From Methylocystis sp. B8 (GTDB lineage Bacteria; Pseudomonadota; Alphaproteobacteria; Rhizobiales; Beijerinckiaceae): DNA of 64,000 nt. Below, in pieces: positions 1 through 64,000 of this stretch. Both the position numbers and the translations under genes were made by a program. The stretch spans positions 248,001-312,000 of the forward strand of contig NZ_VBTZ01000003.1 of NCBI RefSeq assembly GCF_005771425.1, read 5' to 3'. Below the pieces are notes generated by a model. That model had not been told where the DNA came from. It searched no databases and was given only the letters and a program-made list of their open reading frames with translations. The stretch's first letter is position 1, and each line of letters begins with the position of its first letter.

Positions 1-423
1 ATTCGCGATGCGATGAAGGCGACTGGCACGGTCGGCGTCTCTCGGCTCGTAATGTATCGGCGCGAGCGCGCCGTGATGGTCGAACCGCGCGACAAGGGTC
101 TGGTCTTATGGACGCTGCGCTTCGCCGATGAAGTGCGTGATCCTAAGGACTATCTTGACAAAATCCGCGCTGAGACGCCGAACGCGAAAGCGCTTGGTCT
201 GATTTCGAAATTGATCGAGGAACGCAAGAGTCATTGGGACCCCGCGATGGTTCAGGATCCCGTTCAAGCTCAGTTGCTCGACATCATTTCCGGAAAGAAG
301 AAGGAGCACAGCCCGGCTCGCGCCAAGAAGCAGGCGCCCGCGACGCCGAGCAACGTCGTCAACATCATGGATGCGCTTCGCAAGAGCATCGACGCGGAAA
401 AGCGTAGCTCGAAGCGCCGTTAG
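1..423 (+). CDS. ku: Ku protein, C-terminal part (5' end outside window)
   Basis: The reading frame is open from base 1, so the gene starts before the window. The visible 140 residues match the end of the Ku core (ATGTVGVSRLVMYRRERAV, then a long helical stretch) and finish in a Lys/Arg/Ala/Pro-rich tail, as is usual for bacterial Ku. Ku rings bind broken DNA ends and recruit LigD for non-homologous end joining. The gene converges on ligD and the two stop codons overlap by 4 bases. A second, complete ku lies on the far side of ligD, so this genome has at least two Ku proteins. Family assignment is secure; the N-terminal length cannot be seen. Confidence 0.9.
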   Translation: MRDAMKATGTVGVSRLVMYRRERAVMVEPRDKGLVLWTLRFADEVRDPKDYLDKIRAETPNAKALGLISKLIEERKSHWDPAMVQDPVQAQLLDIISGKKKEHSPARAKKQAPATPSNVVNIMDALRKSIDAEKRSSKRR

Positions 424-2978
424 ACTTTCTTTTTGCGCGGCTTAGGCGTTTCGATTGGCGCCGCCGCCTGTCGAAAGTCGGCCCAGGGATCGCTCTTCAG
501 AGAATCAAGGCGCGCCAGAGTCTTGGCGATCGTGAAATAGGCAGGTCCAATCGCCGGACTGAGTTCGTCCCAGGCGAGCGGAACCGATACGGCCGCGCCG
601 GGCCGCGCGCGCGTGGAGTAGGGGGCCACCGCCGTCGCGCCGCGCTGATTGCGCAGATAATCGACCAGTATCTTTCCCTGGCGCTTCGACTTCGTGATTG
701 TTGAGACAAATTTGCCGGGGCTGTCATTCGCCATTGCGTCGGCGATGCTTTTGGTGAACGATTTCACCTGCGGCCATTCCGCTTTGGGCTTAACGGGCGC
801 CATCACATGGAGGCCTTTTCCGCCCGATGTCTTTACGAAGGCGGCGAGTCCGAGGTCTTGAAGTCGGGCCTTCGTCTCTTCAGCCGCCGCAATGACGGCA
901 TCCCATTCGACCTGCTCGCCGGGATCGAGATCCATGATGATGACGTCGGGACGCTCCCAGTCCGACGCCGTCGATCCCCAGGGGTGAATTTCCAAAGTAG
1001 CAGACTGAACCAGCGCGATCAGACCGTTGAGATCCTTGATGCTGAGCAAGGGCTCTTCTTCGGACTCCTTCGGATCGTCGATGAGCACGATGTTGGGATC
1101 GATGCCTTTCCAGGCGTGTTTCTGGAAGAATTTCTCTCCGTCGACGCCGTTTGGGCAGCGCAGAAGCGCGAGCGGACGATTGACGATGAACGGCGCGATA
1201 TAGCGCCAGACTTCGGCGTAATAATCTGCGAGCCCCTGCTTGGTTATGCCCTGATCGGGCCAATAAAGCCGATCTGGATGGGTGAGCGTCACGGCGCTTT
1301 TCTCCACGCGCGCCGCCGCCGGCCGCTCGACTGGCGGCGCCTTCTCGCGGACAACGTCGCGCGCTTGCTTGTCTTCACGCAAACCGCGGAAAGAAGCGTG
1401 GCGAAGAACCTGATCCGCCGTCCAACCGCGAAATTCGACCTCAGCCACCAATTCGGGACGCACATAACGGACGTTGCGCGCGGCCTCCGTGCTGAGGCGC
1501 GCGCCAAAAGGGCTCGAGGGCGTGCACAGGGGATCGAGCTTCAAGAAAAGCTCATGCGCCATATCGGTCGTGAAACCCGTTCCGACACGGCCGACATGGC
1601 ATAAAACCCCATGCTGATAAACGCCGAGCACGAGCGCGCCGGTCGCCTTCCGCGACACTGTCGAAGGCGTATAGCCCGCAATCACAAATTCCTGCCGCCC
1701 AAAGCATTTGGCCTTCACCCAACTCTTCACGCGTCCGGAGCGATAAGGCGAGTCGCGCAGCTTCGACACCACGCCTTCAAGACCAAGTCGGCACGCATGC
1801 GACAACACGACCGCGCCGCTATCTTCGAAATGAGCGCTGAGGCGAACTTTATCGCCGTTCTCACCGCCAAGGAGCTTTTCCAGCAACGCCTTGCGTTCAA
1901 GCAAGGCGGCGGCGCGCAGATCGTAGCCGTCGAGATAGAGAAGATCGAAAATCCAGTAAACGAAACGGTCGCTGCGCCCTGCGCTGAGATCGGCTTGAAG
2001 CGCTGAGAAATCTGACGCGCCGGAGTTCGTCTCGACAACGATTTCACCGTCGATGAGAGCGGAACCCATAGGCAGCGCGCGCAGCGCCGAGACGATCTCG
2101 TCCCCAAACTTCTTCGTCCAGTCGAGGCCACCACGCGAAAGCAGACGCACGCGGCCCGCTTCAACGCGCGCTTGTACTCTATAGCCGTCGAATTTGATTT
2201 CGTGAATCCATTCCTTGCCGGCCGGCGCTGCGCCGGCGCTCGCCTGCATCGGGCCGACAAAATTTGGCAGCTGAGCCTTTTTTGCGCCTTTTACGCGCGA
2301 TGGTTCTAGGTCCCTCGCCGGAGCCTGCTTCCTTGTGACGGCGCCTGTCTTGACCGACTGGGATGACGCGGCCTGCTTTGGCGCGGCGCTTTTCTTTGAG
2401 GGCCGCTTTGACTGACCATCGGCGACATCGCCGATCGTGCGTCCGGTTTTTACCGAGCGCGGCATTTCCTCGAGAATGTCTTCGTCTTTAGGGGATCGCG
2501 CAAATTCATCTTCGCTTTTGATGAGAAGCCAGTTGTCGTGCTTCCCGCACGGCCTTCGCGCCATTCGCACGAGATGCCAACGCCCCCCGAGCTTCTTGCC
2601 CCGCAATTCGAAATTAAGATGGCCCTTTGCATAGCCCTTGTGCGGGTCGCCCTCTGGAATCCAAACGCCCTTATCCCAAACGATCACTTCGCCCGCGCCA
2701 TATTGGCCTTCCGGAATAACGCCTTCGAAATTGCGATAGTCGAGAGGATGGTCTTCGACATGGACGGCGAGCCGCTTTTCGCCCGGCACAAGGCTTGGAC
2801 CTCTCGTGACGGCCCAGCTTTTCAGAACGCCGTCCATCTCCAGGCGAAGGTCGTAATGCAGACGCCTCGCGGCATGTTTCTGGATCACAAAGCTGTGGCC
2901 GGTCTTTCGGCCGCCTCGCCCCTGCGGCTCACGGGTCGTGGAGAAGTCACGCTTCTTGCGATAGTCGGCGAGGGACAT
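420..2978 (-). CDS. ligD: ATP-dependent DNA ligase D (phosphoesterase-ligase-polymerase)
   Basis: 852 residues with the three LigD modules. An N-terminal 3'-phosphoesterase domain (about residues 20-170) contains HAARRLHYDLRLE. A central ligase domain (about 235-530) has the nucleotidyl-lysine motif KFDGYR. A C-terminal archaeo-eukaryotic primase-type polymerase domain (about 560-840) has the metal-binding DLDPGE. The module order PE-LIG-POL is one of the known LigD arrangements. The protein processes, fills and seals double-strand breaks held by Ku. It starts 6 bases after the stop of ku2 and is almost certainly cotranscribed with it. The stress promoters upstream of this gene group suggest induction in stationary phase or stress, which is an inference. 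Confidence 0.96.
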   Translation of the reverse strand: MSLADYRKKRDFSTTREPQGRGGRKTGHSFVIQKHAARRLHYDLRLEMDGVLKSWAVTRGPSLVPGEKRLAVHVEDHPLDYRNFEGVIPEGQYGAGEVIVWDKGVWIPEGDPHKGYAKGHLNFELRGKKLGGRWHLVRMARRPCGKHDNWLLIKSEDEFARSPKDEDILEEMPRSVKTGRTIGDVADGQSKRPSKKSAAPKQAASSQSVKTGAVTRKQAPARDLEPSRVKGAKKAQLPNFVGPMQASAGAAPAGKEWIHEIKFDGYRVQARVEAGRVRLLSRGGLDWTKKFGDEIVSALRALPMGSALIDGEIVVETNSGASDFSALQADLSAGRSDRFVYWIFDLLYLDGYDLRAAALLERKALLEKLLGGENGDKVRLSAHFEDSGAVVLSHACRLGLEGVVSKLRDSPYRSGRVKSWVKAKCFGRQEFVIAGYTPSTVSRKATGALVLGVYQHGVLCHVGRVGTGFTTDMAHELFLKLDPLCTPSSPFGARLSTEAARNVRYVRPELVAEVEFRGWTADQVLRHASFRGLREDKQARDVVREKAPPVERPAAARVEKSAVTLTHPDRLYWPDQGITKQGLADYYAEVWRYIAPFIVNRPLALLRCPNGVDGEKFFQKHAWKGIDPNIVLIDDPKESEEEPLLSIKDLNGLIALVQSATLEIHPWGSTASDWERPDVIIMDLDPGEQVEWDAVIAAAEETKARLQDLGLAAFVKTSGGKGLHVMAPVKPKAEWPQVKSFTKSIADAMANDSPGKFVSTITKSKRQGKILVDYLRNQRGATAVAPYSTRARPGAAVSVPLAWDELSPAIGPAYFTIAKTLARLDSLKSDPWADFRQAAAPIETPKPRKKKV

Positions 2979-2984
2979 GCGAGG

Positions 2985-3842
2985 TCAACTCGCTTTTCGG
3001 CGGGTCGCGGTTGTCTTTGTCTTGCGCGCCGGCGTCGCCCGCTTCTTGGCAGGCTTGCCGCTCTGGTCCGATAGAGCCGCGCTTTCGCGGAACGCCTCGA
3101 GCAGATTGATGACCTTGCCTTCACGCGCCTTGCGGGGCGGCGCAATGGGCTTTCCTTCGAGCTTCGCCTTCACGAATTCGGCGAGCGCCTGTTCATAACG
3201 GTCTTCGAACTTAGACGGATCGAAGGCTCCTCTCTTTGTGTCGATGATATGCTTGGCGAGTTGAAGCATCTCGCCCTGTATCTTGACGTCGGGCACTTCG
3301 TCGAACGCCTGTTGCGCGGATCGCACCTCGTAGTCGAAACTTAAGGTGAACGCGAGAAGACCCTCGCCATAGGCGCTAATCAGAACTGTGCGGGAGCGCC
3401 TGAAGAGCACCGCTTTGGCGATGGCAGCGACCTTATTCTTGCGCAGGCCTTCCCGTATCAGAACGAAAAGTTCGTTCGCGTCGCTTTGTGACGGCGAGAG
3501 ATAGTAAGGCTTGTCGAAATAGACGTTGTCGATTTCGTCCAAGTCCAAAAAGGCGTCAATCGTTAGAGCCTTGTCGCTCTGGGGTCTCGCCTGCGCGATC
3601 TCCTCGGGCTCTAGAGTGACGTATTCGTTTTTGTCGACCTCATAGCCTTTGATTTGATCGCCTGATTCAACCTGCTTTCCAGTCTCGCTGTCGATAAAGG
3701 TTCGTCGCACGCGATGGCCAGTCGCCCGATTAATCGTATGAAAGGCGATCCTGTCGGATGTCGAAGTCGCGGAATAGAGCGCCACCGGACAGGTGAGCTC
3801 AGCGATCTTGAGAGAGCCCTTCCAATTCGCTCTCGGGAGCAA
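2985..3842 (-). CDS. ku: Ku protein (second copy), NHEJ DNA-end binding
   Basis: 285 residues, the usual size of bacterial Ku. The N-terminus (ANWKGSLKIAELTCPVALYS) is the classical Ku opening; the core runs to about residue 225 and the tail is Lys/Arg/Ala-rich. The start is a TTG with GAGGTG just upstream; no in-frame ATG precedes it. It lies 6 bases before ligD on the same strand and follows a membrane-protein gene by about 40 bases, so the order DUF883 gene - membrane protein - ku - ligD may be one operon. Together with the Ku at the window edge this makes a ku-ligD-ku arrangement; multiple Ku paralogues are known in rhizobia. Confidence 0.95.
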   Translation of the reverse strand: MLPRANWKGSLKIAELTCPVALYSATSTSDRIAFHTINRATGHRVRRTFIDSETGKQVESGDQIKGYEVDKNEYVTLEPEEIAQARPQSDKALTIDAFLDLDEIDNVYFDKPYYLSPSQSDANELFVLIREGLRKNKVAAIAKAVLFRRSRTVLISAYGEGLLAFTLSFDYEVRSAQQAFDEVPDVKIQGEMLQLAKHIIDTKRGAFDPSKFEDRYEQALAEFVKAKLEGKPIAPPRKAREGKVINLLEAFRESAALSDQSGKPAKKRATPARKTKTTATRRKAS

Positions 3843-3884
3843 CGCACACCTCGTACGCTCGCGCCGTTGGCCACGGCCAGGGCA

Positions 3885-4382
3885 TTACGCTTCTGGAGCC
3901 CCTGTCCTGTCAAGCTTTTCTGCAAGTTTGGAGGCGATCATCAAGCCTAATGCAGCGCCGATGATCAGATGAAGATTAGGTCCGACTCGCTCGGCGACGG
4001 CCTTGGCCGCGACCGGCGCCAGCGACCCGATGGATTTAACCATGTCGCTATTCGACTTTAGAAATTGGTCGGCCAGCGCCATGGCTGAGAGGCCTTGCGC
4101 TTCGAATTCGGCAGCCTCAGTCCGGGTTTCATCAGGGCCGGTTCGCCGGCTCGCGGTTGCGAAATAGACAATGATGGCAAGAAAAATGAAGACTCCGGCG
4201 ATCACGAGATTTCCCGCGATCTCGCCCCAGATCTCCGTCGCATAAGCATGGGCGGCCGCTGTCGCGAAGCCGAGAGCGAACAGAGCGAGGATGACAACAA
4301 TCGCGAAACGCGACGCCCCTCGCGTCGCGTTCTCGATGGTTTCGTCAACCCGGCGGAATATCGGATCGAGGAACATGTTCAT
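3885..4382 (-). CDS. Small integral membrane protein of unknown function
   Basis: 165 residues. There are two hydrophobic segments (about residues 25-45 and 57-78) separated by a short loop, then an Ala/Glu-rich soluble stretch, and a third weakly hydrophobic segment near 138-153. The topology resembles holin-like or DUF883-associated membrane proteins that often travel with stress genes in Rhizobiales; no catalytic motif is visible. It begins 9 bases downstream of the DUF883/ElaB-type gene and is followed by ku2, so it probably belongs to the same stress-induced transcript. The function is not known to me. Confidence 0.75.
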   Translation of the reverse strand: MNMFLDPIFRRVDETIENATRGASRFAIVVILALFALGFATAAAHAYATEIWGEIAGNLVIAGVFIFLAIIVYFATASRRTGPDETRTEAAEFEAQGLSAMALADQFLKSNSDMVKSIGSLAPVAAKAVAERVGPNLHLIIGAALGLMIASKLAEKLDRTGAPEA

Positions 4383-4391
4383 CGCGCGAGA

Positions 4392-4712
4392 TTAGCTCCG
4401 GCTCTTCCACATCGTTCCGACCAAGAATCCGCCGGCGATCGCAAGCAACAGTGCGGCTAAGGGCTGCTCGCGCACGGTAGCTTCAACGGTCGTCTTAAAA
4501 CTTTCGGTCGCGGTTCTCGCCTTCTCCGCGATTTCGCGAGACTGTTGCGTCACTGTCGCCAGCGCAGCGTCGGCCTTATCCATCGTTTCGTCCATTTTGG
4601 CGCTCACGTCTTCGGCAATCGAGGAGGCCTTAGCGGCGGCGTTTACGGACGCCTTGTTGATAGCGTCCTGCGCTTCTTGAACCTTATTCGTGACCTGCGA
4701 TGTTACGCTCAT
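4392..4712 (-). CDS. DUF883/ElaB-YqjD-type membrane-anchored stress protein
   Basis: 106 residues from the preferred start (MSVTSQVTNK). A long Ala/Lys/Glu-rich helix with coiled-coil character (about 5-75) is followed by a single C-terminal hydrophobic segment and a basic end. That is the architecture of ElaB/YqjD/YgaM proteins, which anchor to the inner membrane and, in E. coli, bind ribosomes in stationary phase. A longer in-frame start exists at 4805, but the ATG at 4712 has AGAGGA close upstream, and an EcfG-type promoter lies at 4754-4779, inside the longer version. I therefore take 4712 as the start. Likely general stress response target. Confidence 0.8.
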   Translation of the reverse strand: MSVTSQVTNKVQEAQDAINKASVNAAAKASSIAEDVSAKMDETMDKADAALATVTQQSREIAEKARTATESFKTTVEATVREQPLAALLLAIAGGFLVGTMWKSRS

Positions 4713-4753
4713 GTCCTCTTCTCCGCTCTTACCGCCGCGCTGGGCGTATACTG

Positions 4754-4779
4754 AACTTGCGGATTGTTTGATTTGTTCC
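4754..4779 (-). promoter_or_regulatory. EcfG-type (general stress response) promoter
   Basis: On the minus strand the sequence reads GGAAC, then exactly 18 bases, then GTT, matching the alphaproteobacterial EcfG -35/-10 pattern. The -10 element is about 40 bases upstream of the DUF883 start at 4712. The spacing is identical to that of the promoters at 5490-5515 and 60145-60170, which strengthens the call. Confidence 0.6.
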
Positions 4780-5043
4780 TCTACAGGCTGCGCTTTCGCT
4801 GGCATTATTCCGGAAGATGGATTTCGTGCTGCGCGAACAAAATGGATGGACCGAAGACCGAGCGTAGCTTCCTGTTAAAGAAGGCCAACAGCTCGGGCGC
4901 GCGCGATGCCAGCGACTGATCTTCAATCGTATGCATCTGCAAGTTAAGCGCCGATGAAGCAGGGCAATTTGACGCCGACGTAACTTGGCAGGAATAGCCA
5001 ATACTCCATCGCCGGCCGGAGGCCGCCGGCAAGGCGTGAGTTG

Positions 5044-5430
5044 CTACAGTTCTCGAAAGATGTCTTGTCCACCCTCAGCGAGCTTCGCCTCGCCGATTGA
5101 TTTTTGAAATTCTCCAACAACGATCTGCGCCAGCCCGGCGAGCGCGAGACTGGGCGACTGCGTGGCCATGCCGAGAGTCAACTTGGTCTTGCCCATGGCT
5201 TGATTAGCGTAGCCGCGCATCTGATCCGTGGCCCCCGACTGCACGATGCTGTCGAGAGCCTCCCGCATCGAATCCTTGACTTGAGCGACCGAGTAACGCG
5301 CCCGCGCCGGTGGGTCGATATCGCTTGGATTTTCCGGGGACAGCGCCGATGAATTCAAGGCCTCGCCGCTACTGAATTTTTCGCTTGGGCAGACAGGATG
5401 GTCGCTGCCTGCGTCAGTAAATGCAACCAT
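5044..5430 (-). CDS. CsbD-like stress protein
   Basis: 128 residues. The N-terminal half is polar and low in complexity. The C-terminal half (about 70-125) has the amphipathic pattern GYANQAMGKTKLTLG followed by IVVGEFQKSIGEAK, which resembles CsbD-family proteins, small stress-induced helical proteins of unknown mechanism. An EcfG-type promoter lies about 60 bases upstream, which fits a general stress response gene. The first 65 residues have no recognisable domain, so the family call rests on the C-terminal part only. Confidence 0.6.
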   Translation of the reverse strand: MVAFTDAGSDHPVCPSEKFSSGEALNSSALSPENPSDIDPPARARYSVAQVKDSMREALDSIVQSGATDQMRGYANQAMGKTKLTLGMATQSPSLALAGLAQIVVGEFQKSIGEAKLAEGGQDIFREL

Positions 5431-5489
5431 TGATTACGCACTCCCAAAACTCAATTCCGGCGTCCGGCCACGCTGGGCGCCGGAATAAC

Positions 5490-5515
5490 AACCGATGGGA
5501 GAGTTCTAATGTTCC
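5490..5515 (-). promoter_or_regulatory. EcfG-type (general stress response) promoter
   Basis: Minus-strand GGAAC (5515-5511), 18-base spacer, GTT (5492-5490). The -10 element is 60 bases upstream of the CsbD-like start codon at 5430, with no other gene between them. Confidence 0.65.
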
Positions 5516-5583
5516 GAGCGATGAGCCTATTGCGCAGCTCGAGGCTAAAGAAAAAACGTTAAGAATGGAACGCAACTCGCGCT

Positions 5584-6141
5584 TTACTTGAATGGATTGT
5601 CGACATTGGGCGGCAGCGCGATGTGGAAACCCTGATTGATCGCCGAAAACATTTGGTAAAAGCCAGATAGCACGACGAGTTCGACAAAGCCCTTGACGCC
5701 GAATGCCTTGATCGCTTCGTCCTGAATGCGCTGCGGAATGTTTTGCCAGGACAATGTTGAAGCCAGCACTTGGGCGACAACGTCATAAGGCGCAGTCGCG
5801 ACCGCGCTCACATCTTCGCCGCGTTGCAGCGCCCCGATGAGAGCGGATGGAACGCCCGCCGCTTCGGCGTGCTCAATGTGGTCAACCCATTCGAAGGCCG
5901 CGCCCGTTCGTCGAGCCACGGACAGCACGACGAATTGATAGACATCGCGCGGCAGATGGCCCTCGAACTTCAGGTAATAGCCGAGATCTTCGATCTTTTC
6001 GCAAAGCTGCGGATGATTCATCAGCGCGGCGTAGGGGCCGCCGAAGCCTGCGCCTTGGGATTTCCGCCTCGCGACCATGCGGTCGTAGCGCAAGCGATCT
6101 TCGGGCGAAAGCGTTGAAGGATCGAAAGGCAGCTGAGCCAT
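5584..6141 (-). CDS. Carboxymuconolactone decarboxylase-family protein
   Basis: 185 residues from ATG at 6141, which has a GAGTGAGAG ribosome-binding stretch upstream; a longer in-frame ORF to 6333 overlaps the preceding gene and is not credible. The sequence has the all-helical CMD/AhpD-like pattern, with FVVLSVARRTGAAFEWVDHI in the middle and EAIKAFGVKGFVELVVLSGF later. The Cys-x-x-Cys of peroxidase-type AhpD proteins is absent, so a carboxymuconolactone-decarboxylase-type or other lyase role is more likely. It begins 10 bases after the ThDP enzyme and is probably cotranscribed with it. Confidence 0.8.
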   Translation of the reverse strand: MAQLPFDPSTLSPEDRLRYDRMVARRKSQGAGFGGPYAALMNHPQLCEKIEDLGYYLKFEGHLPRDVYQFVVLSVARRTGAAFEWVDHIEHAEAAGVPSALIGALQRGEDVSAVATAPYDVVAQVLASTLSWQNIPQRIQDEAIKAFGVKGFVELVVLSGFYQMFSAINQGFHIALPPNVDNPFK

Positions 6142-6151
6142 CGGCGCACTC

Positions 6152-7876
6152 TCACTCGTGATAGGAATAGGCCGCGATGGCCTCCGCCCAATCCTTGACC
6201 GGCGTTGTGAAGGCCTTGTCGGCTTTAACGTCGATGAGGCAGGGGCCCTCGCCCTGTAGCGCTCGTTCGAAAGCGTCGGCGAGATCGTTAGGAGCGCGCA
6301 CAGTTTCCGCGCGCGACCCCAAGGCTCGCGCAAAACCGGCCCAGTCGTGGTCAGGCAATCGGGTCAGTTCGTCGGGCGTTGGTCCCAGTCCATGGGCGCG
6401 CAGCCAGACATTGCCAAGCGCCGCATTGTTGATGACGACGTAGATCACCGGCAGTTGGTAGCGCGCGGCGGTAGCGATTTCCATGCCGCCCATGCGCATG
6501 CAGCCGTCGCCTGTAATGACCGCTACGCGGCGGCGCGGCTGTGCGCACTGGACGCCGATCGCCGATCCGATCGCCCAGCCCATCGGGCCGAGATTGGTTG
6601 CGGAAACATAGGTTCTCGGTTCGTAAGCTTCCCAGTAATGGCCGGCGAAAGCGCGATGCGCGCCAGAGTCCACCACCAGAACGCCGTCGCGCGGGAACGC
6701 CTTCCTCAACTCGCGAATAATGCGCACCGGATGAATCGGAACGGCGTCGCTCTCGCAGTTTTCCGGGTCCTGCAGGCGGGGCCTGGAGCGAATTTCAGAA
6801 ACCCAAGCTTCGCGCGCGGAGAGCGTCGGCTCGAGAGAGACGCCCAACTTATCGCTTTGGTCGAGAAGAAAGCGAAGATAGGCGCCGCAACTGCCGACGA
6901 TCCCGCCATCATGGACATGCGTTCCGATCGCGGAGGGAAGCAAATTCACGCAAATCGACGCATCGGGTTTCACCTGCAGCGCCCAATGCATCGTGTCGCG
7001 CTCATTCAGTCCCGATCCCAAGATGATCAGGAGATCGAGCGACGGGTCCGTCAGGGCGGCGCGCGCGTGGTGTGTCCCCGCATAGCCGAAGACGCCCAGC
7101 GAAAGAGGATGATCCTCCGGAAAGACGCCTTTGCCGCGCAGCGTCGTCGCGACGGGAATGCGCCAAAGCTCGGCGAATTCCTTCAGCGCGCTGGCGGCGT
7201 TTGAATGTTCGACTCCGGCCCCGGCAAAAATTGCGATCTTTACGGGCGGCTTGCCGTCGGGTCCGGCTAAAAAATGCTTTAGCGATGCCTCGGCGGCGGC
7301 CATCGACAGCGCATTATAGTCGACCAGCGCCCGATCGATGGGAGAATGGCTGACGGAAAGCTCTTCAGCGAGACAGTCTCCTGGCAATGAGAGATGCACT
7401 GGCGCGGCCGGCCGGGTCCGAAGCTGCAGCAGCGCGTGTTGGAAGAGATGCGGCATATTCCTCGGATTGTCGATCGAAGAGGAATAGCGCGTCAGCGGCT
7501 TCATGATCGCGACGTCGTCCAGCGTTTGCGGGCTTGCGTCCTGAAACACGCCTAACCCCTCGATGACGGTCGCCACCTCGCCGCTCATCAGGAGAAGCGG
7601 CGAGCCGTCCGACTGCGCGGTCGCCACCGCGGTGACCGTATTGGTCAGGCCGGGTCCGCCGATGCAGAGCGCGGCGCCGAAATTTCCGCTCGCCCGCGCA
7701 TAGCCGTCAGCCATATAGGCGGCGCCGCCTTCCTGCGCGGCCACGATTGGCGTAAGCGCCTTCTGCCTTCCCAACGCTGGCAGAAAGGGATCGACGAGCC
7801 CGCCCGGCACCATGAACAAATGGTTGAGTCCTTCGCTCGCCAGCGCCTCGAGGATGAAATCGACCCCTAGCGGCAT
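6152..7876 (-). CDS. Thiamine-diphosphate-dependent enzyme, acetolactate synthase-like
   Basis: 574 residues from ATG 7876, which has GGAG 6 bases upstream; the longer TTG start at 7936 lacks a good site. The N-terminal pyrimidine-binding domain has the catalytic glutamate in AAQEGGAAYMADGYAR. A central TH3 domain follows, and the C-terminal ThDP domain has GDGCMRMGGMEI with the closing NN pair (the GDG-NN motif). The closest families are acetolactate synthase large subunits and 2-oxo acid decarboxylase-like relatives. No small regulatory subunit is adjacent, so this is probably a catabolic or carboligase-type enzyme. Next to eutBC, which makes acetaldehyde, a reaction using or making a C2 unit is possible but unproven. 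Confidence 0.85.
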   Translation of the reverse strand: MPLGVDFILEALASEGLNHLFMVPGGLVDPFLPALGRQKALTPIVAAQEGGAAYMADGYARASGNFGAALCIGGPGLTNTVTAVATAQSDGSPLLLMSGEVATVIEGLGVFQDASPQTLDDVAIMKPLTRYSSSIDNPRNMPHLFQHALLQLRTRPAAPVHLSLPGDCLAEELSVSHSPIDRALVDYNALSMAAAEASLKHFLAGPDGKPPVKIAIFAGAGVEHSNAASALKEFAELWRIPVATTLRGKGVFPEDHPLSLGVFGYAGTHHARAALTDPSLDLLIILGSGLNERDTMHWALQVKPDASICVNLLPSAIGTHVHDGGIVGSCGAYLRFLLDQSDKLGVSLEPTLSAREAWVSEIRSRPRLQDPENCESDAVPIHPVRIIRELRKAFPRDGVLVVDSGAHRAFAGHYWEAYEPRTYVSATNLGPMGWAIGSAIGVQCAQPRRRVAVITGDGCMRMGGMEIATAARYQLPVIYVVINNAALGNVWLRAHGLGPTPDELTRLPDHDWAGFARALGSRAETVRAPNDLADAFERALQGEGPCLIDVKADKAFTTPVKDWAEAIAAYSYHE

Positions 7877-8101
7877 TCTATGCTCCAGTTCCGGATCAGC
7901 GCGCCGCCGTGGGGCGGACGGTCTTTTCGCTGGCAAGCATATAGTCGAGCGAAAGCTTCGCGATCAATGGACGATTTGAGTCTTGGAAGCCGCTGAGTTC
8001 TAAAAGCGCGACCACAGCCCGCGACCGCTTAGGTGAATAGTTCGATCGAGTTGGGTCGAAATGACTAGGCTCCCAGCGGATGACCCACCAAGGGACGACG
8101 C

Positions 8102-8890
8102 TCAGCTTTCTTTTTCGTCGATCGTGCGCAACTGCCCCGACGCAAGCGTCTCGGCTTCTTCTTTGAGTTCAACGCCGGTCAATTGGCGGCGGCGGGCTTC
8201 GCTGCAAAGATAGAGCAGCTTTCGAGCCGCTTCGTCATAAGTGAGTCCCTGCGGACGAATATTCGAGAGGCAGTTGCGCTCGGCGTCGGTGCGGCCGACG
8301 CGGGGCGCAAAAGTGAGATAGACGCCCAGACTGTCTGGCGAGGAGAGCCCGGGCCGTTCGCCGATGAGAACCGCCACTAGTCGTGCGCCAAGCGTTTCGC
8401 CGATGTCATCGCCGAGCGCGACGCGACCTTGTTCGGCGAGGATGATTGGCGCGATTTTCCACGATGTCCGGTCGAGGGAATGCAGCGTCTTTTCGAGGAG
8501 AGGAATAGCGTGCCGATCAATGGCGCGGGCGGATAGGCCTTCGGCGATGACGAAGGCAAGATCATAGTCCCCCCCTGCAGATTTCAGCCGCTCGCGGGAC
8601 TCATCGTCCAGTCTTCGGCCAAGATCCGGGCGCAGCAGAAAGCTGCGCCGATCGCGCGCAGCGCTTCTTACGCAAACAACCTTTAGCCCGCGTGAACTCA
8701 TGTCGCCAAAGAGGGATTCGGCATTGAGCCGCTCTTCAACCGCGTCTCTTGCCTCGGCGTGCGCCAGTTGAAAGTCCAAAGTAGCACGCGTGGTCAGCGC
8801 CGCACCGGCGCGCGGCAGGAAAATTCTCGCGGGCGTCGCCGAACGCAGTTTCGAGATCATGTCGAGAGGCGTCGGGCGATTGTCGACCAT
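8102..8890 (-). CDS. eutC: Ethanolamine ammonia-lyase light subunit
   Basis: 262 residues. Conserved EutC stretches are LDFQLAHAEARDAV, IAEGLSARAI, VLIGERPGLSSPDSLGVYLTF and ERNCLSNIRPQGL. With EutB it forms the adenosylcobalamin-dependent enzyme that splits ethanolamine into acetaldehyde and ammonia. It is slightly shorter than the E. coli subunit at its N-terminus, as in many alphaproteobacteria. It begins 3 bases after the eutB stop codon, so the subunits are translationally linked. No microcompartment shell, eutA reactivase or eutR gene is in the window. Confidence 0.95.
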   Translation of the reverse strand: MVDNRPTPLDMISKLRSATPARIFLPRAGAALTTRATLDFQLAHAEARDAVEERLNAESLFGDMSSRGLKVVCVRSAARDRRSFLLRPDLGRRLDDESRERLKSAGGDYDLAFVIAEGLSARAIDRHAIPLLEKTLHSLDRTSWKIAPIILAEQGRVALGDDIGETLGARLVAVLIGERPGLSSPDSLGVYLTFAPRVGRTDAERNCLSNIRPQGLTYDEAARKLLYLCSEARRRQLTGVELKEEAETLASGQLRTIDEKES

Positions 8891-8893
8891 CGC

Positions 8894-10273
8894 TCAGGCC
8901 CTCTCGAGAAGCGGCGCAAATGACGCGGGAACCGCCTGCCGCTGCATTTCGCCCTGCGTGTCCGTCAGGCCAACATCGGCGAGCCACTGCGCGAACTCTG
9001 GAGCGGGCGCCAGATCGAGCATGCGCCGCACGGCGAGCACGTCATGATAAGAGGTGCTTTGGTAATTCAGCATCACGTCGTCCGCTCCAGGCACGCCCAT
9101 GACATAATTGACGCCAGCGACAGCGAGAAGAGTCAGCAGATCATCCATATCGTTCTGGTCGGCTTCCGCGTGGTTGGTGTAACAAACGTCGCAGCCCATT
9201 GGCAGTCCCAGCAGCTTGCCGCAGAAGTGATCTTCGAGCGCCGCCCGCGTGATCTGCTTGCCGTCGAAGAGATATTCCGGCCCGATAAATCCCACGACCG
9301 TATTGATCAACAGAGGATCGAACATCCGCGCAACCCCATAGGCGCGCGCTTCGAGCGTCTGCTGATCGCAATTCCAGTGGGCGTTCGCCGAAAGCGCGCT
9401 TCCTTGGCCGGTTTCAAAATACATGACATTGTCGCCGATCGTTCCGCGGTTTAACGCGAGCGCCGCCTCGCGCGATTCGCGCAATAAGGCAAGGTTGACC
9501 CCGAAGCTTGAATTGGCGGCTTGCGTTCCGCCAATCGACTGGAAAACCAAATCGACGGGCGCTTGCCGCGCCATGAGCTGCAGCGTCGTTGTGACATGAG
9601 CGAGGACGCAGGATTGCGTCGGAATGTTCAATGTCTCGCGCAAATCGTCGAGAAGGCGCAAGAGCTCGTAGCATTGCTCCGGACTGTCAGACGCTGGATT
9701 GACGCCGATAACCGCATCGCCGTTGCCAAGGAGAAGTCCGTCTATTGCGCTTGCGAGAACGCCGCGCGCGTCGTCGGTCGGATGGTTTGGCTGAATGCGG
9801 GACGAAAGTCGGCCGCGTAGGCCCAGCGTATTGCGAAACCCGGTGACGACGCGCCGTTTGGCGGCGATGAGGATCAAGTCCTGGTTGCGGCAGATTTTGG
9901 AGACCGCCGCCGCCATTTCTGACGTCAATCCGAAGGTCAAAGCCCTGAGCGATTCCTCATCGGCCGCGTCTGACAGAAGCCAGTCGCGAAATTCGCCGAC
10001 AGTCAGCGAAGCGATCGGCGCAAAGGCGTTTCGGTCATGGCTGTCGAGGATTAGTCGCGTGACCTCGTCTTCTTCATAGGGAACGAGCGCCTCGTTCAAG
10101 AATGTGCTGAGAGGCAAGTCCGCAAGGGCCATCTGCGCGGCGACCCGCTCGGCGGCGCTCGTGGCCGCGATGCCGGCGAGGCAATCCCCTGAACGCAAGG
10201 GCGTCGCCTTGGCCATCAGCGTCTTAAGGTCGGGGAACCTATAGCTCGTTCCGCGAATCGTCGTCGCATACAT
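8894..10273 (-). CDS. eutB: Ethanolamine ammonia-lyase heavy subunit
   Basis: 459 residues, full length for EutB. Conserved segments include MAKATPLRSGDCLAGIAA near the start, DGLLLGNGDAVIGVNPASD in the middle, and LLGLPMGCDVCYTNHAEAD and LTLLAVAGVNYVMGVPGADD towards the end. It is the catalytic TIM-barrel subunit that binds substrate and cobalamin. ATG at 10273 is preceded by GAGGT. Promoter sequences must lie in the 160-base gap it shares with the divergent kinase gene. The pair suggests use of ethanolamine as nitrogen or carbon source without a microcompartment. Confidence 0.97.
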   Translation of the reverse strand: MYATTIRGTSYRFPDLKTLMAKATPLRSGDCLAGIAATSAAERVAAQMALADLPLSTFLNEALVPYEEDEVTRLILDSHDRNAFAPIASLTVGEFRDWLLSDAADEESLRALTFGLTSEMAAAVSKICRNQDLILIAAKRRVVTGFRNTLGLRGRLSSRIQPNHPTDDARGVLASAIDGLLLGNGDAVIGVNPASDSPEQCYELLRLLDDLRETLNIPTQSCVLAHVTTTLQLMARQAPVDLVFQSIGGTQAANSSFGVNLALLRESREAALALNRGTIGDNVMYFETGQGSALSANAHWNCDQQTLEARAYGVARMFDPLLINTVVGFIGPEYLFDGKQITRAALEDHFCGKLLGLPMGCDVCYTNHAEADQNDMDDLLTLLAVAGVNYVMGVPGADDVMLNYQSTSYHDVLAVRRMLDLAPAPEFAQWLADVGLTDTQGEMQRQAVPASFAPLLERA

Positions 10274-10433
10274 CGGTTGACCTCATACGACCCATTCAGG
10301 CTAAGCCGCCTAAGCGAACATGTCACTTTGCGCCCGTAAGGTTTTCCCCAGCGCCTATACAAACCATGGCCTTTGCGCGCCAGCCGCATATACTAGCTCA
10401 GTCAGAGTTTGTTTTTGTTGCGCCACGGAGCCG

Positions 10434-11324
10434 ATGTCAGCCCTTACCGCCGACCCAGAAACTCTGATACGCGCTCTTCCGCTTTGGCGTGGGCCGATCG
10501 ATATTGCGCCATTGCTCGGCGGCATCACGAACAAAAATTATATCGTAACGGATGGCGATCGGAAGGTCGTCATTCGTCTTGGCGGCGACATCCCCGTTCA
10601 CGGGGTCATGCGCTTCAACGAGCTCGCGGCGAGCAAGGCTGCGGGAGCGGCCGGCGTTTCGCCGAAAGTTCTTTGCGCCGCGCCCATGGCGATGGCGCTT
10701 GAATATGTTCCCGGCCAAACCTATGAGCCGGAGGACGTGCGGAAGAACCGCAGGCGCTGTGTCGATCTTGTCAAGCGCGTTCATCGCGAGGTCGCGCAGC
10801 ATTTACGCGGGCCGACCCTCGCTTTCAATGTCTTTCATATCATCCGCGACTACGCTCACACGCTCGTCGAGGATCGAAGCCGAATATCGCAACAATTGCC
10901 CGGCCTGCTCGCGGCGAGCGAAATTCTGGAAACGGCCACTGGCCCAATCGATCTTGTTTTCGGCCACAATGATCTCCTCGCCGCCAATTTCATCGACGAC
11001 GGGCAGCGCCTCTGGCTCGTCGATTGGGACTATGCGGGTTGGAACACGCCGCTGTTCGATCTTGGCGGACTTTCTTCGAACAATGGTTTCGACGCCGCCG
11101 AGGATGAGGCGCTGCTCGAAGACTATTTCGAAGTTGCGCCCACGGACGTGCTGCGCCGCCGTTTCAAGGCGATGCTCTGCGCCTCGCTCTTGCGCGAGGC
11201 GTTGTGGAGTTTTGTCTCGGAAAGTCGATCGGCGATCGATTTCGACTACGTCGCTTACTCTGATCAAAACATGTTGCGCTTCGATGACGCCTGGGCGGCG
11301 TTCCGGCAGATGGAAAAAGCATGA
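10434..11324 (+). CDS. Choline/ethanolamine kinase-like phosphotransferase
   Basis: 296 residues from ATG 10434 (GGAG upstream); the ORF extends upstream to 10320 but that part lacks family similarity. It has the protein-kinase-like APH/choline kinase fold: an N-lobe with GGITNKNYIV, the catalytic Brenner motif FGHNDLLAANFI, and the metal-binding DWDYAG followed by PLFDLGGLSSN. That combination is typical of choline kinase and LicA-type proteins. It could phosphorylate choline, ethanolamine or a related amino alcohol; the divergent eutBC genes make ethanolamine attractive. The stop codon overlaps the start of the dehydrogenase by 4 bases (ATGA), showing translational coupling. Confidence 0.85.
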   Translation: MSALTADPETLIRALPLWRGPIDIAPLLGGITNKNYIVTDGDRKVVIRLGGDIPVHGVMRFNELAASKAAGAAGVSPKVLCAAPMAMALEYVPGQTYEPEDVRKNRRRCVDLVKRVHREVAQHLRGPTLAFNVFHIIRDYAHTLVEDRSRISQQLPGLLAASEILETATGPIDLVFGHNDLLAANFIDDGQRLWLVDWDYAGWNTPLFDLGGLSSNNGFDAAEDEALLEDYFEVAPTDVLRRRFKAMLCASLLREALWSFVSESRSAIDFDYVAYSDQNMLRFDDAWAAFRQMEKA

Positions 11325-13768
11325 CAGACCTCCCGCGAAGCGCCCAGATCGTCGTCGTCGGAGGTGGCATCGTCGGGTGCTCGGTCGCCTATCATCTCGC
11401 CAAGCGCGGCGTAGAGACGCTGCTGCTTGAACGCCATCAACTGACGTCGGGTTCGACCTGGCATGCCGCCGGACTGATCGGGCAGCTGCGGACCAACGCT
11501 AACATCACCAAGCTCCTCGGCTATTCTGTAGAGCTCTATAATCGGCTTGAGGAAGAGACGGGCTATGCGACGGGCTGGCGACGCAATGGCGGTCTGCGCC
11601 TCGCCTGCAACGCCGATCGATGGCTAGAGGTCAAGCGGCAGGCCACTTCCGCACGGAGCTTCGGACTGGAGATGCAGCTCCTGAACGCCAAGGAGGCGCA
11701 AGCGCTCTGGCCGTTGATGAATGTTGATGACGTCGTTGGCGCGGCCTTTCTGCCGACCGACGGACAGGCGAATCCATCCGACATCACGCAGGCGCTTGCG
11801 AAAGGCGCGCGACTTGCCGGCGCGAAGCTGATCGAGCACGTCGCCGTCATAAATTTCATTGTTGAAAATGATCGCGTGCAAGGAGTCGTTACGGATCGCG
11901 GCGCGATCGCCTGCGAGAAGCTCGTTCTTTGCGCAGGCCTCTGGACCCAGCCGCTCGCCGCGCGCGCCGGCGTCGCCGTTCCGCTGTCGGCGGTGCACCA
12001 CCAATATATCGTGACCGAGAAAATCAACGGCGTGACGAGCGATCTGCCCACGCTGCGCGATCCGGATCGGCTGACCTATTATAAGGAGGAAGTCGGCGGT
12101 CTCGTCATGGGCGGCTACGAGCCCAATCCCGTGCCTTGGTCATCGGGCGCCGTGCCGGAGGATTTCGCCTTCCGGCTTCTCGAAGACGATTGGGATCATT
12201 TCGGACCGATCATGGATCTTGCGCTTGGGCGTGTGCCGGCGCTCGCCGAGGCGGGCGTCAAGCAGATGATCAACGGCCTCGAAAGCTTCACGCCCGACGG
12301 AAATTGGATGATCGGCGAAGCGCCGGAAGTGCGCAACTTCTTCGTCGGCGCTGGTTTTAACGCTTTCGGCATCGCGTCGGCAGGCGGCGCCGGAATGGCG
12401 CTCGCGGAATGGGCGGCTGACGGCGAACAGCCGTTCGATCTCTGGCCCGTCGATATCCGCCGCTTCGGCGCGCCACATAGGGATCCTTCTTGGGTGCGCG
12501 TGCGAACGCTCGAAGCTTACGCACGCCATTACAGCATCGCCTGGCCTTTCGAGGAGTTTACGTCAGGCCGGCCGCTGCGGCGTTCGCCGCTCTATGAGCG
12601 GCTTAAAGCGAAAGGCGCATGCTTTGGTGAAAAGATGGGCTTCGAACGGCCCAACTGGTTTGCGGATTTAAACGCCGGAGAAGAGCCGCGGGATCGTTAC
12701 TCGTTCGGCAGACCTGGCTGGTTCGACGCGGTTGGACGAGAGCATCGCGCATGCCGGGAGGCGGCGGCTCTTTTTGATCAGACGAGCTTCGCCAAGGCGC
12801 TCGTTATCGGCAAAGACGCCGAGGCGGCGCTGTCCTGGATCGCCGCCAATAATGTCGCCAAGCCGCCGGGGGCCGTCACCTATACCCAGTTACTGAACCG
12901 CAGGGGCGGCATCGAATGTGACCTGACCATCACGCGATTGGCCAAGGATCGCTTTTATGTGGTGACTGGCACGGCATTCGGAACGCATGACTTCGATTGG
13001 ATCAGGCGGTCGATTCCTCAGGGAATGGGCGCAACCCTGATCGACGTCACTTCGGCGAATTCGGTGCTGGCGTTGATGGGACCGCGCGCGCGAGAGATAC
13101 TTGTATCCTGCTGCGACGATGATTTTTCGAATGCGGCCTTTCCTTTCATGAGCGCCCAAGAAATTCGTTTGGCGGGCGCGCCAGTGCTGGCGATCCGCGT
13201 CACTTATGTGGGCGAACTCGGCTGGGAGCTTCACGTCCCTGTCGATTTCGCCGCATCGGTCTATGACGCGCTATGTGAGGCGGGCGCGCCCTTCGGACTC
13301 GTCGACGCAGGTTACAGAGCCATCGAATCTCTTCGTCTGGAGAAGGGCTACCGCGCCTGGGGCTCCGATATTGGTCCAGATCATACGCCGCTTATGGCGG
13401 GTTTAGGTTGGGCCGTAAAAATGAAATCTGGCGCGCCATTTCAAGGGAGAGAAGCGCTCATCGAGGCCGCTGGCGCTCCCTTGCCCCGCCTTCTTGCGGG
13501 CTTCACCATCGATGAACCTGACGCTGTTCTGCTCGGGCGCGAAACGATCTATCGCAATGGCGTGCGCGCCGGTTGGCTGTCGAGCGGCGGATATGGCTAT
13601 TCGATCGGCAAAGCGATCGGCTACGGTTATATTCGCAATGCCGATGGCGTCGATCCGACATTCGTGCTGTCAGGCGAATATCAACTCGAAATTGCTGGCG
13701 AACGTCGGCCGGCAAGCGCCTCTCTTTCGCCGTTCTACGATCCGAAAGGCGAACGCATTCGGGCGTAA
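11321..13768 (+). CDS. FAD-dependent dimethylglycine/sarcosine dehydrogenase-type protein with GcvT domain
   Basis: 815 residues. An N-terminal DAO-type FAD domain begins with VVVGGGIVGCSVAYHLAKRG and has WHAAGLIGQLR, in which the histidine corresponds to the covalent-flavin position of dimethylglycine and sarcosine dehydrogenases. A linker domain follows. The C-terminal half (about 430-815) is an aminomethyltransferase (GcvT)-like domain that usually passes the oxidised methyl group to tetrahydrofolate. The enzyme would demethylate an N-methylated glycine or similar amine. It overlaps the kinase gene by 4 bases. The exact substrate cannot be read from the sequence. Confidence 0.9.
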   Translation: MTDLPRSAQIVVVGGGIVGCSVAYHLAKRGVETLLLERHQLTSGSTWHAAGLIGQLRTNANITKLLGYSVELYNRLEEETGYATGWRRNGGLRLACNADRWLEVKRQATSARSFGLEMQLLNAKEAQALWPLMNVDDVVGAAFLPTDGQANPSDITQALAKGARLAGAKLIEHVAVINFIVENDRVQGVVTDRGAIACEKLVLCAGLWTQPLAARAGVAVPLSAVHHQYIVTEKINGVTSDLPTLRDPDRLTYYKEEVGGLVMGGYEPNPVPWSSGAVPEDFAFRLLEDDWDHFGPIMDLALGRVPALAEAGVKQMINGLESFTPDGNWMIGEAPEVRNFFVGAGFNAFGIASAGGAGMALAEWAADGEQPFDLWPVDIRRFGAPHRDPSWVRVRTLEAYARHYSIAWPFEEFTSGRPLRRSPLYERLKAKGACFGEKMGFERPNWFADLNAGEEPRDRYSFGRPGWFDAVGREHRACREAAALFDQTSFAKALVIGKDAEAALSWIAANNVAKPPGAVTYTQLLNRRGGIECDLTITRLAKDRFYVVTGTAFGTHDFDWIRRSIPQGMGATLIDVTSANSVLALMGPRAREILVSCCDDDFSNAAFPFMSAQEIRLAGAPVLAIRVTYVGELGWELHVPVDFAASVYDALCEAGAPFGLVDAGYRAIESLRLEKGYRAWGSDIGPDHTPLMAGLGWAVKMKSGAPFQGREALIEAAGAPLPRLLAGFTIDEPDAVLLGRETIYRNGVRAGWLSSGGYGYSIGKAIGYGYIRNADGVDPTFVLSGEYQLEIAGERRPASASLSPFYDPKGERIRA

Positions 13769-13777
13769 AGGTTGCGA

Positions 13778-15022
13778 CTATGCTTCGAGGTGTTGGTCCG
13801 CGCCCGCGACAGAGTCGCTGACATCGCGCGGCGTCTTAAACGTCGCGATGGTTTCTTGAACGGCGTCGAGCGCGAGATCGAGGTCGTCTTGAGAAATGAC
13901 GAAAGGCGGGGCCAGGCGAACGACCGTGTCATGAGTCGAGGTCGTCAGCACGCCCTTGGCGATCAAACCTTCGCATACGTCTCGCGCGTTGGCGTAGCGT
14001 GGGTCCATCTCGACGCCCGCCCATAGTCCCCGCCCGCGAACGTCTTTGATCGCGGGCATGCGCATCCCGTGCAGGCGTTGCATCATTCTCGCGCCAAGCT
14101 CTTTACTGCGCTCAACCAGCCGCTCGTCACGAATGACGTGAAGCGCTTCGAGCCCGATGGCGGCGGCGAGAGCGTTGCCGCCGAAGGTCGATCCATGCGA
14201 ACCCGGCGTGAACACGTCCATCACTTCGCGTTTCGCCACGAAGGCGGAAACCGGCAACACCCCGCCGCCGAGCGCCTTTCCAAGCGTGACGCCGTCGGGA
14301 ACGATATTTTCATGCTGGAAGGCGAACCATGTCCCGCTACGTCCCAGCCCGGATTGGACCTCGTCGAGCAGCAGCAAAATTCCGCGCTTGTCGCACAGTC
14401 GGCGCAACCCAGCGAGCCAACCATCGGGCGGCACGATAACGCCTGCCTCGCCCTGGATCGGCTCTACGAGAATGGCGGCAGTGTTTGGGGTAACGGCGGC
14501 TTCGAACGCCGCGAGATCGCCAAATGGCGCTGCGCGAAACCCCGGCGTGAAAGGGCCAAATCCGTCCCGATACTCGTTCTTGGAAGAGAAGCTGATGATC
14601 GTCGTTGTGCGGCCGTGAAAGTTGCCTTCGGCGACGATGATCTCTGGATTGGCGATCCCTTTTACTCGGTTGCCCCAGCGACGCGCCGCTTTGATCGCCG
14701 TCTCTACGGCCTCCGCGCCGGTGTTCATCGGCAGGGCGACGTCGAGCCCCGTCAGATCACAGAGTTCCTCGAGGAACGAGGCAAGGCGGTCATTGCAAAA
14801 AGCGCGGGAAGGCACGGCGAGCCGTTGCGCCTGCTCCGTGAGTACTGAAAGAATTCGCGGGTGAGCGTGACCGAGGCTGACAGCGGAATAGGCGCTCATC
14901 ATATCGATGTACCGCCGACCTTCCACATCCCACAGATAGGCTCCCTGTCCGCGCGTAAGCATGACGGGCAGGGGATCGTAGTTCCGAGCGACGTGTGGGT
15001 TCCTGAACTCCGAGCTGTCCAT
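13778..15022 (-). CDS. rocD: Class III aminotransferase, ornithine (RocD)-type
   Basis: 414 residues from ATG 15022; the ORF continues to 15301 but that part overlaps the divergent gene. Conserved ornithine aminotransferase segments are YLWDVEGRRYIDMMSAYSAV, MNTGAEAVETAIKAARRWG, LLLDEVQSGLGRSG, and TLGKALGGG with the PLP lysine. It is by sequence an ornithine-oxo-acid transaminase. Because it is divergent from an aminoadipate-semialdehyde dehydrogenase gene and a 2-oxoadipate dioxygenase, it may also (or instead) remove the epsilon-amino group of lysine; that is an inference from context. It converges on the dehydrogenase at 13768 with 9 bases between stops. Confidence 0.9.
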   Translation of the reverse strand: MDSSEFRNPHVARNYDPLPVMLTRGQGAYLWDVEGRRYIDMMSAYSAVSLGHAHPRILSVLTEQAQRLAVPSRAFCNDRLASFLEELCDLTGLDVALPMNTGAEAVETAIKAARRWGNRVKGIANPEIIVAEGNFHGRTTTIISFSSKNEYRDGFGPFTPGFRAAPFGDLAAFEAAVTPNTAAILVEPIQGEAGVIVPPDGWLAGLRRLCDKRGILLLLDEVQSGLGRSGTWFAFQHENIVPDGVTLGKALGGGVLPVSAFVAKREVMDVFTPGSHGSTFGGNALAAAIGLEALHVIRDERLVERSKELGARMMQRLHGMRMPAIKDVRGRGLWAGVEMDPRYANARDVCEGLIAKGVLTTSTHDTVVRLAPPFVISQDDLDLALDAVQETIATFKTPRDVSDSVAGADQHLEA

Positions 15023-15058
15023 ATCCGAGAGCTTTTTGCGCGCATCCGCATTAGATTG

Positions 15059-15089
15059 ATGCGTGCACGCATTTGCGTGATTATGCATA
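15059..15089. promoter_or_regulatory. Candidate operator: 14-bp and 8-bp palindromes between divergent genes
   Basis: ATGCGTGCACGCAT at 15059-15072 is a perfect palindrome, and TATGCATA at 15082-15089 is a second one centred about 20 bases away. Both lie in the 127-base gap between the divergent rocD-like and amaB-like genes. The TGCGTG half-site recurs at 15074-15079. The arrangement fits a shared regulator binding on both sides of a divergent promoter; the regulator is not in the window. Confidence 0.45.
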
Positions 15090-15149
15090 CATAGGCGGAT
15101 GCAACGACGGCGCCAGCCGCGTAAGCATAGGTGAACAACGGGAGTTGAA

Positions 15150-16688
15150 ATGGAGGCGCGCGTTCTGCAGGCCGAAATTGCCGCTGAAACCGCGGCTCTT
15201 CTCCCTTTTTTCGGGTTGGAATCGCAGACGTTTGAGAACGGGTCGCTGACGACGCGTTCGCCGATCACTGGCGAAACAATTGCGCGGGTCGAGAGCGCCA
15301 ATTCGGGGATGGTTCAGCAGACCATCGCACGCGCCGAGGATGCGTTTCGCGTCTGGCGCAACATTCCAGCGCCGCGCCGAGGCGAATTCGTGCGCTTGCT
15401 GGGAGAAGAGCTGCGAGCGGCCAAGGCCGAGCTCGCGCGTCTTGTCACGATCGAGGCTGGCAAGATTACAACGGAGGGTCTCGGTGAAGTCCAGGAGATG
15501 ATCGACATCTGCGACTTCGCTGTAGGTCTGTCGCGTCAACTTCACGGACTGACGATCGCCACCGAACGCCGTGGTCACAGGATGATGGAGACCTGGCGCC
15601 CGCTCGGCGTCACGGGCGCGATCACAAGCTTCAATTTTCCCGTGGCCGTCTGGGCCTGGAACGCGGCGCTTGCTCTCGTTTGCGGAAATTCGCTCATCTG
15701 GAAGCCTTCGGAAAAGACTCCGCTTGTTGCGCTCGCGACCCAAGCGTTGGTCGAACGGGTCGCTAAGCGTTTCGACGATGCGCCGGAAGGGCTCTCAAAT
15801 CTGCTCATCGGCGGCCGTGAAATCGGCGAAGCGCTTGTCGAAGATGCGCGGGTTCAACTCGTTTCCGCGACAGGTTCGACGGCGATGGGCCGCGCTGTCG
15901 CGCCGCGCCTCGCGCGTCGCTTTGCAAAGTCTATCCTGGAGCTTGGCGGCAACAATGCCGCTGTCGTTTGCGCCTCAGCGTCTCTCGATCTTGCCGTTCG
16001 CGCAATCGCCTTCGCTGCGATGGGCACGGCGGGCCAGCGGTGCACCACGTTGCGTCGGCTGATCGTCCATGAAGACGTCTATGAAGAGCTTCTCGGCCGA
16101 TTGCGGCGCGCCTACGCCTCAGTTCCGGTCGGCGATCCCCGAGACGGCGCCTCACTCGTTGGCCCGCTCATCGACCAAAGCGCCTATACGGCCATGTGCG
16201 GCGCGCTCGATGAAGCGCGCGGCGCAGGGGGCGTGATTCAGGGCGGCGAACGCGTGCGTGCTGAATTATATCCTGACGCCTTTTACGTGCGCCCTGCGCT
16301 GGTGGAAATGCCGGGCCAAACGGAAGTCGTGCGGCGGGAAACATTTGCCCCGATCCTCTACGTGCTGAAGTTCCGCAGTCTCGACGAAGCGATCCAGCTG
16401 AATAACGATGTTGCTCAGGGCCTCGCGTCGTCAATCTTCACGTCGCGCCTGGATGAGGCCGAACGGTTCATGGCCGCCGACGGATCGGATTGCGGAATCG
16501 TGAACGTGAATATCGGACCGTCCGGCGCTGAAATCGGCGGCGCCTTCGGAGGCGAGAAGGATACGGGCGGCGGCCGCGAAGCGGGCTCCGACTGCTGGAA
16601 GGCCTACATGCGCCGCGCCACCAATACGATCAATTATTCGGGCGAACTGCCGCTGGCGCAAGGCGTTAAATTCGATTTGGAGACTTAG
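15150..16688 (+). CDS. amaB: Aldehyde dehydrogenase, alpha-aminoadipate semialdehyde (P6C) type
   Basis: 512 residues of the ALDH7 type. Visible motifs are the N-terminal SPITGETIARV, the cofactor-binding SFNFPVAVWAWNAAL and WKPSEKTPL, the catalytic glutamate in LELGGNNAAVV, and the nucleophile cysteine in GQRCTTLRRL. The carboxylate-recognition end GPSGAEIGGAFGGEKDTGGG is characteristic of antiquitin/AmaB (Pcd), which oxidises the semialdehyde in equilibrium with piperideine-6-carboxylate to 2-aminoadipate. It precedes a 2-oxoadipate dioxygenase gene by about 80 bases. It thus fits the middle step of lysine catabolism. Confidence 0.88.
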   Translation: MEARVLQAEIAAETAALLPFFGLESQTFENGSLTTRSPITGETIARVESANSGMVQQTIARAEDAFRVWRNIPAPRRGEFVRLLGEELRAAKAELARLVTIEAGKITTEGLGEVQEMIDICDFAVGLSRQLHGLTIATERRGHRMMETWRPLGVTGAITSFNFPVAVWAWNAALALVCGNSLIWKPSEKTPLVALATQALVERVAKRFDDAPEGLSNLLIGGREIGEALVEDARVQLVSATGSTAMGRAVAPRLARRFAKSILELGGNNAAVVCASASLDLAVRAIAFAAMGTAGQRCTTLRRLIVHEDVYEELLGRLRRAYASVPVGDPRDGASLVGPLIDQSAYTAMCGALDEARGAGGVIQGGERVRAELYPDAFYVRPALVEMPGQTEVVRRETFAPILYVLKFRSLDEAIQLNNDVAQGLASSIFTSRLDEAERFMAADGSDCGIVNVNIGPSGAEIGGAFGGEKDTGGGREAGSDCWKAYMRRATNTINYSGELPLAQGVKFDLET

Positions 16689-16766
16689 CCTCTGCTTCGT
16701 TTCGCAATGATTTTCTTGCGTGGACGAGCTACATAAGGGAACGACCATCGATCGCTCAGAGCTGCG

Positions 16767-18218
16767 ATGAACAAGTCTCTAGTTTCCGCTGACGCCATTC
16801 GGGCGATGTTCGCCTCGGCGATGTCGGACATGTATCAGGCCGAAGCGCCGCAATACTGCGCGATGAAAGCGCTCGTCGCAGACATTAATCGGCAAACGCT
16901 CGCCAACGACCCGCAGCTCGAGCGGCGCCTTGCTGAGAGCGGGGAACTCGAACGACTCGACGTCGAGCGCCACGGCGCCATACGTGTTGGGACGGCCGAG
17001 GAGCTGTCGACGCTGCGCCGACTCTTCGCGGTAATGGGCATGGCGCCCGTGGGTTACTACGACCTATCGGTTGCCGGGATTCCGGTGCATTCGACCGCAT
17101 TCCGTCCGATTGGCGAAAACGCATTGCGGGCCAGCCCATTCCGCATCTTCACCTCGCTTCTCAGACCGGATCTTATCTCTGACGTGAAAGCGCGCGAGAT
17201 CGCAACGAAGATTCTCGTTCAGCGCGATATTTTTACGCCGCGCTGTCTGGAACTGATCGATCTCTTTGAAAGACGCGGGTTCGACGATGAAGAGGCGCGC
17301 GAATTCGTCGTTGAAGCGGCGAAGACCTTCCGTTGGAACGGTCAGGCGACGGTCTCATCAAAGGTCTACCAGAAGCTCTATGCGAGGCATCCGCTGCTTG
17401 CTGATATTGTTTGCTTCAAAGGGCCGCATATCAACCATCTCACCTTGCACGCGCTCGATATCGACGGCGCGCACCACGCGATGGCGGCGCGCGGTCTGAG
17501 TCCGAAATCGATTGTCGAAGGGCCGCCGCGTCGTCGCTGTCCGATTCTCTTGCGCCAGACGAGCTTTAAGGCGCGGCCCGAGCCTGTCGAATTTATCGAG
17601 GAAGACGGCCGGCGTGTGCCAGGCGCCCACGCCGCGCGTTTCGGCGAAATCGAGCAAAGAGGCGCGGCGCTGACTGCCGAAGGACGCGCGCTTTACGACA
17701 AGCTTCTGGCTGAAACTCAGTCCGCAGTTCCACTGGCGGCAGACGGCGCCAATGCGCAGGCGTTTAACGAGGAATTGGCGCGACGCTTTACGAAATTCCC
17801 CGACGATTATGAGACTCTACGACGTGAGAAGCTCGCTTTCTTCCGCTATTCGGCCGATCCGCGCGCCAGAGCAGGGGAGCCTATGTTTCCTCTTTCATTG
17901 GACGATCTCCTGCGGACCCGGGCTCTGCGCGCTGAGCCAATCCTTTACGAGGATTTCCTGCCGGTCAGCGCCGCCGGGATCTTTCGCTCGAATCTTGGGG
18001 AGCAAGGCGGAGAAGAATTCAGTGCGGACGCCGACCGGCACGCCTTCGAGGCGGCGCTCGGCGCGCCGGTTCTCGACGAAATCGCGATCTATGAGGAAGC
18101 GGAGACGCAGTCATTGGCTGCGAGCCTCAAGGCGGTCGGCCTCGAAAGCGTCGCTTCTCTTCAACCGGCAAAATCGGCTGACGCCCATATTGGCGCGGCG
18201 GACGCCAGCCATAACTGA
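16767..18218 (+). CDS. hglS: 2-oxoadipate dioxygenase/decarboxylase (HglS/YdcJ, DUF1338)
   Basis: 483 residues, matching the DUF1338/YdcJ family. Visible conserved stretches include MALVADIN-like KALVADINRQT, GMAPVGYYDLS, the iron-site region IPVHSTAFRPI, and HINHLTLHALDID with a second metal histidine. The characterised member HglS is an Fe(II) enzyme that converts 2-oxoadipate to D-2-hydroxyglutarate in lysine breakdown. The position directly after the amaB-type gene on the same strand supports that role. It is followed after 47 bases by the threonine dehydrogenase gene. Confidence 0.88.
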   Translation: MNKSLVSADAIRAMFASAMSDMYQAEAPQYCAMKALVADINRQTLANDPQLERRLAESGELERLDVERHGAIRVGTAEELSTLRRLFAVMGMAPVGYYDLSVAGIPVHSTAFRPIGENALRASPFRIFTSLLRPDLISDVKAREIATKILVQRDIFTPRCLELIDLFERRGFDDEEAREFVVEAAKTFRWNGQATVSSKVYQKLYARHPLLADIVCFKGPHINHLTLHALDIDGAHHAMAARGLSPKSIVEGPPRRRCPILLRQTSFKARPEPVEFIEEDGRRVPGAHAARFGEIEQRGAALTAEGRALYDKLLAETQSAVPLAADGANAQAFNEELARRFTKFPDDYETLRREKLAFFRYSADPRARAGEPMFPLSLDDLLRTRALRAEPILYEDFLPVSAAGIFRSNLGEQGGEEFSADADRHAFEAALGAPVLDEIAIYEEAETQSLAASLKAVGLESVASLQPAKSADAHIGAADASHN

Positions 18219-18265
18219 GGAATAGGTCGGCGCTCAGGCGGAGCCGCCGCGTTATCGGAAGGCGC

Positions 18266-19258
18266 ATGCGAGGCATTCTCGTCACCGGCGCGCTTGGCCA
18301 GATCGGCGCCGAGCTGACGCCGGCATTACGCGAGCGATATGGCGCGACGCGCGTCGTCGCCTCGGATCTCTCCGAGGCGCAGCCAGCAGACGACTCCTAC
18401 GAGCGCCTCGACTGCGCCCAGGCGGAGGCGGTCGCCGATTTAATCGAGCGACGCGAAATTGGCGTCATTTACCACCTCGCAGCGCTTCTTTCGGCAGTCG
18501 CCGAGGAGAGGCCTCAGGCCGCCTGGAGCGTCAATATGAACGGTCTCTATAATGTGTTGGAGGCCGCCCGGCACTTTGGCTGCCAGGTATTTTTTCCAAG
18601 CTCGATTGCGGCGTTCGGTCCCTCGACGCCACGTCGTGGCACGCCGCAGGCGACAATCCAAAGGCCAACGACGATTTACGGCGTCACCAAGGTCGCTGGC
18701 GAATTGCTCTGCGACTATTACGCGATCCGTTTCGGCGTAGACGCGCGCGGGCTGCGCTTGCCAGGCCTTGTTTCTTGGGCGGCGCCGCCGGGCGGCGGCA
18801 CGACCGACTATGCCGTCGAAATGTTTCACGCCGCTGCTCGGCGCAAGCCCTACTCCTGCTTTCTCGCCGCAGAGACGCGGCTCGACATGATGTATATGCC
18901 GGACGCCGTCCGCGCCATCATCGAACTCATGGAAGCTGATCCTCAGCGTCTGCGATATCAGAATGCGTATAATGTCACCGGCATGAGCGTTACGCCGCAC
19001 GAAATTGCCGCCCAAATTCGCCAACACGTTCCGTCATTCGCCGTGGATTACCGCATCGATCCATTGCGGCAGGCGATCGCCGATTCGTGGCCGCAGTCGC
19101 TCGACTCCAGTGCGGCGCGGGAGGATTGGGGATTTAGCCCACGCTTCGATCTCGTCGCCATGACGCGGGACATGCTCGCGCGTCTTGGCGAGACGACAGG
19201 TCCATTTGAGGATCCAATTTCAAATGAGGTTGAAAATGCCAACGCACGGTTTGGCTAG
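18266..19258 (+). CDS. L-threonine 3-dehydrogenase, short-chain/epimerase type
   Basis: 330 residues, an NAD-binding extended SDR protein. The Rossmann motif is ILVTGALGQIGAEL, and the catalytic YxxxK is in TTIYGVTKVAGELL. The segments SSIAAFGPSTPR and LRLPGLVSW and the late ETRLDMMYMPDAVRAI are typical of the UDP-galactose-epimerase-like threonine dehydrogenases rather than of the zinc Tdh of E. coli. It oxidises threonine to 2-amino-3-oxobutyrate, the substrate of the KBL encoded by the next, overlapping gene. The pairing supports the call. Confidence 0.88.
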   Translation: MRGILVTGALGQIGAELTPALRERYGATRVVASDLSEAQPADDSYERLDCAQAEAVADLIERREIGVIYHLAALLSAVAEERPQAAWSVNMNGLYNVLEAARHFGCQVFFPSSIAAFGPSTPRRGTPQATIQRPTTIYGVTKVAGELLCDYYAIRFGVDARGLRLPGLVSWAAPPGGGTTDYAVEMFHAAARRKPYSCFLAAETRLDMMYMPDAVRAIIELMEADPQRLRYQNAYNVTGMSVTPHEIAAQIRQHVPSFAVDYRIDPLRQAIADSWPQSLDSSAAREDWGFSPRFDLVAMTRDMLARLGETTGPFEDPISNEVENANARFG

Positions 19259-20552
19259 GGCGCTTGCTGCGCAGCTCAATGAACTTTCGGATGCAGGGTT
19301 GCTTAAACGCGCGGAAAGCGTCCTCCGCGGAGTTATTGCGCCGCGCGACGGCTATGGTCCACGCTTTCTCATTGAAGGCGAAGGCGAAAAGCCGTTTCTG
19401 CGCATGAACGCCAATAATTATCTGGGCATGTCTTTGCGTGCAGAGGTGATTGCCGCCGAAGAAGAAGCGGCAGCGAAATTTGGCGCCGGGCCCGGCGCCG
19501 TGCGCTTCATCAGCGGAACCTGGTCGCCTCATGTTGCGCTGGAGCGTCGGCTCGCCGATTTTCACTCCCGTCCGGCTGCGATAATTTTTTCCTCCGCCTA
19601 TGCCGCGATCATGGGCCTCATCCCCCAACTTGTCGGCAAGAAGACTGCTGTCATTAGCGATGAGCTCAATCACAATTGCATCATCAATGCGATCTCTCTG
19701 GCGGCGCCTGAGGAAAAGCGAATCTACAAACATCTCGACATGGGCGAACTCGAGCGATGTCTCGACGAGGCGGCAAAATCATGCAACCGCGCCATCATCG
19801 TGACTGACGGCGTGTTCAGCATGCGGGGCGATCACGCGCCGCTGGACCGTGTCATGTTGCTGGCGCGCAGTCGCGATAACGCTTTTCGGGAGGGGGCGAT
19901 CGTCGTCGTCGATGATTCACATGGCGTTGGCGCTCTCGGGGCGACTGGGCGCGGCGCGGAAGAATATACGCATGCCGGCCCCGTCGATATTCTGGTGGCG
20001 ACGCTTGGCAAGGCTTTCGGCGTCAACGGCGGCTATGTCGTAGGCGACGAAATCCTCATTCGCTACTTGCGCGAGCGCTCGCCCTTTTACGTCTATTCTA
20101 ATCCGATCACGCCAGCCGAGGCCGCCGCGGCGCACCAAGCGATCAATGTTCTGGACAGCTCTCAGGGCCTGTCTTTGCTTAAGCATCTGCGGGCGATGAC
20201 CGCGCGCTTCAAGGCGGGGCTGATCAGGCTCGGCTTCGAGACGCTGCCCGGGGAGCATCCAGTCGTGCCGCTGGTCACGCGCGACAGCGCTCGCACATTG
20301 GCGATCGTCGCCCATTTGCGTCGCCGAGGCGTTTTAGTGACCGGCCTGACCTATCCCGTCGTGCCAAAGGGGGACGAGGAGATCCGATTCCAGATCTGCG
20401 CGGACCACACAGCCGCCGATATCGACGCCGCCCTGGAGACGTTGGCCGAGATGGCGGAGTCAAAAGCCTCGCCGCGAGCAACTGAGCTTCAGCGCTCTAT
20501 TTCTACTGTGGCGGCGCCGCCTGGTCGCTCCCAGGGAGATTCAAGGACGTGA
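19236..20552 (+). CDS. kbl: 2-amino-3-ketobutyrate CoA ligase / glycine C-acetyltransferase
   Basis: 438 residues of the alpha-oxoamine synthase family. Start 19236 is chosen because GAGGT lies 5 bases upstream; it overlaps the dehydrogenase gene by 23 bases. The PLP lysine sits in [15 protein letters not shown], and the family pattern [17 protein letters not shown] and [14 protein letters not shown] is clear. It cleaves 2-amino-3-oxobutyrate with CoA to glycine and acetyl-CoA, completing threonine degradation begun by the preceding enzyme. It is some 40 residues longer than E. coli Kbl, mainly at the C-terminus, which is low in complexity. Its stop overlaps the next gene (GTGA). Confidence 0.9.
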
Positions 20553-21871
20553 CAATGGATAGCACGCGTTATCATAAGGCCAGCATTGGCAACCGCGTGC
20601 TTCAGCCGGAAACGCTGATGTTGGGCTACGGCTACGACCCGGCGCTGTCTGAAGGGTCGGTCAAGCCGCCCGTATTTCTGACCTCAACTTTCGTGTTTCG
20701 AACGGCGGAAGACGGGCGCGACTTCTTCGACTATATGGCCGGCCGTCGTGCGCCGCCCAAAGGCGAAGAAACCGGTCTCGTCTATTCGCGCTTTAATCAT
20801 CCCAATCTAGAGATTGTCGAGGACCGTCTGGCGATCTACGAGCATGCGGAGTGCGGTCTCGTCTTTTCGTCGGGCATGTCGGCCATCGTTACGACGATTC
20901 TCGCATTCGTGCGTCCGGGAGAAACGATTTTACGCAGTCGTCCGCTCTACGGGGGAACGGAGGTTCTTATTGATAAAACTCTGGCGCCCTTCGGAATAAC
21001 TGGCGTCGGCTTCACCGACGGGCTCGATAAAGAAAACATTCGAGCGGCTGCAAAGCGAGCGATGGATATCGGGCGCATCGCACTGATTTTTATCGAGACG
21101 CCGTCCAATCCGATGAACAGCCTCGTTGATATCGCGCTCGTGAAGCGAATTGGCGATGAGATTGCGACAAGGCAAGGTTCTGAACCGATCATTTGTTGCG
21201 ACAACACGCTTCTGGGTCCCGTCTTTCAATCCCCGCTGCGTCACGGCGCTGATTTGTCGCTCTATTCACTCACCAAATATGTTGGCGGACACAGCGATCT
21301 TATCGGCGGCGCCGTCGTCGGCTCTTGCGCATATCTCAAAATAATTCGGGCGATGCGCAGCGCCATCGGCACACAGCTCGACGCGCATTCCTGCTGGATG
21401 CTCGGCCGCTCGCTCGAGACCTTGTCTTTGCGCATGAACAGGGCTGTGGAGAACGCCGGGATCATCGCGAATTTTCTCGCGGGCCATCCGAGAGTGGCGC
21501 GCGTTCACTACCCTCCACTGCTTCCGCCCGGTCATCCTCAGCGCTTGTTGATGGAGCGCCAGTCGACTTCGGCTGGCTCAACCTTCTCCTTTGAGCTCTT
21601 CGGCGGACAGGCCGAAGCCTTCGCCTTTCTCAATCGACTGCAGATCTTCAAACTCGCCGTCAGCTTGGGCGGCACCGAGTCCCTGATTTGCCACCCGGCG
21701 ACGACAGTGCATTCGGGACTGACCGAAGAGGCCCGCCAGGAGATCGGGATCACGCCGGCGCTTGTTCGCGCTTCGATTGGCATTGAACATCCAGACGATC
21801 TGATCGCCGATCTGAAGCAAGCTTTGGTTGAAAGAGCGCCGGCGCGGCTAAAAGCGGAAGCGTCACGGTAG
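20549..21871 (+). CDS. Cys/Met metabolism PLP enzyme (cystathionine gamma-synthase family)
   Basis: 440 residues. Conserved segments are [11 protein letters not shown], the substrate-binding [17 protein letters not shown], the cofactor loop [11 protein letters not shown], and the PLP lysine in [16 protein letters not shown]. The C-terminal [19 protein letters not shown] is diagnostic. Members include cystathionine gamma-synthase, methionine gamma-lyase and O-acetylhomoserine sulfhydrylase, and the motif set does not decide among them. A GTG start overlaps the kbl stop by 4 bases; ATG 6 bases later is an alternative. Placed after Tdh-Kbl, a lyase in amino acid degradation is plausible. Confidence 0.85.
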
Positions 21872-21947
21872 GCCCTGTTAAACGCGGCGGTGTAGACTTA
21901 TTTATTCAATCGTCTTTTATGGTCCGAAATCGAGCTGAGGCTTGGCA

Positions 21948-22280
21948 ATGAGAGTAGTCAAAGAAGTGCGAGACGACCGGACGGTTTTGAGCGTCCAGGA
22001 AGATCGTATCGATGCCCACAATTCCGGCGACCTCAAGAATGTGGTTCTGAAAACGCTCGAAGGCGGCGCGCAAAACGTGGTGATTGATCTCGCGAGAGTG
22101 CAGTTCATCGACAGCTCGGGTCTGGGCGCTCTGCTCTCCGGCTATAAGAACGCAAATTTGCGTTCCAGCGGGTTTGCTTTGGCGGGTCTACAGCCGCGCG
22201 TCAGGTCGATGTTTGAGCTGACGAGGTTGCACAGAGTTTTCGACATTTATCCAAGCCTGCAGCTGGCGCTGAGCGCCTGA
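21948..22280 (+). CDS. STAS-domain anti-sigma factor antagonist (RsbV/SpoIIAA-like)
   Basis: 110 residues, a single STAS domain. The phosphoacceptor motif FIDSSGLGALL is present; by comparison with SpoIIAA the second serine (residue 57) would be phosphorylated. ATG 21948 is preceded by GAGG. Such proteins bind and neutralise an HATPase kinase when dephosphorylated and release it when phosphorylated. The matching kinase gene follows after 22 bases and a SpoIIE-type phosphatase is encoded two genes further on, so all three partner-switching parts are present. Confidence 0.88.
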   Translation: MRVVKEVRDDRTVLSVQEDRIDAHNSGDLKNVVLKTLEGGAQNVVIDLARVQFIDSSGLGALLSGYKNANLRSSGFALAGLQPRVRSMFELTRLHRVFDIYPSLQLALSA

Positions 22281-22302
22281 ATGGGGAGGGGCGGCGATCG
22301 AA

Positions 22303-22728
22303 ATGTGCGAGACGGTGGTCAATCTGGACATCGTCGTTCCCAATCAAACGCGATATCTGCGTTTTGTTGGCGCGATCGCCGAGCAGCTCGCCAAGGAATT
22401 AGACGTTCAGGAGGATAAACGCGACACTCTCGCTTACCATTTAAATCTTGCGCTGACTGAGGCTGTCGCCAACGCGATTCAATATAGTTCCGCAGTGAAT
22501 GCGAAGGACTCAGTCCGGATCTGTCTTTCCGTCGAAGACGCCTATCTTTCTGTACGTGTTTTCGACCATGGCAGAGGCTTCGATCTCGCTGCTGTGCCGA
22601 CGCCTGACCTTGACGAGCTTCGCGAACGCGGCCGCGGCATATTCTTCATCCGTTCCGTGATGGACTCTGTCCAATATCGCAAGACGGATTCGGGGAATGT
22701 GCTCGAGATGCGCAAGAAAATCGCTTAG
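22303..22728 (+). CDS. HATPase anti-sigma regulatory kinase (RsbW/SpoIIAB-like)
   Basis: 141 residues with a GHKL ATPase fold. The N-box is ALTEAVANAIQYSS, G1 is VFDHGRGFDL, and G2 is RGRGIFFIRSVMDSV. This is the serine kinase of partner-switching systems: it phosphorylates the STAS protein or holds its target, often a sigma factor. No sigma factor is encoded nearby, so the target could be remote or a non-sigma protein. It lies between the STAS gene and the glutamate dehydrogenase, with 4 bases to the latter, so all are likely one transcript. Confidence 0.88.
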   Translation: MCETVVNLDIVVPNQTRYLRFVGAIAEQLAKELDVQEDKRDTLAYHLNLALTEAVANAIQYSSAVNAKDSVRICLSVEDAYLSVRVFDHGRGFDLAAVPTPDLDELRERGRGIFFIRSVMDSVQYRKTDSGNVLEMRKKIA

Positions 22729-22732
22729 CTGA

Positions 22733-25700
22733 TTGCCTCCCGTGCTGCACTCTCCGGAAATATTGGCGCCTGAGATACCTCGTCCCGCTGATTGGGATGC
22801 GGCGGCGGATCGCTTTCTGCGTCGCGCAAGTCGCCGAGTGGGGTTTGAGTTGCCCACCGACATGCTGCGCGCGCTGCCGAAATCCTATCGCTATCTCGTT
22901 CCCGCTGCTCGGGCCGCTCGCGATATCGCACTCATTGCGCTTAACGAAGACGCCGAGCGCGAGATCGTTGAACTTCGCCCGCTGCGTGGCCCACGACCCG
23001 GCGAGGCGGCCTACGAAATTCGGTTGATCGGCAGGAAGGAGCGCGCACTCGACGAACTCCTGCCGATGCTGCAGAACATGGGACTGCGGGTGGCGGATCA
23101 ATTACTTTTTAAGCTCAATCTCAGAGTAGGGGCGTGGTTCATACGAAGTTTTATCGTTGAACCCGCAACGTCGAGCATGGCGAGCATGGCGCGATCTCGC
23201 GCTCGACTGTTGGAGGCGCTCAAAGCAACCCTCTCAGCAAAGGTTGAGAGCGATGCCCTGAATGGTTTGGTCTTGGGCGCTCAGCTCGATTGGCGTCAAA
23301 TTGATCTCTTTCGCGCCTATTGTAACTACTATCAGCAGCTCGGCGTGAGGGTCGAGCGCGCCCGCATCTATCGCGCGCTGTTGCGCAGTCCGGCGTCCGT
23401 CGAGCTTCTATACCGCTATTTTGAAGCGCGGTTTACCCCGGATCGGGGTGGGCGCGACTCGTTCCAGACCGAGCTCGAAGTCCTTACGCCCATCAGGGCG
23501 CAACTCGTCGACGTTCTGGATAAGGTTGTCGACAGTAGCGACGATCGCATTCTGCGCGACCTCTTCAACCTCATTGACGCGACGGTGCGCACAAATTTCT
23601 ATTTCTCCGGCGATTGGGCGCGCAACTTCATTGCTCTGAAAATCAGTAGTCTGGGCGTATTCAACATGCCGCCGCCAAAGCCCATGGCGGAAATCTACGT
23701 TCACTCCCCGTCGATGGAAGGGATACATCTGCGCGGCGCGAAGGTTGCGCGCGGCGGCGTTCGCTGGTCGGACAGACCAGAGGACTTTCGCAGCGAAATA
23801 CTCGCGTTGATGCAAACGCAGATGATCAAGAACGCTCTCATTGTGCCGCAGGGCGCAAAGGGCGGCTTTGTTCTGAAACTATCTTATGCGGACGTAGCGC
23901 AGCGACAGCGACTGGGCGAAGAAGCCTATTGCCAGTTTCTGCACGGTCTTCTCGATCTCACCGACAATTTGAAGCATACAAAAATCGTTCGGCCTCCCGA
24001 GCTCGTTGCTTACGATGACGCCGATCCTTATCTCGTCGTCGCGGCCGACAAGGGCACGGCCACCTGGGCTGACATCGCCAACCAAATATCCCAGTCGTAC
24101 GGCTTCTGGCTCGGCGACGCCTTCGCCAGTGGCGGCGCGCATGGCTATCACCACAAGCGATTGGGCATTACTGCGCGCGGCGCTTGGGTCTGCGTCAGGC
24201 GCCACTTTCGCGAACTCGGTCGCAACATAGATGCCGAGCCATTCACCGTGGTCGGAGTGGGCTCTATGGATGGCGATGTCTTCGGCAATGGAATGTTGCA
24301 TACGCGAAACATTAGGTTGCTTGGCGCCTTTGACGGTCAGTACATTTTTCTGGATCCGAACCCTGATCCGCTGGCGTCCTTCGGCGAGCGGCGCCGCCTG
24401 TTTGAACTGCCGCAGTCGACATGGCGCGACTACAACCCAGCGTTAATCTCTCAAGGCGGAGGCGTTTATCGGCGCGACGCCAAGGATATCTCGCTAAGTC
24501 CAGAGGTGCGGGCCTGGCTCGGCGTGCGGCATAGCACGACGGATGGCGAAGCGCTTGTTCGCTGGCTTTTAACGGCGCCCGTTGACCTTTTGTGGATGGG
24601 CGGCGTTGGCACTTACGTCAAGGCGAGTTCAGAGACGAATGAGAGCGTCGGCGATCGCGTCAACGACGACGCCCGCGTTGATGCGCTGCAGCTTCGCGCC
24701 AAAGTCGTCGGGGAGGGCGCTAACCTCGCGTTCACCCAACGGGCGCGCATCGAATATGCGTTGAAGGGCGGCCGCATCAACACTGATGCGGTCGACAATT
24801 CGGCCGGCGTCGATCTCTCTGATCACGAAGTGAATTTGAAAACATTGCTGCGTGCGCGGCCGGATGAAAACGCGCCAAAACTTAATGACGCCAACGGTCT
24901 TCTCGAATCTCTGACCGAGGAAGTTTGTGCGTCCGTATTGCAGGACAATGACCAACAGAGTCTTTGCCTGTCGTTGGATCGTGTGCGTTGTCGCGTCAAT
25001 TTGGATCCATTTATGGATCTTGCCGAACAACTGGAGAACGCTGGCTATATCAATGCGTCGGCAGAAGCGTTTCCCACGCGCAAGGACGTATCTGCCCGCG
25101 AGACGAAGGAATTGACGCGGCCGGAACTCGCTTTGCTCATGGCGAATTCGAAGCTCGCGCTGAAGCAGAGGCTGCTCGAAGACGAATCCTTCCTGCAAGG
25201 ATCCTGGGCCAATGATTTTCTCGCCAGCTATTTTCCTGAGTATGTGCGGTCGCATTTTCCAGAGCAGGTCAGAAGCCATTCGCTCGCACGGGAAATTGCC
25301 GTCACGGTGATATGCAACAAGGTGATCGATGAGGCCGGCGTTCGTTTTCTTCTGCTCGGCGAGGGATTGATTCCCACTCTATTGAGCTACGCCGTGAAAC
25401 TCTATCTCTCCTTTGATGAAATTTTTGAGGGCGATAGATGGCGTGCAGCCTTTCGCGCACGGAACGATTTAGAGGCCGCGCGCGAGTATGGTCTGTTCCT
25501 CCAGCTCCAAGACGCTTTGGCCTACATGTGTCACTGGGCTATGCGGCGCGGATATCGCCTGAGTCCAGACGATGAGGAGATCGAGCAGTGGCGTTCCGAT
25601 CTCCGTAACTATCGTGAGCGCCTTGAGGCAGGCGAACCCAATCGCGAGCAGTCCCTGGAGGAGCCCTATTTCGATCGGCTGGGAAATTTTCCGTTCCTTG

Positions 25701-26152
25701 TCGCGCTCACCCGCGAGTCTGGAGAGGACATGCGCGTGGCTGGCGCTTATTTCGATCAGGCCGCGAATCTTTTCGGATTGCAGAAGCTCACCGTCTTTTT
25801 AGAGGATGTGAAGCCAAGAGACCGCTGGGAGCAGCAGTTGCAGTCCGCGCTTGATGCGCGGATGAGGGATGCGTCCGCACGCATTGCGTCTATGCAATTG
25901 CTCAACGGGGTCAGCGACGCTCGAACATTGTTCCGTAACGTTGGCCTTGAATTTCGTCTTGCTGGGCTTGAGCGGCTGGCGTTCAAACTCGAAGCCGCGC
26001 CATTTACGACGCTGACGCCTATCGCGGCCTTCGTCGCCGAGTTGAACGCGCTTGTTGACGCATGCGACGCCGCCTACCGCAACCATTCCGGCGAGGGCGC
26101 GGAGGGAGCGCGAAACGGCCGGCGCATCTCGGCGCAAGCAGGAGCTTCGTAG
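22733..26152 (+). CDS. NAD-specific glutamate dehydrogenase, short form of the large class
   Basis: 1139 residues from TTG 22733 (a GTG at 22742 is possible). The catalytic region shows GIHLRGAKVARGGVRWSDR, NALIVPQGAKGGFVLK with the active-site lysine, VVGVGSMDGDVFGNGML, and GRINTDAVDNSAGVDLSDHE. These are unmistakable for NAD-dependent Gdh2. Most alphaproteobacterial members have about 1600 residues with an N-terminal ACT-like regulatory half; here roughly 450 residues of it are missing and the size resembles the 115-kDa subgroup. It oxidises glutamate to 2-oxoglutarate. It is embedded in a partner-switching operon, suggesting regulation by protein interaction, which is speculation. Confidence 0.92.
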   Translation: MPPVLHSPEILAPEIPRPADWDAAADRFLRRASRRVGFELPTDMLRALPKSYRYLVPAARAARDIALIALNEDAEREIVELRPLRGPRPGEAAYEIRLIGRKERALDELLPMLQNMGLRVADQLLFKLNLRVGAWFIRSFIVEPATSSMASMARSRARLLEALKATLSAKVESDALNGLVLGAQLDWRQIDLFRAYCNYYQQLGVRVERARIYRALLRSPASVELLYRYFEARFTPDRGGRDSFQTELEVLTPIRAQLVDVLDKVVDSSDDRILRDLFNLIDATVRTNFYFSGDWARNFIALKISSLGVFNMPPPKPMAEIYVHSPSMEGIHLRGAKVARGGVRWSDRPEDFRSEILALMQTQMIKNALIVPQGAKGGFVLKLSYADVAQRQRLGEEAYCQFLHGLLDLTDNLKHTKIVRPPELVAYDDADPYLVVAADKGTATWADIANQISQSYGFWLGDAFASGGAHGYHHKRLGITARGAWVCVRRHFRELGRNIDAEPFTVVGVGSMDGDVFGNGMLHTRNIRLLGAFDGQYIFLDPNPDPLASFGERRRLFELPQSTWRDYNPALISQGGGVYRRDAKDISLSPEVRAWLGVRHSTTDGEALVRWLLTAPVDLLWMGGVGTYVKASSETNESVGDRVNDDARVDALQLRAKVVGEGANLAFTQRARIEYALKGGRINTDAVDNSAGVDLSDHEVNLKTLLRARPDENAPKLNDANGLLESLTEEVCASVLQDNDQQSLCLSLDRVRCRVNLDPFMDLAEQLENAGYINASAEAFPTRKDVSARETKELTRPELALLMANSKLALKQRLLEDESFLQGSWANDFLASYFPEYVRSHFPEQVRSHSLAREIAVTVICNKVIDEAGVRFLLLGEGLIPTLLSYAVKLYLSFDEIFEGDRWRAAFRARNDLEAAREYGLFLQLQDALAYMCHWAMRRGYRLSPDDEEIEQWRSDLRNYRERLEAGEPNREQSLEEPYFDRLGNFPFLVALTRESGEDMRVAGAYFDQAANLFGLQKLTVFLEDVKPRDRWEQQLQSALDARMRDASARIASMQLLNGVSDARTLFRNVGLEFRLAGLERLAFKLEAAPFTTLTPIAAFVAELNALVDACDAAYRNHSGEGAEGARNGRRISAQAGAS

Positions 26153-26156
26153 CGCG

Positions 26157-28754
26157 ATGGAAACGCTCGCCGCAGATCGCGCTATTCTCGACGCTTTCGA
26201 TGAGGCGCTTTGCGTGCTGGAGTCCTCAGGCGCCATACGATCGATGAACCACGCCGCCGAGCGTTTGACGGGCTATTTCGAGAGCGAGCTGCGCGGACGG
26301 TCGTTCTTTTCACAACTTGTCGCGCACGACGGCGGCAACTGCGAACCTTCGTGGCCAACGCATGCCCGCGAGCGGTTGTCCTTGCGTATTCGGCGCAAGG
26401 ACAAAACGATGCTCGACGTGCGCTGCGAGATTGATCCGCTTGCTGGCGACGGCGGCGGCTCGCTACTCAAACTACGTACGGTCGACGAAGGACTGAGCGA
26501 GACGGACGCGCTCGAAGACATCAAGGAAAAGCTCGAAACAATCTTCGGCGGCATGGTCGGGGGTCTCGTGGTGATTAACGAGGCCGGCGATATTTTGCTT
26601 TTCAGCAAGGGCGCGGAGAGACTCTTTGGCTACCGCGCCGATGAAACGCTCGGAAGAAACGTTAAAATGTTAATGCCTTCGCCCTATCGCGAGGCGCATG
26701 ACAGCTATCTCGCCGCCTATAGGGAAACCGGGGTCAAAAAGATCATCGGCGTCGGCCGCGAAGTCATGGGGCGGCGAAAGAACGGCACAACCTTTCCGAT
26801 GTATCTGTCGATCGGCGAAATTTGGCTCAAAGGAAAGCGCTATTTCGTCGGCGTGACCTATAATCTGACCCGGCTTAAACGCGCTGAGGATCAGCTGCTG
26901 ACGCTTTCCGCCGCCGTCGACCAAAGTCCGATCGCGGTGATGATCACCAATAAGGATGGCGAAATTGAGTATGTGAATAGTCGCTTCGCGACCCTTACCG
27001 GTTATCCGCCGCATGAACTCATCGGCCAAAACCCGCGCATGCTGCAATCAAAGCGGACCGAGAACGACCAGTATCGGCGCCTTTGGGAAAGCATTCACGC
27101 CGGCGTCGAATGGCGCGGACAGATTCAGGATCGCAGAAAGGACGGCAAGCTTTATTGGGCCTCGGAAATCATTTCGCCGCTGCGCGACGCGAATGGCGAG
27201 ATTACCCATTACCTTGCGATCCAACAGGACATCACCGAACAGAAGCGCGACAAGGAGGCGCTGTTTGAGAGCGAGCAGCGCTTCCGGCAGATCGCCGACA
27301 TGGCCGGCGAATGGCTGTGGGAGCAGGATAAAGACGGCCGCTACACATACAGCAGCAGCGCGGTTGAGGACGTGTTGGGGATGACGCCCCAAGAGGTCCT
27401 CGGCAAAAGCTATGTTGATCTCTTTGCTAAGGAGCCTGCAAGCGACGCCGTCGCGAACAAGGGGCGGAGCTCCATCGCTTCGCGCCGGCCGTTCCACCGG
27501 GTCGTGAACCACTACCGCCATAAGAACGGCGGCGACGTCTATACCGAATCGACCGGGGCGCCGGTTTTCGACGAAGGCGGCCGGCTCGTCAAATGGCGCG
27601 GCGTCGACCACGACATGACGGCGCGCAAAAAGTTCGAGGATGAGCTGCGCGTGCGCAACCGCGCCGTCGAAGCCGTCCCCATCGGCATCGCCATTTGGGA
27701 TGCGCAGGCGCCGGGCGTTCCCAACATCTATGTCAATCCGGCGCTGAGCCGGATTACCGGTTTCAGCCGCGAGGAGCTCCTCGGACACAGCCTGCATCTA
27801 TTGCGCGGGCCGGAGACGGACCCAGCGGCGCTCGAAGAAGTCCGCGCCGCCATCCTCGAGCGCCGAAGCTGTCAGGTGACGGTGAAATTCTACCGCAAGG
27901 ACGGCTCCCCTTTCTGGGACGAACTCCTCATCTCGCCGGTCGCCAATGAGGCGGGACGAATCACCCATTTCGTCAGCGTTCACGCCGACATTTCCGATCG
28001 GCGCCGCGTCGAAGAGAGTCGTCACGAACTCGAAATCGCCAAACACATTCAGCTGTCGCTGTTGCCGAGCGCGCCGCTGCGCACGCCGCATATGGAGGTC
28101 GCTGGAATCTGCGTGCCGGCGACGCATGTCGGCGGCGACTATTTCGACTATTTCGAGAATTCCGGCGTGGCCGACATCGTCATCGCCGACGTTTCCGGCC
28201 ATAGCGTCGGCGCCGCGCTGATCATGACCGAAGTGCGCAGCACGCTGCGCGCCGAGACGCGACGCGCGACCAACGGCCTCAGCGGGCCGGCGGAGCTGTT
28301 GCGCGACCTCAACGCGCTGCTGCATGAGGATTTGTTTGCAGCGGATCTTTTCATCACCATGTTCTATTGCCGCTTCCTGCCGCAGACGCGCATGCTGCAA
28401 TACGCCAACGCCGGCCAGAATCCGCCGCTGCTGTTGCGCGCCGGGCGCTCGGACTGCGTGCAGCTTGACGCCGATGGTCTGGTGCTCGGCGTCAAGCGCG
28501 ACGTCGTTTTCGAGGAGCGCAGCGTCGAACTCGCGCCAGGCGACAAATTGATGCTCTACACCGATGGAATCACCGAGAGGCAAAATCGCCAGGGCGAATT
28601 CTTCGGACTCGAACGCCTTGGCGCCGCGTTCAGGCAGTATCGCGATCTGCCGCCTGAAGCGCTCATCAGAGCGGTGCTCGCCGACGTGCGCGCCTTCCGC
28701 GGCGCAGCGCCCGCAACGGACGACGTCGCTATGGTGGTGATGGAAGTGCGCTGA
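26157..28754 (+). CDS. Multi-PAS SpoIIE/RsbU-type PP2C phosphatase with FixL-like and LOV-like PAS domains
   Basis: 865 residues from ATG 26157, 4 bases after the dehydrogenase stop; the ORF runs further upstream but within that gene. Five PAS domains precede a C-terminal phosphatase (about 620-865) with the catalytic aspartates in GGDYFDYF, IADVSGHSVGAAL, YTDGITE and ATDDVAMV. PAS2 (about 125-238) matches the FixL haem PAS: MLMPSPYREAHDSY has the proximal histidine position (H181) and IIGVGR places R201 20 residues later, as in FixL. PAS5 (about 500-615) resembles LOV (RGPETDPAALEEVRAAI, RKDGSPFWDELLISPV), but leucine 546 stands where the flavin-adduct cysteine would be. The phosphatase would dephosphorylate the STAS protein encoded upstream. 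Confidence 0.9.
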   Translation: METLAADRAILDAFDEALCVLESSGAIRSMNHAAERLTGYFESELRGRSFFSQLVAHDGGNCEPSWPTHARERLSLRIRRKDKTMLDVRCEIDPLAGDGGGSLLKLRTVDEGLSETDALEDIKEKLETIFGGMVGGLVVINEAGDILLFSKGAERLFGYRADETLGRNVKMLMPSPYREAHDSYLAAYRETGVKKIIGVGREVMGRRKNGTTFPMYLSIGEIWLKGKRYFVGVTYNLTRLKRAEDQLLTLSAAVDQSPIAVMITNKDGEIEYVNSRFATLTGYPPHELIGQNPRMLQSKRTENDQYRRLWESIHAGVEWRGQIQDRRKDGKLYWASEIISPLRDANGEITHYLAIQQDITEQKRDKEALFESEQRFRQIADMAGEWLWEQDKDGRYTYSSSAVEDVLGMTPQEVLGKSYVDLFAKEPASDAVANKGRSSIASRRPFHRVVNHYRHKNGGDVYTESTGAPVFDEGGRLVKWRGVDHDMTARKKFEDELRVRNRAVEAVPIGIAIWDAQAPGVPNIYVNPALSRITGFSREELLGHSLHLLRGPETDPAALEEVRAAILERRSCQVTVKFYRKDGSPFWDELLISPVANEAGRITHFVSVHADISDRRRVEESRHELEIAKHIQLSLLPSAPLRTPHMEVAGICVPATHVGGDYFDYFENSGVADIVIADVSGHSVGAALIMTEVRSTLRAETRRATNGLSGPAELLRDLNALLHEDLFAADLFITMFYCRFLPQTRMLQYANAGQNPPLLLRAGRSDCVQLDADGLVLGVKRDVVFEERSVELAPGDKLMLYTDGITERQNRQGEFFGLERLGAAFRQYRDLPPEALIRAVLADVRAFRGAAPATDDVAMVVMEVR

Positions 28755-29287
28755 AGGAAGAGCGGGACAAAAGGCGGGCGCGCGAAGATTTCCCGCCGCC
28801 GTGAGGCGCGGGGGCGAGCGGTCCGGGACGCCCCGGCCATCGCTTGGCCGCAGCGCAAAGAAATGTCTTTCGCATGCTTCGAGACGGTGCCTTCGGCGCC
28901 TCCTCAGCACGAGGGCGCGAGTTGGGATGGCCCCTCCAGTGTCATTCCCGACAGGCCGGAGGCCTGATCGGGAATCCAGAGCAAATTCGCGAATGATCGG
29001 CTTTCTGGATTCCCGATCGCGCGCTGCGCGCGCGTGGGGAATGACAGGGCTGCTTGCGCGAGCGTCGGGAGTGATAGGACTGCTCGTGCGCGCCTCGCGA
29101 ATGACATCAAGGCTTATCCCTAAGCGCGCGCGTCGGCAATGACAGGGGCGCTTCCGCGGCGCGCGTGTCAGAAAATACAGGCTCGTTCGCCACGTCGAAT
29201 GACAGCGAAGGTCTTGCTGCGCCTCTTGACGCGCGGCTGGCGCAACCAATTTCATCTCTATGCCCCAGCGCTAGCGAGGGTAAGACA
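28755..29287. repeat. Intergenic region with dispersed repeats and a long inverted repeat
   Basis: No gene is evident. At 28873-28918 there is a copy of a dispersed element (CTTCGAGACGG...CTCCTCAGCACGAGG) that recurs in opposite orientation at 32029-32076. At 28941-29045 a nested inverted repeat has outer arms GTCATTCCC/GGGAATGAC and inner arms TCGGGAATCCAGA/TCTGGATTCCCGA. Degraded further units (GCGTCGGGAGTGATAGG, CGCCTCGCGAATGACA) continue to about 29150. These look like small non-coding extragenic repeats common in alphaproteobacterial genomes. Confidence 0.7.
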
Positions 29288-29599
29288 ATGGCAATTTATC
29301 GCGTTCGTGAAGTCAAATTCATTGAGACCGAAGGCGGACACGTCAAGCTGAAGCCGCTGCGCGAGTATGAGCGGGAGTCATCAGACGCCGCCAGCGTCAT
29401 CGCCGAAGTCAGCCGCTTTTTCGAAATGGAGCTCTCCAGCCCGAAGGCGCTTGACGTTGTCGATTTCGACGAGGTGATCGTTCTCGACGAAAAAGGCGTC
29501 GCCATCGCGCGCTTCGGCGTCGCCGATTTCTGGGAAAAGGAATGGAACGCCGTCGCCGCTAAAGGCGATGCCGCCCACCCCCTGGCGCGCTCGGCTTAA
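29288..29599 (+). CDS. Hypothetical protein, 103 residues
   Basis: Start 29288 is chosen for the GAGGG 7 bases upstream. The protein begins MAIYRVREVKFIE and has a mixed alpha/beta composition with several acidic stretches (VVDFDEVIVLDEKGVAIARF) and a C-terminal WEKEWNAV. There is no signal peptide or membrane segment. I do not recognise the family. It stands alone between the repeat region and convergent secreted-protein genes. Confidence 0.7.
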   Translation: MAIYRVREVKFIETEGGHVKLKPLREYERESSDAASVIAEVSRFFEMELSSPKALDVVDFDEVIVLDEKGVAIARFGVADFWEKEWNAVAAKGDAAHPLARSA

Positions 29600-29670
29600 T
29601 TCGGCGCGCCGCGAGACGCCGCTTTGAGCGCCACCACGCAACAGCGGCGGCGCTAGTGGTCAGTGATCGA

Positions 29671-30576
29671 CTAGCTTCGCCCACATGTATTGATGACGAC
29701 CTCGACGCGGCGGTTCTTCGCGCGTCCTAGCGGATTGTCGGAGCCGTCGGCGTTCTGATTCGGCGCGACCGGTCTGCTCTCGCCATAGCCCTGAGTCGCG
29801 AGACTATCGGGCGCAAGGCCACGGCCGACGAGCGCATTGCGGACCGCCGAGGCGCGGCGTTCGCTGAGCTTCTGATTGTAGCCGTCGGAGCCGACAGAGT
29901 CGGTATGGCCTTCGACCGTCGCCTTTTTTCCCGCAGCCGTTATCCGTTGCTGAAGTTCAGCGAGCGCAGGGGCCGCTTCAGCCCGCAAATCCGCGCGGTC
30001 GAAATCGAAGAGGAAGTCCGATCCGACGCGAAGGCGCTCCTCGCATTTCGACGTAATGACCTCCACCGCTCGCTGTGGCGGCTCGGACGAAGCGGCCTTC
30101 ACGCCCGCCATCGCCGGACAGGCTTGGTCTTTCGCTGAAGGGAAGGTGGAGCCGCCCATCAACACGCAAAAGGCGCCGGTCTCTTCGCCTTCGACGGTGA
30201 CGCGAAGGATGCGGCGTCCGGTCGAATCGATCGGAAAGCTTTTCGTCGTTTCGTCCTTCGCGCCAGACGCCGCGCGCACGAAGGTCGACGCCGCGACCGC
30301 GCCGGAAGCGTCCAGCAGTTCCAGCGTCAACCGACGCTCGCCCTTTTCACGTCCGGCGATCAGGAGCTGCGTCAAGAGATCGCCCGGCGCGAGGTCGAGC
30401 ACGACATAATAGGAGCGCGGGCCACTGGCGCCGGGCAGATTGCCGGAGATCGCGCCGGTTGGAACCGTGGGCCGCATGATGGACGTGGAAAGCTCTTCAC
30501 CGAGGGCGGCGGAGAGCGAGCCAGCGACGCCGAGCGCCGCGATTGAAGCGATGAGTCTGCGCATGGGGGCGTTCAC
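29671..30576 (-). CDS. Secreted OmpA-family protein with N-terminal repeat domain
   Basis: 301 residues. A signal peptide (RRLIASIAALGVAGSLSA) is followed by one copy of a roughly 120-residue beta-rich domain (about 30-150) that is also present twice in the protein encoded just upstream. The C-terminal OmpA domain (about 190-298) has FDFDRADLRAEAAPAL and the peptidoglycan-binding pattern VEGHTDSVGSDGYNQKLSERR ending near NRRVEVVI. The protein is probably periplasmic or outer-membrane-associated and attached to peptidoglycan. A GTG start overlaps the upstream stop (GTGA); ATG at 30564 is an alternative. Translationally coupled to its neighbour. Confidence 0.88.
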   Translation of the reverse strand: MNAPMRRLIASIAALGVAGSLSAALGEELSTSIMRPTVPTGAISGNLPGASGPRSYYVVLDLAPGDLLTQLLIAGREKGERRLTLELLDASGAVAASTFVRAASGAKDETTKSFPIDSTGRRILRVTVEGEETGAFCVLMGGSTFPSAKDQACPAMAGVKAASSEPPQRAVEVITSKCEERLRVGSDFLFDFDRADLRAEAAPALAELQQRITAAGKKATVEGHTDSVGSDGYNQKLSERRASAVRNALVGRGLAPDSLATQGYGESRPVAPNQNADGSDNPLGRAKNRRVEVVINTCGRS

Positions 30577-31394
30577 TTCGCCGCCAGGGCGTCGCCGCCA
30601 AATTCGATCTTATAGGCGTTCGTCTCGACGCCTTGCACGGTGAGACGCAAGACATGCCTGCCGGAGCGGTCGATGGCGAAGTTCTTCGTCGCGTCGGCGC
30701 TCGCGTCGGTGCGCGACAGATGATACTCCTGATCGACGCGTCCCTGATCGTTAAGCAACTCCAGAGACGCCCATTTCATCGCGCCGGGGCGGCCCGTCAG
30801 CGTGATCTGCGTCATCAGCTGTCCGGCTTTCAAATCGCCGGCGAAATAATAATAGGACGAGGCGGCGCCGCCCGGAAATTTGCCACTGACGACTCCATTC
30901 GCGGGGATTGGCGTTGGATCGAGAAATGATTTTGAATTGCCGGAACCAGTCTCCGCGGGTTGCCGGTCTGGCAAGGCCGAGCCGCCGAGCGCGACGTGGA
31001 AAGCGCTTGCCTCAGGCCCTTCCGGCGTGACGCGGATGATATAGCGGCCGCCAGAGTCGATCGAAAACACATGCGTCGCTTCTCTGCCGTCGTCGCTCGC
31101 AGTGATGTAATAGGAGTCAATCTTGGCGCCGGCGCCGTCGAGCAGAGCGAGCGTGAGCGTCTTATATTTGCCGCCGCCCTGCGCCGAAATCTGACTTGCA
31201 AAGGCGCCGGGCTTAAGATCGACGGCGAAATAGTAGTTCGCCTGCCCGCCGCCGGTTGGATAGTTTCCGGTAACGACGCCATTCGCCGGCAGAGCCGCGG
31301 GATTTAGGACCGACGTCGAAAAATTTTCCGCATGCGCAGTTACGGGAAGCAGCGCGCTCAACAGAAACGCTGCGGCGAACTTGCGTCCGGTCAT
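30573..31394 (-). CDS. Secreted protein with two tandem beta-rich domains
   Basis: 273 residues from ATG 31394, which has GAGGAG 6 bases upstream. A clear signal peptide (MTGRKFAAAFLLSALLPVTAHA) precedes two similar domains, about residues 23-142 and 155-272. Both share the pattern S.L.P..(L/I)PANGVV.G..P.G...YYYF..DLK.G, a long strand region, then RY/RHV(I)RVT.(E/Q)G.E..A(F/Y). The fold looks like a jelly-roll or pre-peptidase (PPC)-type beta sandwich. The same domain occurs once more in the following OmpA-family protein. Function unknown; probably a periplasmic or surface partner of that protein. Confidence 0.85.
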   Translation of the reverse strand: MTGRKFAAAFLLSALLPVTAHAENFSTSVLNPAALPANGVVTGNYPTGGGQANYYFAVDLKPGAFASQISAQGGGKYKTLTLALLDGAGAKIDSYYITASDDGREATHVFSIDSGGRYIIRVTPEGPEASAFHVALGGSALPDRQPAETGSGNSKSFLDPTPIPANGVVSGKFPGGAASSYYYFAGDLKAGQLMTQITLTGRPGAMKWASLELLNDQGRVDQEYHLSRTDASADATKNFAIDRSGRHVLRLTVQGVETNAYKIEFGGDALAAK

Positions 31395-31499
31395 CTTCAT
31401 CTCCTCGGATTGCGCCCTTTTAGAGCCCAAGCGGGAGTCCATAGGCCGGATGGCAAATCGCGAGATGTGCGATCGAACACAGATGCGTGATTGCGCGGG

Positions 31500-31964
31500 C
31501 TATCGCCCCTCAAACGCCTTCTCGACAGCGGCGACATCGATCTTCACCATGCCGAGCATCGCTTGAAAGGCGCGCTCGGCGGCGGCGCGATCTTCATGCA
31601 TAAACATTCGCGGCAAGGCTTCCGGCACGATCTGCCAGCAGATTCCGAAGCGGTCTTTCAGCCAGCTGCATTGGATCGCCGCGCCCCCATTGGCGAGCAG
31701 CTTCTCCCAAATCTCGTCGGTCTCGCGTTGATCCTTGGTCATCACCGAGATCGAAAAGGCTTCATTGTGGATCGTCTCGCGACCCATGTTGAGCGCCTGA
31801 TAGGGCGTCCCGGCGAGGGTGAAGGAAACCATTATCGCCGGCCCGTTCGGCTCGCGGCGGAAGGCGCCTTCGAAAACCGAATCGGGAATGACCGAGACAT
31901 AGAAGCGCGCAGCTTCCTCGGCTTGATCCTTGAAGGCGAGACAGGTTCTGACTTTCGGATTCAT
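31500..31964 (-). CDS. VOC-family protein (PhnB / 3-demethylubiquinone methyltransferase-like)
   Basis: 154 residues from ATG 31964 with AGGAG upstream. The VOC fold is shown by VRTCLAFKDQAEEAARFYVSV at the start and by CSWLKDRFGICWQIVPEALP late in the sequence, a combination typical of PhnB-like proteins often mislabelled as 3-demethylubiquinone methyltransferase. The true substrate is unknown. It is divergent from a MarR gene with a perfect palindrome between them, and another VOC gene follows the MarR gene, so all three are probably co-regulated. Confidence 0.85.
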   Translation of the reverse strand: MNPKVRTCLAFKDQAEEAARFYVSVIPDSVFEGAFRREPNGPAIMVSFTLAGTPYQALNMGRETIHNEAFSISVMTKDQRETDEIWEKLLANGGAAIQCSWLKDRFGICWQIVPEALPRMFMHEDRAAAERAFQAMLGMVKIDVAAVEKAFEGR

Positions 31965-32028
31965 GGCTGCTCCTTGTAGTTGGCTTGTTCCTATCATTCC
32001 CGACGCGTCGCTTTGGCGAAGGTTTCCT

Positions 32029-32076
32029 CACCCTGAGGAGCGTGCAGAGCACGCGTCTCGAAGGACGAGGGCGAGG
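32029..32076. repeat. Dispersed extragenic repeat, second copy
   Basis: CCTCACCCTGAGGAGC ... GCGTCTCGAAGGACGAGG. The reverse complement of the element at 28873-28918 matches this one in both arms, with a variable middle that can form a hairpin (GTGCAGAGCAC). Non-coding, between the VOC gene and the MarR promoter. Confidence 0.65.
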
Positions 32077-32112
32077 GTGGCGATGACGCAAAAGACTCGA
32101 CAACGGCCATAA

Positions 32113-32128
32113 ATGTTGATATCAACAT
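32113..32128. promoter_or_regulatory. Perfect 16-bp palindrome, probable MarR operator
   Basis: ATGTTGATATCAACAT is a perfect inverted repeat ending 9 bases before the MarR start codon. MarR dimers bind such palindromes, usually over their own promoter, so autoregulation and control of the flanking VOC genes are likely. Confidence 0.75.
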
Positions 32129-32137
32129 AATAGCGCC

Positions 32138-32611
32138 ATGTCAAAGAAGCTGCCGATCGAGGTCGTTCATGAGGTCCGCGACTGTTGTCTCTGTCTTGCG
32201 ACTCAACGCGCGGCGCGCAGGCTGGCGCGGCGCTTCGATCGCGCTTTCGCGCCGCTCGGACTCACCAATGGGCAATTCTCGCTGATGATGTCGCTCAATG
32301 CGCCGCAGGCGCCGACCCTCGGACGTCTCGCGGACGCGCTCGCCATGGATCGCACGACGCTCACCGCCGCGCTGAAATCCTTGGAGCGGCGCGGGCTCGT
32401 CGAAACGCGTCTCGATGAGAAGGACCGCCGCGCGCGCAGATTGTTTTTGACCAATGCGGGCAGCGATCTCCTCGCCGCCGCATTGCCGATCTGGCGACGC
32501 GAACATGTCGCGCTCGACGCCGAATTGTCGCAAAGCGAAGGACAAAAGCTTCGCAAAGCGCTGCGAAAGTTAGGGGCTGAAACACAAACCGAAGGAAAGG
32601 CTAAAGCATGA
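32138..32611 (+). CDS. MarR-family transcriptional regulator
   Basis: 157 residues with the winged-helix MarR pattern: LARRFDRAFAPLGLTNGQFSLMMSL, the recognition-helix region LGRLADALAMDRTTLTAALKSLERRGLV and the wing ETRLDEKDRRARRLFLTNAG. A pair of cysteines near the N-terminus (DCCLCL) could sense oxidants or electrophiles, which is speculative. A perfect palindrome overlaps its promoter. Its stop overlaps the start of the following VOC gene by 4 bases (ATGA), so regulator and enzyme are translationally coupled. Confidence 0.92.
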   Translation: MSKKLPIEVVHEVRDCCLCLATQRAARRLARRFDRAFAPLGLTNGQFSLMMSLNAPQAPTLGRLADALAMDRTTLTAALKSLERRGLVETRLDEKDRRARRLFLTNAGSDLLAAALPIWRREHVALDAELSQSEGQKLRKALRKLGAETQTEGKAKA

Positions 32612-33096
32612 ACGCCAATGTTGAGAAAAATCCGCCGTGCTTGCGTTCGATCACGCCGCATCTCATCTGCGCCGGCGCGTCCGACGCGATCGAATTTTAT
32701 AAGAAAGCCTTCGGCGCCGAGGAGATGTTCCGCATGCCAGGCCCTGACGGAAAATTGATGCACGCCTCGGTGAGGATCGGCGACTCCTCGGTGATGCTTG
32801 TCGACGAAATGCCGGAATGGGGCGCGCTCGGGCCGAAGGCGCTCAAAGGCTCGCCCGTTACGATCCATCTCATGGTCGACAATGTCGACGAGGTTTACGC
32901 GCGCGCCGTCGCAGCCGGCGCGACGGCGAAAATGCCCGTGGCCGACATGTTCTGGGGCGACCGCTACGGCCAGGTCGTCGATCCCTTCGGGCATGTTTGG
33001 TCGATCGCGACGCATGTCCGCGACCTGACGCCGGAAGAGATCATGGCGGCGGGGCGCGAGGCGATGTCGAAGGGTTGCGCCGAGGCGACGGCTTAA
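32608..33096 (+). CDS. VOC-family protein (glyoxalase/PhnB-like)
   Basis: 162 residues. The PhnB-type VOC signature is clear: ITPHLICAGASDAIEFYKKAFGAEEMFRMP, then LMVDNVDEVYARAVAAGA, and WGDRYGQVVDPFGHVWSIATH near the end. Such proteins bind a metal and act on small electrophiles or antibiotics; the substrate is unknown. It is coupled by a 4-base overlap to the MarR gene, which probably controls it. A hairpin terminator follows. Confidence 0.9.
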   Translation: MNANVEKNPPCLRSITPHLICAGASDAIEFYKKAFGAEEMFRMPGPDGKLMHASVRIGDSSVMLVDEMPEWGALGPKALKGSPVTIHLMVDNVDEVYARAVAAGATAKMPVADMFWGDRYGQVVDPFGHVWSIATHVRDLTPEEIMAAGREAMSKGCAEATA

Positions 33097-33110
33097 ACAG
33101 CTTAAACAAA

Positions 33111-33138
33111 GAAGCGGGCCGAAAAGCCGGCCCGCTTC
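33111..33138 (+). terminator. Hairpin terminator after the MarR-VOC operon
   Basis: GAAGCGGGC (33111-33119) pairs with GCCCGCTTC (33130-33138), 15 bases after the VOC stop codon. There is no strong T run after it, so efficiency is uncertain. Confidence 0.5.
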
Positions 33139-33304
33139 ATTGCAGTTAAACTGGCGCGCTTAATCATCTTCAAGCTGGAAACAAGAAAAGTCGCGACGCC
33201 GGCGCATCGCGCGAACACGTCTGGCGCGAAGCACGGTAAAAAGGTCCATCCGCTGGCCCTTTCGGCGCAACTCGTGTAGGGCATGCCCCAAGTTCGGGGA
33301 GCGT

Positions 33305-34348
33305 ATGAGCCAGGAAGCGGAAGGCAAGAAGCGCGGCATGTTTTCGCGCCTATTTGGCGGCGGCCAGAGCGAACCCGCGCCCGAAGCGGCGCCCCCGGCG
33401 GAGGAGGAAGGGCGTTCTTGGTGGTCCCGCCTGTCCGGCGGGCTGTCCCGAACCTCGCAAGCAATCACCCAGGGCGTCGCTGACGTCTTCACCAAGCGTA
33501 AGCTTGACGCGCTGACCCTCGAAGAGCTCGAAGACGTATTGCTGCGGGCCGACCTTGGCGTTGGCGCCGCGACCCGCATCACGGAGGCGGTCGGCAAGGC
33601 GCGCTATGAGCGCGACATTGACCCTGAGGAGGTGCGCGAAATCCTCGCCCGCGAAGTCGAGCGCGCGCTGGCGCCGGTCGCCGAGCCGCTTGTTGTCGAC
33701 GACAGCAAAAAGCCCTTCATCATCCTCGTCGTCGGCGTCAACGGCTCTGGCAAGACCACGACGATCGCCAAGCTCGCCGCAAAGTGGACCGGCGAGGGCA
33801 AGTCGGTGGTCCTAGCGGCAGGCGACACATTCCGCGCCGCTGCGGTCGAGCAGCTCAAGGTCTGGGGCGCGCGGCTCGGCGCCGAAGTCGTTTCAGGCGC
33901 GGAAGGGGCCGATGCGGCGGGCCTCGCCTTCGACGCGATCAAGCGGGCGAAGGAGCAGGGCGCCGACATTCTGCTCATGGATACGGCAGGGCGGCTTCAG
34001 AATCGCGCCGAACTGATGGCCGAGCTTGAAAAAATCGTTCGCGTGATGAAAAAAGCGGAAGCCGAGGCGCCGCACGCCGTGCTGCTCGTTCTGGACGCCA
34101 CCGTCGGACAGAACGCGCTGCAGCAAGTGGATGTCTTCGAACGCGTCGCTGGCGTCACCGGGCTCGTGATGACCAAGCTCGACGGCACGGCGCGGGGCGG
34201 AATTCTCGTCGCCATCGCCGAGACTTACGGCCTGCCGATCCATTTTATTGGGGTTGGCGAAAGCGCCGAGGACCTGGAGCCGTTTGCGGCGCGCGACTTT
34301 GCGCGGGCGATTGCGGGGCTTGACGAGACGTCAGAGGCGGAAAGCTAG
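33305..34348 (+). CDS. ftsY: Signal recognition particle receptor FtsY
   Basis: 347 residues. After a short acidic, low-complexity N-terminal region comes the SRP GTPase NG domain. The P-loop is GVNGSGKTTTIAKLAAKW; other motifs are AAGDTFRAAAVEQL, DTAGRLQNRAELMAEL, and TKLDGTARGG; the C-terminal FIGVGESAEDLEPF is typical. It is the membrane-associated GTPase that receives ribosome-nascent chain complexes from Ffh. It is followed after 6 bases by yciB, a common order in Rhizobiales, so this stretch is core chromosome. Confidence 0.97.
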   Translation: MSQEAEGKKRGMFSRLFGGGQSEPAPEAAPPAEEEGRSWWSRLSGGLSRTSQAITQGVADVFTKRKLDALTLEELEDVLLRADLGVGAATRITEAVGKARYERDIDPEEVREILAREVERALAPVAEPLVVDDSKKPFIILVVGVNGSGKTTTIAKLAAKWTGEGKSVVLAAGDTFRAAAVEQLKVWGARLGAEVVSGAEGADAAGLAFDAIKRAKEQGADILLMDTAGRLQNRAELMAELEKIVRVMKKAEAEAPHAVLLVLDATVGQNALQQVDVFERVAGVTGLVMTKLDGTARGGILVAIAETYGLPIHFIGVGESAEDLEPFAARDFARAIAGLDETSEAES

Positions 34349-34354
34349 AGAGAG

Positions 34355-34957
34355 ATGACTCAAGGAACGGCCGTCGCGGCAAAAAGAAAGCTCAATCCCT
34401 GGCTGAAGCTCGCACTGGAATTAGGGCCGCTCCTCCTTTTCTTCGTCGTCAACTCCAAATACGGCATTTTCGCCGCGACCGGCGTTCTGATGGCCGGCGT
34501 CGTGCTTACACTCGCCGTCTCCTGGGCGATCACGCGACATTTGCCGGCGATGCCGGTCGTCACCGCCGTTCTGGTGTTGGTTTTTGGCTCACTGACTTAT
34601 TTTCTGCATGACGAAACCTTCATCAAGCTGAAGGTCACGATCCTCTACACGCTCTTCGGCGCAGGTCTGATCGGCGCGCTTTATTTCGGCAAGCTGCTGC
34701 TGCCGATCGTCTTCGACATGGCGATCCATATCGACGACGCCGGCTGGCGCAAGCTCACCTGGCGCTGGGGGCTTTTCTTCTTCGCGCTCGCCGGGCTCAA
34801 CGAAATCCTGCGGCGCATTCTGACGACCGACGACTGGGTAAATTTCAAAGTCTTCGGCATATTGCCGCTGACGCTCATCTTCGCGCTGACCCAGGCGCCG
34901 CTGATTATGCGTCATGAAATCCGCCCCGAGGACGAAGATCCGGAAGCGCATTTTTGA
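34355..34957 (+). CDS. yciB: Inner membrane protein YciB / septation protein A
   Basis: 200 residues with five to six hydrophobic segments. Signature stretches are LKLALELGPLLLFFVVNSKYG, LTYFLHDETFIKLKVTILY, and GWRKLTWRWGLFFFALAGLNE, all diagnostic of the YciB/IspZ family. These proteins affect intracellular septation and envelope integrity. The gene sits 6 bases after ftsY and is presumably in the same operon. Confidence 0.95.
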   Translation: MTQGTAVAAKRKLNPWLKLALELGPLLLFFVVNSKYGIFAATGVLMAGVVLTLAVSWAITRHLPAMPVVTAVLVLVFGSLTYFLHDETFIKLKVTILYTLFGAGLIGALYFGKLLLPIVFDMAIHIDDAGWRKLTWRWGLFFFALAGLNEILRRILTTDDWVNFKVFGILPLTLIFALTQAPLIMRHEIRPEDEDPEAHF

Positions 34958-35084
34958 GGTCTGGCGTCGCGCCGGCATTCGGCAAGGTTTTTCGCGCCCG
35001 CAGGCTGTCAATTGTGCCTGGGTTGCAATCCACGCCCGTTCGGGCGAATAGAGTCCCAGTCTTATAGGGGGCTGAGTCGAATCC

Positions 35085-35228
35085 TTGCCCAGTCTTATCC
35101 GTTTTTTGATCGTCGTCGCCGCCGTCGTCGCCATCGTCTATGGGGCCATGATTGCGCTCGTCTCCTATGTGACGCCGCAGCCGCGCCAGATGACCTATAC
35201 GATACCCGCGCAGCGGCTGAATAAATGA
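35085..35228 (+). CDS. Small single-pass membrane protein upstream of xerD
   Basis: 47 residues, too short for automatic ORF tracks. Translation from TTG 35085 gives a basic N-terminus, one hydrophobic segment (IRFLIVVAAVVAIVYGAMIAL), then a polar tail (PQPRQMTYTIPAQRLNK). AGGGGG lies about 8 bases upstream. A protein of this type is commonly found just before xerD in Rhizobiales. The combination of basic start, membrane span and conserved-looking tail makes it credible, though the unusual start codon lowers certainty. Confidence 0.55.
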   Translation: MPSLIRFLIVVAAVVAIVYGAMIALVSYVTPQPRQMTYTIPAQRLNK

Positions 35229-35277
35229 AGTAGTCATCTCCGACGCGTGGGCGGAATGACGTTGCGGAGTTGAGCGC

Positions 35278-36231
35278 ATGAAAGCCGGCGCCGCCCGCCA
35301 GCTGGACGCCTTTCTCGACATGCTCGCCGCGGAGCGCGGCGCGGCGCGCAATACGCAGGACGCCTACCGGCGCGACCTTTCCGATTACATCGCCCATCTT
35401 TCTGCGGGCGGCGGAGATCCTGGCGGCGCCACGACGGAAGACGTTCGCGCCTATCTCGCGTCCTTGGAGCCGCGCGGCATGTCTGCGGCGACGGTGGCGC
35501 GGCGCATTTCGGCGATTCGCCAGTTCCACAAATTTCTCTATGTCGATCGTCATCGCGGCGACGATCCGGCGGCGTCGCTGGAAGGACCGCGAAGGCGGCG
35601 CAGCGCGCCGGGCGTGTTCTCCACGGCGGAAATCGATCGCCTGCTTACCGTCGCGAGCGAAGGACTTGACGACGAGACTCGGCCGGTTGGCGAGCGTCTG
35701 CGCGTGGCGCGCCTTTATGCGCTGCTCGAAACGCTTTACGCCACTGGCCTGCGCGTCTCCGAACTCGTTTCGCTGCCAAAAAGCGCGGCGCATTCGCGCG
35801 ATCCTTTCCTCACCATCCGCGGCAAGGGCGGGCGCGAGCGCCTCACGCCGCTGACGGATCGCGCGCGCCGTGCGTTGCTCGCCTACCGCAAGTTGCTCGA
35901 AGCGACGGCGCCCGGGCGCGCCGGCTCGAACTTTCTTTTCCCTGCCGACAGCGACAGCGGCCATCTCACGCGCCAGGCTTTCGCCCGCGATCTCAAGGCG
36001 CTTGCGAGCGCCGCCGGACTGCGTGCGGCCGACATGCGCCCGCATGCGCTGCGTCACGCCTTTGCAAGCCATCTGCTGCAGAATGGCGCCGATCTTCGTG
36101 TGGTGCAGGAGCTTCTGGGTCATGCGGACATTTCGACGACGCAGATCTACACCCATGTGCTCGACGAGCGCATGCGGGCGATGGTGCGCGATCTGCATCC
36201 GCTGTCGGAGGCGACGGAGAAACCGCGCTGA
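35278..36231 (+). CDS. xerD: Tyrosine recombinase XerD
   Basis: 317 residues. The N-terminal SAM-like core-binding domain (about 5-95) contains NTQDAYRRDLSDYIAHL. The catalytic domain has the first arginine in YATGLRVSELVSL, HALRHAFASHLL with the His-x-x-Arg pair, LLGHADISTTQIYTHV with the second histidine and the nucleophilic tyrosine. With XerC it resolves chromosome dimers at dif. Its length and sequence fit a housekeeping XerD rather than a phage integrase, and the neighbours are core genes. Confidence 0.93.
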   Translation: MKAGAARQLDAFLDMLAAERGAARNTQDAYRRDLSDYIAHLSAGGGDPGGATTEDVRAYLASLEPRGMSAATVARRISAIRQFHKFLYVDRHRGDDPAASLEGPRRRRSAPGVFSTAEIDRLLTVASEGLDDETRPVGERLRVARLYALLETLYATGLRVSELVSLPKSAAHSRDPFLTIRGKGGRERLTPLTDRARRALLAYRKLLEATAPGRAGSNFLFPADSDSGHLTRQAFARDLKALASAAGLRAADMRPHALRHAFASHLLQNGADLRVVQELLGHADISTTQIYTHVLDERMRAMVRDLHPLSEATEKPR

Positions 36232-36315
36232 GCCTTCGCATGCCTTTTTCTCATTGAATGTTGGGACACGCACAACGTAAGCTTTTCCGTGCATCAACGA
36301 CCGAGGAGACTGGCG

Positions 36316-36903
36316 ATGGCCAAGAACGCAATGGACTTTCGACCTGAAGAAGAGAATGTCGCCTATATCGGCGCCGGCGTGACGCTCAAGGGCGAAATCT
36401 CGGCGTCCGATCTCATCATCGTCGACGGCGCGATCGAGGGCGACGTTTCCGCGCGGGTTATCCGGGTCGGGCAGGGCGGCGTCATTCGTGGCAATGTCAG
36501 CGCCACGGAAGCCGATGTCAGCGGCTGGATTTCCGATCATATCGAGATCAAGCAGTTGCTCGTCGTTCGCGCCAGTGGACGCGTCGAAGGCAAGGTGACC
36601 TATGGCGAGATCGAGTTGGAGAAGGGCGCCGTCATCGCCGGCGACGTGACAGCTCTCGAAGATTATCGCGCCGCGAAGCCCGTGGCGGCGGCGAAGGCGG
36701 TCGGCGCGCGCGCCGAACGCGTGGATGTCGCAGCCGCGCTGCCGAAGCCCTCGACCTCGTCGATCGACCGCATCAATGAGGCGGTGCGCAGCGCCACAGG
36801 CGCCAAGGGCGCTAAGGGGGCTTTGTATCTCGCCGCTGGCGGCGAGGGAAAGCGCGTCCCAACGCGGGCGCTCATCGGCCGGAAAGCTTCGGCGGGCGCC
36901 TGA
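36316..36903 (+). CDS. Bactofilin (polymer-forming cytoskeletal protein)
   Basis: 195 residues from ATG 36316, preceded by GAGGAG; an upstream in-frame ATG at 36289 lacks a site. The bactofilin beta-helix (about 15-115) shows the repeated pattern VAYIGAGVTLKGEISASDLIIVDGAIEGDV...GVIRGNVSATEADVSG...GRVEGKVTYGEIELEKGAVIAGDV split over several rungs. The C-terminal 70 residues are Ala/Lys-rich and disordered. Bactofilins form filaments without nucleotide and scaffold cell-shape or wall enzymes. It is the last protein gene before tRNA-Glu and the accessory region. Confidence 0.92.
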   Translation: MAKNAMDFRPEEENVAYIGAGVTLKGEISASDLIIVDGAIEGDVSARVIRVGQGGVIRGNVSATEADVSGWISDHIEIKQLLVVRASGRVEGKVTYGEIELEKGAVIAGDVTALEDYRAAKPVAAAKAVGARAERVDVAAALPKPSTSSIDRINEAVRSATGAKGAKGALYLAAGGEGKRVPTRALIGRKASAGA

Positions 36904-36950
36904 GGGCGGTTGCTCGGCAGGCGCCGGCGGTCTATAGAACGCTCCTTCCC

Positions 36951-37026
36951 GCTCCCTTCGTCTAGCGGTCTAGGACGTCGCCCTCTCACGGCGAAAACAG
37001 GGGTTCGAGTCCCCTAGGGAGCGCCA
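36951..37026 (+). tRNA. tRNA-Glu (anticodon CTC)
   Basis: A 76-base cloverleaf with CCA encoded. The acceptor arms GCTCCCT (36951-36957) and AGGGAGC (37016-37022) pair fully, followed by G and CCA. The T arm is GGGGTTCGAGTCCCC and the anticodon loop holds CTC between paired CGCC/GGCG-type stems. The gene-poor accessory region begins directly after its 3' end, the usual side for integration of mobile DNA, but no repeat of its 3' end was found in the window. Confidence 0.95.
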
Positions 37027-37317
37027 GAAAAATCAATTAATTACGATCGTGATCCGCTCCCATTGGCTCTTCGTGCCCAACATTTGCCCGATAAGCGTCG
37101 GCGAACGGCAGCGGACTTTGGTAAGCTTTCGCCATGTGCCCCACCCCTCCAACAATCGCTGACCTTCGCGCCGAACGCGTGCAGGGCACCCGCGTGTGGT
37201 GCTTAACCCGCACCTGCCAGCAATGGCGTCGTGACGCTGAAAAGGATGGCGCTCCCGCACGAAAAAGCCCAGTCGTCGCCGGCCGGGCTGGAATTCGTTG
37301 TTGAGGTGAACTTAAGG
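37027..37317. other. Intergenic region with a gene-leader remnant and a terminator
   Basis: About 290 bases without a convincing gene. At 37190-37232 a stretch (TTAACCCGCACCTGCCAGCA then GGCGTCGTGAC) resembles the leader at 40446-40488, so it is probably a decayed copy of the start of that small gene. A terminator for the porin gene lies at 37262-37289. Confidence 0.5.
37262..37289 (-). terminator. Rho-independent terminator of the first porin gene
   Basis: On the minus strand AGCCC pairs with GGGCT and is followed by a run of five T, 28 bases after the stop codon of the outer membrane protein gene. Confidence 0.65.
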
Positions 37318-38274
37318 TTAGTATTTGGCGACGACCGGAGGCGCGCCCCAATTGAAGTGATAGTTTACGCCCGCGCGAACAATGTTGCCATTGTAATTTG
37401 CGCGCGCTTGTGTCGCGTTCAGCCATTTCAAGCCCGCGGGAGATCCGCCGAAACTGCCGTCATAAAGTTGGGCGGTCGAGCCAGTGGCCATCTGAAGCGA
37501 CCCGAGATTGTAGTAGAGGTACTCAATTTTGGCGCTCCAATTCGGCATGAACATCCACTCCAGGCCGCCGCCGGCCGTCCATCCGACGCGCGCATCGGAA
37601 TATGAGACGCCTCCAAAACCAATTGTGGGCCAGGCAGCAACCGTAGGAACTACGCTCTGGAAGCCACTGACGTTCAAATTGACGCCGCCGTAGGCCAAAC
37701 CGCCTGTCCCGTAAACGAGAAGCGTTGGGGTGAAAAGATAGCCGATTCGCCCGCGCACGGTGCCCAAGTAATCCAGGTTCTTGCGAGCGGATACGGCCGT
37801 CACGATCGAATGGTTCAGGATGTTGCCTCCCGTGACAGGAATCGTGGTCCAGGATCCGTTGTGGCCGCCGCCATTCGTAATGCCTTGGATGTCAGCCTCG
37901 ATGCCGTAGACGAAGGAATTCCCTCCGAAGCCAAATTGCCAATTGTAGCCAATTTGCCCGCCTCCGATGAAACCGGCTGCATTCCTCGACGAGATGACGC
38001 CTGACGCGCCAAGGGCAGCCGTCAAAGAGTAATCTGCCGGACTGGACAGGTTCGGGCCAGGATTGTCTCCCGTCACCCAGATCGGAGACGAGCCAATCCA
38101 AATGCTGTTGTTGCTTGACCAAGTTCCGCCGGCGTTCAGGCCGACATAGAAACCCGTCCATAGTGGTGGCGGCGGCGGCGGGGTCGGTGGCGCCTTGTAG
38201 GACGGAAGGTCGGCCGCCATCGCCGATCCGGTAGTCAGTGCAAAGGACAAAGCGGCGATAACTGCCTTATTCAC
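37318..38274 (-). CDS. Outer membrane beta-barrel protein, Omp25/31 type
   Basis: 318 residues. A signal peptide (MNKAVIAALSFALTTGSAMA) is followed by the ADLPSYKAPP start and proline run common to rhizobial porin-like proteins, then WTGFYVGLNAGG, repeated amphipathic strands with GGGQIGYNWQ, YLGTVRGRIGY and LVYGTGGLAYGGVN. The end is HFNWGAPPVVAKY with a C-terminal aromatic residue, the outer-membrane insertion signal. It belongs to the Omp25/31-like family of eight-stranded barrels. A paralogue with the same upstream region lies at 40741-41535, so the block was duplicated. Confidence 0.92.
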   Translation of the reverse strand: MNKAVIAALSFALTTGSAMAADLPSYKAPPTPPPPPPLWTGFYVGLNAGGTWSSNNSIWIGSSPIWVTGDNPGPNLSSPADYSLTAALGASGVISSRNAAGFIGGGQIGYNWQFGFGGNSFVYGIEADIQGITNGGGHNGSWTTIPVTGGNILNHSIVTAVSARKNLDYLGTVRGRIGYLFTPTLLVYGTGGLAYGGVNLNVSGFQSVVPTVAAWPTIGFGGVSYSDARVGWTAGGGLEWMFMPNWSAKIEYLYYNLGSLQMATGSTAQLYDGSFGGSPAGLKWLNATQARANYNGNIVRAGVNYHFNWGAPPVVAKY

Positions 38275-38392
38275 TTGTCTCTCCCAAATTAGATTGAGCG
38301 TTCCCTCAAAGGTGATGGAAATCCGCCAGCACTTGCTTAGTCAAACCGAATGAGAGCTATTCAGCCAACCCACGATCCGTTTCCGGTGTTAC

Positions 38393-38424
38393 TGTGGCAG
38401 CGGCACCACACAACAAAACGCCCC
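38393..38424. repeat. TGTGGC-hairpin repeat, copy 1
   Basis: TGTGGCAGCGGCACCACA then CAACAAAACGCCCC. Copies 2 and 3 lie at 41658-41690 and 47554-47583. In copies 2 and 3 TGTGGC pairs perfectly with GCCACA over a six-base loop. Two of the copies are upstream of porin genes and all precede an SRAP gene fragment. Confidence 0.75.
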
Positions 38425-38451
38425 GCCATGGATGCGCTGGCGGGGCGTTTT
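38415..38451. terminator. Strong bidirectional hairpin terminator
   Basis: AAAACGCCCCGCCA (38415-38428) pairs completely with TGGCGGGGCGTTTT (38438-38451). It lies 20 bases beyond the stop of the small secreted-protein gene on the minus strand. Confidence 0.8.
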
Positions 38452-38471
38452 GCATTCGGTGCATCATCGGC

Positions 38472-38693
38472 TCAGCGACAAACCCACTCCCATCCCGCGA
38501 CAGGGTCCCACTCCCAACAGATGTTATGCACGTGACCACGTCCCTGAGTGTCGCTCCAATCGCGGTGCCCGTGTCGCGCGTGGCCGCCAATATGCTGCAT
38601 TGCGCTATGTCTCTCGTGCTCTTCGTTTTGCGCGATTGCAGGCAGTGTTGTGGCGACCAGCGTCGCGGCGACTACTAACAGGACTTTGCTCAT
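38472..38693 (-). CDS. Small His-rich secreted protein
   Basis: 73 residues. GGGAGA lies 8 bases before ATG 38693. A signal peptide (MSKVLLVVAATLVATTLPAIA) precedes a mature part rich in His and Trp (HSAMQHIGGHARHGHRDW, then ICWEWDPVAGWEWVCR) with two cysteines. The His cluster could bind metal ions. A strong terminator follows, so it is a separate transcription unit. I do not recognise the family. Confidence 0.7.
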   Translation of the reverse strand: MSKVLLVVAATLVATTLPAIAQNEEHERHSAMQHIGGHARHGHRDWSDTQGRGHVHNICWEWDPVAGWEWVCR

Positions 38694-38871
38694 TTGATTC
38701 TCCCTTCAACCTTACAAGCCCCTTTTTGATTGTCTCCATTGGGACTTTGAAGTGTCGTGAGTGAAATTAGCGCGGCCCGGAAAGTCAACAATTATCAAGA
38801 CCGACGTAGGCTCCCCCAACGAAAAACGCACCGTCGCTACATCCGCGCTCTGGCCTGCTATTGTCGAAGCC

Positions 38872-38945
38872 ATGTGCGGCCGGTTCACAAAGCATCTCTC
38901 TTGGGAAGAGCTTCAGTGGCTCTCCGATCTCGTCGGCCAGCCGCA
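38872..38945 (+). pseudogene. SRAP/YedK gene fragment (N-terminus), decayed copy
   Basis: MCGRFTKHLSWEELQWLSDL followed by VGQP matches the first 24 codons of the intact SRAP gene at 59402. After that the similarity stops and unrelated sequence follows. The first cysteine, which attacks abasic DNA in this family, is kept, but the rest of the protein is gone. Confidence 0.8.
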
Positions 38946-38979
38946 TAGATCCATTCGCAAAGCTACGATGATGTTACCA

Positions 38980-39084
38980 GACGAGCCGATCGGTGCGGGG
39001 TCGTCAAGAGGACGCCAATGCGAAGGCCGTCGCGCAGACCATCGCGCGGGCGCTGACGGAGAGCGCCAGCGAAGTGAAGCTTTG
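38980..39084 (+). pseudogene. Fragment of the 'IALAYVYFED' small gene (C-terminus)
   Basis: The frame DANAKAVAQTIARALTESAS (about 39009-39084, ending in TGA) matches the ends of the related genes at 60866 and 51011. Upstream a frameshifted DEP-RR remnant is visible. Only the C-terminal half remains, 35 bases after the SRAP fragment. Confidence 0.65.
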
Positions 39085-39090
39085 AACCGC

Positions 39091-39234
39091 TCAACGCCAC
39101 TTCTTGGCGGCGTCTCCTATTGGGGCCTTGTCGATCGTCGCCCAAACCGAGCTGACAGACACAGACGAAATCTTAGGCTTATCCTTCTTCGGCTTTTTTG
39201 GTTCGCGATTGCTGTGTTGCTCTCTTTTCGCCAT
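39091..39234 (-). CDS. Small Lys-rich protein, 47 residues
   Basis: Too short for the usual ORF cut-off. ATG 39234 is preceded by GGGGGA. The product starts MAKREQHSNREPKKPKKDKP and ends in DAAKKWR, so the first half is strongly basic and the second half neutral. Short proteins with this N-terminal Lys/Pro pattern occur widely in Rhizobiales; their function is unknown to me. A nucleic-acid-binding role would fit the charge. Confidence 0.6.
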   Translation of the reverse strand: MAKREQHSNREPKKPKKDKPKISSVSVSSVWATIDKAPIGDAAKKWR

Positions 39235-39445
39235 GGCCGATCCCCCTCAATTCTAATCGGATCTCGTGAGGCCGATATGGCGCGTTCGAGACGGCGGGAA
39301 AGAACGCGCACAAACAAAAAACGCCCCGCGCGGACGCCCTTGCTTCAACGTCTCCAAGCTTGCCGGTGACACCGGGGGTTAAAACTCTCTTCACGACTAG
39401 GTGACAGCCATAGAGCGGGCTGGGGCCGTTGGGGAGCTTAATCGC

Positions 39446-39568
39446 ATGATTAGGACAACACGCTCACGCCGGATCGCCCATATTTACATGACGTATGCGC
39501 TCCGGCGTCTAATCGGTCTGCCCAATATGCTGGCCGACGCAATCGAGAAGCGCGCGCTTCAGCATTAG
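39446..39568 (+). CDS. Possible 40-residue basic amphipathic peptide
   Basis: ATG 39446 has GGGGAG 9 bases upstream. The product begins MIRTTRSRRIAH and ends ALRRLIGLPNMLADAIEKRA plus three residues. A terminator starts 11 bases after the stop. A similar pattern (RR.(I/V/M)G.P...I...IE(K/R)) is found in the 49-residue ORF at 42584, which also abuts a terminator of the same type, so the two may be related. Coding status is tentative. Confidence 0.4.
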   Translation: MIRTTRSRRIAHIYMTYALRRLIGLPNMLADAIEKRALQH

Positions 39569-39578
39569 CGAAACAAAA

Positions 39579-39614
39579 ACGCCCTGGCCGTCCTTCCGGG
39601 CTCGGGGCGTTCTT
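39579..39614 (+). terminator. Hairpin terminator
   Basis: AACGCCC (39579-39585) pairs with GGGGCGTT (39604-39611), followed by CTTT. It directly follows the 40-residue ORF. Confidence 0.6.
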
Positions 39615-39769
39615 TGCGACGGCGCCTTTGAATAGCTGCGCTTGGAAATCATGCAGCGGCCCCCAACATCGCTGGCATGAAATGGAAGAACCGCCCCGCG
39701 CGGGAACGGGGGAAAGCGTCCGCCGGGCTTTGCCCCCAGCCGAGCCTGCGCGCCTTTCAAGCGGGACCA

Positions 39770-40408
39770 ATGACGGCGTCGATCTTCGTCGCGCCCTACT
39801 GGCCGTTTTTCAGGTCCGGCGAGCGCCGCCGCTTCGACTATTCTTCTGCCGATGGATCCTTACCGCCGATCTCGTCCGTTTTCTCCTATGACGCCGTCAC
39901 CGACTCGATGGCCTATGACAACTTCGACGAGCACGGAACCTGGAAGAATCGTTGGCTATATCGATATCGACCTGGCTTTGGCGTCGCCGAATGGCGTGAC
40001 GATTCTCCGCTCGACGGCGTGCTCGCAAATATCTTCCAAGAGCACAAGAAAGTTGTGTTCTCGGAGCCGATCGGCTGGGGCGAGTTCGCGCGCATCGGCG
40101 AGACCTATGTGAACTATCCGCGCAAAGACCCGTTTGGTTCGACGCCGCCGATGATTGGGGCCGGCAAGCAGGTCGTTCTCTTCGAAGAATTGCGCGAGAC
40201 CTTTAGCACGCGCCATGGCGATCTTTATCGCCAGGTGCTTGTCTTCAAATACATGCAGACATTCGGCGGGAAGACGGTTGGCGGACGCTATTTCTGCGCC
40301 CTTGGGGTCGGTCCAGTCGCAATCGAATGGATCGGCGCGTTGCCGTCTGGCGAGATCATCACGACCTCGCGCATCGATGCGAGCGTCACTGTCGAAGGCG
40401 TCGCTTAG
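39770..40408 (+). CDS. Hypothetical protein, 212 residues
   Basis: The start is set at ATG 39770 (MTASIFVAPYWPFF); the ORF is open from 39677 but the added N-terminus is low-complexity. The protein is rich in aromatic residues and has no signal peptide. Characteristic stretches are YDNFDEHGTWKNRWLYRYRP, GWGEFARIGETYVNYPRKDP, LYRQVLVFKYMQTFGGKTVG and a beta-rich end. I do not recognise a family. Codon use matches the core genes, so it is probably a real gene. It has no operon partner. Confidence 0.75.
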   Translation: MTASIFVAPYWPFFRSGERRRFDYSSADGSLPPISSVFSYDAVTDSMAYDNFDEHGTWKNRWLYRYRPGFGVAEWRDDSPLDGVLANIFQEHKKVVFSEPIGWGEFARIGETYVNYPRKDPFGSTPPMIGAGKQVVLFEELRETFSTRHGDLYRQVLVFKYMQTFGGKTVGGRYFCALGVGPVAIEWIGALPSGEIITTSRIDASVTVEGVA

Positions 40409-40445
40409 CGATGCCTTGCACGCGCATGGCCCTCGCCCAATAGCG

Positions 40446-40716
40446 CGCGTGGCGCTTAAACCCCGCTTGCCAGCACTATGGAGTCGTGACCTTCGACGCT
40501 ATCGGCACGCCTGCAGGATTCACGTTTATTCATCTTCCGAAGACGGGTCGCTTCGTCTGCCGGGAATGCGGCCCACTTGGTGCCGGCATATACGACCTCA
40601 AGCATCCTCGCAGCCGACTGATTCAAGCACACTCTATGCTTACTCGGCGCTCCAATGCGCAGAAAGCGTCTTCTGGACACAAGAAAAACCCGGCCTCGAG
40701 GGCCGGGCTTCGCTAA
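40446..40716 (+). pseudogene. Small CxxC protein gene remnant (copy A)
   Basis: From GTG 40486 the frame reads VTFDAIGTPAGFTFIHLPKT then GRFVCRECG. A second version at about 57990-58075 reads EAIGARACFSFIDFPKTQRF then VCIECG. Both keep AIG, PKT-RFVC and ECG, with a Cys-x-x-Cys half-site. After ECG the two diverge completely, so at least one and probably both are truncated. The leader before the GTG resembles 37190-37232. Function unknown. Confidence 0.5.
40684..40707 (-). terminator. Rho-independent terminator of the second porin gene
   Basis: CCCGGCC (40689-40695) and GGCCGGG (40701-40707) form a perfect 7-bp stem; on the minus strand it is followed by five T. It lies 34 bases beyond the porin stop codon. 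Confidence 0.8.
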
Positions 40717-40740
40717 GATCGATCTGGCTCGAACAATCGA

Positions 40741-41535
40741 TCAATATTTCGCCAACACCGGTGCCGGAGAGCCGAAGTTGAAGTGATAGTTCACGCCAGC
40801 GCGGATCGTGTGGAAGCGCGTGCGGTTGTTCGGGCTGTTGAGGCCCCAGCTGCCCCACCAGCCGCCGTTGCCGGTGCCGCTGATCTGCGTGTACAGATAC
40901 TCGGCCTTGGCGGACCAGTTCGGCATGAACATGTATTCGGCGCCGCCGCCAGCGGTCCAGCCGGTCTGCACCGCGCTGTTCTGGTTCCACCAGCCGTTGC
41001 GCTGCACTTCGCCATAGGCGAAGCCGCCCGTGCCGTAGAGCAGCAGCTGCGGGCTCAGCAGCGTGATGCCCACGCGGCCGCGAACCGTGCCGAACCAGTT
41101 GATGCGCGCGGTGTCAATCGTGCCGCCGCCGAAGACGAAGAGCGGCACGCCGGGGAAGAGCGCGGGGCCGATCACGGCCGGGAAGAGCCAGCCGTTGTTG
41201 TTGCCGCCGCCCGAGCCGATGCTCGTGCCCTGGAAGTCGGTCTCCACGCCCACGACGAACATCGGCGTGACCTGGAAGTTGTAGCCGATCTGGCCGCCGC
41301 CGACGACGCCGCCGCGACCGCCGCTGCCGCCGCCCCAACCCCAGTTCAACACGTTGGAGGAGGAGCGATCCTGCCAGCCGCCGCCGAGGTTAAGACCGGC
41401 ATAGAAGCCGGTCCAGGTCATGACCGGTGGCGGGGGAATGTAAGGCGGGGGCGCTTTGTGGGATGGAAGGTCGGCGGCTATCGACGACCCCGCTGTCAGC
41501 GCCAAGGCCAAAGCGGCGAAAACTGCCCTGTTCAT
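40741..41535 (-). CDS. Outer membrane beta-barrel protein, Omp25/31 type (second copy)
   Basis: 264 residues. The signal peptide MNRAVFAALALALTAGSSIA, the ADLPSHKAPP start, WTGFYAGLNLGGGW, GGGQIGYNFQ, FGTVRGRVGI, LLYGTGGFAYGEV and the ending HFNFGSPAPVLAKY align with the protein at 37318-38274. This copy is shorter, mainly in the middle loops, which are Gly/Asn-rich. The upstream regions of the two genes are also similar (CTTGC..(A/G)TC.AA..GAATGAGAG(C/T)TATTC), so promoter and gene were duplicated together. Confidence 0.92.
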   Translation of the reverse strand: MNRAVFAALALALTAGSSIAADLPSHKAPPPYIPPPPVMTWTGFYAGLNLGGGWQDRSSSNVLNWGWGGGSGGRGGVVGGGQIGYNFQVTPMFVVGVETDFQGTSIGSGGGNNNGWLFPAVIGPALFPGVPLFVFGGGTIDTARINWFGTVRGRVGITLLSPQLLLYGTGGFAYGEVQRNGWWNQNSAVQTGWTAGGGAEYMFMPNWSAKAEYLYTQISGTGNGGWWGSWGLNSPNNRTRFHTIRAGVNYHFNFGSPAPVLAKY

Positions 41536-41657
41536 TTACACTCTCCTAAATCAGACTGAACATTGCCTCGAACCTCAGCGAGTAAATTTAACAAACACTT
41601 GCACGGTCGAAAGAAATGAGAGTTATTCGACCTCTCACCATACGGTTTCTTCGCCAC

Positions 41658-41690
41658 TGTGGCAGGGGTGCCACACAACAAAACGCCCCG
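41658..41690. repeat. TGTGGC-hairpin repeat, copy 2
   Basis: TGTGGCAGGGGTGCCACA then CAACAAAACGCCCC. TGTGGC and GCCACA are a perfect inverted repeat. It lies between the second porin gene and the second SRAP fragment. Confidence 0.75.
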
Positions 41691-41710
41691 GCAAGCTGCT
41701 ATGCTCCCGT

Positions 41711-41930
41711 CAGCGGTCGCTTCACGCAGCATCTGTCTTGGGAAGAGCTTCACCGGCTTGCCGGCTTGATCGGCCAGCCGCGCAACCTCGCGCCGCGCTA
41801 TAACATCGCCCCTACAACGAGGATAAAGGTCATCCGCCCTGCGGCAGGCGGCACTGAACTCGTTCCAATGCGGTGGGGGCTGGCGCCACTCTGGTGGAAA
41901 AAGCCGCTCAATGAGCTGCCGGCGACTTCG
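41711..41930 (+). pseudogene. SRAP/YedK gene fragment lacking the start codon and Cys2
   Basis: GRFTQHLSWEELHRLAGLIG, then QPRNLAPRYNIAPTTRIKVI and MRWGLAPLWWKKPLNELPAT match residues 3-76 of the intact gene at 59402. The leader TGCTCCCGTC is kept but the bases coding Met-Cys are deleted (AGCGG replaces ATGTGCGG), so the nucleophile is lost. Similarity ends after ELPAT and unrelated sequence follows. Confidence 0.85.
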
Positions 41931-41964
41931 CCGGGTCCAGTGAAGCCCAGTTTAGCCGCGAAGC

Positions 41965-42204
41965 TTAATGTCCTCCTCCTACTGTCTCGAGAAAGGCGAC
42001 GACGGCGGCTAACAACGCCTTTTCGTGCTCTGCAGGTCCTATTTCTTGATAAGTTTTAAGAGCATTCTTCGTCGCCTCTTCAGGCGGATGCGCGGCCAGA
42101 GCAAGCATAACGCGGCGCGCTCGCTGCTCTCCCTCAACTCCTCTATATCTTATGTGATCAAACAAAGATGCCGCGTCGATAACACTTTGATGTAACTTGC
42201 TCAT
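41965..42204 (-). CDS. Hypothetical protein, about 79 residues
   Basis: From ATG 42204 the product begins MSKLHQSVIDAASLFDHIRY and is mostly helical, with EGEQRARRVMLALAAHPPEE and a hydrophobic Ala-rich C-terminal helix ending in VGGGH. There is no signal peptide and no clear ribosome-binding site. Its last 30 codons read against the decayed SRAP fragment. It may be a real small gene; I do not recognise it. Confidence 0.45.
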   Translation of the reverse strand: MSKLHQSVIDAASLFDHIRYRGVEGEQRARRVMLALAAHPPEEATKNALKTYQEIGPAEHEKALLAAVVAFLETVGGGH

Positions 42205-42321
42205 TTTAATGCATCCAGCTAACAAGTTCGCTTGAAGCCGCATAATCTCTTTTAGAGTAGCGCAGAGTAAAAGTGAAGGTCATTTCCCGCAAACGTGGCC
42301 CGCCCTACGCCCTTGCGGATT

Positions 42322-42411
42322 CCGCAAACGCGGCGAGTCCATCATCGTCGAAGACGCCGGCGGGATCGCGCTCGCCTATGTCTACTTCGAAGACGAGCCG
42401 ACCAGGCGGTG
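42322..42411 (+). pseudogene. 'IALAYVYFED' small gene, frameshifted fragment
   Basis: In one frame the sequence reads RKRGESIIVEDAGGIALAYV then YFEDEPTRR and a TGA. The upstream PLR start is in another frame, and the C-terminal AVAQTIARA part follows in a third (VEQTIARAMT at about 42447-42480). Frameshifts therefore break the gene in at least two places. Confidence 0.65.
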
Positions 42412-42583
42412 ACTCGTTGGTCGCCTCTCTGGAGCCGACGCCAAGGCCGTCGAGCAGACGATTGCGCGGGCGATGACGGTAGCGACAAAGTCGAGCAACT
42501 AAAATTTTACGGAAGCGGCAGACGATCATTCGTGGCCTAACGAGCGCCAAAAATGGGCGCAACGCGGTCAAACGGAGTCGCCT

Positions 42584-42733
42584 ATGCAACGCATTGTTTC
42601 CACCTATAGAGCCCTCGCTGCGTCGTCTGCGATTGGCGTCTTTAGACAATTGCCGGCGCGTGTATTCCGGCGAGTCATGGGTGCTCCGACAGCATTCATT
42701 AACGTCATTGAGCGTTTCGCGATGAAATATTAG
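42584..42733 (+). CDS. Possible 49-residue basic peptide
   Basis: ATG 42584 is preceded by GGAG at a good distance. The product begins MQRIVSTYRALAASSAIGVF and ends VIERFAMKY; it is basic and amphipathic. A terminator follows 13 bases after the stop. The end resembles that of the 40-residue ORF at 39446. Coding status is tentative. Confidence 0.4.
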   Translation: MQRIVSTYRALAASSAIGVFRQLPARVFRRVMGAPTAFINVIERFAMKY

Positions 42734-42745
42734 GCATGCACACGG

Positions 42746-42784
42746 AAAAACGCCCCGTCGTTATATCCACCGTCGGGGCGTTCT
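42746..42784 (+). terminator. Hairpin terminator
   Basis: AACGCCCCG (42749-42757) pairs with CGGGGCGTT (42774-42782). It follows the 49-residue ORF and belongs to the AAAACGCCCC terminator type that recurs in this region. Confidence 0.65.
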
Positions 42785-43019
42785 TGGGTGACGGCTAACG
42801 AACGCTGTCAGCCTGCTCTCAGCGTAGGCGACAGATTCGGCGACTACTGCGGCGCGAAGTCATCACCGACGATCGCGTTGGCGGGCGACCCCAGAAAGGG
42901 AACTACGGGCCGCGCGGGCACGCGGTTGGTTCAACCATCGTTCAGAACTGGGCTGCGTGTCATCGCGTGAGAGGACGCGGCCATCTATGGAATTGCGAAC
43001 GTGTCAGCGGAGAACAGCG

Positions 43020-43181
43020 TTAACGTCCGCTCTTCCAGCTTGCGCACTTGCCGCTCGCAGTTCGGTATCCCGGACCGCCACGACATCCACACCCAGAGCA
43101 CGCGAACGCTTCCGTCACGAATGAGAGGGTTATCGCGAGTATGACGCAGGACCGAATTATGCTGCGGGCGTGAAAAGTCAT
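43020..43181 (-). CDS. Small Cys-rich secreted protein, 53 residues
   Basis: ATG 43181 has GGGGGC five bases upstream. A signal peptide (RSCVILAITLSFVTEAFA) is followed by CSGCGCRGGPGYRTASGKCA and a short end. The CRGGPGYR...GKC pattern occurs in small exported proteins of Rhizobiales; four cysteines in 20 residues suggest a disulfide-stabilised or metal-bound peptide. It follows the nuclease remnant on the same strand. Function unknown. Confidence 0.6.
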   Translation of the reverse strand: MTFHARSIIRSCVILAITLSFVTEAFACSGCGCRGGPGYRTASGKCASWKSGR

Positions 43182-43299
43182 TTTGCCCCCAAAATCGCGT
43201 AAAAACGGAGTAGTCGCCAACTATGCAACACAAAAAATACTAGAGCAACATCACGCGACCATTGGATCGTTGACGGGCTCGCCTACTGGCTGACGCAGG

Positions 43300-43801
43300 C
43301 TACAGGCCGCCTCGGTGATCTTTTCGCCATTCCCAAGGCGGTTGGGCATGACCTGCCCATATGCCGCGATGGTTGTTCCTGGCCTCCTGTTCAGCGCCGA
43401 TGTAGTCCGACGAATAGCGTCGATACGCGAAGGCATGGCCGCTTCTGACCAGCCAAAGCTCAACATCCTCGCCCCGGACCATACAGTCAGCGACGGTTCT
43501 TCCGTAGCGGTCAACATCCCTCTCTCGACACGACACGGGCGACTGTCCGATAAATTCGTCGAGAGCCATCGCTGCTTTTTTGTCCACAGCGGTAGGGCTG
43601 GTTCGCGGCGTCAAAACACGGCTGCCCCTTCTCAGGCGCGTCGACGCCGTGGAGGCGGATGCGCTGACCATGGATTTCGATCGTATCGCCGTCGACGACC
43701 GAGGCTCGCCCCATGATGTCCGCTAGGCAGACGCCAGAGAACATTGCCGTCAATGCAATGATGAGCGGACGCGCCAGCATGCCAATTTCCACCCTCTTCA
43801 T
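43300..43801 (-). pseudogene. Thermonuclease (SNase)-family gene with one frameshift
   Basis: The N-terminal frame (43801 to about 43580) has a signal peptide and GRASVVDGDTIEIHGQRIRL then HGVDAPEKGQPC, the start of an SNase domain. The rest (RERDVDRYGRTVADCMVRGE, ELWLVRSGHAFAYRRY, GIWAG) continues in another frame. The switch falls on a run of six A on the coding strand (T at 43576-43581); five A would restore one continuous protein of about 165 residues. The gene is either recently inactivated, affected by a sequencing error, or expressed through slippage. Confidence 0.8.
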
Positions 43802-43881
43802 GAAGCGCGTAGGTGTAGACGACTATCGGCTTCGGAAACGAGTCGGAATCGATCTAATCGCAGATGACACGGAACTGCGCC

Positions 43882-44088
43882 ATGTTCAAATGGCTTCATC
43901 GTCGCAAGCCGGCCGACCCCTTGGTCGAGTCCGACGCGCAGGCTCTTATCGAGCGTTTCGGAAAAGGCGCGCATCTTGAGGCGCACATTCGCCAGCGCGA
44001 AGCCAAGCACGCGATCGGTGGCAACCGGCCGCCGGGCCATTGGGAGCGGGTCAAGGCAGCGATCCAAACATTGCAAAATGGGCGCTAG
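43882..44088 (+). CDS. Hypothetical small protein, 68 residues
   Basis: From ATG 43882 the product starts MFKWLHRRKPADPLVESDAQ and contains LIERFGKGAHLEAHIRQREA and HWERVKAAIQTLQ. It is charged and helical, with no signal peptide. Proteins with this pattern (short basic start, then a helical DAQALIERFG segment) are common as unknown small genes in Rhizobiales. A longer ORF on the opposite strand (43798-44256) has a poor composition and is less likely. Confidence 0.55.
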   Translation: MFKWLHRRKPADPLVESDAQALIERFGKGAHLEAHIRQREAKHAIGGNRPPGHWERVKAAIQTLQNGR

Positions 44089-44252
44089 CGACAGGCCGAC
44101 CGGGCGCGTCACAGCGGGGGCATCACGCACTGGCTGGAAACGGGCACGGGTGGCGGGACGGTTGTAGGGCGCACGCAGCGTCTCGCCTGTTGTGATGAGA
44201 CATTTAATCCCGGCTTCGTCCGATCCCGAAGCATTGGCCGCAGATATTTTTG

Positions 44253-44696
44253 TCATTTAGGGGCAGGTAGCGTCTCTCCGCCAATTCTTCTGGCAATTGG
44301 GGTGCCAACATTGATTCCGGACAGATTAAAGCTGCCTGCATAATATTCGCATTGCGTGTTTGCTCCTATTGTTAAATACATATATCCGTCAAATCCTGAT
44401 TTTATGGGCTCTCCCGCCCTAGGCACCGGAATTTCTCGAGATTTATACAATACAATCAGCAAATCAATGCTTCCTGCCACTTGATAAAACTCGAGGTGCC
44501 TAAAATTGAACTCGCGCGTGTGAGAGGCGGAGTGCCAGCATCTCATTTTACATAGCGGCGCATCACTTCTCTGATCAGATTCAGGATTCAATACGCAGTC
44601 AACCACAAGCGCGGGAGTTGCTTCGTTGGCCGCTGCGCTGGCACACAAGACAAAAATATACATAAGACTTACTATGATTGTTGCAGGGCGATTCAT
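44253..44696 (-). CDS. Hypothetical secreted protein, 147 residues
   Basis: ATG 44696 begins MNRPATIIVSLMYIFVLCAS, a signal peptide ending near AAANEA. The mature part has four to five cysteines (VVDCVLNP, CKMRCWHS, TQCEYY) and beta-rich stretches. No known domain is recognised. Base composition is lower in GC than in the surrounding genes, which suggests it was acquired from elsewhere. Confidence 0.6.
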   Translation of the reverse strand: MNRPATIIVSLMYIFVLCASAAANEATPALVVDCVLNPESDQRSDAPLCKMRCWHSASHTREFNFRHLEFYQVAGSIDLLIVLYKSREIPVPRAGEPIKSGFDGYMYLTIGANTQCEYYAGSFNLSGINVGTPIARRIGGETLPAPK

Positions 44697-45116
44697 CGAA
44701 CGCATCGAAAAACTTGAAAGACATGGGGCCATCTCGAAAAATCTCCACTTTTAGGACGCCTGGGAGCGCTGCGCGCATCCAGGGCGACTGGCAGGCGCGG
44801 GCTATCATGGCAGGCGCTTGGATGGCGACAAAGCGCGACGCCCAGTCCCGCAGCCGTGGTGGATCGTCCGCCGGCGGCGACGGTGGCGGCGGCTCAACGA
44901 CGTTCGGGGCTTTCACCAGCCTGACCTCGGTCGGCGTCGACAGTGCCGGCGTCGCGTCTGTGACGCTCACGTGGGATGAATGAAATCGAAAAGGGCTCCG
45001 ATTAACTACACCTCATTCGCTGTTGCGGAGCAGACGTCGCTAGTGCTTGGCGATCGATGACAGCAGCGGCGTTCCTTGCGCTGGAAACGAATTTCGGCGC
45101 TCGCGTGATGTAGGTC

Positions 45117-45263
45117 TCAAAGCCGTCGCTTCAAATCCTCGGGCAAGAACCAATCGGCGAGATCGTTGAAGGGCCGCGAGCTACGCATGGCCCAACGCGC
45201 GAGCCGGATGCGCCAGATGCGGACGAAGAGCGCCCGGACGTTCGCATTGGCGGGGGCGGTCAT
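45117..45263 (-). CDS. Small basic protein, 48 residues, third gene of an overlapping operon
   Basis: Too short for the usual ORF cut-off. It begins MTAPANANVRALFVRIWRIR and ends ADWFLPEDLKRRL. Its ATG overlaps the stop of the 89-residue gene by 4 bases (ATGA), the same coupling as between the first two genes, which is the main reason to believe it. It is basic and rich in Trp/Arg. Function unknown. Confidence 0.6.
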   Translation of the reverse strand: MTAPANANVRALFVRIWRIRLARWAMRSSRPFNDLADWFLPEDLKRRL

Positions 45264-45529
45264 GCCAAACCCCTTTCCGCGTGGCGCAGTTCAAACTCTG
45301 CAGCGAACGCCGCATAAACCGCTTCCATCTGGTCACTAATATCGAGCGAAAGCTGAGACAGCGCGTCGGCGGAATTGTCGCCGATTTCATCGCGAACTCC
45401 GCAGATGGCGAGATGCAGCGCATAGATTCGTCTTTTCATGTCCGACAATTGGTCGCAATGGGTGTTATCCATAAGGCGACCTTGCACGGGCGGCTCGGCT
45501 GGATGCAGTTTCTTGCGCCTCTTGCTCAT
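45260..45529 (-). CDS. Hypothetical protein, 89 residues, second gene of an overlapping operon
   Basis: The product begins MSKRRKKLHPAEPPVQGRLM and continues with a helical part (RIYALHLAICGVRDEIGDNS, DISDQMEAVYAAFAAEFELR). It overlaps both neighbours by 4-base ATGA junctions. The predicted coiled-coil-like helices may mediate pairing with another protein. I do not recognise the family. Confidence 0.65.
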   Translation of the reverse strand: MSKRRKKLHPAEPPVQGRLMDNTHCDQLSDMKRRIYALHLAICGVRDEIGDNSADALSQLSLDISDQMEAVYAAFAAEFELRHAERGLA

Positions 45530-45969
45530 GACTGCGCCTCCCGTTGGATTACCGCAAGCGCATTGTGAACTGCGCCAAGCAATGGTTCGGGATAGTCCTC
45601 CCCCGGATCGCTATGCGGCCCTTCAAGATGCTCGGCGAGGAAGGCGAGCAGCGCCAATGCGCCTGCGAACGTCATCGGCCGTGTCGATAGGGCGGCTATC
45701 TCTGCGTCGAAATATGCCTTGTTCTTTTCGCTGAAAGCGTCCTCGGCTTCCTCTATGGCGTCTTGCGCTGCGTCCTCTTCGATTATGCGAATGCAGGCCA
45801 CGAGCGCTTCGTCGGCAAGCGCATTGCAGCGGCGTTGCTCGGCAATGGCGGCGAAGATCGGATCATCGCTCGCGACCGTGCCAGCGATGACGGGAAGTCC
45901 GGCGACCGGCGCAGCGGCGAGTCCGGCGAGCATGGCCCGCCGCGATGGTGTAATTGGTTTCTCAGCCAT
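45526..45969 (-). CDS. Hypothetical protein with twin-arginine-like leader, 147 residues
   Basis: The start MAEKPITPSRRAMLAGLAAA continues PVAGLPVIAG, a twin-arginine-type signal (SRR followed by a hydrophobic Ala/Gly stretch). The remainder is helical and acidic (RIIEEDAAQDAIEEAEDAFS) and ends LLGAVHNALAVIQREA. Such short proteins are frequent in phage-like or accessory stretches of Rhizobiales. It is the first gene of a three-gene set joined by ATGA overlaps. Confidence 0.65.
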   Translation of the reverse strand: MAEKPITPSRRAMLAGLAAAPVAGLPVIAGTVASDDPIFAAIAEQRRCNALADEALVACIRIIEEDAAQDAIEEAEDAFSEKNKAYFDAEIAALSTRPMTFAGALALLAFLAEHLEGPHSDPGEDYPEPLLGAVHNALAVIQREAQS

Positions 45970-46059
45970 GATGCGAAGTCCTCTTTGCGTTGTGGTTAGG
46001 CCGGGAGGGGGCTTGCCGCATACCTCGCCCGGCCGCTTGTCGGCGGTCCCTCTTGAAGA

Positions 46060-46329
46060 TCAGGCCGCGAACGATCCGGCGAGACGGCCGGAATGCGTGG
46101 TGTAGAGGCGGCAAAGCGGAAGGCGCTGCTGCTGGCCATCCGCAAAGCAGGTGCGCACCGGAAGCCCGATGTTGCTTTCATTGCGCAGGCGAGCCGCCTT
46201 GGCTTTCTTCCATTCAGCGGCAAGCGCCTTGGCGAACCATTGCCGATAGGAGCCGCCAACGCTTTGAACGCGCCAGCGGGCAGTGAAATGAGCGGCCTTC
46301 ATGATGGCGGAGCGGTCGAAGCTGGTCAT
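46060..46329 (-). CDS. Hypothetical protein, 89 residues, divergent from the HTH gene
   Basis: The N-terminus MTSFDRSAIMKAAHFTARWR with SYRQWFAKALAAEWKKAKAA resembles a family of small proteins in rhizobial prophages and accessory DNA (FDRS.IMK.AH). AGGAG lies about 10 bases before the ATG. The C-terminal half is less convincing. It is divergent from the HTH regulator gene, which may control it. Confidence 0.6.
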   Translation of the reverse strand: MTSFDRSAIMKAAHFTARWRVQSVGGSYRQWFAKALAAEWKKAKAARLRNESNIGLPVRTCFADGQQQRLPLCRLYTTHSGRLAGSFAA

Positions 46330-46348
46330 TGCAGGCGGCTCCTTTTGC

Positions 46349-46380
46349 GTGATACATATAGGATCATATTATGTGATACA
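46349..46380. promoter_or_regulatory. Direct repeats GTGATACA, candidate operator of the HTH regulator
   Basis: GTGATACA occurs at 46349-46356 and 46373-46380, 24 bases apart, in the AT-rich gap between the divergent 89-residue gene and the HTH regulator. Repeats on the same face of the helix in such a position commonly bind the local regulator. Confidence 0.4.
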
Positions 46381-46396
46381 AAAGGTGTCAAGCAAA

Positions 46397-46675
46397 ATGA
46401 TCCGAAAGGTTTCAGAGACGCCGTCAGCGCTGCTATCTGTTGCTCAATTGCGCGGCGCGCGGGGACTGTTAGGCTGGTCGCAATCTCAACTTGCCGAAGC
46501 GGCCGGTCTATCGCTGCCGACAATCAAGAGAACGGAGCTTGAGACAGTGAATGTCTCGGTTGATGCACGCGAAAAGCTGCGCGCCGCCCTTGAAAAGGCT
46601 GGCGTCGAGTTCATCGCCGAGAACGGCGGCGGACCGGGCGTTAGGCTCAAGAAGAAAAAAGCGAAATCAAAATAG
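46397..46675 (+). CDS. Cro/CI-type helix-turn-helix regulator
   Basis: 92 residues from ATG 46397. The HTH reads LRGARGLLGWSQSQLAEAAG followed by LSLPTIKRTE, the standard XRE fold. The C-terminal part KLRAALEKAGVEFIAENGGG then PGVRL is typical of short phage- or island-type regulators of this class and ends in a Lys run. It is divergent from the small operon to its left. Likely a repressor of the adjacent genes. Confidence 0.85.
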   Translation: MIRKVSETPSALLSVAQLRGARGLLGWSQSQLAEAAGLSLPTIKRTELETVNVSVDAREKLRAALEKAGVEFIAENGGGPGVRLKKKKAKSK

Positions 46676-46834
46676 GTGCTGCCCGGTGACTTGAGCCAGG
46701 TAGTGTCCTTATTAGCGCGCCGCTCCCAAGCGCTCACAAATTCGTGTGCATGCGGAAGACATTGATTTTGAAATTGCTTGTACGTTGGCAGGTTTTGTGG
46801 CAACTTCCCCAATGATTTAGATTGGGGCTCGGCC

Positions 46835-47413
46835 ATGCTTTGGGAAAACAGGATCGATAGCTATGTCTCCAAGACCGGCTTCCCGCGTAGTCTTTTTGCT
46901 TCAGAGGATGGGCGCGTTGTCGGCACCTGGATTATGGGCAACGACTACCGCGTTAAATCGGAATATTACGGCGGCTATCCCGCCGGATATTTGAAGCGCA
47001 TGAAGGCTCTATTCCCAGACAAGAAGCGCGTGTTGCACCTATTTAGCGGCAAGGTCGATATCGGTGTTTTTCCTGGGGATACTGTCGACATCAATCCGGC
47101 GCTGAAGCCGACGTACGTTGACGACGCACAGAAGCTAGAGCGCGTTCCACTAGCGAAATATGACCTTGTCCTCGCCGACCCGCCTTACAGCATCGAAGAT
47201 TGCGAACACTACGGAACGAGCATGGTGAAACGCAACACTGTCATGCGCGCGCTACAGCGGCTTCCCGAAGGCGCGCATGTTGTTTGGCTTGACCAAGTGC
47301 TGCCGATGTATCGGAAGGATCGCTTCGCCTTGGAGGCAACCATCGGTATGTGGAAAAGCACTAACCACCGATTCCGCGGCATTTCCATTTTTCGTCGAGC
47401 AGACCAGCAGTGA
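46835..47413 (+). CDS. DNA methyltransferase-like protein (DPPY motif)
   Basis: 192 residues from ATG 46835. RVLHLFSGKVDIG is a motif I-like SAM-binding region, VDINPALKPTYVDDAQ an acidic loop, and DLVLADPPYSIEDCEHY carries the catalytic DPPY of N6-adenine or N4-cytosine methyltransferases. It is small and has no target-recognition domain, as in phage and island solitary methyltransferases. No restriction gene is adjacent. Phage-type origin fits the HTH and small genes to its left. Confidence 0.75.
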   Translation: MLWENRIDSYVSKTGFPRSLFASEDGRVVGTWIMGNDYRVKSEYYGGYPAGYLKRMKALFPDKKRVLHLFSGKVDIGVFPGDTVDINPALKPTYVDDAQKLERVPLAKYDLVLADPPYSIEDCEHYGTSMVKRNTVMRALQRLPEGAHVVWLDQVLPMYRKDRFALEATIGMWKSTNHRFRGISIFRRADQQ

Positions 47414-47553
47414 AGCCTAAATCTTCAATCGCTCGCGAAACGAACGCAAGAATGCTTTTTTGAGCCTACTCTGGAAGCCGCCGCCCTTCGAATCCCAAGT
47501 CATGTATCGGAACAATTCTCCGATATGCGCATCATCGAATTTGACGACGCCAC

Positions 47554-47583
47554 TGTGGCAGGGGCGCCACACAACAAAACGCC
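47554..47583. repeat. TGTGGC-hairpin repeat, copy 3
   Basis: TGTGGCAGGGGCGCCACA then CAACAAAACGCC. The inverted repeat TGTGGC/GCCACA is perfect. Here no porin gene is on the left, but an SRAP fragment again follows. Confidence 0.75.
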
Positions 47584-47625
47584 TCGCTGCTACATCCATA
47601 GTCGGCAAGCTGCTATGCTCCCGTC

Positions 47626-47826
47626 ATGTGCGGCCGCTTCACGCAGCATCTGTCTTGGGACGAACTCCACTGGCTTGCCGGTTTGATCGGGCAACCGCGC
47701 AACCTGGCACTACGCTACAGCATCGCGCCGACGACGAGGATAGAAGTCATTCGCCCTGCGGCAGGTGGTAATGAGCTCGTTCCGATGCGCTGGCTCGTGC
47801 CAGCTTGGTGGAAGAAGCCGATTAGC
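47626..47826 (+). pseudogene. SRAP/YedK gene fragment (N-terminal 67 codons)
   Basis: MCGRFTQHLSWDELHWLAGL, then IGQPRNLALRYSIAPTTRIE and PMRWLVPAWWKKP match the intact gene at 59402, with one codon missing in MRWGLVPLWW. The catalytic Met-Cys start is intact and the leader TGCTATGCTCCCGTC is the same as that of the 41711 copy. Similarity ends after WWKKP; the protein would lack most of the SRAP domain, including the active-site glutamate and histidine. Confidence 0.85.
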
Positions 47827-47939
47827 GCTTCCCTCGCGCCCTTAGGCGGCATCTCAGGAGAAGATGTCAAATGTCAATTGGGGTAGACGGCTGGGTCCTC
47901 ATGCTCCCATGACGTAATAGCCGAGAGAAGAGAATTGCA

Positions 47940-48428
47940 ATGAAGGATATCGCTATGCCAGTGCATCAGCAGGTCCTCAAAAATCTGAGGACTGCCAATG
48001 AGGTCGCCAAGGAAGCGCTGGAATCTGGTCATCCGCCCTTTGGCGCAGTGCTTGTGGCGCCGGATGGCGAGACGGTGCTGATGAAACAGGGAAACGTGAG
48101 TTTGATGGACCACGCCGAAACAGTGATAGCACGGCAGGCATTTGTTAAGTACGACCCCGACTACTTATGGAAATGTACTCTTGTGACGACGGTCGAACCT
48201 TGCGCCATGTGCGCCGGAAACATCTATTGGGCCAACATCGGAAACGTGGTTTATGGCATTGATGAAATCACATTGAAGAAACTGACCGGTGCCGACATGA
48301 GAAACCCCACGATGAACCTGCCATCTCGCACAGTCTTCACGGCAGGGCAGAAGCCCATCAAGGTAGTGGGCCCCGTTCCGGAACTTGAAGACGAACTGCT
48401 CGCGCCCCACAGGGCCTACTGGAAATGA
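47940..48428 (+). CDS. Nucleoside/guanine deaminase (cytidine deaminase-like fold)
   Basis: 162 residues with the zinc-deaminase signature: HAET for the first zinc ligand and proton shuttle, and PCAMCAGNIYWANIGNVVYG for the PCxxC ligands. The N-terminal GHPPFGAVLVAPDG and C-terminal end resemble guanine deaminase and TadA-like nucleoside deaminases. It deaminates a purine base or nucleoside; the precise substrate is open. It stands alone between an SRAP fragment and the FecR-type gene. Confidence 0.85.
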   Translation: MKDIAMPVHQQVLKNLRTANEVAKEALESGHPPFGAVLVAPDGETVLMKQGNVSLMDHAETVIARQAFVKYDPDYLWKCTLVTTVEPCAMCAGNIYWANIGNVVYGIDEITLKKLTGADMRNPTMNLPSRTVFTAGQKPIKVVGPVPELEDELLAPHRAYWK

Positions 48429-48607
48429 AGCAGACTGAAGGGCAGAGATGAGTCATTCTGTCGCCTTCGCGAAGGCCAGCGCGCGCGTTGCGGCCTCAAT
48501 CTGCCGGTTTCCAGCAAACCATCCATTCTGATATCCTCGATCGGGCGGTTTCGATAATTTCGATTAGCTCAGGAGCGCTGAAGATCGCCAGCCGTTGGGA
48601 GGCTTAC

Positions 48608-49474
48608 GTGGACACGCGCAGATCAAAGGCGCTAATCTCCGGCGCGCTTATCGCCGCAGCCATAGCGTTCCCCGAGTCGGCACTGGCGGAAACTGTCGGC
48701 AATGTGGGCGCGGTTAATCAAACAGCGCATGGCACGCCACCTGGCGCCGCACGGCGTGCGTTGTCACTCGGTCTCGGCGTGCAGAAGCGCGAGCGCATTG
48801 AAACGAGCCAGGAAGGAAGCGCGCAGATTGTCTTCAATGACACCTCGACGATGACTGTCGGCCGCAGTAGCTCCGTGACGATCGACGATTTCGTCTATAG
48901 CGGCGGCGGCGGGCGCCAGGGCGTTTCACTGGCGAAGGGCGTGATGCGCTTTGTCGGCGGCGGCGTCAGCCATGGTTCCGGCGCGCAGCTTCGGACCCCC
49001 ACGGCGTCTATCGGCGTGCGCGGGGGAACGGCGATGGTGCAAGTTGGTCCATCCGGCACACTGGTCGTGCATCAATATGGCGTCACCGAAGTGGGAGGAC
49101 AGACCCTCACCCAAGCCGGATATGGCGCGTTCGTTTCAAACAACGGGCAAGTGTCAGAGCCTTTCCTTGTGCCGCCTGAAACGATTGCTAAAATGATCGC
49201 GGCCTTGGAGAGCGGCAAAAACCAGCATGGCGGCGCGGAGCGGGAGCCGACAAGCGAGGACGCGAATCTCATGCTCGGTGGAGCGCCTCCCCAAAACGTC
49301 GTGAGTCCGCCGGGGCTGGATGCGCTCAATCCATTCTGGGCCGGCAACGCGTTGGTGCAGAGCCAAACCAACGTACAGAATCAGCCTAACCCGTCGCCTC
49401 CCCCAGCCGAAAAGCCTTCCCCCGCCCCCGAGACGGTAACGGCGCCGCGGACATCAACTGGGCGCACGGACTGA
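48608..49474 (+). CDS. Secreted FecR-domain protein
   Basis: 288 residues from GTG 48608, which has a perfect GGGAGG 5 bases upstream; the ORF is open further 5' but without a site. A signal peptide (RSKALISGALIAAAIAFPES ALA) precedes a FecR domain (about 45-150) with RIETSQEGSAQIVFNDTSTM and LRTPTASIGVRGGT. The C-terminus is Pro/Ser-rich and disordered. Unlike classical FecR it has no membrane anchor for a sigma factor system, and no ECF sigma gene is near; such exported FecR proteins are common and of unknown role. Confidence 0.85.
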   Translation: MDTRRSKALISGALIAAAIAFPESALAETVGNVGAVNQTAHGTPPGAARRALSLGLGVQKRERIETSQEGSAQIVFNDTSTMTVGRSSSVTIDDFVYSGGGGRQGVSLAKGVMRFVGGGVSHGSGAQLRTPTASIGVRGGTAMVQVGPSGTLVVHQYGVTEVGGQTLTQAGYGAFVSNNGQVSEPFLVPPETIAKMIAALESGKNQHGGAEREPTSEDANLMLGGAPPQNVVSPPGLDALNPFWAGNALVQSQTNVQNQPNPSPPPAEKPSPAPETVTAPRTSTGRTD

Positions 49475-49607
49475 GCGTTAACGATCAATACATCATCAAG
49501 ACTGCTCGTCACGGACTATCGCGGCGGAGCCGCCGAACGGTCGATTGCGAGACCTTTGCACGGCGATGCTTTGACAGCATGTGTTTGGAAGCCACGCTCG
49601 CTGAAAT

Positions 49608-49890
49608 ATGATGGCTAACGCACCCGCCCTGCACGCAGACTACCGAACAGCATTGTGTCGCGCGTCCTGTCAGGAATGGACCGATCTGCCCTTTGCAGTC
49701 GCGCTCTTCGTCGGCAATGCGGCGAGCGTCCTGCTGCTCAATTGTCTCGTGCCTAGGATCAGCGGCCAGTTCGCTTGGTGGCTTCAGCCCGAGGGCTTGC
49801 AGGCGTCGAAGACGGATTTCGCCGAAGCGGCGCTGTTTGGCAACGCTCTACGCCGTGATGATCGTCCTCTTCTGGCGCCTGTTTTGACGG
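49608..49890 (+). pseudogene. C-terminal membrane fragment, frameshifted
   Basis: One frame reads LPFAVALFVGNAASVLLLNC then LVPRISGQFAWWLQPEG, two hydrophobic helices; after about 49840 the continuation (LYAVMIVLFWRLF) is in another frame and ends at a stop. The pattern resembles the C-terminal membrane part of antibiotic-biosynthesis-monooxygenase-type proteins. The N-terminal domain is missing, so this is a remnant. Confidence 0.5.
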
Positions 49891-49900
49891 GCAGAACAGG

Positions 49901-50257
49901 CTAGTCCGCTTTTGAGCAAAGTCCACTGATCGAACGACTGACTTTGCGTGCGGCTTTGTTTAACGCGTAGAGATAGACAGCTCCGTTCGCCCGATCGATA
50001 TTGCCGCCCTGAGTCTTCGGGCCATTTTTGAACACATAAAATTTCGTGTCCTTTTGAATCAGAGAAAATTTACTCTCAAAACTGTCAACGCCGTCCAATG
50101 TCACAGATTTATCGTTTATATCAATCCCGAATGGCTCAATGCGTGAATCGCTGGTCAGGCTCTTTCCTTCGCATCGAAGTCTCACCAGAGCGTCTTGCGC
50201 CATAGCAGATCCCGACACAAGGATGAAAGCAGCCGCTCCGAGTCTCACCGCTCTCAT
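49901..50257 (-). CDS. Hypothetical secreted protein, 118 residues
   Basis: GGAGGG lies 8 bases before ATG 50257. A signal peptide (MRAVRLGAAAFILVSGSAMA) is followed by a beta-rich mature protein (LRCEGKSLTSDSRIEPFGID, NGAVYLYALNKAARKVSR) with two cysteines. Small exported proteins of this shape are frequent in Rhizobiales. No function is recognised. Confidence 0.7.
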   Translation of the reverse strand: MRAVRLGAAAFILVSGSAMAQDALVRLRCEGKSLTSDSRIEPFGIDINDKSVTLDGVDSFESKFSLIQKDTKFYVFKNGPKTQGGNIDRANGAVYLYALNKAARKVSRSISGLCSKAD

Positions 50258-50464
50258 TCCCGTTCCCTCCTATTTTTGATGCGCTCTCATGTCGGTCGTT
50301 TGTGTCGAAAAGCCGGATCGCTCGTAACCATTTGTCATCATAAGCCCAAAACATACAACCGCGTCAGCCGGCGCAGCTCAATGAAAAGGGTTTCCAGAAA
50401 AAACATGCACAAATTGGCCAGCCTCGTTCCTCGGCGGTGCCGCGCGGGCAAGAGAGGATGAGAT

Positions 50465-50708
50465 TCATGAGCTCGGCGCAAAAGCGACTTTCACTGCTCT
50501 ACAGGAGCGCTGAGTGAAGAATATCGCGCTCGCGATTTGGTCCTTCCTTCAGACGGCCATGGCGCTAGCGCGACTTAAGCAGACGTCGACAGCTGCGATG
50601 GCACGGAGACCTTCGGAGCACCCAAGCGACACACTTGCCGACCGCACATCCCGCAGCTTCGGTTGCATGATTATTCACAGAAATGTCGAGACGATGCTCG
50701 CGCCATCA
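50465..50708. other. Intergenic stretch without a convincing gene
   Basis: The open frames here have no family similarity, no good ribosome-binding site and no conserved composition. The downstream promoter-terminator pair is listed separately. Confidence 0.4.
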
Positions 50709-50800
50709 TGGACAAGCTGTCGGCTAACATGCTATAGATACGTTGTTTTTAACACCGACAACCTTGGCGCCCCGTCGGCTCTCAGGCCGACGGGTTTTTC
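50709..50800 (+). ncRNA. Candidate short transcript (promoter plus strong terminator)
   Basis: TGGACA (50709-50714) and TATAGA (50733-50738) are separated by 18 bases and could form a sigma70-type promoter. A 9-bp perfect stem CCCGTCGGC/GCCGACGGG with a six-base loop and five T ends at 50799. No coding frame lies between them, so an RNA of about 55 bases starting near 50745 is possible. It could instead be the terminator of a decayed gene. Confidence 0.35.
50771..50799 (+). terminator. Strong rho-independent terminator
   Basis: CCCGTCGGC (50771-50779), loop TCTCAG, GCCGACGGG (50786-50794), TTTTT. Perfect 9-bp stem. Confidence 0.85.
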
Positions 50801-51010
50801 GTGCGCGCGCGCCACGCTTGCGCCATCGAGCGTTGTGGAGCTAATTGGCCGGCGACGCCTCTAGAAGCGACACAGCCTTACCTTGCCCGCGGCGTCTCTG
50901 CTGTGGGTTTTTTTTCAACCGCACGCCGGGGAATGGATTGTGTCACCGCGGGTGAACCGATCTGGCGTCGCCGACGATGATCCTGCGCTTATCCAGGCGG
51001 TCGCGTGACT

Positions 51011-51166
51011 GTGACAGCGTCTTACGCCCTGCCGCTGCGCGTGCGCAAGATCGGCGAATCCTATGTCGTCGCCGACCTAAACGGCATTGCGCTCGCCTAT
51101 GTTTATTTCGAAGATGAACCGACACGACGCGTGATCGCCAAGCGCCCCTCTAGCGCCGACGCCTAG
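51011..51166 (+). CDS. 'IALAYVYFED' small protein, truncated by a stop codon
   Basis: GTG 51011 gives 51 residues: VTASYALPLRVRKIGESYVV, ADLNGIALAYVYFEDEPTRR, VIAKRPSSADA. A TAG then replaces the lysine codon found in the related gene at 60866 (ADAK); after it the frame continues with AVAQTL. This is therefore the best-preserved N-terminus of the family in the window but lacks its C-terminal helix. A fragment of the SRAP gene is fused directly behind it. Small proteins of this kind are common in Rhizobiales; the function is unknown. Confidence 0.55.
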   Translation: MTASYALPLRVRKIGESYVVADLNGIALAYVYFEDEPTRRVIAKRPSSADA

Positions 51167-51183
51167 GCGGTCGCGCAGACACT

Positions 51184-51249
51184 GAGACCGTGAGCGAGAA
51201 ACCGATGTTTCGCTCGGCGTTCAAATCCCGCCGCAAATCAAGAAAGTGA
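51184..51249 (+). pseudogene. SRAP/YedK internal fragment (codons about 78-95)
   Basis: ETVSEKPMFRSAFKSRR matches ETVSTKPMFRSAFKSRR of the intact gene at 59402 almost perfectly; then KSRK and a stop replace CIIPASGFYEW. It is fused to the end of the truncated 'IALAYVYFED' gene, so two different decayed genes share a junction here. Confidence 0.85.
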
Positions 51250-51277
51250 CAGCGACCGAATTCGAACAAACTCAGCC

Positions 51278-51613
51278 TTAACGATCTTGCAGGTTAATCG
51301 GGATGAGATTGGTTTTTGCGTTTTCCCAAACCTCTAGATAGGGAACAGTGGCTGCGGGTCTGATCTGATAAGTGTTGTCGGGATACAGTAAGAAAGCGAG
51401 CTCTATCGGCGGTTTTTTTCCGGCGCGTTGGCCCATCAGCATCATGATAAAACCTCTGGGGTCTTCACGCCTCATAACTATATTCTTCTGAAACCCCATG
51501 GGATGGTAGACTACATCTATATCCGATCCTTCTTCGCCCCACCTACTAACGGAGATTTGCACTTTCGCCGTTGCCTCCTCGACGAAGTTCTCAATCCTTA
51601 TAGTGCTAGTCAT
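51278..51613 (-). CDS. Hypothetical protein, 111 residues
   Basis: AAGGAG lies 7 bases before ATG 51613. The protein starts MTSTIRIENFVEEATAKVQI and is beta-rich, with EGSDIDVVYHPMGFQKNIVM and YPDNTYQIRPAATVPYLEVW. No signal peptide or membrane segment. GC content is lower than in neighbouring core genes, suggesting transfer. No family recognised. Confidence 0.65.
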   Translation of the reverse strand: MTSTIRIENFVEEATAKVQISVSRWGEEGSDIDVVYHPMGFQKNIVMRREDPRGFIMMLMGQRAGKKPPIELAFLLYPDNTYQIRPAATVPYLEVWENAKTNLIPINLQDR

Positions 51614-51639
51614 GATCAAACTCCTTCGTAATTCAAAAC

Positions 51640-52140
51640 ACATACGATTGTTAGGGATGAAACGGACATAGCAAAACCTGTCTACCCATTTATGTCAACC
51701 GCTCCACTCTTCACTTGTGGTGCACCGCCGCAGGATCGAGCCCTCGGAATTCCTAGAGTATTGTGGGGACGCGCCGCTCAATCCGAAAGTCGGTTGAAGA
51801 GCTAATCATATGGCGCTTGCGTCCCATGGCTCGGCGCACAGTCCGGCGGTTTGCGCTTCGATGGAGACGACAGCGTTTTTATCCGCCTTCACGTTCTGGA
51901 ATGCTGCATCTTCAGCGATCAATTCCTTCCCCGTCTTTTTTTGGCCGCGCGTCGTTGTCTACAACCCCGCGCAAGGATTTCTTTCCCTCATCAAAACGCC
52001 CCGACCGTACATCCGGGCTCGGGGCGTCCCGAATTTAGGCTACTGCTGCTTTCCCGTCCCTTTTTCGTTCTTAGCGTGTGCAATAGGTGAACGGCGTCTG
52101 AAGCGATATCCGCTTTGACGCTGAGACTGAGGCAAGAGCT
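51640..52140. other. Intergenic region with a decayed terminator
   Basis: About 500 bases without a convincing gene; an open frame at 51810-52118 lacks family similarity. At 51996-52027 ACGCCCCG pairs with CGGGGCGT, another member of the AAAACGCCCC hairpins of this region. Confidence 0.4.
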
Positions 52141-52350
52141 ATGAAAAAAATTTCAGCCCGAAACGTGTTCGAAGGCGCCGTCAAGGAGATAAACGAGGGA
52201 GCCACGACTTCGCACGTGCTGATCGACGTGAATGGCAACACCATCACAACGTCAATCACCAACGAGTCTGTCGAGGAACTCGGCCTACAGGTGGGCAAGA
52301 AGGTATACGCCGTCATCAAATCTTCCGAAGTGATGGTCGCTGTCGACTGA
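52141..52350 (+). CDS. Mop/TOBE-domain molybdate-binding protein (molbindin)
   Basis: 69 residues, a single Mop domain: ISARNVFEGAVKEINEGATT, SHVLIDVNGNTITTSITNES, VEELGLQVGKKVYAVIKSSE. This is the full length of bacterial molbindins, which store or buffer molybdate or tungstate as hexamers. It has no adjacent mod transporter or molybdoenzyme, so it acts as an isolated gene. The family call is secure. Confidence 0.92.
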   Translation: MKKISARNVFEGAVKEINEGATTSHVLIDVNGNTITTSITNESVEELGLQVGKKVYAVIKSSEVMVAVD

Positions 52351-52351
52351 A

Positions 52352-52556
52352 CAAGCATGCGAGATAAGGCTGCGCGCCGAGCGCCGCGCCGGCGAACTAC
52401 TTAAGGATTTGCAAAAGGCTGTTGGCGGGAGACTAAAGAAAAACACCCCAACGTGGGGAGAGTCTCTCAAAAGGCGAGCAAGTAGCGTCACTCGGCGTAT
52501 CGAAGAAGCGGGCTTCAATCGGGCTCCGAGGCTAACGACACAAAACCGTTGGTAAG
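52352..52556 (+). pseudogene. Remnant of a helical 'RAERRAGELLK' protein
   Basis: Without a start codon the frame reads EIRLRAERRAGELLKDLQKA, then a Lys/Arg-rich part ending TTQNRW and TAA. RAERRAGE(L/M)L is a known hallmark of a phage- and island-encoded protein of Rhizobiales. The end overlaps the 3' end of the cupin gene on the other strand. Probably a decayed piece. Confidence 0.45.
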
Positions 52557-53663
52557 AAGCGTACGCATGAGGTCGATCTTCGCCTCGTTCTCCAGCTCGC
52601 CTGGAGCTGCGTCGATACGATAGAGCTGTTGCGTTAACGCGAATTCGAGCGTCGGTAACGCCTTCACCACAAAGCAAATCTGGCGATTGCGTCCGGTCAA
52701 GGTGATCGCCGTCGGTTCGACATCAATCGTGAAAAGGTTGTCCGGATCCGCCGCGAGCCAATCTCGCGAGGTGAGAACCTTCGCCTGCTCGAAGCGTTGA
52801 CGAGACCCTTCTGTGGTTGCTGGTCGTTCTGAAACGAGCCTGCGAATGATCGAATCCAGGGCGTTGTCAAAGGAAGCCGACGCCGCGAAAAGCTCGATCA
52901 GTCTACGAAATTCATCCCGCAGGCCGCTTTGCCGACTGCAAAAGCCCGGTGGCAGCGCACGGCGAAAATCGGAATTTGTCGCAAACACGTTCTTCAACGC
53001 GACGTCGAGCGCGTCGGCCCAAGTGTAAGGAAAGCTTGCGAGACTGACGTGAAGCGACGGCTCATCGAGCGCGTCGACCAGATGAGGGAAACCGCGCGGT
53101 ATATAGAGCAGATCACCCGCATGCAACGTAAAGTCGCCGATTAATTCGGCGTTCTCGATCGCTTCGGCACAGTGCTCATTGCGAAGGGGCAGCTCAATTT
53201 CTGGCGCGTAGATGCGCCAGCGTTTCGATCCCGATATTTGCAGCGCAAATACGTCGCAGGCATCGTAATGAATCGGAAAGCTGCGACCGCCTGGCGGCGA
53301 CCAATAAACGTTTGCATCAAAGGGATGATTGAGGGCCTTCTCAGCCGAACGGCACAAGGAACGCAGGCCCGGAAAGTCTTCACGAACATCACGAAAGACG
53401 ATGGTGGCGCCCTGATCAAAAAAGCTGAAAAGGCGTTCACAATCTATCTCGCCTCTGGCGTTGGTGAATCGAGGGGCCTCGATTTCCTGCTTCTCTTCTA
53501 TTGGAAAAACTCTTTCATAAGATGGACGCGCAACTTCAAGATACCGCTCCATTTCGTCGAGCGATATGAGCGCTTGATGATAGTCGGCTTTGTTGCGCGA
53601 CAGAAAAAGTGGCCTCTCTTCAAAGTGGCCGTTTACGAAGCGTTCGATGCCAAGCGGCGCCAT
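52515..53663 (-). CDS. JmjC/cupin-type Fe(II)/2-oxoglutarate oxygenase-like protein
   Basis: 382 residues from ATG 53663, which has AAGGA at the right distance; a TTG 18 bases upstream is the alternative. The cupin core (about 120-225) has VYWSPPGGRSFPIHYDACDV with the HxD iron ligands, then ALQISGSKRWRIY, HAGDLLYIPRGFPHLVDAL with the distal histidine. This is the ROXA/YcfD-type pattern of JmjC oxygenases that hydroxylate ribosomal proteins. The C-terminal 150 residues are helical and end in a winged-helix-like region. Its substrate here could be a ribosomal or peptide target. Confidence 0.85.
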   Translation of the reverse strand: MAPLGIERFVNGHFEERPLFLSRNKADYHQALISLDEMERYLEVARPSYERVFPIEEKQEIEAPRFTNARGEIDCERLFSFFDQGATIVFRDVREDFPGLRSLCRSAEKALNHPFDANVYWSPPGGRSFPIHYDACDVFALQISGSKRWRIYAPEIELPLRNEHCAEAIENAELIGDFTLHAGDLLYIPRGFPHLVDALDEPSLHVSLASFPYTWADALDVALKNVFATNSDFRRALPPGFCSRQSGLRDEFRRLIELFAASASFDNALDSIIRRLVSERPATTEGSRQRFEQAKVLTSRDWLAADPDNLFTIDVEPTAITLTGRNRQICFVVKALPTLEFALTQQLYRIDAAPGELENEAKIDLMRTLLTNGFVSLASEPD

Positions 53664-53836
53664 TGCGTCCTTAAAGCTCAACGGCTCACAAGCGATAGGA
53701 GGGAAGGTGGTGGAATTGGAACGCAGAATCTGGTTCAGGATAAGCCTCGTGAAGCGAATTAAAGTGTTGCTTGCGAAAATCTTCGCCTCGCGCCCGATAC
53801 CTTACGACATCGGGCGCGCGGCTCAACAATGACATC

Positions 53837-54079
53837 TTATGGATGGCGCACTATGCCCAAAATGCGACGGCAGCAATAGGGCGGCCGTCCATGGTAGCCC
53901 GGCGGACAGTGCTTGATGATGCCCGGAAAGACGATGCGGGCCTGCTCGACGCCGTGGCTTGCTTTCTGATTCCAGATTGTCTGGAGGTCATGCATCTGCG
54001 ATGCAGCCAAAGCGCTGCTCGCCGTTGCGGTCAAGCTGACCGTCGCGAGCGCAACGACTGACAATGTTGCCTTATTCAT
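53837..54079 (-). CDS. Small secreted protein, 80 residues
   Basis: The start MNKATLSVVALATVSLTATA then SSALAA is a signal peptide; AGAGGA lies upstream of ATG 54079. The mature part (SQMHDLQTIWNQKASHGVEQ, ...KHCPPGYHGRPPYCCRRI) has three cysteines near the C-terminus. A longer ORF to 54190 has no signal and no site. Function unknown. Confidence 0.65.
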   Translation of the reverse strand: MNKATLSVVALATVSLTATASSALAASQMHDLQTIWNQKASHGVEQARIVFPGIIKHCPPGYHGRPPYCCRRILGIVRHP

Positions 54080-54615
54080 CGTAATGATCCTCTGGCAAGT
54101 GTTTCGGTTGCAATCGATTTCGACTTGCGCGAACTCAGCCCGATCGGAGGCGGGCGTGGCTGCGAAACTCGATATTGCCGTTCGTGACATACCCGGATCA
54201 ATGGTTCATTGCATTTAGGCCGCAGATGAAAGCGGCAGATCCACGGGGAATCGTCCGGCGAGCAAGCAAATGCAATTTTCTTCGGCAAATTGTTATCAGC
54301 GCAGACTTTGCGTAACTTCATCTTTCACTATCAACCCCTTTATGAAATGCCGGCCAAGAGTTGGGCCCCAGTAGTCACGTCTCAAAGAATATTAATTGAC
54401 AGAGTTGGGAGAACGCGAAAGGCTCAATTTGGTTCCGTGGACAAGACCATATTCTCGCTGCACAGGCTGCCATGGCGTGCGCCGGTGCGCGAAGAAGCTT
54501 CCTGAACGAATGTCTTATACGTTGATCACTATACGGCGCATCATTTAAATTGATGGTGACGATCGACGGACGATTGATGCAAGAAAGCGCTTTCATCGGA
54601 GAATTGGAGAAAAAT
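54080..54615. other. Intergenic region without a recognisable gene
   Basis: About 530 bases. The small frames here have no family similarity and no good ribosome-binding sites. The right part is AT-rich and must hold the promoter of the propeller protein gene. Confidence 0.4.
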
Positions 54616-55725
54616 ATGCAACCAACCCAAAACAGAGCGGTGGCGATTTATACGTCTCGTTGTTCGCATCTTCTCCTCATAAGAGCCCTCTTTGGAGCGC
54701 TTTCTTTATGCTTCTTCCTGCAATCTTTTTCCGCGCGGGGCGAAAATCTCGCCTGGACCCCACAGCAACGAGTCAATGGCGTTGGCACGTCCAACGGGCC
54801 GTCACTGGCGGTATTCAAAGGCCGACTTTTTGCCGCCTGGAAGGGCGTGCACGATGATCAGGGCATCTACTGGTCAAGCTTCAATGGACAAGGCTGGGCG
54901 CCGCAACAGCGCATCGGGGGCGTTGGCACATCCTTCGGGCCGTCGCTCGCGGTGTTCGAGGGTCGTCTGTTCGCTGCCTGGAAAGGTGTTCATGACGATC
55001 AAGGCATCTATTGGTCGAGCTTCGACGGCGCAAACTGGACCCCCCAGCAGAAAATCGGTGGAGTTGGTTCGTCACAGGGTCCTTCGCTGGCGGTGTTTGA
55101 AGGGAGACTCTTTGCTTCGTGGAAAGGCGTCCACGACGATCAGGGCATTTATTGGTCGAGCTTCGACGGCGTTAGCTGGGCCCCGCAACAGAAAATCGGA
55201 GGCGTGGGCTCGTCAAACGGTCCTTCGCTGGCGGTTTTCGAAAATAGGCTTTTCGCGTCATGGAAGGGCGTGCACGACGATCAAGGAATCTATTGGTCCA
55301 GCTTCAACGGACAGGGCTGGGCGCCTCAGCAAAAGGTGGCTGGCGTCGGAACCTCGCATGGTCCGTCAATACACCTCTTCACGGGACAGCTGTTTTCGTC
55401 ATGGAAAGGCGTGCATGACGATCAGGGTATCTATTGGTCAAGTTTTAACGGTCAACATTGGGATGCACAGGGACGCATAAGTGGCGTCGGCACGTCGCAA
55501 GGCCCTTCGCTCGCAGTGTTTGAAAGCCGTCTGTTCGCTGCGTGGAAAGGCGTCCATGACGATCAGGGCATCTATTGGTCGTCTGCCGTAACCGCGCCGC
55601 CGGCCCCGCAAAGCTGTGCGCATTGCAACGACGGCAGCTGCCAGTGTGGGCAAGGTTCAGGCGCGCAGCTCTGTTCCGGGCATGGTGGCAATGATCCAAG
55701 CATCGGCTGTATCCAGCAACCATGA
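54616..55725 (+). CDS. Secreted six-repeat beta-propeller (lectin-like) protein
   Basis: 369 residues from ATG 54616 (GGAG upstream). A signal peptide with a hydrophobic stretch (LLIRALFGALSLCFFLQSFS) is followed by six tandem repeats of about 47 residues (about 45-330). Each reads W.PQQ.I.GVGTS.GPSLAVF, then RLFA(A/S)WKGVHDDQGIYWSS. WKGVHDDQGIYWSS is identical in all six. The pattern fits a six-bladed propeller like fungal and bacterial sugar-binding lectins. A Cys-rich tail (CAHCNDGSCQCGQGSG) follows. The strict identity points to recent blade amplification or gene conversion. It stands alone. Confidence 0.85.
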   Translation: MQPTQNRAVAIYTSRCSHLLLIRALFGALSLCFFLQSFSARGENLAWTPQQRVNGVGTSNGPSLAVFKGRLFAAWKGVHDDQGIYWSSFNGQGWAPQQRIGGVGTSFGPSLAVFEGRLFAAWKGVHDDQGIYWSSFDGANWTPQQKIGGVGSSQGPSLAVFEGRLFASWKGVHDDQGIYWSSFDGVSWAPQQKIGGVGSSNGPSLAVFENRLFASWKGVHDDQGIYWSSFNGQGWAPQQKVAGVGTSHGPSIHLFTGQLFSSWKGVHDDQGIYWSSFNGQHWDAQGRISGVGTSQGPSLAVFESRLFAAWKGVHDDQGIYWSSAVTAPPAPQSCAHCNDGSCQCGQGSGAQLCSGHGGNDPSIGCIQQP

Positions 55726-55880
55726 CAACGCAGAGGAAGCAGTGAACCGGCCTCTCTCTTGTGAGGATGGGCGAGTTTACAGCTTGACGTCTGTCAGTGG
55801 CTGCCATCACGTGTGACGCTCCGAGATCGTCGATCGCTGCCATTGTCCGTCGAGCTAGCTCGAGTGATCGCTCGATTTAC

Positions 55881-57035
55881 TTAAGAGTTCGAGCGGCTGG
55901 AAAGATCGAATGAGGAATTTCGATCAGTGGCAGGGGCAGCTAGCTCTCGCCACAGGAGCGTCAATGCGGCCATTATCTCAGGCCCCAAGAAAAGGCCCAA
56001 AAGTTGAAAGCGTTCGATGCCTCCAAGAATACCTAGCAAAACCCAAAGAAACGGGAGCTTCGTGGTCCCTCCAATCAGCCTGGGCCTCACGAAGTGATCA
56101 GCTAGGAAGATAACGGCAAAGCCGGCCAAAGCGACAATTATTGCCGGTCCAAGTCCCTCCACTCCAAGCAATATGATAGCTGCGACACCCACTGCGATGC
56201 CCGCGGCGAACAGAATCATCGCAGCTACAGTCGTAGCCATCGCAAATAGAATTGGGTGAGGCAATTTGGTGAAGAAATAAACGACGCCTATCAGCACGCC
56301 TTCTCCAATCGCCACAAAGGCGAGTCCAGCAACGGTTCCATGCACGGACGCCGCCATCTGTAAGGCGACGCGTTCACCTTGCTCACCAAACAGCTTCTGT
56401 GAGGCGGTGCGGCATTGCGCCGATATGCTTTCGCCATGACGAAACAAAAAGAACAGCGTCAGCAGGGATACGCCAAAGATGATTCCACGATGCAGCACAT
56501 TGGCGCCTAAGTTCGCTCCCAGCTCACGAAGCCACGATGTGTTTACTTTTGCAATGAGCTCCTTCGCCCATCCCGCATGTGATAAATGTTCGCGCCACCA
56601 GTTAGTGACCCATTCGCCGACATATGGAAGGTGTGTGATAAAATCGGGTGTCGCAATTCCAGATCGCTCCGCTTGCCGCCCGTAGTCGATCAGGTCACGC
56701 AGCTCACAGGCGAGGTCAACCACAAGAGTCGCTACGGATATAAAGACTGCCAACCCGACGACGGCAGTGAAGAAAACAGGCAAAATATTCTTGCCTGCCC
56801 TAGGCGACAATTTTCCCCGCACTTGATCATAGAGAGGCCAAAGAGCCACCGCCAGGACGAGGGCCCACGCCAACGCACGCAGATAATTCGCCAGTAAGTA
56901 GAGGCCCAAGACAACGAGTGCTGCGGAAAGAAATAGCCGCGCAACGGTCGCCCGCCACGAAAGCGCTTCTATCGTGCCCAACCGGTGAGCGTCTTCTTTT
57001 TCCCGCACCTCAGGCAGCTTTCGATCCGCTTCCAT
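55881..57035 (-). CDS. AI-2E/PerM-family membrane transporter
   Basis: 384 residues from ATG 57035. Eight or so hydrophobic segments are arranged in the AI-2E family pattern: an N-terminal pair (LFLSAALVVLGLYLLANYLR, ALAWALVLAVALWPLYDQVR), a long soluble middle, and a C-terminal core with AIGEGVLIGVVYFFTKLPHP and FVRPRLIGGTTKLPFLWVLL. Family members export small molecules or sodium; the name does not fix the substrate. It reads away from the tRNA-Pro fragment at 57213 and may mark the edge of an island. Confidence 0.88.
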   Translation of the reverse strand: MEADRKLPEVREKEDAHRLGTIEALSWRATVARLFLSAALVVLGLYLLANYLRALAWALVLAVALWPLYDQVRGKLSPRAGKNILPVFFTAVVGLAVFISVATLVVDLACELRDLIDYGRQAERSGIATPDFITHLPYVGEWVTNWWREHLSHAGWAKELIAKVNTSWLRELGANLGANVLHRGIIFGVSLLTLFFLFRHGESISAQCRTASQKLFGEQGERVALQMAASVHGTVAGLAFVAIGEGVLIGVVYFFTKLPHPILFAMATTVAAMILFAAGIAVGVAAIILLGVEGLGPAIIVALAGFAVIFLADHFVRPRLIGGTTKLPFLWVLLGILGGIERFQLLGLFLGPEIMAALTLLWRELAAPATDRNSSFDLSSRSNS

Positions 57036-57212
57036 GATCTTCACGCAGCTTCGCCGAGTCGAGCGTGCATCAAGCAGACCCATGGATGATTGAATTCGCA
57101 GGCTTGGCGCCTCGGAGTCAGCTTCGCGCCAAAAGCAGTCACCGATCCCTTCGAATGCACCGTCCGGTGGCGAACGTGATCAGCAAACTTCAATTTGCGC
57201 CCCGTCGAAACA

Positions 57213-57266
57213 GCGCACCTCGTTCGGGACGAGGGGGCGGAGGTTCGAATCCTCTCGCTCCGACCA
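57213..57266 (+). pseudogene. 3' fragment of tRNA-Pro(CGG), possible att site
   Basis: GCGCACCTCGTTCGGGACGA then GGGGGCGGAGGTTCGAATCC and TCTCGCTCCGACCA match the anticodon arm, T arm and 3' acceptor end of tRNA-Pro with anticodon CGG. The 5' partner of the acceptor stem (CGGAGCG) and the D arm are absent: the preceding bases are unrelated. It is therefore a 54-base duplicate of a tRNA 3' end, the usual trace of site-specific integration. The intact tRNA is not in the window. Confidence 0.8.
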
Positions 57267-57563
57267 CTCATCCGACTTTATCGCACAATATCATATACCT
57301 GACGGACGGCACTCACGCGACGTCCTACAATTGAGCGGCGCTTGATGCGAATGTGAACGGATACTCGCATACGCTCAGCTGGCGGAAATTGGACAACCAG
57401 GGGCGGGCGTGTGATGGTCCCCGCCTGCACGCCCAAGCACGTGACCCTCCCCGTCACTCCCCTACAGGGGGCAGCATTGCTCATGAACTTTTTGCCGGCC
57501 GCGCCGCACTCGCGCGCCGCATCGATATTATTCTCCGACCAACGAAAGGGTTACGAAAGCGAA

Positions 57564-57902
57564 ATGACCAAGCCGAAGAAGGAGACTAACCAGCCCGCGC
57601 CCGCCGATCTGATCGAAAAGCAAGACCCCGACCGCCAACACATCAGCAATCAAAGGCAAAGTAGCAACTCGAAGCCATTGCTCACGTCGGTTCCTATTCA
57701 GTTCATGCAGATTCAGAATGGAAAGTGCCGCTGGCCAATTGGCGATCCGCACCATTTCGACTCGTTGCGGTTCTGCGGATGCGCATGCGCACCAGAAGCC
57801 ATTTATTGCGATACACACAAGAATATGGCTTTTGCTCCGAACCGGGCTAGGACATTCATTCCAGGAAGAGCCGTTACACTGACGGCGACCAAAGTTTCCT
57901 GA
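57564..57902 (+). CDS. GcrA-like zinc-motif protein
   Basis: 112 residues from ATG 57564. The first 50 residues are polar and disordered. The C-terminal half has CRWPIGDPHHFDSLRFCGCA followed by PEAIYCDTHKNMAFAPNR, which matches the C-terminal domain of GcrA, the alphaproteobacterial cell-cycle regulator that acts with sigma70 (CRWPIGDP...FCG....YC..H...A). The N-terminal DNA-binding helix-turn-helix of GcrA is absent. It could therefore modulate or imitate GcrA without binding DNA itself, which is an inference. Confidence 0.65.
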   Translation: MTKPKKETNQPAPADLIEKQDPDRQHISNQRQSSNSKPLLTSVPIQFMQIQNGKCRWPIGDPHHFDSLRFCGCACAPEAIYCDTHKNMAFAPNRARTFIPGRAVTLTATKVS

Positions 57903-57989
57903 TGAAAACCGGTGTTCTGCTAAGTGCGCAGGTCGAGAATTTCGATGGGTCGGCTCGTCCTGCGCGCCATTTGATGACGAGCAGCTAGG

Positions 57990-58080
57990 CCTTCCTCGAA
58001 GCGATCGGCGCGCGTGCGTGTTTCTCGTTCATCGATTTTCCGAAGACGCAGCGCTTTGTCTGCATAGAATGCGGCACCAG
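57990..58080 (+). pseudogene. Small CxxC protein gene remnant (copy B)
   Basis: The frame EAIGARACFSFIDFPKTQRF then VCIECG resembles the remnant at 40486. It lacks a start codon and the reading continues without similarity into the IalB leader. It is a second, independent fragment of the same unknown gene. Confidence 0.45.
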
Positions 58081-58185
58081 GAACGTGCAAGTCACACCGC
58101 ACTGGCCGCCGTATCGATCGAGCGTTTATTAGTGCGAGCTAAGGCGGGCGCGTCGGGCATGAGAATATCAGGGCACTCGAATGCA

Positions 58186-58689
58186 ATGCGTAGAAGGTCA
58201 TTGGGCAGTGTTTTCGCCTGTCTGTCGTTCGCCTATTCTTTAGCGGGCGCCGCGCTAGCGCAGCAGCCTGAAACATCAAAATTTGGCGCTTGGGAAACGC
58301 AGTGCTCGCCGTCGACAAATAACGTCAAGCTATGCGCGTTAGTCCAAAAGGCGATGTCGGAAGAACAGCCGAATGTCGGTTTGATGGTTGCGGTCAGAAA
58401 AGCGGCCGGCATGCCCAACGGAGTGATTCAAGTTTTCGCGCCGCTGGGAACTTTCTTGCTGGAAGGCGTGGGGGTCAAAGTCGACGAGGCTGAATTCCCG
58501 AAGCTGCCATTCTTTAGGTGCACTCAGATTACCTGTGCTGCGGAAGGCGCGATCAGCAACAACCTGATGAGCAAGATGCTCAACGGAAAAAATTTGCTAA
58601 TAACAATCTACGCTAATCCCGGCGAGGGACTTCGCCACATACTCGCTCTCGATGGCTTTAAAGACGGCTACAATGCGCTGCCGCAGTGA
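58186..58689 (+). CDS. Invasion-associated locus B (IalB) family secreted protein
   Basis: 167 residues from ATG 58186, preferred because the signal peptide (MRRRSLGSVFACLSFAYSLA then GAALA) begins here. The mature part has FGAWETQCSP, CALVQKAMSEEQPNVGLMVA, FFRCTQITCAAEG, matching the IalB family with four conserved cysteines. The family was named in Bartonella but is widespread in free-living Rhizobiales, where the role is not settled. A fragment of another small gene lies just upstream. Confidence 0.85.
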   Translation: MRRRSLGSVFACLSFAYSLAGAALAQQPETSKFGAWETQCSPSTNNVKLCALVQKAMSEEQPNVGLMVAVRKAAGMPNGVIQVFAPLGTFLLEGVGVKVDEAEFPKLPFFRCTQITCAAEGAISNNLMSKMLNGKNLLITIYANPGEGLRHILALDGFKDGYNALPQ

Positions 58690-58825
58690 AAGCCGAAAAA
58701 CGCGAGGGGGCCACTTGCCTTCACAATGACGTGCTCAATCTATCGGGGCTCGATCGGCGGCGGCGCAGAACAATAGCTTAGGCAGTGTTTGGCGCTTGCC
58801 GCGCGTCAAGATCACGGAGCCGAAC

Positions 58826-59152
58826 ATGCGTAAGTTCGCCAAGGCTTGTGCGCTCGGAATCATTTGCGGCACAGCAGCGCTCGGGGGTTCAGTCAACCAG
58901 TCCAATGCTGGGGTAATGAGCATAGCGGGCAAAGAAACGCTGAGTCTCTCTTCGCCCCTCGAAAGCGTGCATTATCGATGCTGTCGCCATCGCCATTACT
59001 GGCGACATGCATATTGGCGTCACCGTCACTACCGCTACTATGGCTACTATCCCTGGTACAATCCAGCCGGCGCCATTGCGGGTGCAGCGGTAGGACTCGC
59101 GACGGCCCCATTCTGGGCTCTCGGTGGGTACTACGGTTACTACCGCTACTGA
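58826..59152 (+). CDS. His/Tyr-rich secreted small protein
   Basis: 108 residues from ATG 58826 with GGAG upstream. A signal peptide (MRKFAKACALGIICGTAALG) is followed by a middle stretch HYRCCRHRHYWRHAYWRHRH and Tyr/Gly-rich ends (YYGYYPWYNP, GGYYGYYRY) around a hydrophobic GAIAGAAVGLATAPFWAL. Short His/Tyr-rich exported proteins with this pattern are common in Rhizobiales. Metal binding is plausible but unproven. A terminator lies about 160 bases downstream. Confidence 0.7.
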   Translation: MRKFAKACALGIICGTAALGGSVNQSNAGVMSIAGKETLSLSSPLESVHYRCCRHRHYWRHAYWRHRHYRYYGYYPWYNPAGAIAGAAVGLATAPFWALGGYYGYYRY

Positions 59153-59310
59153 GTTACCTTTTGTGCGCGAGACGTGGTGGCGTATGGGGGGATTAGGCCA
59201 GCGCCAATCCGGCCGAGGGGGGCGACGCCTCCGCGCATGGCAAGCTGTCGCATTGGCGTCGAACGCAGCAAAACCTATGTAGGCGTCAACATCATTCCTC
59301 CCAAGAAACT

Positions 59311-59335
59311 AGCCCGGCCTTGTGCCGGGCTTTTT
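59311..59335 (+). terminator. Rho-independent terminator
   Basis: AGCCCGGC (59311-59318), loop CTTGT, GCCGGGCT (59324-59331) and a T run. Perfect 8-bp stem, between the His/Tyr-rich gene and the SRAP gene. Confidence 0.85.
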
Positions 59336-59401
59336 CGTTTCGAGCCAATGAAGGCGCAAGGCCGTGGCGCATCGGCGCTCGCGCCTGTTATGCTTCCGCC
59401 C

Positions 59402-60076
59402 ATGTGCGGACGCTTCACGCAACACCTTTCATGGGAAGAGCTTCACCGGCTCGCCGACCTGATCGGCCAGCCGCGCAATCTCGCGCCCCGCTATAACATT
59501 GCCCCCATGACGCAGGTCGAGGTCATTCGCCTCGGCCCGCAAGGCAAAGAGCTGGCGCCGATGCGATGGGGCCTTGTGCCGCTCTGGTGGAAGGACCCGC
59601 TGAACAAGCTCCCGGCGACCTTCAACGCCCGCGCCGAGACGGTGTCGACAAAGCCAATGTTCCGCTCGGCGTTCAAGTCGCGTCGCTGCATCATTCCCGC
59701 CTCGGGCTTCTATGAATGGACCGGCTCCAAAGGCGCAAAAACACCCCACTACTTCTCGGCTCCAGACAGTCGACCGCTCGCCTTTGCCGGACTGTGGGAG
59801 AGCTTCGCCGATCCGCAAACGCGGGAAATGAAGGACTCGGCGACGATCATCGTCGGGCCGGCGAATGAATGGATGAGCCGCTTTCATGACCGCATGCCGG
59901 TTATTCTCGATTGGGGCGATATCGGCCTGTGGATGGCTGGCGGCGATCCGGGCGCGCTGTTGCATCCGTCGCCCGAGGATGCGCTGCAGGAATGGATCGT
60001 TTCGGCGGGGGTCAACAAGTCTGACGTCGGCGATGACGATCCAACGCTGATTGAGCGGGCGATTGTCGCCGGGTGA
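59402..60076 (+). CDS. SRAP-domain abasic-site processing protein (YedK/HMCES)
   Basis: 224 residues starting MCGRFTQHLSWEELHRLADL. Cys2, which forms a thiazolidine link with abasic sites in single-stranded DNA, is next to the start, so ATG 59402 is certain. Other family marks are RYNIAPMTQVEVI, MRWGLVPLWWKDP, FNARAET, CIIPASGFYEWTG with the active-site Glu, and ATIIVGPANEWMSRFHDRMP with the histidine. It shields abasic sites during replication. The window also holds four fragments of this gene. The leader TTATGCTTCCGCCC resembles theirs, and places a -10-like TATGCT very close to the start. Confidence 0.93.
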   Translation: MCGRFTQHLSWEELHRLADLIGQPRNLAPRYNIAPMTQVEVIRLGPQGKELAPMRWGLVPLWWKDPLNKLPATFNARAETVSTKPMFRSAFKSRRCIIPASGFYEWTGSKGAKTPHYFSAPDSRPLAFAGLWESFADPQTREMKDSATIIVGPANEWMSRFHDRMPVILDWGDIGLWMAGGDPGALLHPSPEDALQEWIVSAGVNKSDVGDDDPTLIERAIVAG

Positions 60077-60144
60077 CAGGTTGCGCCGTGGCGCGAGATT
60101 TGCGCTTGGCGATACTAACACTTTATTTTTTTTAGCATTTTCGC

Positions 60145-60170
60145 GGAACAATCCGACTGCGAGGAGGGTT
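60145..60170 (+). promoter_or_regulatory. EcfG-type (general stress response) promoter
   Basis: GGAAC (60145-60149), 18-base spacer, GTT (60168-60170), 25 bases before the start codon of the NepR-like gene. The same spacing is found at 4754-4779 and 5490-5515. Confidence 0.7.
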
Positions 60171-60195
60171 CCCCTTCTTCAAGGGAGTATGCGTC

Positions 60196-60393
60196 ATGCC
60201 GGGCAAAGCACCGGACGGCTGGCAGAACCTCACTGCCAGAGAACTTGATGCGCAATTCGCCATGTCGCTTCAAAAGATCGGCGAGCGCCTAACCAAATAC
60301 GACAGCATCGCCGGAGCGCCGCTGCCAGAACGGATGACGGCGCTGTTGGGCGAACTGCGGCGGCGGCGCGCTCGCAACCATGATGGGCGCTAG
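60196..60393 (+). CDS. NepR-like small protein (anti-EcfG type)
   Basis: 65 residues. After a short start (MPGKAPDGWQNLTARELDAQ) the sequence FAMSLQKIGERLTKYDSIAG then APLPERMTALLGELRRRR follows the NepR pattern IG..LR..Y......P(V/I)P(D/E)RF..LL..L. NepR is the anti-sigma factor that holds EcfG until PhyR~P takes its place. Position and size fit a small two-helix protein. PhyR and EcfG are not adjacent, so this is an orphan paralogue, itself under an EcfG-type promoter, which would give negative feedback. Confidence 0.7.
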   Translation: MPGKAPDGWQNLTARELDAQFAMSLQKIGERLTKYDSIAGAPLPERMTALLGELRRRRARNHDGR

Positions 60394-60427
60394 GCAGTGC
60401 CGAGCGTTGCTAGCGGAGAAAATCATG

Positions 60428-60461
60428 AAAAAAGACCCGGATCATTCCTTCGATCCGGGTC
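60428..60461 (-). terminator. Perfect hairpin, minus-strand terminator
   Basis: GACCCGGATC (60434-60443), loop ATTCCTTC, GATCCGGGTC (60452-60461); on the minus strand it is followed by six T. No gene on the minus strand ends nearby, so what it terminates is unclear. Confidence 0.6.
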
Positions 60462-60815
60462 GAATATCGAGCCGCGAGTTTGTGGGCGGAAGGCGGGCTC
60501 GTGATTCGGAAGCGTAGGCATTGAGCGCGCAAGGATCAAGGCGGGCTGGCGACTTTCCCCAAGCGTCTTTTCAAAAAGCCGCCGCGCGCCTATCTCGCGG
60601 CGATCTTAGGATTTTCCCTCGACAAAGCTGCGGCCAGGACGCTCGATCACGGATGCACTGGCGGCCGTCTTTGTTTTTGGGCGCGGCCCCAAAGCAAAAG
60701 ACGCCCGCCTCCGTTAGGAGTGCGAGCGTCTGTCAGAGCTTATGAATGAGGCGTCTTCCCTCCCACTCCCGCCGCTGCGCTCTTTTTTGGTCTGGCGCAT
60801 TCTCGGCACTCTGCG
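60462..60815. other. Intergenic region with a second minus-strand hairpin
   Basis: About 350 bases with no gene seen. At roughly 60696-60730 AGACGC pairs with GCGTCT on the minus strand, followed by TTTT, so a second terminator-like hairpin points the same way as the one at 60428-60461. Confidence 0.4.
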
Positions 60816-60865
60816 TTGTTGCGTTTAGCTCGGCTTCGGTTTGGCTTCAATAGAAATCGCCGCCG

Positions 60866-61076
60866 CTGCGCATCCGCAAGAGCGGCGAATCCTATCGTGG
60901 AAGACGCGAACGGGATCGCGCTCGCCTACATTTATTTCGAAGACGATCCGACTCGGCGCGGGCTTGTTAAGCGACTGTCGGCCGAGGACGCAAAATGCGT
61001 CGCGCAGACGATCGCCAGGCAGCTGACGAAAGCGGTGGCGCTGGGTGAATCGCATTCCGCCGAAGGGGCTCCTTAA
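60866..61076 (+). pseudogene. 'IALAYVYFED' small gene, longest copy but frameshifted
   Basis: The start PLRIRKSGESY is in one frame without an in-frame start codon; VEDANGIALAYIYFEDDPTR then RGLVKRLSAEDAKCVAQTIA and RQLTKAVALGE follow in another, ending at 61076. A one-base frameshift at about 60895 separates the two. The C-terminal helix is complete only in this copy. An alternative start upstream in the second frame gives an 86-residue protein, so expression cannot be excluded. Confidence 0.55.
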
Positions 61077-61131
61077 AAGCTGAGCGATCGTGAGGGAGCA
61101 ACGCAGGAGCGACACTCACCCTTCTAGGCGC

Positions 61132-61746
61132 CTATGAAACCGCTTCTTCCCTGCAGCGGCATTTGGCACACGGGTCTTTGCACCAGGCGTCTCGGATGAG
61201 CCTTTTGGCTCCTGCGATCGCGAGGGCAGGCTCACTTCGCTGTGAATCGAGTCTGAGATGGGCGCGTAAGAAATCGGCCCAGCGGAATTCGGCGAAGGGC
61301 GCCTGATCCTTGGGGCATCCACAGTCTCGGCGCAGGCTGGCTGTGAGGGTTCGAAACGGATCGTCCGCTAAATCCTGGAGCGCACGCGGCAACTCCGAAA
61401 GCGTCTGCGGCGCTCCGCTAGGGCAAATCAGGCCACGCTCTTGTAGAGCGAGGAAAAACCGACTTGCATCGAGGTCCGACAGATCTTCGATTTGACATAT
61501 TGAGACCTCGTCGACGCCCTCCTGGAGGAGTGCGAAAGCCAAATGGTGACCATCGACGATGAAATATTTCGCCCCAGGCCCGTAGATCGCTGGAAAAGGA
61601 TGAGACGCGAGAAAATCGCGCTTTACTTCAGCCGACAAGGCTCTCCACTTCGAGCGCTTGTCGCGCACCTCGCCGTATCCAACGGCCCTCTGGGTGGGCT
61701 GTAGTTCAGCAAGCCTTACTGTACGGGTTTTCCGGGCAGTGTGCAT
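61132..61746 (-). CDS. ParB-like nuclease-domain protein
   Basis: 204 residues from ATG 61746. It has the compact ParB/Srx-like pattern: LAELQPTQRAVGYGEVRDKR, then FPAIYGPGAKYFIVDGHHLA with the DGHH pair characteristic of the ParBc_2 family, and FALLQEGVDEVSICQIED. The C-terminal part is helical with Cys near CGCPKDQAP and CKDPCAKCRCREE, possibly a metal site. Not a chromosome-partitioning ParB. Function unknown. Confidence 0.8.
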   Translation of the reverse strand: MHTARKTRTVRLAELQPTQRAVGYGEVRDKRSKWRALSAEVKRDFLASHPFPAIYGPGAKYFIVDGHHLAFALLQEGVDEVSICQIEDLSDLDASRFFLALQERGLICPSGAPQTLSELPRALQDLADDPFRTLTASLRRDCGCPKDQAPFAEFRWADFLRAHLRLDSQRSEPALAIAGAKRLIRDAWCKDPCAKCRCREEAVS

Positions 61747-61825
61747 TCTCGGGAACTACTCTGACGCGGGACTTTGAACATCGCCGCCCATGCTCAACTC
61801 GTGTGCATGGGACACAAAGAATGTG

Positions 61826-61852
61826 AGAAAAAAAGCCCGGAGCGAGCCGGGC
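61826..61852 (-). terminator. Minus-strand rho-independent terminator
   Basis: GCCCGG (61835-61840) pairs with CCGGGC (61847-61852), followed on the minus strand by eight T. It lies about 125 bases beyond the stop of the 94-residue gene. Confidence 0.7.
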
Positions 61853-61978
61853 AAGTTTTAGTCGTAGAGGAGGTTCGGCAAACATTGGCCGGAGACGGCC
61901 ATGTGCTGCAATGTGGTCGTTTGACGCGCCAGGGTGTCGCGTTGAGTGTCTTTTGCGGCGCCACACAAATTGCTTGGC

Positions 61979-62263
61979 TTACTCCGGAGCAGGTTTCTCC
62001 TGGCAATCTGAGGCGTCACTCAAGCACTCAGCCGCGAAGCAGGCGAGCACGATCTTCAGGTCATCTGCATATTTTTGTGCGCCCATCTCCTGAAACCTTG
62101 CTACATCCGCGAGGATCAATCGGCGCACTGTATCCACGCCTCGATCGAGGTTCAGCTTGTAGCTTGACAACAGGCGGCACTGCGCTCCCGAGGGAGCGAT
62201 ATGCAGCAGCTTCTCCTCATACGACCACCCGACACAGGAGGAGCACTTGGTCTCGTCGCGCAA
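61979..62263 (-). CDS. Hypothetical protein, 94 residues
   Basis: A TTG start at 62263 has GGAGG 6 bases upstream. The product has Cys-x-x-Cys near the start (KCSSCVGWSYEEKLLHIAPS) and a helical middle (DTVRRLILADVARFQEMGAQ). A terminator follows on the same strand. No family is recognised; the good ribosome-binding site and terminator argue for a real gene. Confidence 0.5.
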   Translation of the reverse strand: MRDETKCSSCVGWSYEEKLLHIAPSGAQCRLLSSYKLNLDRGVDTVRRLILADVARFQEMGAQKYADDLKIVLACFAAECLSDASDCQEKPAPE

Positions 62264-62295
62264 ACTCGACCTCCATTACGCGGTCCGCGGCGCGG

Positions 62296-62583
62296 CTACC
62301 TAGCAAAAAGCTTGCCCGCAATTGTTTCAAAGCGAACGATGTCGCCTGACCCGCGAGCGAAACGGCGCGCCTCATTCGGCGTTCCAGTTCGATTCCACGC
62401 CACGCCGAATTGGCTCGCGGCGATGTAGCGATTAAAAAAGACGCCCAGCGCTCCGCCCGCTAATGCGCCTACAACGGCTGCGGCGATGGTTTTGGGAATG
62501 CCGCCGAGGGCTGCAAGGCGAGACCGCCCAAAATGACAGCGCCAATGCCCGCGAAGATATAGGTGTTGGTCGTGATTTCCCAC
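62296..62583 (-). pseudogene. Small membrane protein gene with a probable frameshift
   Basis: The C-terminal frame has GGIPKTIAAAVVGALAGGAL then GVFFNRYIAASQFG, a membrane helix with small residues. Upstream in a different frame lies TNTYIFAGIGAVILGGLALQ, a second membrane helix. Reading across a one-base shift near 62508 would join them into one two-helix protein. The frame-1 N-terminus (MGNHDQHLYLRGHWRCHF) is out of character. Likely recently inactivated. Confidence 0.45.
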
Positions 62584-62589
62584 TGTCGT

Positions 62590-62970
62590 TCGCCAGATGG
62601 CCGTGGATTGCGTTATGCAAACGATATTTGCACAAGGCGGCGCAGTTTGCCGGTCATGTCGTTTCGATCAAAACGTCCGCTTCAGGTCAGGAGCCGACCT
62701 CTGCCCCGCGACGCGGAATGTCCGCGATGATTTTATGTGAGATATTGGTGGCTAATGCGCGGAATTTCACGCGACAGCCCCGCACAGACGTGGACGACTG
62801 ACCTAGCTCGCTGAACCCGACGCGCGAAAATGCCATGATTCGACATAGGTCATCGATTTTGCGTCGCTCCCGGCCTGGGTGTCGTCCCGGTTTAGCTGGG
62901 CGCTCCCAGCGAACATCACCCGCACGCGAATGTTGCGGACAAAACATGTAGGTTAGGGAACACAATTACC
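62590..62970. other. Intergenic region without a recognisable gene
   Basis: About 380 bases. No frame shows family similarity or a good ribosome-binding site. Confidence 0.4.
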
Positions 62971-62974
62971 CCCC

Positions 62975-63243
62975 TCGCTTAAGGAAGCGCGGATCGTCAT
63001 CGAAAGCTGGCGGCGTCATTACAATGAACTGGGGTCACATTTGTCATTGGGATATCGGCCGCGCCAGCCCCCGCGGTTCTCCCGGCCGCGCAACCCCAGC
63101 CAGCTTCGCCGGGCGCTCAGCGCTGGTCCAAATGCCAATCTGAAACTAACATTCGAACTGGATCACCCCATGGGGGCCGACCACCCGCAGGCCGACAATG
63201 CACTAACATTCCAATTTGACCGTCACTGGGGGCCTATCAGTCA
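62975..63243 (+). mobile_element. IS3-family transposase 3' remnant with terminal direct repeats
   Basis: The frame SLKEARIVIESWRRHYNE then LGSHLSLGYRP is the C-terminal end of an IS3-type transposase (usual form WRRHYN..RPHSSLGYRPPAP). After YRP a frameshift leads to PAPAVLPA. Behind it, two copies of a 40-base block begin with ACTAACATTC (63145 and 63202, 57 bases apart) and share CAC...GGGGGCC, probably the right end of the element. The rest of the IS is missing. Confidence 0.75.
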
Positions 63244-63271
63244 TCGTGACAATTCTGTTAATCCAACTGTT

Positions 63272-64000
63272 TCATTTTTCAAATATCGATGAAATTTGTC
63301 TTGGAAGTCGCCGCAAATCTGTTGAAAATTGCTTCGCAAAGCCGCTGAAAACGCGGCCAATTACCGTAGTGCCACTGCTCTCTCGTGGCCTTTTGGATTG
63401 GGCAGCGGTCTTATGTTTTACAACGTTGACGGTATTTTCAATTTTATCACCGCCACCTGCGGCCGGATTTGGGTTACCAAGAGGCTCTCTTTCAGAGGCG
63501 CCTAGAGGTTGAGAGTTCGTCGAAGCAAAGTCGGTGAGGGGGGTTCTTACCGCAACATTAGTTGCCGTTATATGCTGAGAAAACCCATCTTGGGTTGAAC
63601 CAGAAATTTCCATCGTAGACTTCTGTTTGTCGACAGTCGCCGGTTCCGTTATGAGGTTCTCCTCGATAACTGTTTGACGACTTTCAATCTCTCCGAGAGT
63701 CGTTGCTTGAGAGGGTATGTGGTTTTTGACCACATCCGTTGTCTCAACCGCTCCTGATTGAGCAAGGGGTCTTGATACTTCATGCGCTCCCGGCATTTTA
63801 TCTGCTACTGAAGGAACGGCGGGCGCTGACTTTAATTTTTCAATCGACGCAATCTTCTTTGAAGATATGGAATTTGACGCCATGCCGTCATAGGCATGTT
63901 TTCCGGTTAGCGCCGCTAGCGCGATGATCAAGGCCGCTATCGCAGCAAATCGTGGCGACTTGCGAACCGGCGCATACGGTCCCACCGTCGTCGAGACAAA
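63272..64000 (-). CDS. Hypothetical membrane-anchored protein (5' end may be outside window)
   Basis: At least 237 residues from GTG 63985; the frame stays open to the window edge. One hydrophobic segment near the N-terminus (AAIAALIIALAALTG) is followed by a long polar, low-complexity part rich in Ser, Thr, Lys and Glu. The end is basic (RVFSGFAKQFSTDLRRLPRQ). No domain is recognised. Base composition is AT-richer than the core genes, suggesting transferred DNA. Confidence 0.6.
   Translation of the reverse strand, partial: FVSTTVGPYAPVRKSPRFAAIAALIIALAALTGKHAYDGMASNSISSKKIASIEKLKSAPAVPSVADKMPGAHEVSRPLAQSGAVETTDVVKNHIPSQATTLGEIESRQTVIEENLITEPATVDKQKSTMEISGSTQDGFSQHITATNVAVRTPLTDFASTNSQPLGASEREPLGNPNPAAGGGDKIENTVNVVKHKTAAQSKRPRESSGTTVIGRVFSGFAKQFSTDLRRLPRQISSIFEK

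Follow-up and report, generated by a model that had tools for sequence, protein, structure and literature searches.

A STAS-HATPase-glutamate dehydrogenase gene module of methanotrophs as a candidate oxygen-responsive partner switch

In the genome of Methylocystis sp. B8, four neighbouring genes encoding a STAS antagonist, a HATPase protein, a glutamate dehydrogenase (GDH) and a SpoIIE-type phosphatase form a module whose GDH-linked version was confined, in the searches made here, to methanotroph groups of two distant bacterial classes. We propose, with a probability of about 0.45, that these four genes constitute an oxygen-responsive partner switch with the co-encoded GDH as its effector. Partner switches are best known for releasing sigma factors, and the mycobacterial GDH is controlled by the phospho-switch protein GarA. 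Among the papers listed in searches of a literature with few subscription journals, judged by titles and abstract openings, none appears to deal with a STAS-HATPase-GDH(-SpoIIE) system, and no paper joining methanotroph, glutamate dehydrogenase and anti-sigma factor, or partner-switching and methanotroph, was found.

In the proposed scheme, the HATPase protein would either phosphorylate the STAS protein or hold its target, the GDH, which would be kept inactive while bound. The phosphatase would detect a change in oxygen through a FixL-like haem PAS domain and dephosphorylate the STAS protein; the unphosphorylated STAS protein would then capture the HATPase protein, and the released GDH would convert glutamate to 2-oxoglutarate, ammonium and NADH. 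Methanotrophs may thereby burn amino-acid reserves when oxygen shifts limit methane oxidation. Three elements of this scheme are inferred here: that GDH is what the HATPase protein holds, whether the control is negative or positive, and which way oxygen acts on it. A broader claim, that a partner switch exerts post-translational, oxygen-responsive on/off control of a central metabolic enzyme essentially in methane oxidisers only, through one cassette passed between Gamma- and Alphaproteobacteria in which STAS/HATPase binding has taken over the control of a GDH180 lacking, in most lineages, the N-terminal ACT1/HM1/HM2 region, is put forward tentatively, as rather less than an even chance. A conserved, transferable unit that pairs an enzyme with a presumed switch makes metabolic partner switching directly testable, and if the reading is true, methanotrophs would be able to throttle the oxidation of glutamate and amino acids according to oxygen, which matters for how they survive where oxic and anoxic zones meet and for biotechnology based on methane.

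Organization of the four-gene module

The window, i.e. the whole stretch of 64,000 nucleotides that was analysed, carries the genes in the order STAS, HATPase_c_2, GDH and five-PAS SpoIIE (Table 1). The intergenic gaps computed from the coordinates are 22, 4 and 4 bases, which bears out the order, the single strand and the gaps of 4-22 bases given in a preliminary description of this DNA. The phosphatase was taken to start at an ATG, the mechanical ORF opening earlier, at 26052. Predicted promoter and terminator sites were no more numerous than in shuffled sequence and are uninformative. The three regulatory proteins belong to the same classes as SpoIIAA/SpoIIAB/SpoIIE and RsbV/RsbW/RsbU of Bacillus and have their motifs intact; unlike those systems, the window places a metabolic enzyme between kinase and phosphatase, and no sigma factor was present among the 20 window ORFs (spanning 6152-34345) run against Pfam, in agreement with the earlier statement that none is nearby.

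Table 1. Features of the module and its upstream region (window positions)
Feature	Position	Strand	Match
Upstream amino-acid catabolism gene set	15150-21871	+	family matches
Members of the upstream set: L-piperidine-6-carboxylate dehydrogenase, HglS, NAD-dependent epimerase/dehydratase-like, Kbl/BioF-like, Cys/Met PLP enzyme	within 15150-21871	+	
STAS antagonist (RsbV/SpoIIAA-like)	21948-22280	+	PF01740 E 1.2e-20
HATPase_c_2 kinase/anchor (RsbW/SpoIIAB-like)	22303-22728	+	PF13581 E 4.2e-26
Large-type NAD-glutamate dehydrogenase (GDH)	22733-26152	+	PF05088 E 1.4e-214, 713.6 bits
SpoIIE-type (PPM) phosphatase, five PAS domains	26157-28754	+	PF07228 E 2.4e-52
Second PAS domain (PAS2), FixL haem type (fragment searched)	26490-26920	+	FixL 2cmn E 2e-31

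STAS and HATPase proteins

The STAS protein scored 77.3 bits against TIGR00377, above the cut-off of 53.45, and its DSSG phosphorylation motif occupies residues 55-58. In an alignment that leaves out the second copy L057, both serines of this motif were kept in 93/93 rows and the aspartate in 92. The HATPase protein, the best PF13581 match of the genome, has intact N and G boxes whose residues are conserved in the alignment, and all 73 GDH-linked rows possess the DSSG serines together with the HATPase box residues. It differs from the Bacillus proteins in lying far under both the RsbW and the SpoIIAB model cut-offs (45.8 bits against a cut-off of 145 for the RsbW model NF003144). GDH-linked rows were set apart from the other rows by only one position in the HATPase and one in the STAS protein (at least 88% alike in the former rows and below 60% in the latter), and thus no GDH-specific interface is visible on either protein; under this criterion, the candidate GDH-specific residues were rejected.

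Glutamate dehydrogenase

The GDH, the single PF05088 protein of the genome, comprises 1139 aa counted from a TTG start, and besides PF05088 it matched partial ACT3, HM3 and GDH_C in Pfam. It aligned with PDB 7a1d at E 1.5e-206, and Foldseek matched it to the Mycobacterium smegmatis GDH180 with a TM of 0.75-0.79 over the query. It resembles the latter enzyme (PDB 7a1d/7jsr/9hv0) in its catalytic core and fold, at ~35% identity, and differs from it in having no N-terminal ACT1/HM1/HM2 region and in belonging to the separate clade of module GDHs. Some module GDHs keep this region, all three domains being matched in the N-extended L224. Of 26 positions in the active-site region, some of them catalytic, 23 were invariant across 41 module rows, and the other three varied in 1, 10 (D/E) and 5 (G/A) rows. 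The catalytic core, judged by these motifs, is intact, and a pseudo-enzyme reading was rejected for the window GDH. The enzyme had earlier been called short, which is right in that it is of GDH180 type without ACT1/HM1/HM2; the core is complete nonetheless. Only the GDH of the second copy L057, with its altered ADKGT and GDVFGN motifs, could plausibly be a pseudo-enzyme. Fusions of GDH with HATPase or STAS were absent from the 730 ORFs having matches. BN69_0999, the GDH of the Methylocystis SC2 papers, may be another gene, as it is expected at ~1.0 Mb and the G013 module lies at ~2.83 Mb, if G013 is SC2.

Phosphatase and its sensor

The phosphatase is the single PF07228 protein of the genome. 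Its PAS2 matched DosP/EcDos as well as FixL, and the haem-ligand histidine is located in an AHDSY segment. Of the 47 rows that could be aligned, the window and repeat fetches among them, 46 carry this histidine, four of these with an identity of no more than 23-28%; the alignment of the other row does not include the position. Unlike FixL, whose output is a histidine kinase, the window protein has a SpoIIE phosphatase as output, and the arginine equivalent to that of FixL reads Q in some Methylocystis rows. The photoactive LOV cysteine motif is of the GxNCRFLQ type. By pattern search, no such motif was present in any of 56 phosphatase proteins, the window equivalents being GQNPRML and GHSLHLL, and LOV-based light sensing was therefore rejected. 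Of the haem-PAS/LOV-like sensor and the oxygen-or-light cue suggested in the preliminary description, the haem-type PAS stands and the LOV part does not; the FixL-type PAS with its histidine supports oxygen, and not light, as the likely signal.

Conservation and distribution of the module

The HATPase gene was flanked by STAS and GDH at 30/30 same-genus loci (one locus per genome with a match) and at all 18 named Methylocystis-type loci, an overlapping set in which SpoIIE lay downstream every time. GDH was downstream at 48 of the 53 other named loci (3 not determinable, 2 without) and, in the Methylococcales draw, at 85 of 110 HATPase loci (8 not determinable, 17 without); 84 of these 85 also showed STAS. 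At most gammaproteobacterial loci, no SpoIIE gene was seen close to GDH. With STAS and GDH on either side of HATPase at every same-genus locus examined, and the triad found again in a second class, the arrangement exceeds chance. The idea that the GDH is inserted only in this strain, named earlier as what would count against the system, was rejected, since GDH follows HATPase at same-genus, Methylocystis-type and most Methylococcales loci.

Outside the methanotrophs, among the best 80 of 174 candidate loci, the kinase was seen only in Geobacter-like bacteria and without GDH; GDH was downstream at none of nine Geobacter-like loci (one not determinable). In one family draw, all nine kinase-bearing genomes were pmoA-positive, and the kinase was found in 0/179 pmoA-negative genomes. 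Among genera g40 and g42, 12 genomes were pmoA-positive; 11 of these have neither GDH nor HATPase and one has both, which favours a tie between the two genes. The absence of the module from eight pmoA-positive g42 genomes counts on the other side. In 93 Methylococcales genomes no HATPase was found. In the methanotroph genomes checked, no GDH was found without HATPase except for a fragment at the edge of a contig in G035. A plasmid-borne module was rejected, with zero HATPase matches at 1e-10 among 72,556 PLSDB records; 38 PLSDB records had a GDH match at 1e-30.

Loci with the kinase and without GDH were also encountered. HATPase stood without downstream GDH at 17/102 determinable Methylococcales loci, and no GDH match (E 1e-30) was obtained in G966 and G968, which carry HATPase and are possibly incomplete MAGs, or in 4/4 Geobacter-like genomes checked. 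Such loci indicate that the switch can have another target. They favour an alternative that makes GDH a passenger or output gene of the same transcript and directs the switch at a partner encoded elsewhere (sigma/anti-sigma factor, cyclase or transcription regulator), so that the abundance of GDH, and not its activity, would follow the switch. The scattering of GDH-less rows throughout the STAS-HATPase tree and the lack of a visible GDH-specific interface point the same way, and several STAS systems, STAS-only ones among them, have unknown targets according to PMC8256260. We regard this alternative as possible, if somewhat on the unlikely side; it leaves unexplained why GDH stays by HATPase in two classes while the flanks change and the phosphatase moves.

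The constancy of the STAS gene, lying within 250 bp upstream of HATPase at 106/110 Methylococcales loci, fits another possibility, by analogy with SiaABCD of Pseudomonas aeruginosa: the unphosphorylated STAS protein, rather than the HATPase, would bind and activate GDH. According to PMC8457831, a phosphatase, a kinase and a phosphorylated small protein control the enzyme of their own system, and unphosphorylated SiaC directly binds SiaD. The Sia effector is a diguanylate cyclase, whereas the co-encoded enzyme here is a GDH. Since the phosphatase scored 51.6 bits against a SiaA model cut-off of 700, and STAS persists at GDH-less loci as well, direct activation by STAS seems improbable.

Flanking genes, trees and transfer

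Flanks were compared among gammaproteobacterial loci that retain the triad, 96 in number and each differing from the others in its HATPase DNA; any detectable protein homology within 1.5 kb was shared by only 110/3741 locus pairs before STAS and by 67/2701 pairs after GDH. The genes around the gammaproteobacterial triad are thus scrambled while the triad stays, and the gene order is no local accident. An earlier clustering of the flanks (57 clusters/83 loci before STAS; 59/85 after GDH) was dropped because of a crude ORF caller with possible spurious ORFs and of repeated genomes.

In a GDH tree that also contained 13 GDH180s from four classes of bacteria, the module GDHs formed one clade (34 rows, SH-aLRT 100) apart from these. 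The Methylocystis rows took corresponding places in the GDH and STAS+HATPase trees, among Methylococcaceae-type rows. As the Methylocystis copies are nested inside gammaproteobacterial ones, the cassette was probably transferred between the classes. Neither this probable transfer nor the confinement of the GDH-linked module to methanotroph groups in the present searches had been noticed in the preliminary description.

Second four-gene copies occur at L055/L083, where STAS is split across two frames, and at L057, where DSSG is replaced by DSPR. These copies and the apparent cross-class transfer would by themselves preserve gene order, as expected if the operon were inherited and transferred as a block with switch and GDH functionally unrelated. 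Such neutral linkage is very unlikely in our judgement, given the scrambled flanks of gammaproteobacterial loci that retain the triad and, apart from the G035 fragment, the absence of GDH without HATPase in the methanotroph genomes checked.

Upstream catabolic genes

The upstream gene set was present, whole or partial, at L070-L082 and missing at L083-L087, i.e. it accompanies only part of Methylocystis. A general tie of the module to lysine catabolism was rejected, a piperidine-6-carboxylate dehydrogenase-like gene being found in L088 only among L088-L149. Where present, the upstream catabolism genes are a possible source of glutamate.

The four-gene module and its proteins

The preliminary description had placed genes for a STAS protein, an HATPase_c_2 kinase (HATPase), a large NAD-glutamate dehydrogenase (GDH) and a SpoIIE phosphatase on one strand with short gaps, and this was borne out, the coordinates agreeing and the intergenic gaps being 22, 4 and 4 bases. 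In the 3.41-Mb genome carrying the window, the SpoIIE phosphatase and the large GDH were each the sole member of their Pfam family and the HATPase was the top HATPase_c_2 match. The claim that no sigma factor lies nearby also held, since none was found in the Pfam scan of 20 window ORFs (6152-34345). Upstream of the module, amine and amino-acid catabolism genes were observed.

Features of the window and of related loci
Feature	Location	Positions	Strand	Remarks
STAS	window	21948-22280	+	
HATPase	window	22303-22728	+	
GDH	window	22733-26152	+	
SpoIIE phosphatase	window	26157-28754	+	
Upstream catabolism genes	window	6152-21871		TPP enzyme, EutB, choline-kinase-like gene, ornithine aminotransferase, piperidine-6-carboxylate dehydrogenase, HglS, others
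FAD/GCV_T enzyme	window	within 6152-21871		dimethylglycine/sarcosine dehydrogenase type
Patatin-like gene	L086	16554-17513		similar ORF start to L087
Patatin-like gene	L087	16414-17361		PF01734
N-extended module GDH ORFs	L218, L223, L224, L226, L228, L232, L233, L239, L251, L253			1564-1595 aa

Over its residues 45-912, the window GDH aligned (E 1.5e-206) to the stretch 502-1381 in M. smegmatis GDH180, which was also the best structural match (Foldseek TM 0.75-0.79 over the query) of an AlphaFold2 model built from 28 sequences (pLDDT 79.9, pTM 0.70); the C-terminal part was a diverged GDH_C domain. In the active-site region 23 of 26 positions were invariant across 41 module rows (14 alpha and 27 gamma, with the divergent copy L057 left out), and positions 440, 618 and 660 varied in 1, 10 and 5 rows. 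The HATPase box residues were conserved in the 93-row set, and of the STAS motif DSSG both serines were kept in 93/93 rows and the aspartate in 92/93.

The phosphatase had been called haem-PAS/LOV-like, of which the haem part was supported and the LOV part was not. PAS2, the second of its five PAS domains, matched FixL (E 2e-31), whereas none of the 56 phosphatases collected (window included, some genomes fetched twice) showed the cysteine motif of photoactive LOV domains. PAS2 could be aligned in 47 of these, and the histidine was present in 46, four of them weak alignments (23-28% identity); the remaining alignment missed the position. The FixL-equivalent arginine was replaced by Q in seven Methylocystis rows and by T, V or I in five gammaproteobacterial rows.

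Conservation of the gene order

The HATPase was present in 30 of 39 genomes in the genus search, and G035, G036 and G037 were the genomes above 90% completeness among the nine without it. At all 30 genus loci (one per genome) the STAS match ended 12-35 bases upstream of the HATPase and the GDH match started 4-163 bases downstream, and SpoIIE was next in line in 18 of the 20 longer stretches fetched. The other two were L056, described below, and L059, a stretch adjoining L042 that gave no match. A search for the four-gene order elsewhere, as proposed earlier, used a named collection whose 174 candidate loci were cut to the best 80. It recovered the order at 18/18 Methylocystis-type loci, which overlap the genus set and include L083, a second copy with a split STAS gene. 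Within the same best 80 of 174, GDH lay downstream at 48 of 53 other named loci (3 not scorable, 2 without it within the stretch), of which one came from a Beijerinckiaceae MAG (USCalpha) and the rest were labelled Methylococcales or were loosely labelled MAGs. GDH was seen at none of the nine Geobacter-like loci in that set (8 without, 1 not scorable), where the order was SpoIIE-STAS-HATPase (L138, L139, L141-L143, L145, L146, L148, L149).

Several deviating loci were observed. L056 (G002:C3), a relic or rewired copy, carried the HATPase and SpoIIE phosphatase with STAS and GDH undetectable, and its neighbouring ORFs resembled transposase genes. In the USCalpha MAG (L092, G203:C6) the HATPase was cut off by the contig start and the module GDH was split over several reading frames, reflecting either a truly broken gene or an assembly error. 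A patatin-like gene followed the phosphatase in several Methylocystis, L086 and L087 among them. Second four-gene copies, followed by a gene resembling the L087 patatin, occurred in Methylocystis sp. H62 (L055/L083) and G019 (L057); the STAS gene of the former was split over two frames, and the latter had the STAS motif DSPR and altered GDH motifs, which suggests decay or a new role.

The Methylococcales draw comprised 201 genomes from the order of Methylovulum miyakonense (G972), overlapping the named set, and the HATPase was present in 108. We read 110 loci from 107 genomes (30 with short flanks, 80 fetched; two partial matches in G1102 excluded). STAS lay at most 250 bases upstream at 106/110, and GDH lay downstream at 85, with STAS also seen in 84; GDH was absent from at least 4 kb read downstream at 17, and eight with 3.7 kb or less were not scored, giving retention at 85 of 102 scorable loci. 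GDH started within 700 bases in 68 of the 85 and at 720-1947 bases in 17. Most of these later starts trace to extra N-terminal sequence in the GDH: when 11 of the ORFs were checked, ten proved N-extended (1564-1595 aa) and one was of 1370 aa. In L224, where domains were checked, the GDH matched ACT1, HM1, HM2, ACT3, HM3, catalytic and C-terminal models. The extended GDHs were interspersed with short ones in the GDH tree, which argues that the N-terminal region was probably lost several times.

L206 and L208 matched the Methylocystis arrangement in that a SpoIIE phosphatase gene came after GDH and shared its strand. An M3-family peptidase filled the slot after the HATPase in three GDH-less Methylococcales loci (PF01432 in L093; L227 and L235 by similar ORF starts). 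In G998 a single contig carried both GDH and the HATPase, some 16 kb apart, and in G996 the two were on different contigs. The GDH of L089, from a record titled Methyloversatilis universalis MAG, grouped with Methylocaldum GDH, and its genome (G964) occurs in the Methylococcales draw; the record name is therefore probably wrong.

A flank control was performed on 96 gammaproteobacterial STAS-HATPase-GDH loci that all differed in their HATPase DNA, 6 repeats having been removed, scoring any homologous protein stretch in the adjoining 1.5 kb (tblastn 1e-6). Homology was found in 110 of 3741 locus pairs before STAS (87 loci, 46 clusters) and in 67 of 2701 after GDH (74 loci, 47 clusters), a result that bears on the flanks only and not on GDH retention, as the loci were picked for having the triad. 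With so little shared flank homology, the triad is kept amid neighbouring sequence that varies from locus to locus.

Restriction to methanotrophs

In the family draw, pmoA (PF02461) was found in 20/199 genomes and an HATPase as strong as that of the module (E at most 3.6e-61) in nine, all among those 20, both counts apparently coming from the same draw (equal size, same handles). None of the 179 pmoA-negative genomes carried it, five giving weak matches only (4e-17 to 3e-20), and pmoA was absent too from G036 and G037, the two near-complete members of the window's genus in this draw that lacked the HATPase. The HATPase was detected in 1/385 genomes of the class draw (the window's own; E 1e-20), 2/398 of the phylum draw (both of the window's genus; E 1e-18) and 3/369 of the gammaproteobacterial class draw (all shared with the Methylococcales search; E 1e-22). 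Among loci L084-L149, pmoA was checked in the genomes of 50 of 66 and found in 38; the 12 negatives were four Geobacter-like genomes and eight others (MAGs or isolates), six of which fall in the Methylococcales draw (G963, G964, G966, G969, G975, G994). Eight pmoA-positive genomes of another genus of the family (g42), which we guess to be Methylosinus, had neither HATPase nor GDH match, and the module is therefore dispensable for methanotrophy. Kinship among the genomes makes all of these counts non-independent.

Evolutionary history

In a 95-row GDH tree, the 15 Methylocystis module GDHs formed a single clade (support 100) inside the gammaproteobacterial module GDHs, adjoining Methylococcaceae-type rows (L206, L208, L089, L090, L094, L216, L220, L088), and 15 GDH180s from other Alphaproteobacteria formed a separate clade. 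When GDH180s from a plasmid collection were added (Caballeronia, Aeromonas, Azospirillum, Qipengyuania, Nocardia, Nonomuraea), 34 module GDHs grouped together against 13 others (support 100). The 14 Methylocystis rows of the 93-row STAS+HATPase tree were likewise one clade (100/100), in a place corresponding to that in the GDH tree. The simplest reading of these trees is that the Methylocystis lineage acquired the cassette from a donor resembling Methylococcaceae, the nearest gammaproteobacterial sister row being unsure (supports 80-83 in two trees). Rows without GDH were scattered in the STAS+HATPase tree, suggesting repeated loss of GDH from the module.

GDH as the candidate target

The individual parts of the module are already known; no description of the STAS-HATPase-GDH(-SpoIIE) combination or of its methanotroph restriction was found in the literature searched. 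A review of STAS-only proteins, in the portion used here, names several systems with unknown targets, and in its main text neither 'dehydrogenase' nor 'metabolic enzyme' occurs (PMC8256260).

We propose that the switch may act on GDH as its effector, to which we give slightly less than an even chance (about 0.45). The adjacency persists across two classes, the cassette was probably co-transferred, and GDH coincides with the HATPase in the checked methanotroph genomes of the family, the sole exception being G035, where the HATPase was not detected and GDH is represented by a fragment at the edge of a contig. SiaABCD offers a precedent: its small protein SiaC, whose phosphorylation state is governed by a kinase and a phosphatase, binds an enzyme (PMC8457831). 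Against GDH as effector, some Methylococcales and Geobacter-like bacteria carry the switch without GDH, no GDH match was obtained in the switch-bearing genomes G966 and G968, no fusion of GDH with a switch protein was found, and only HATPase position 108 and STAS position 101 separate GDH-linked from GDH-less rows. From the FixL-type PAS, together with the amino-acid catabolism genes upstream in part of Methylocystis, we infer that the likely physiology is a use of glutamate and amino acids that depends on oxygen.
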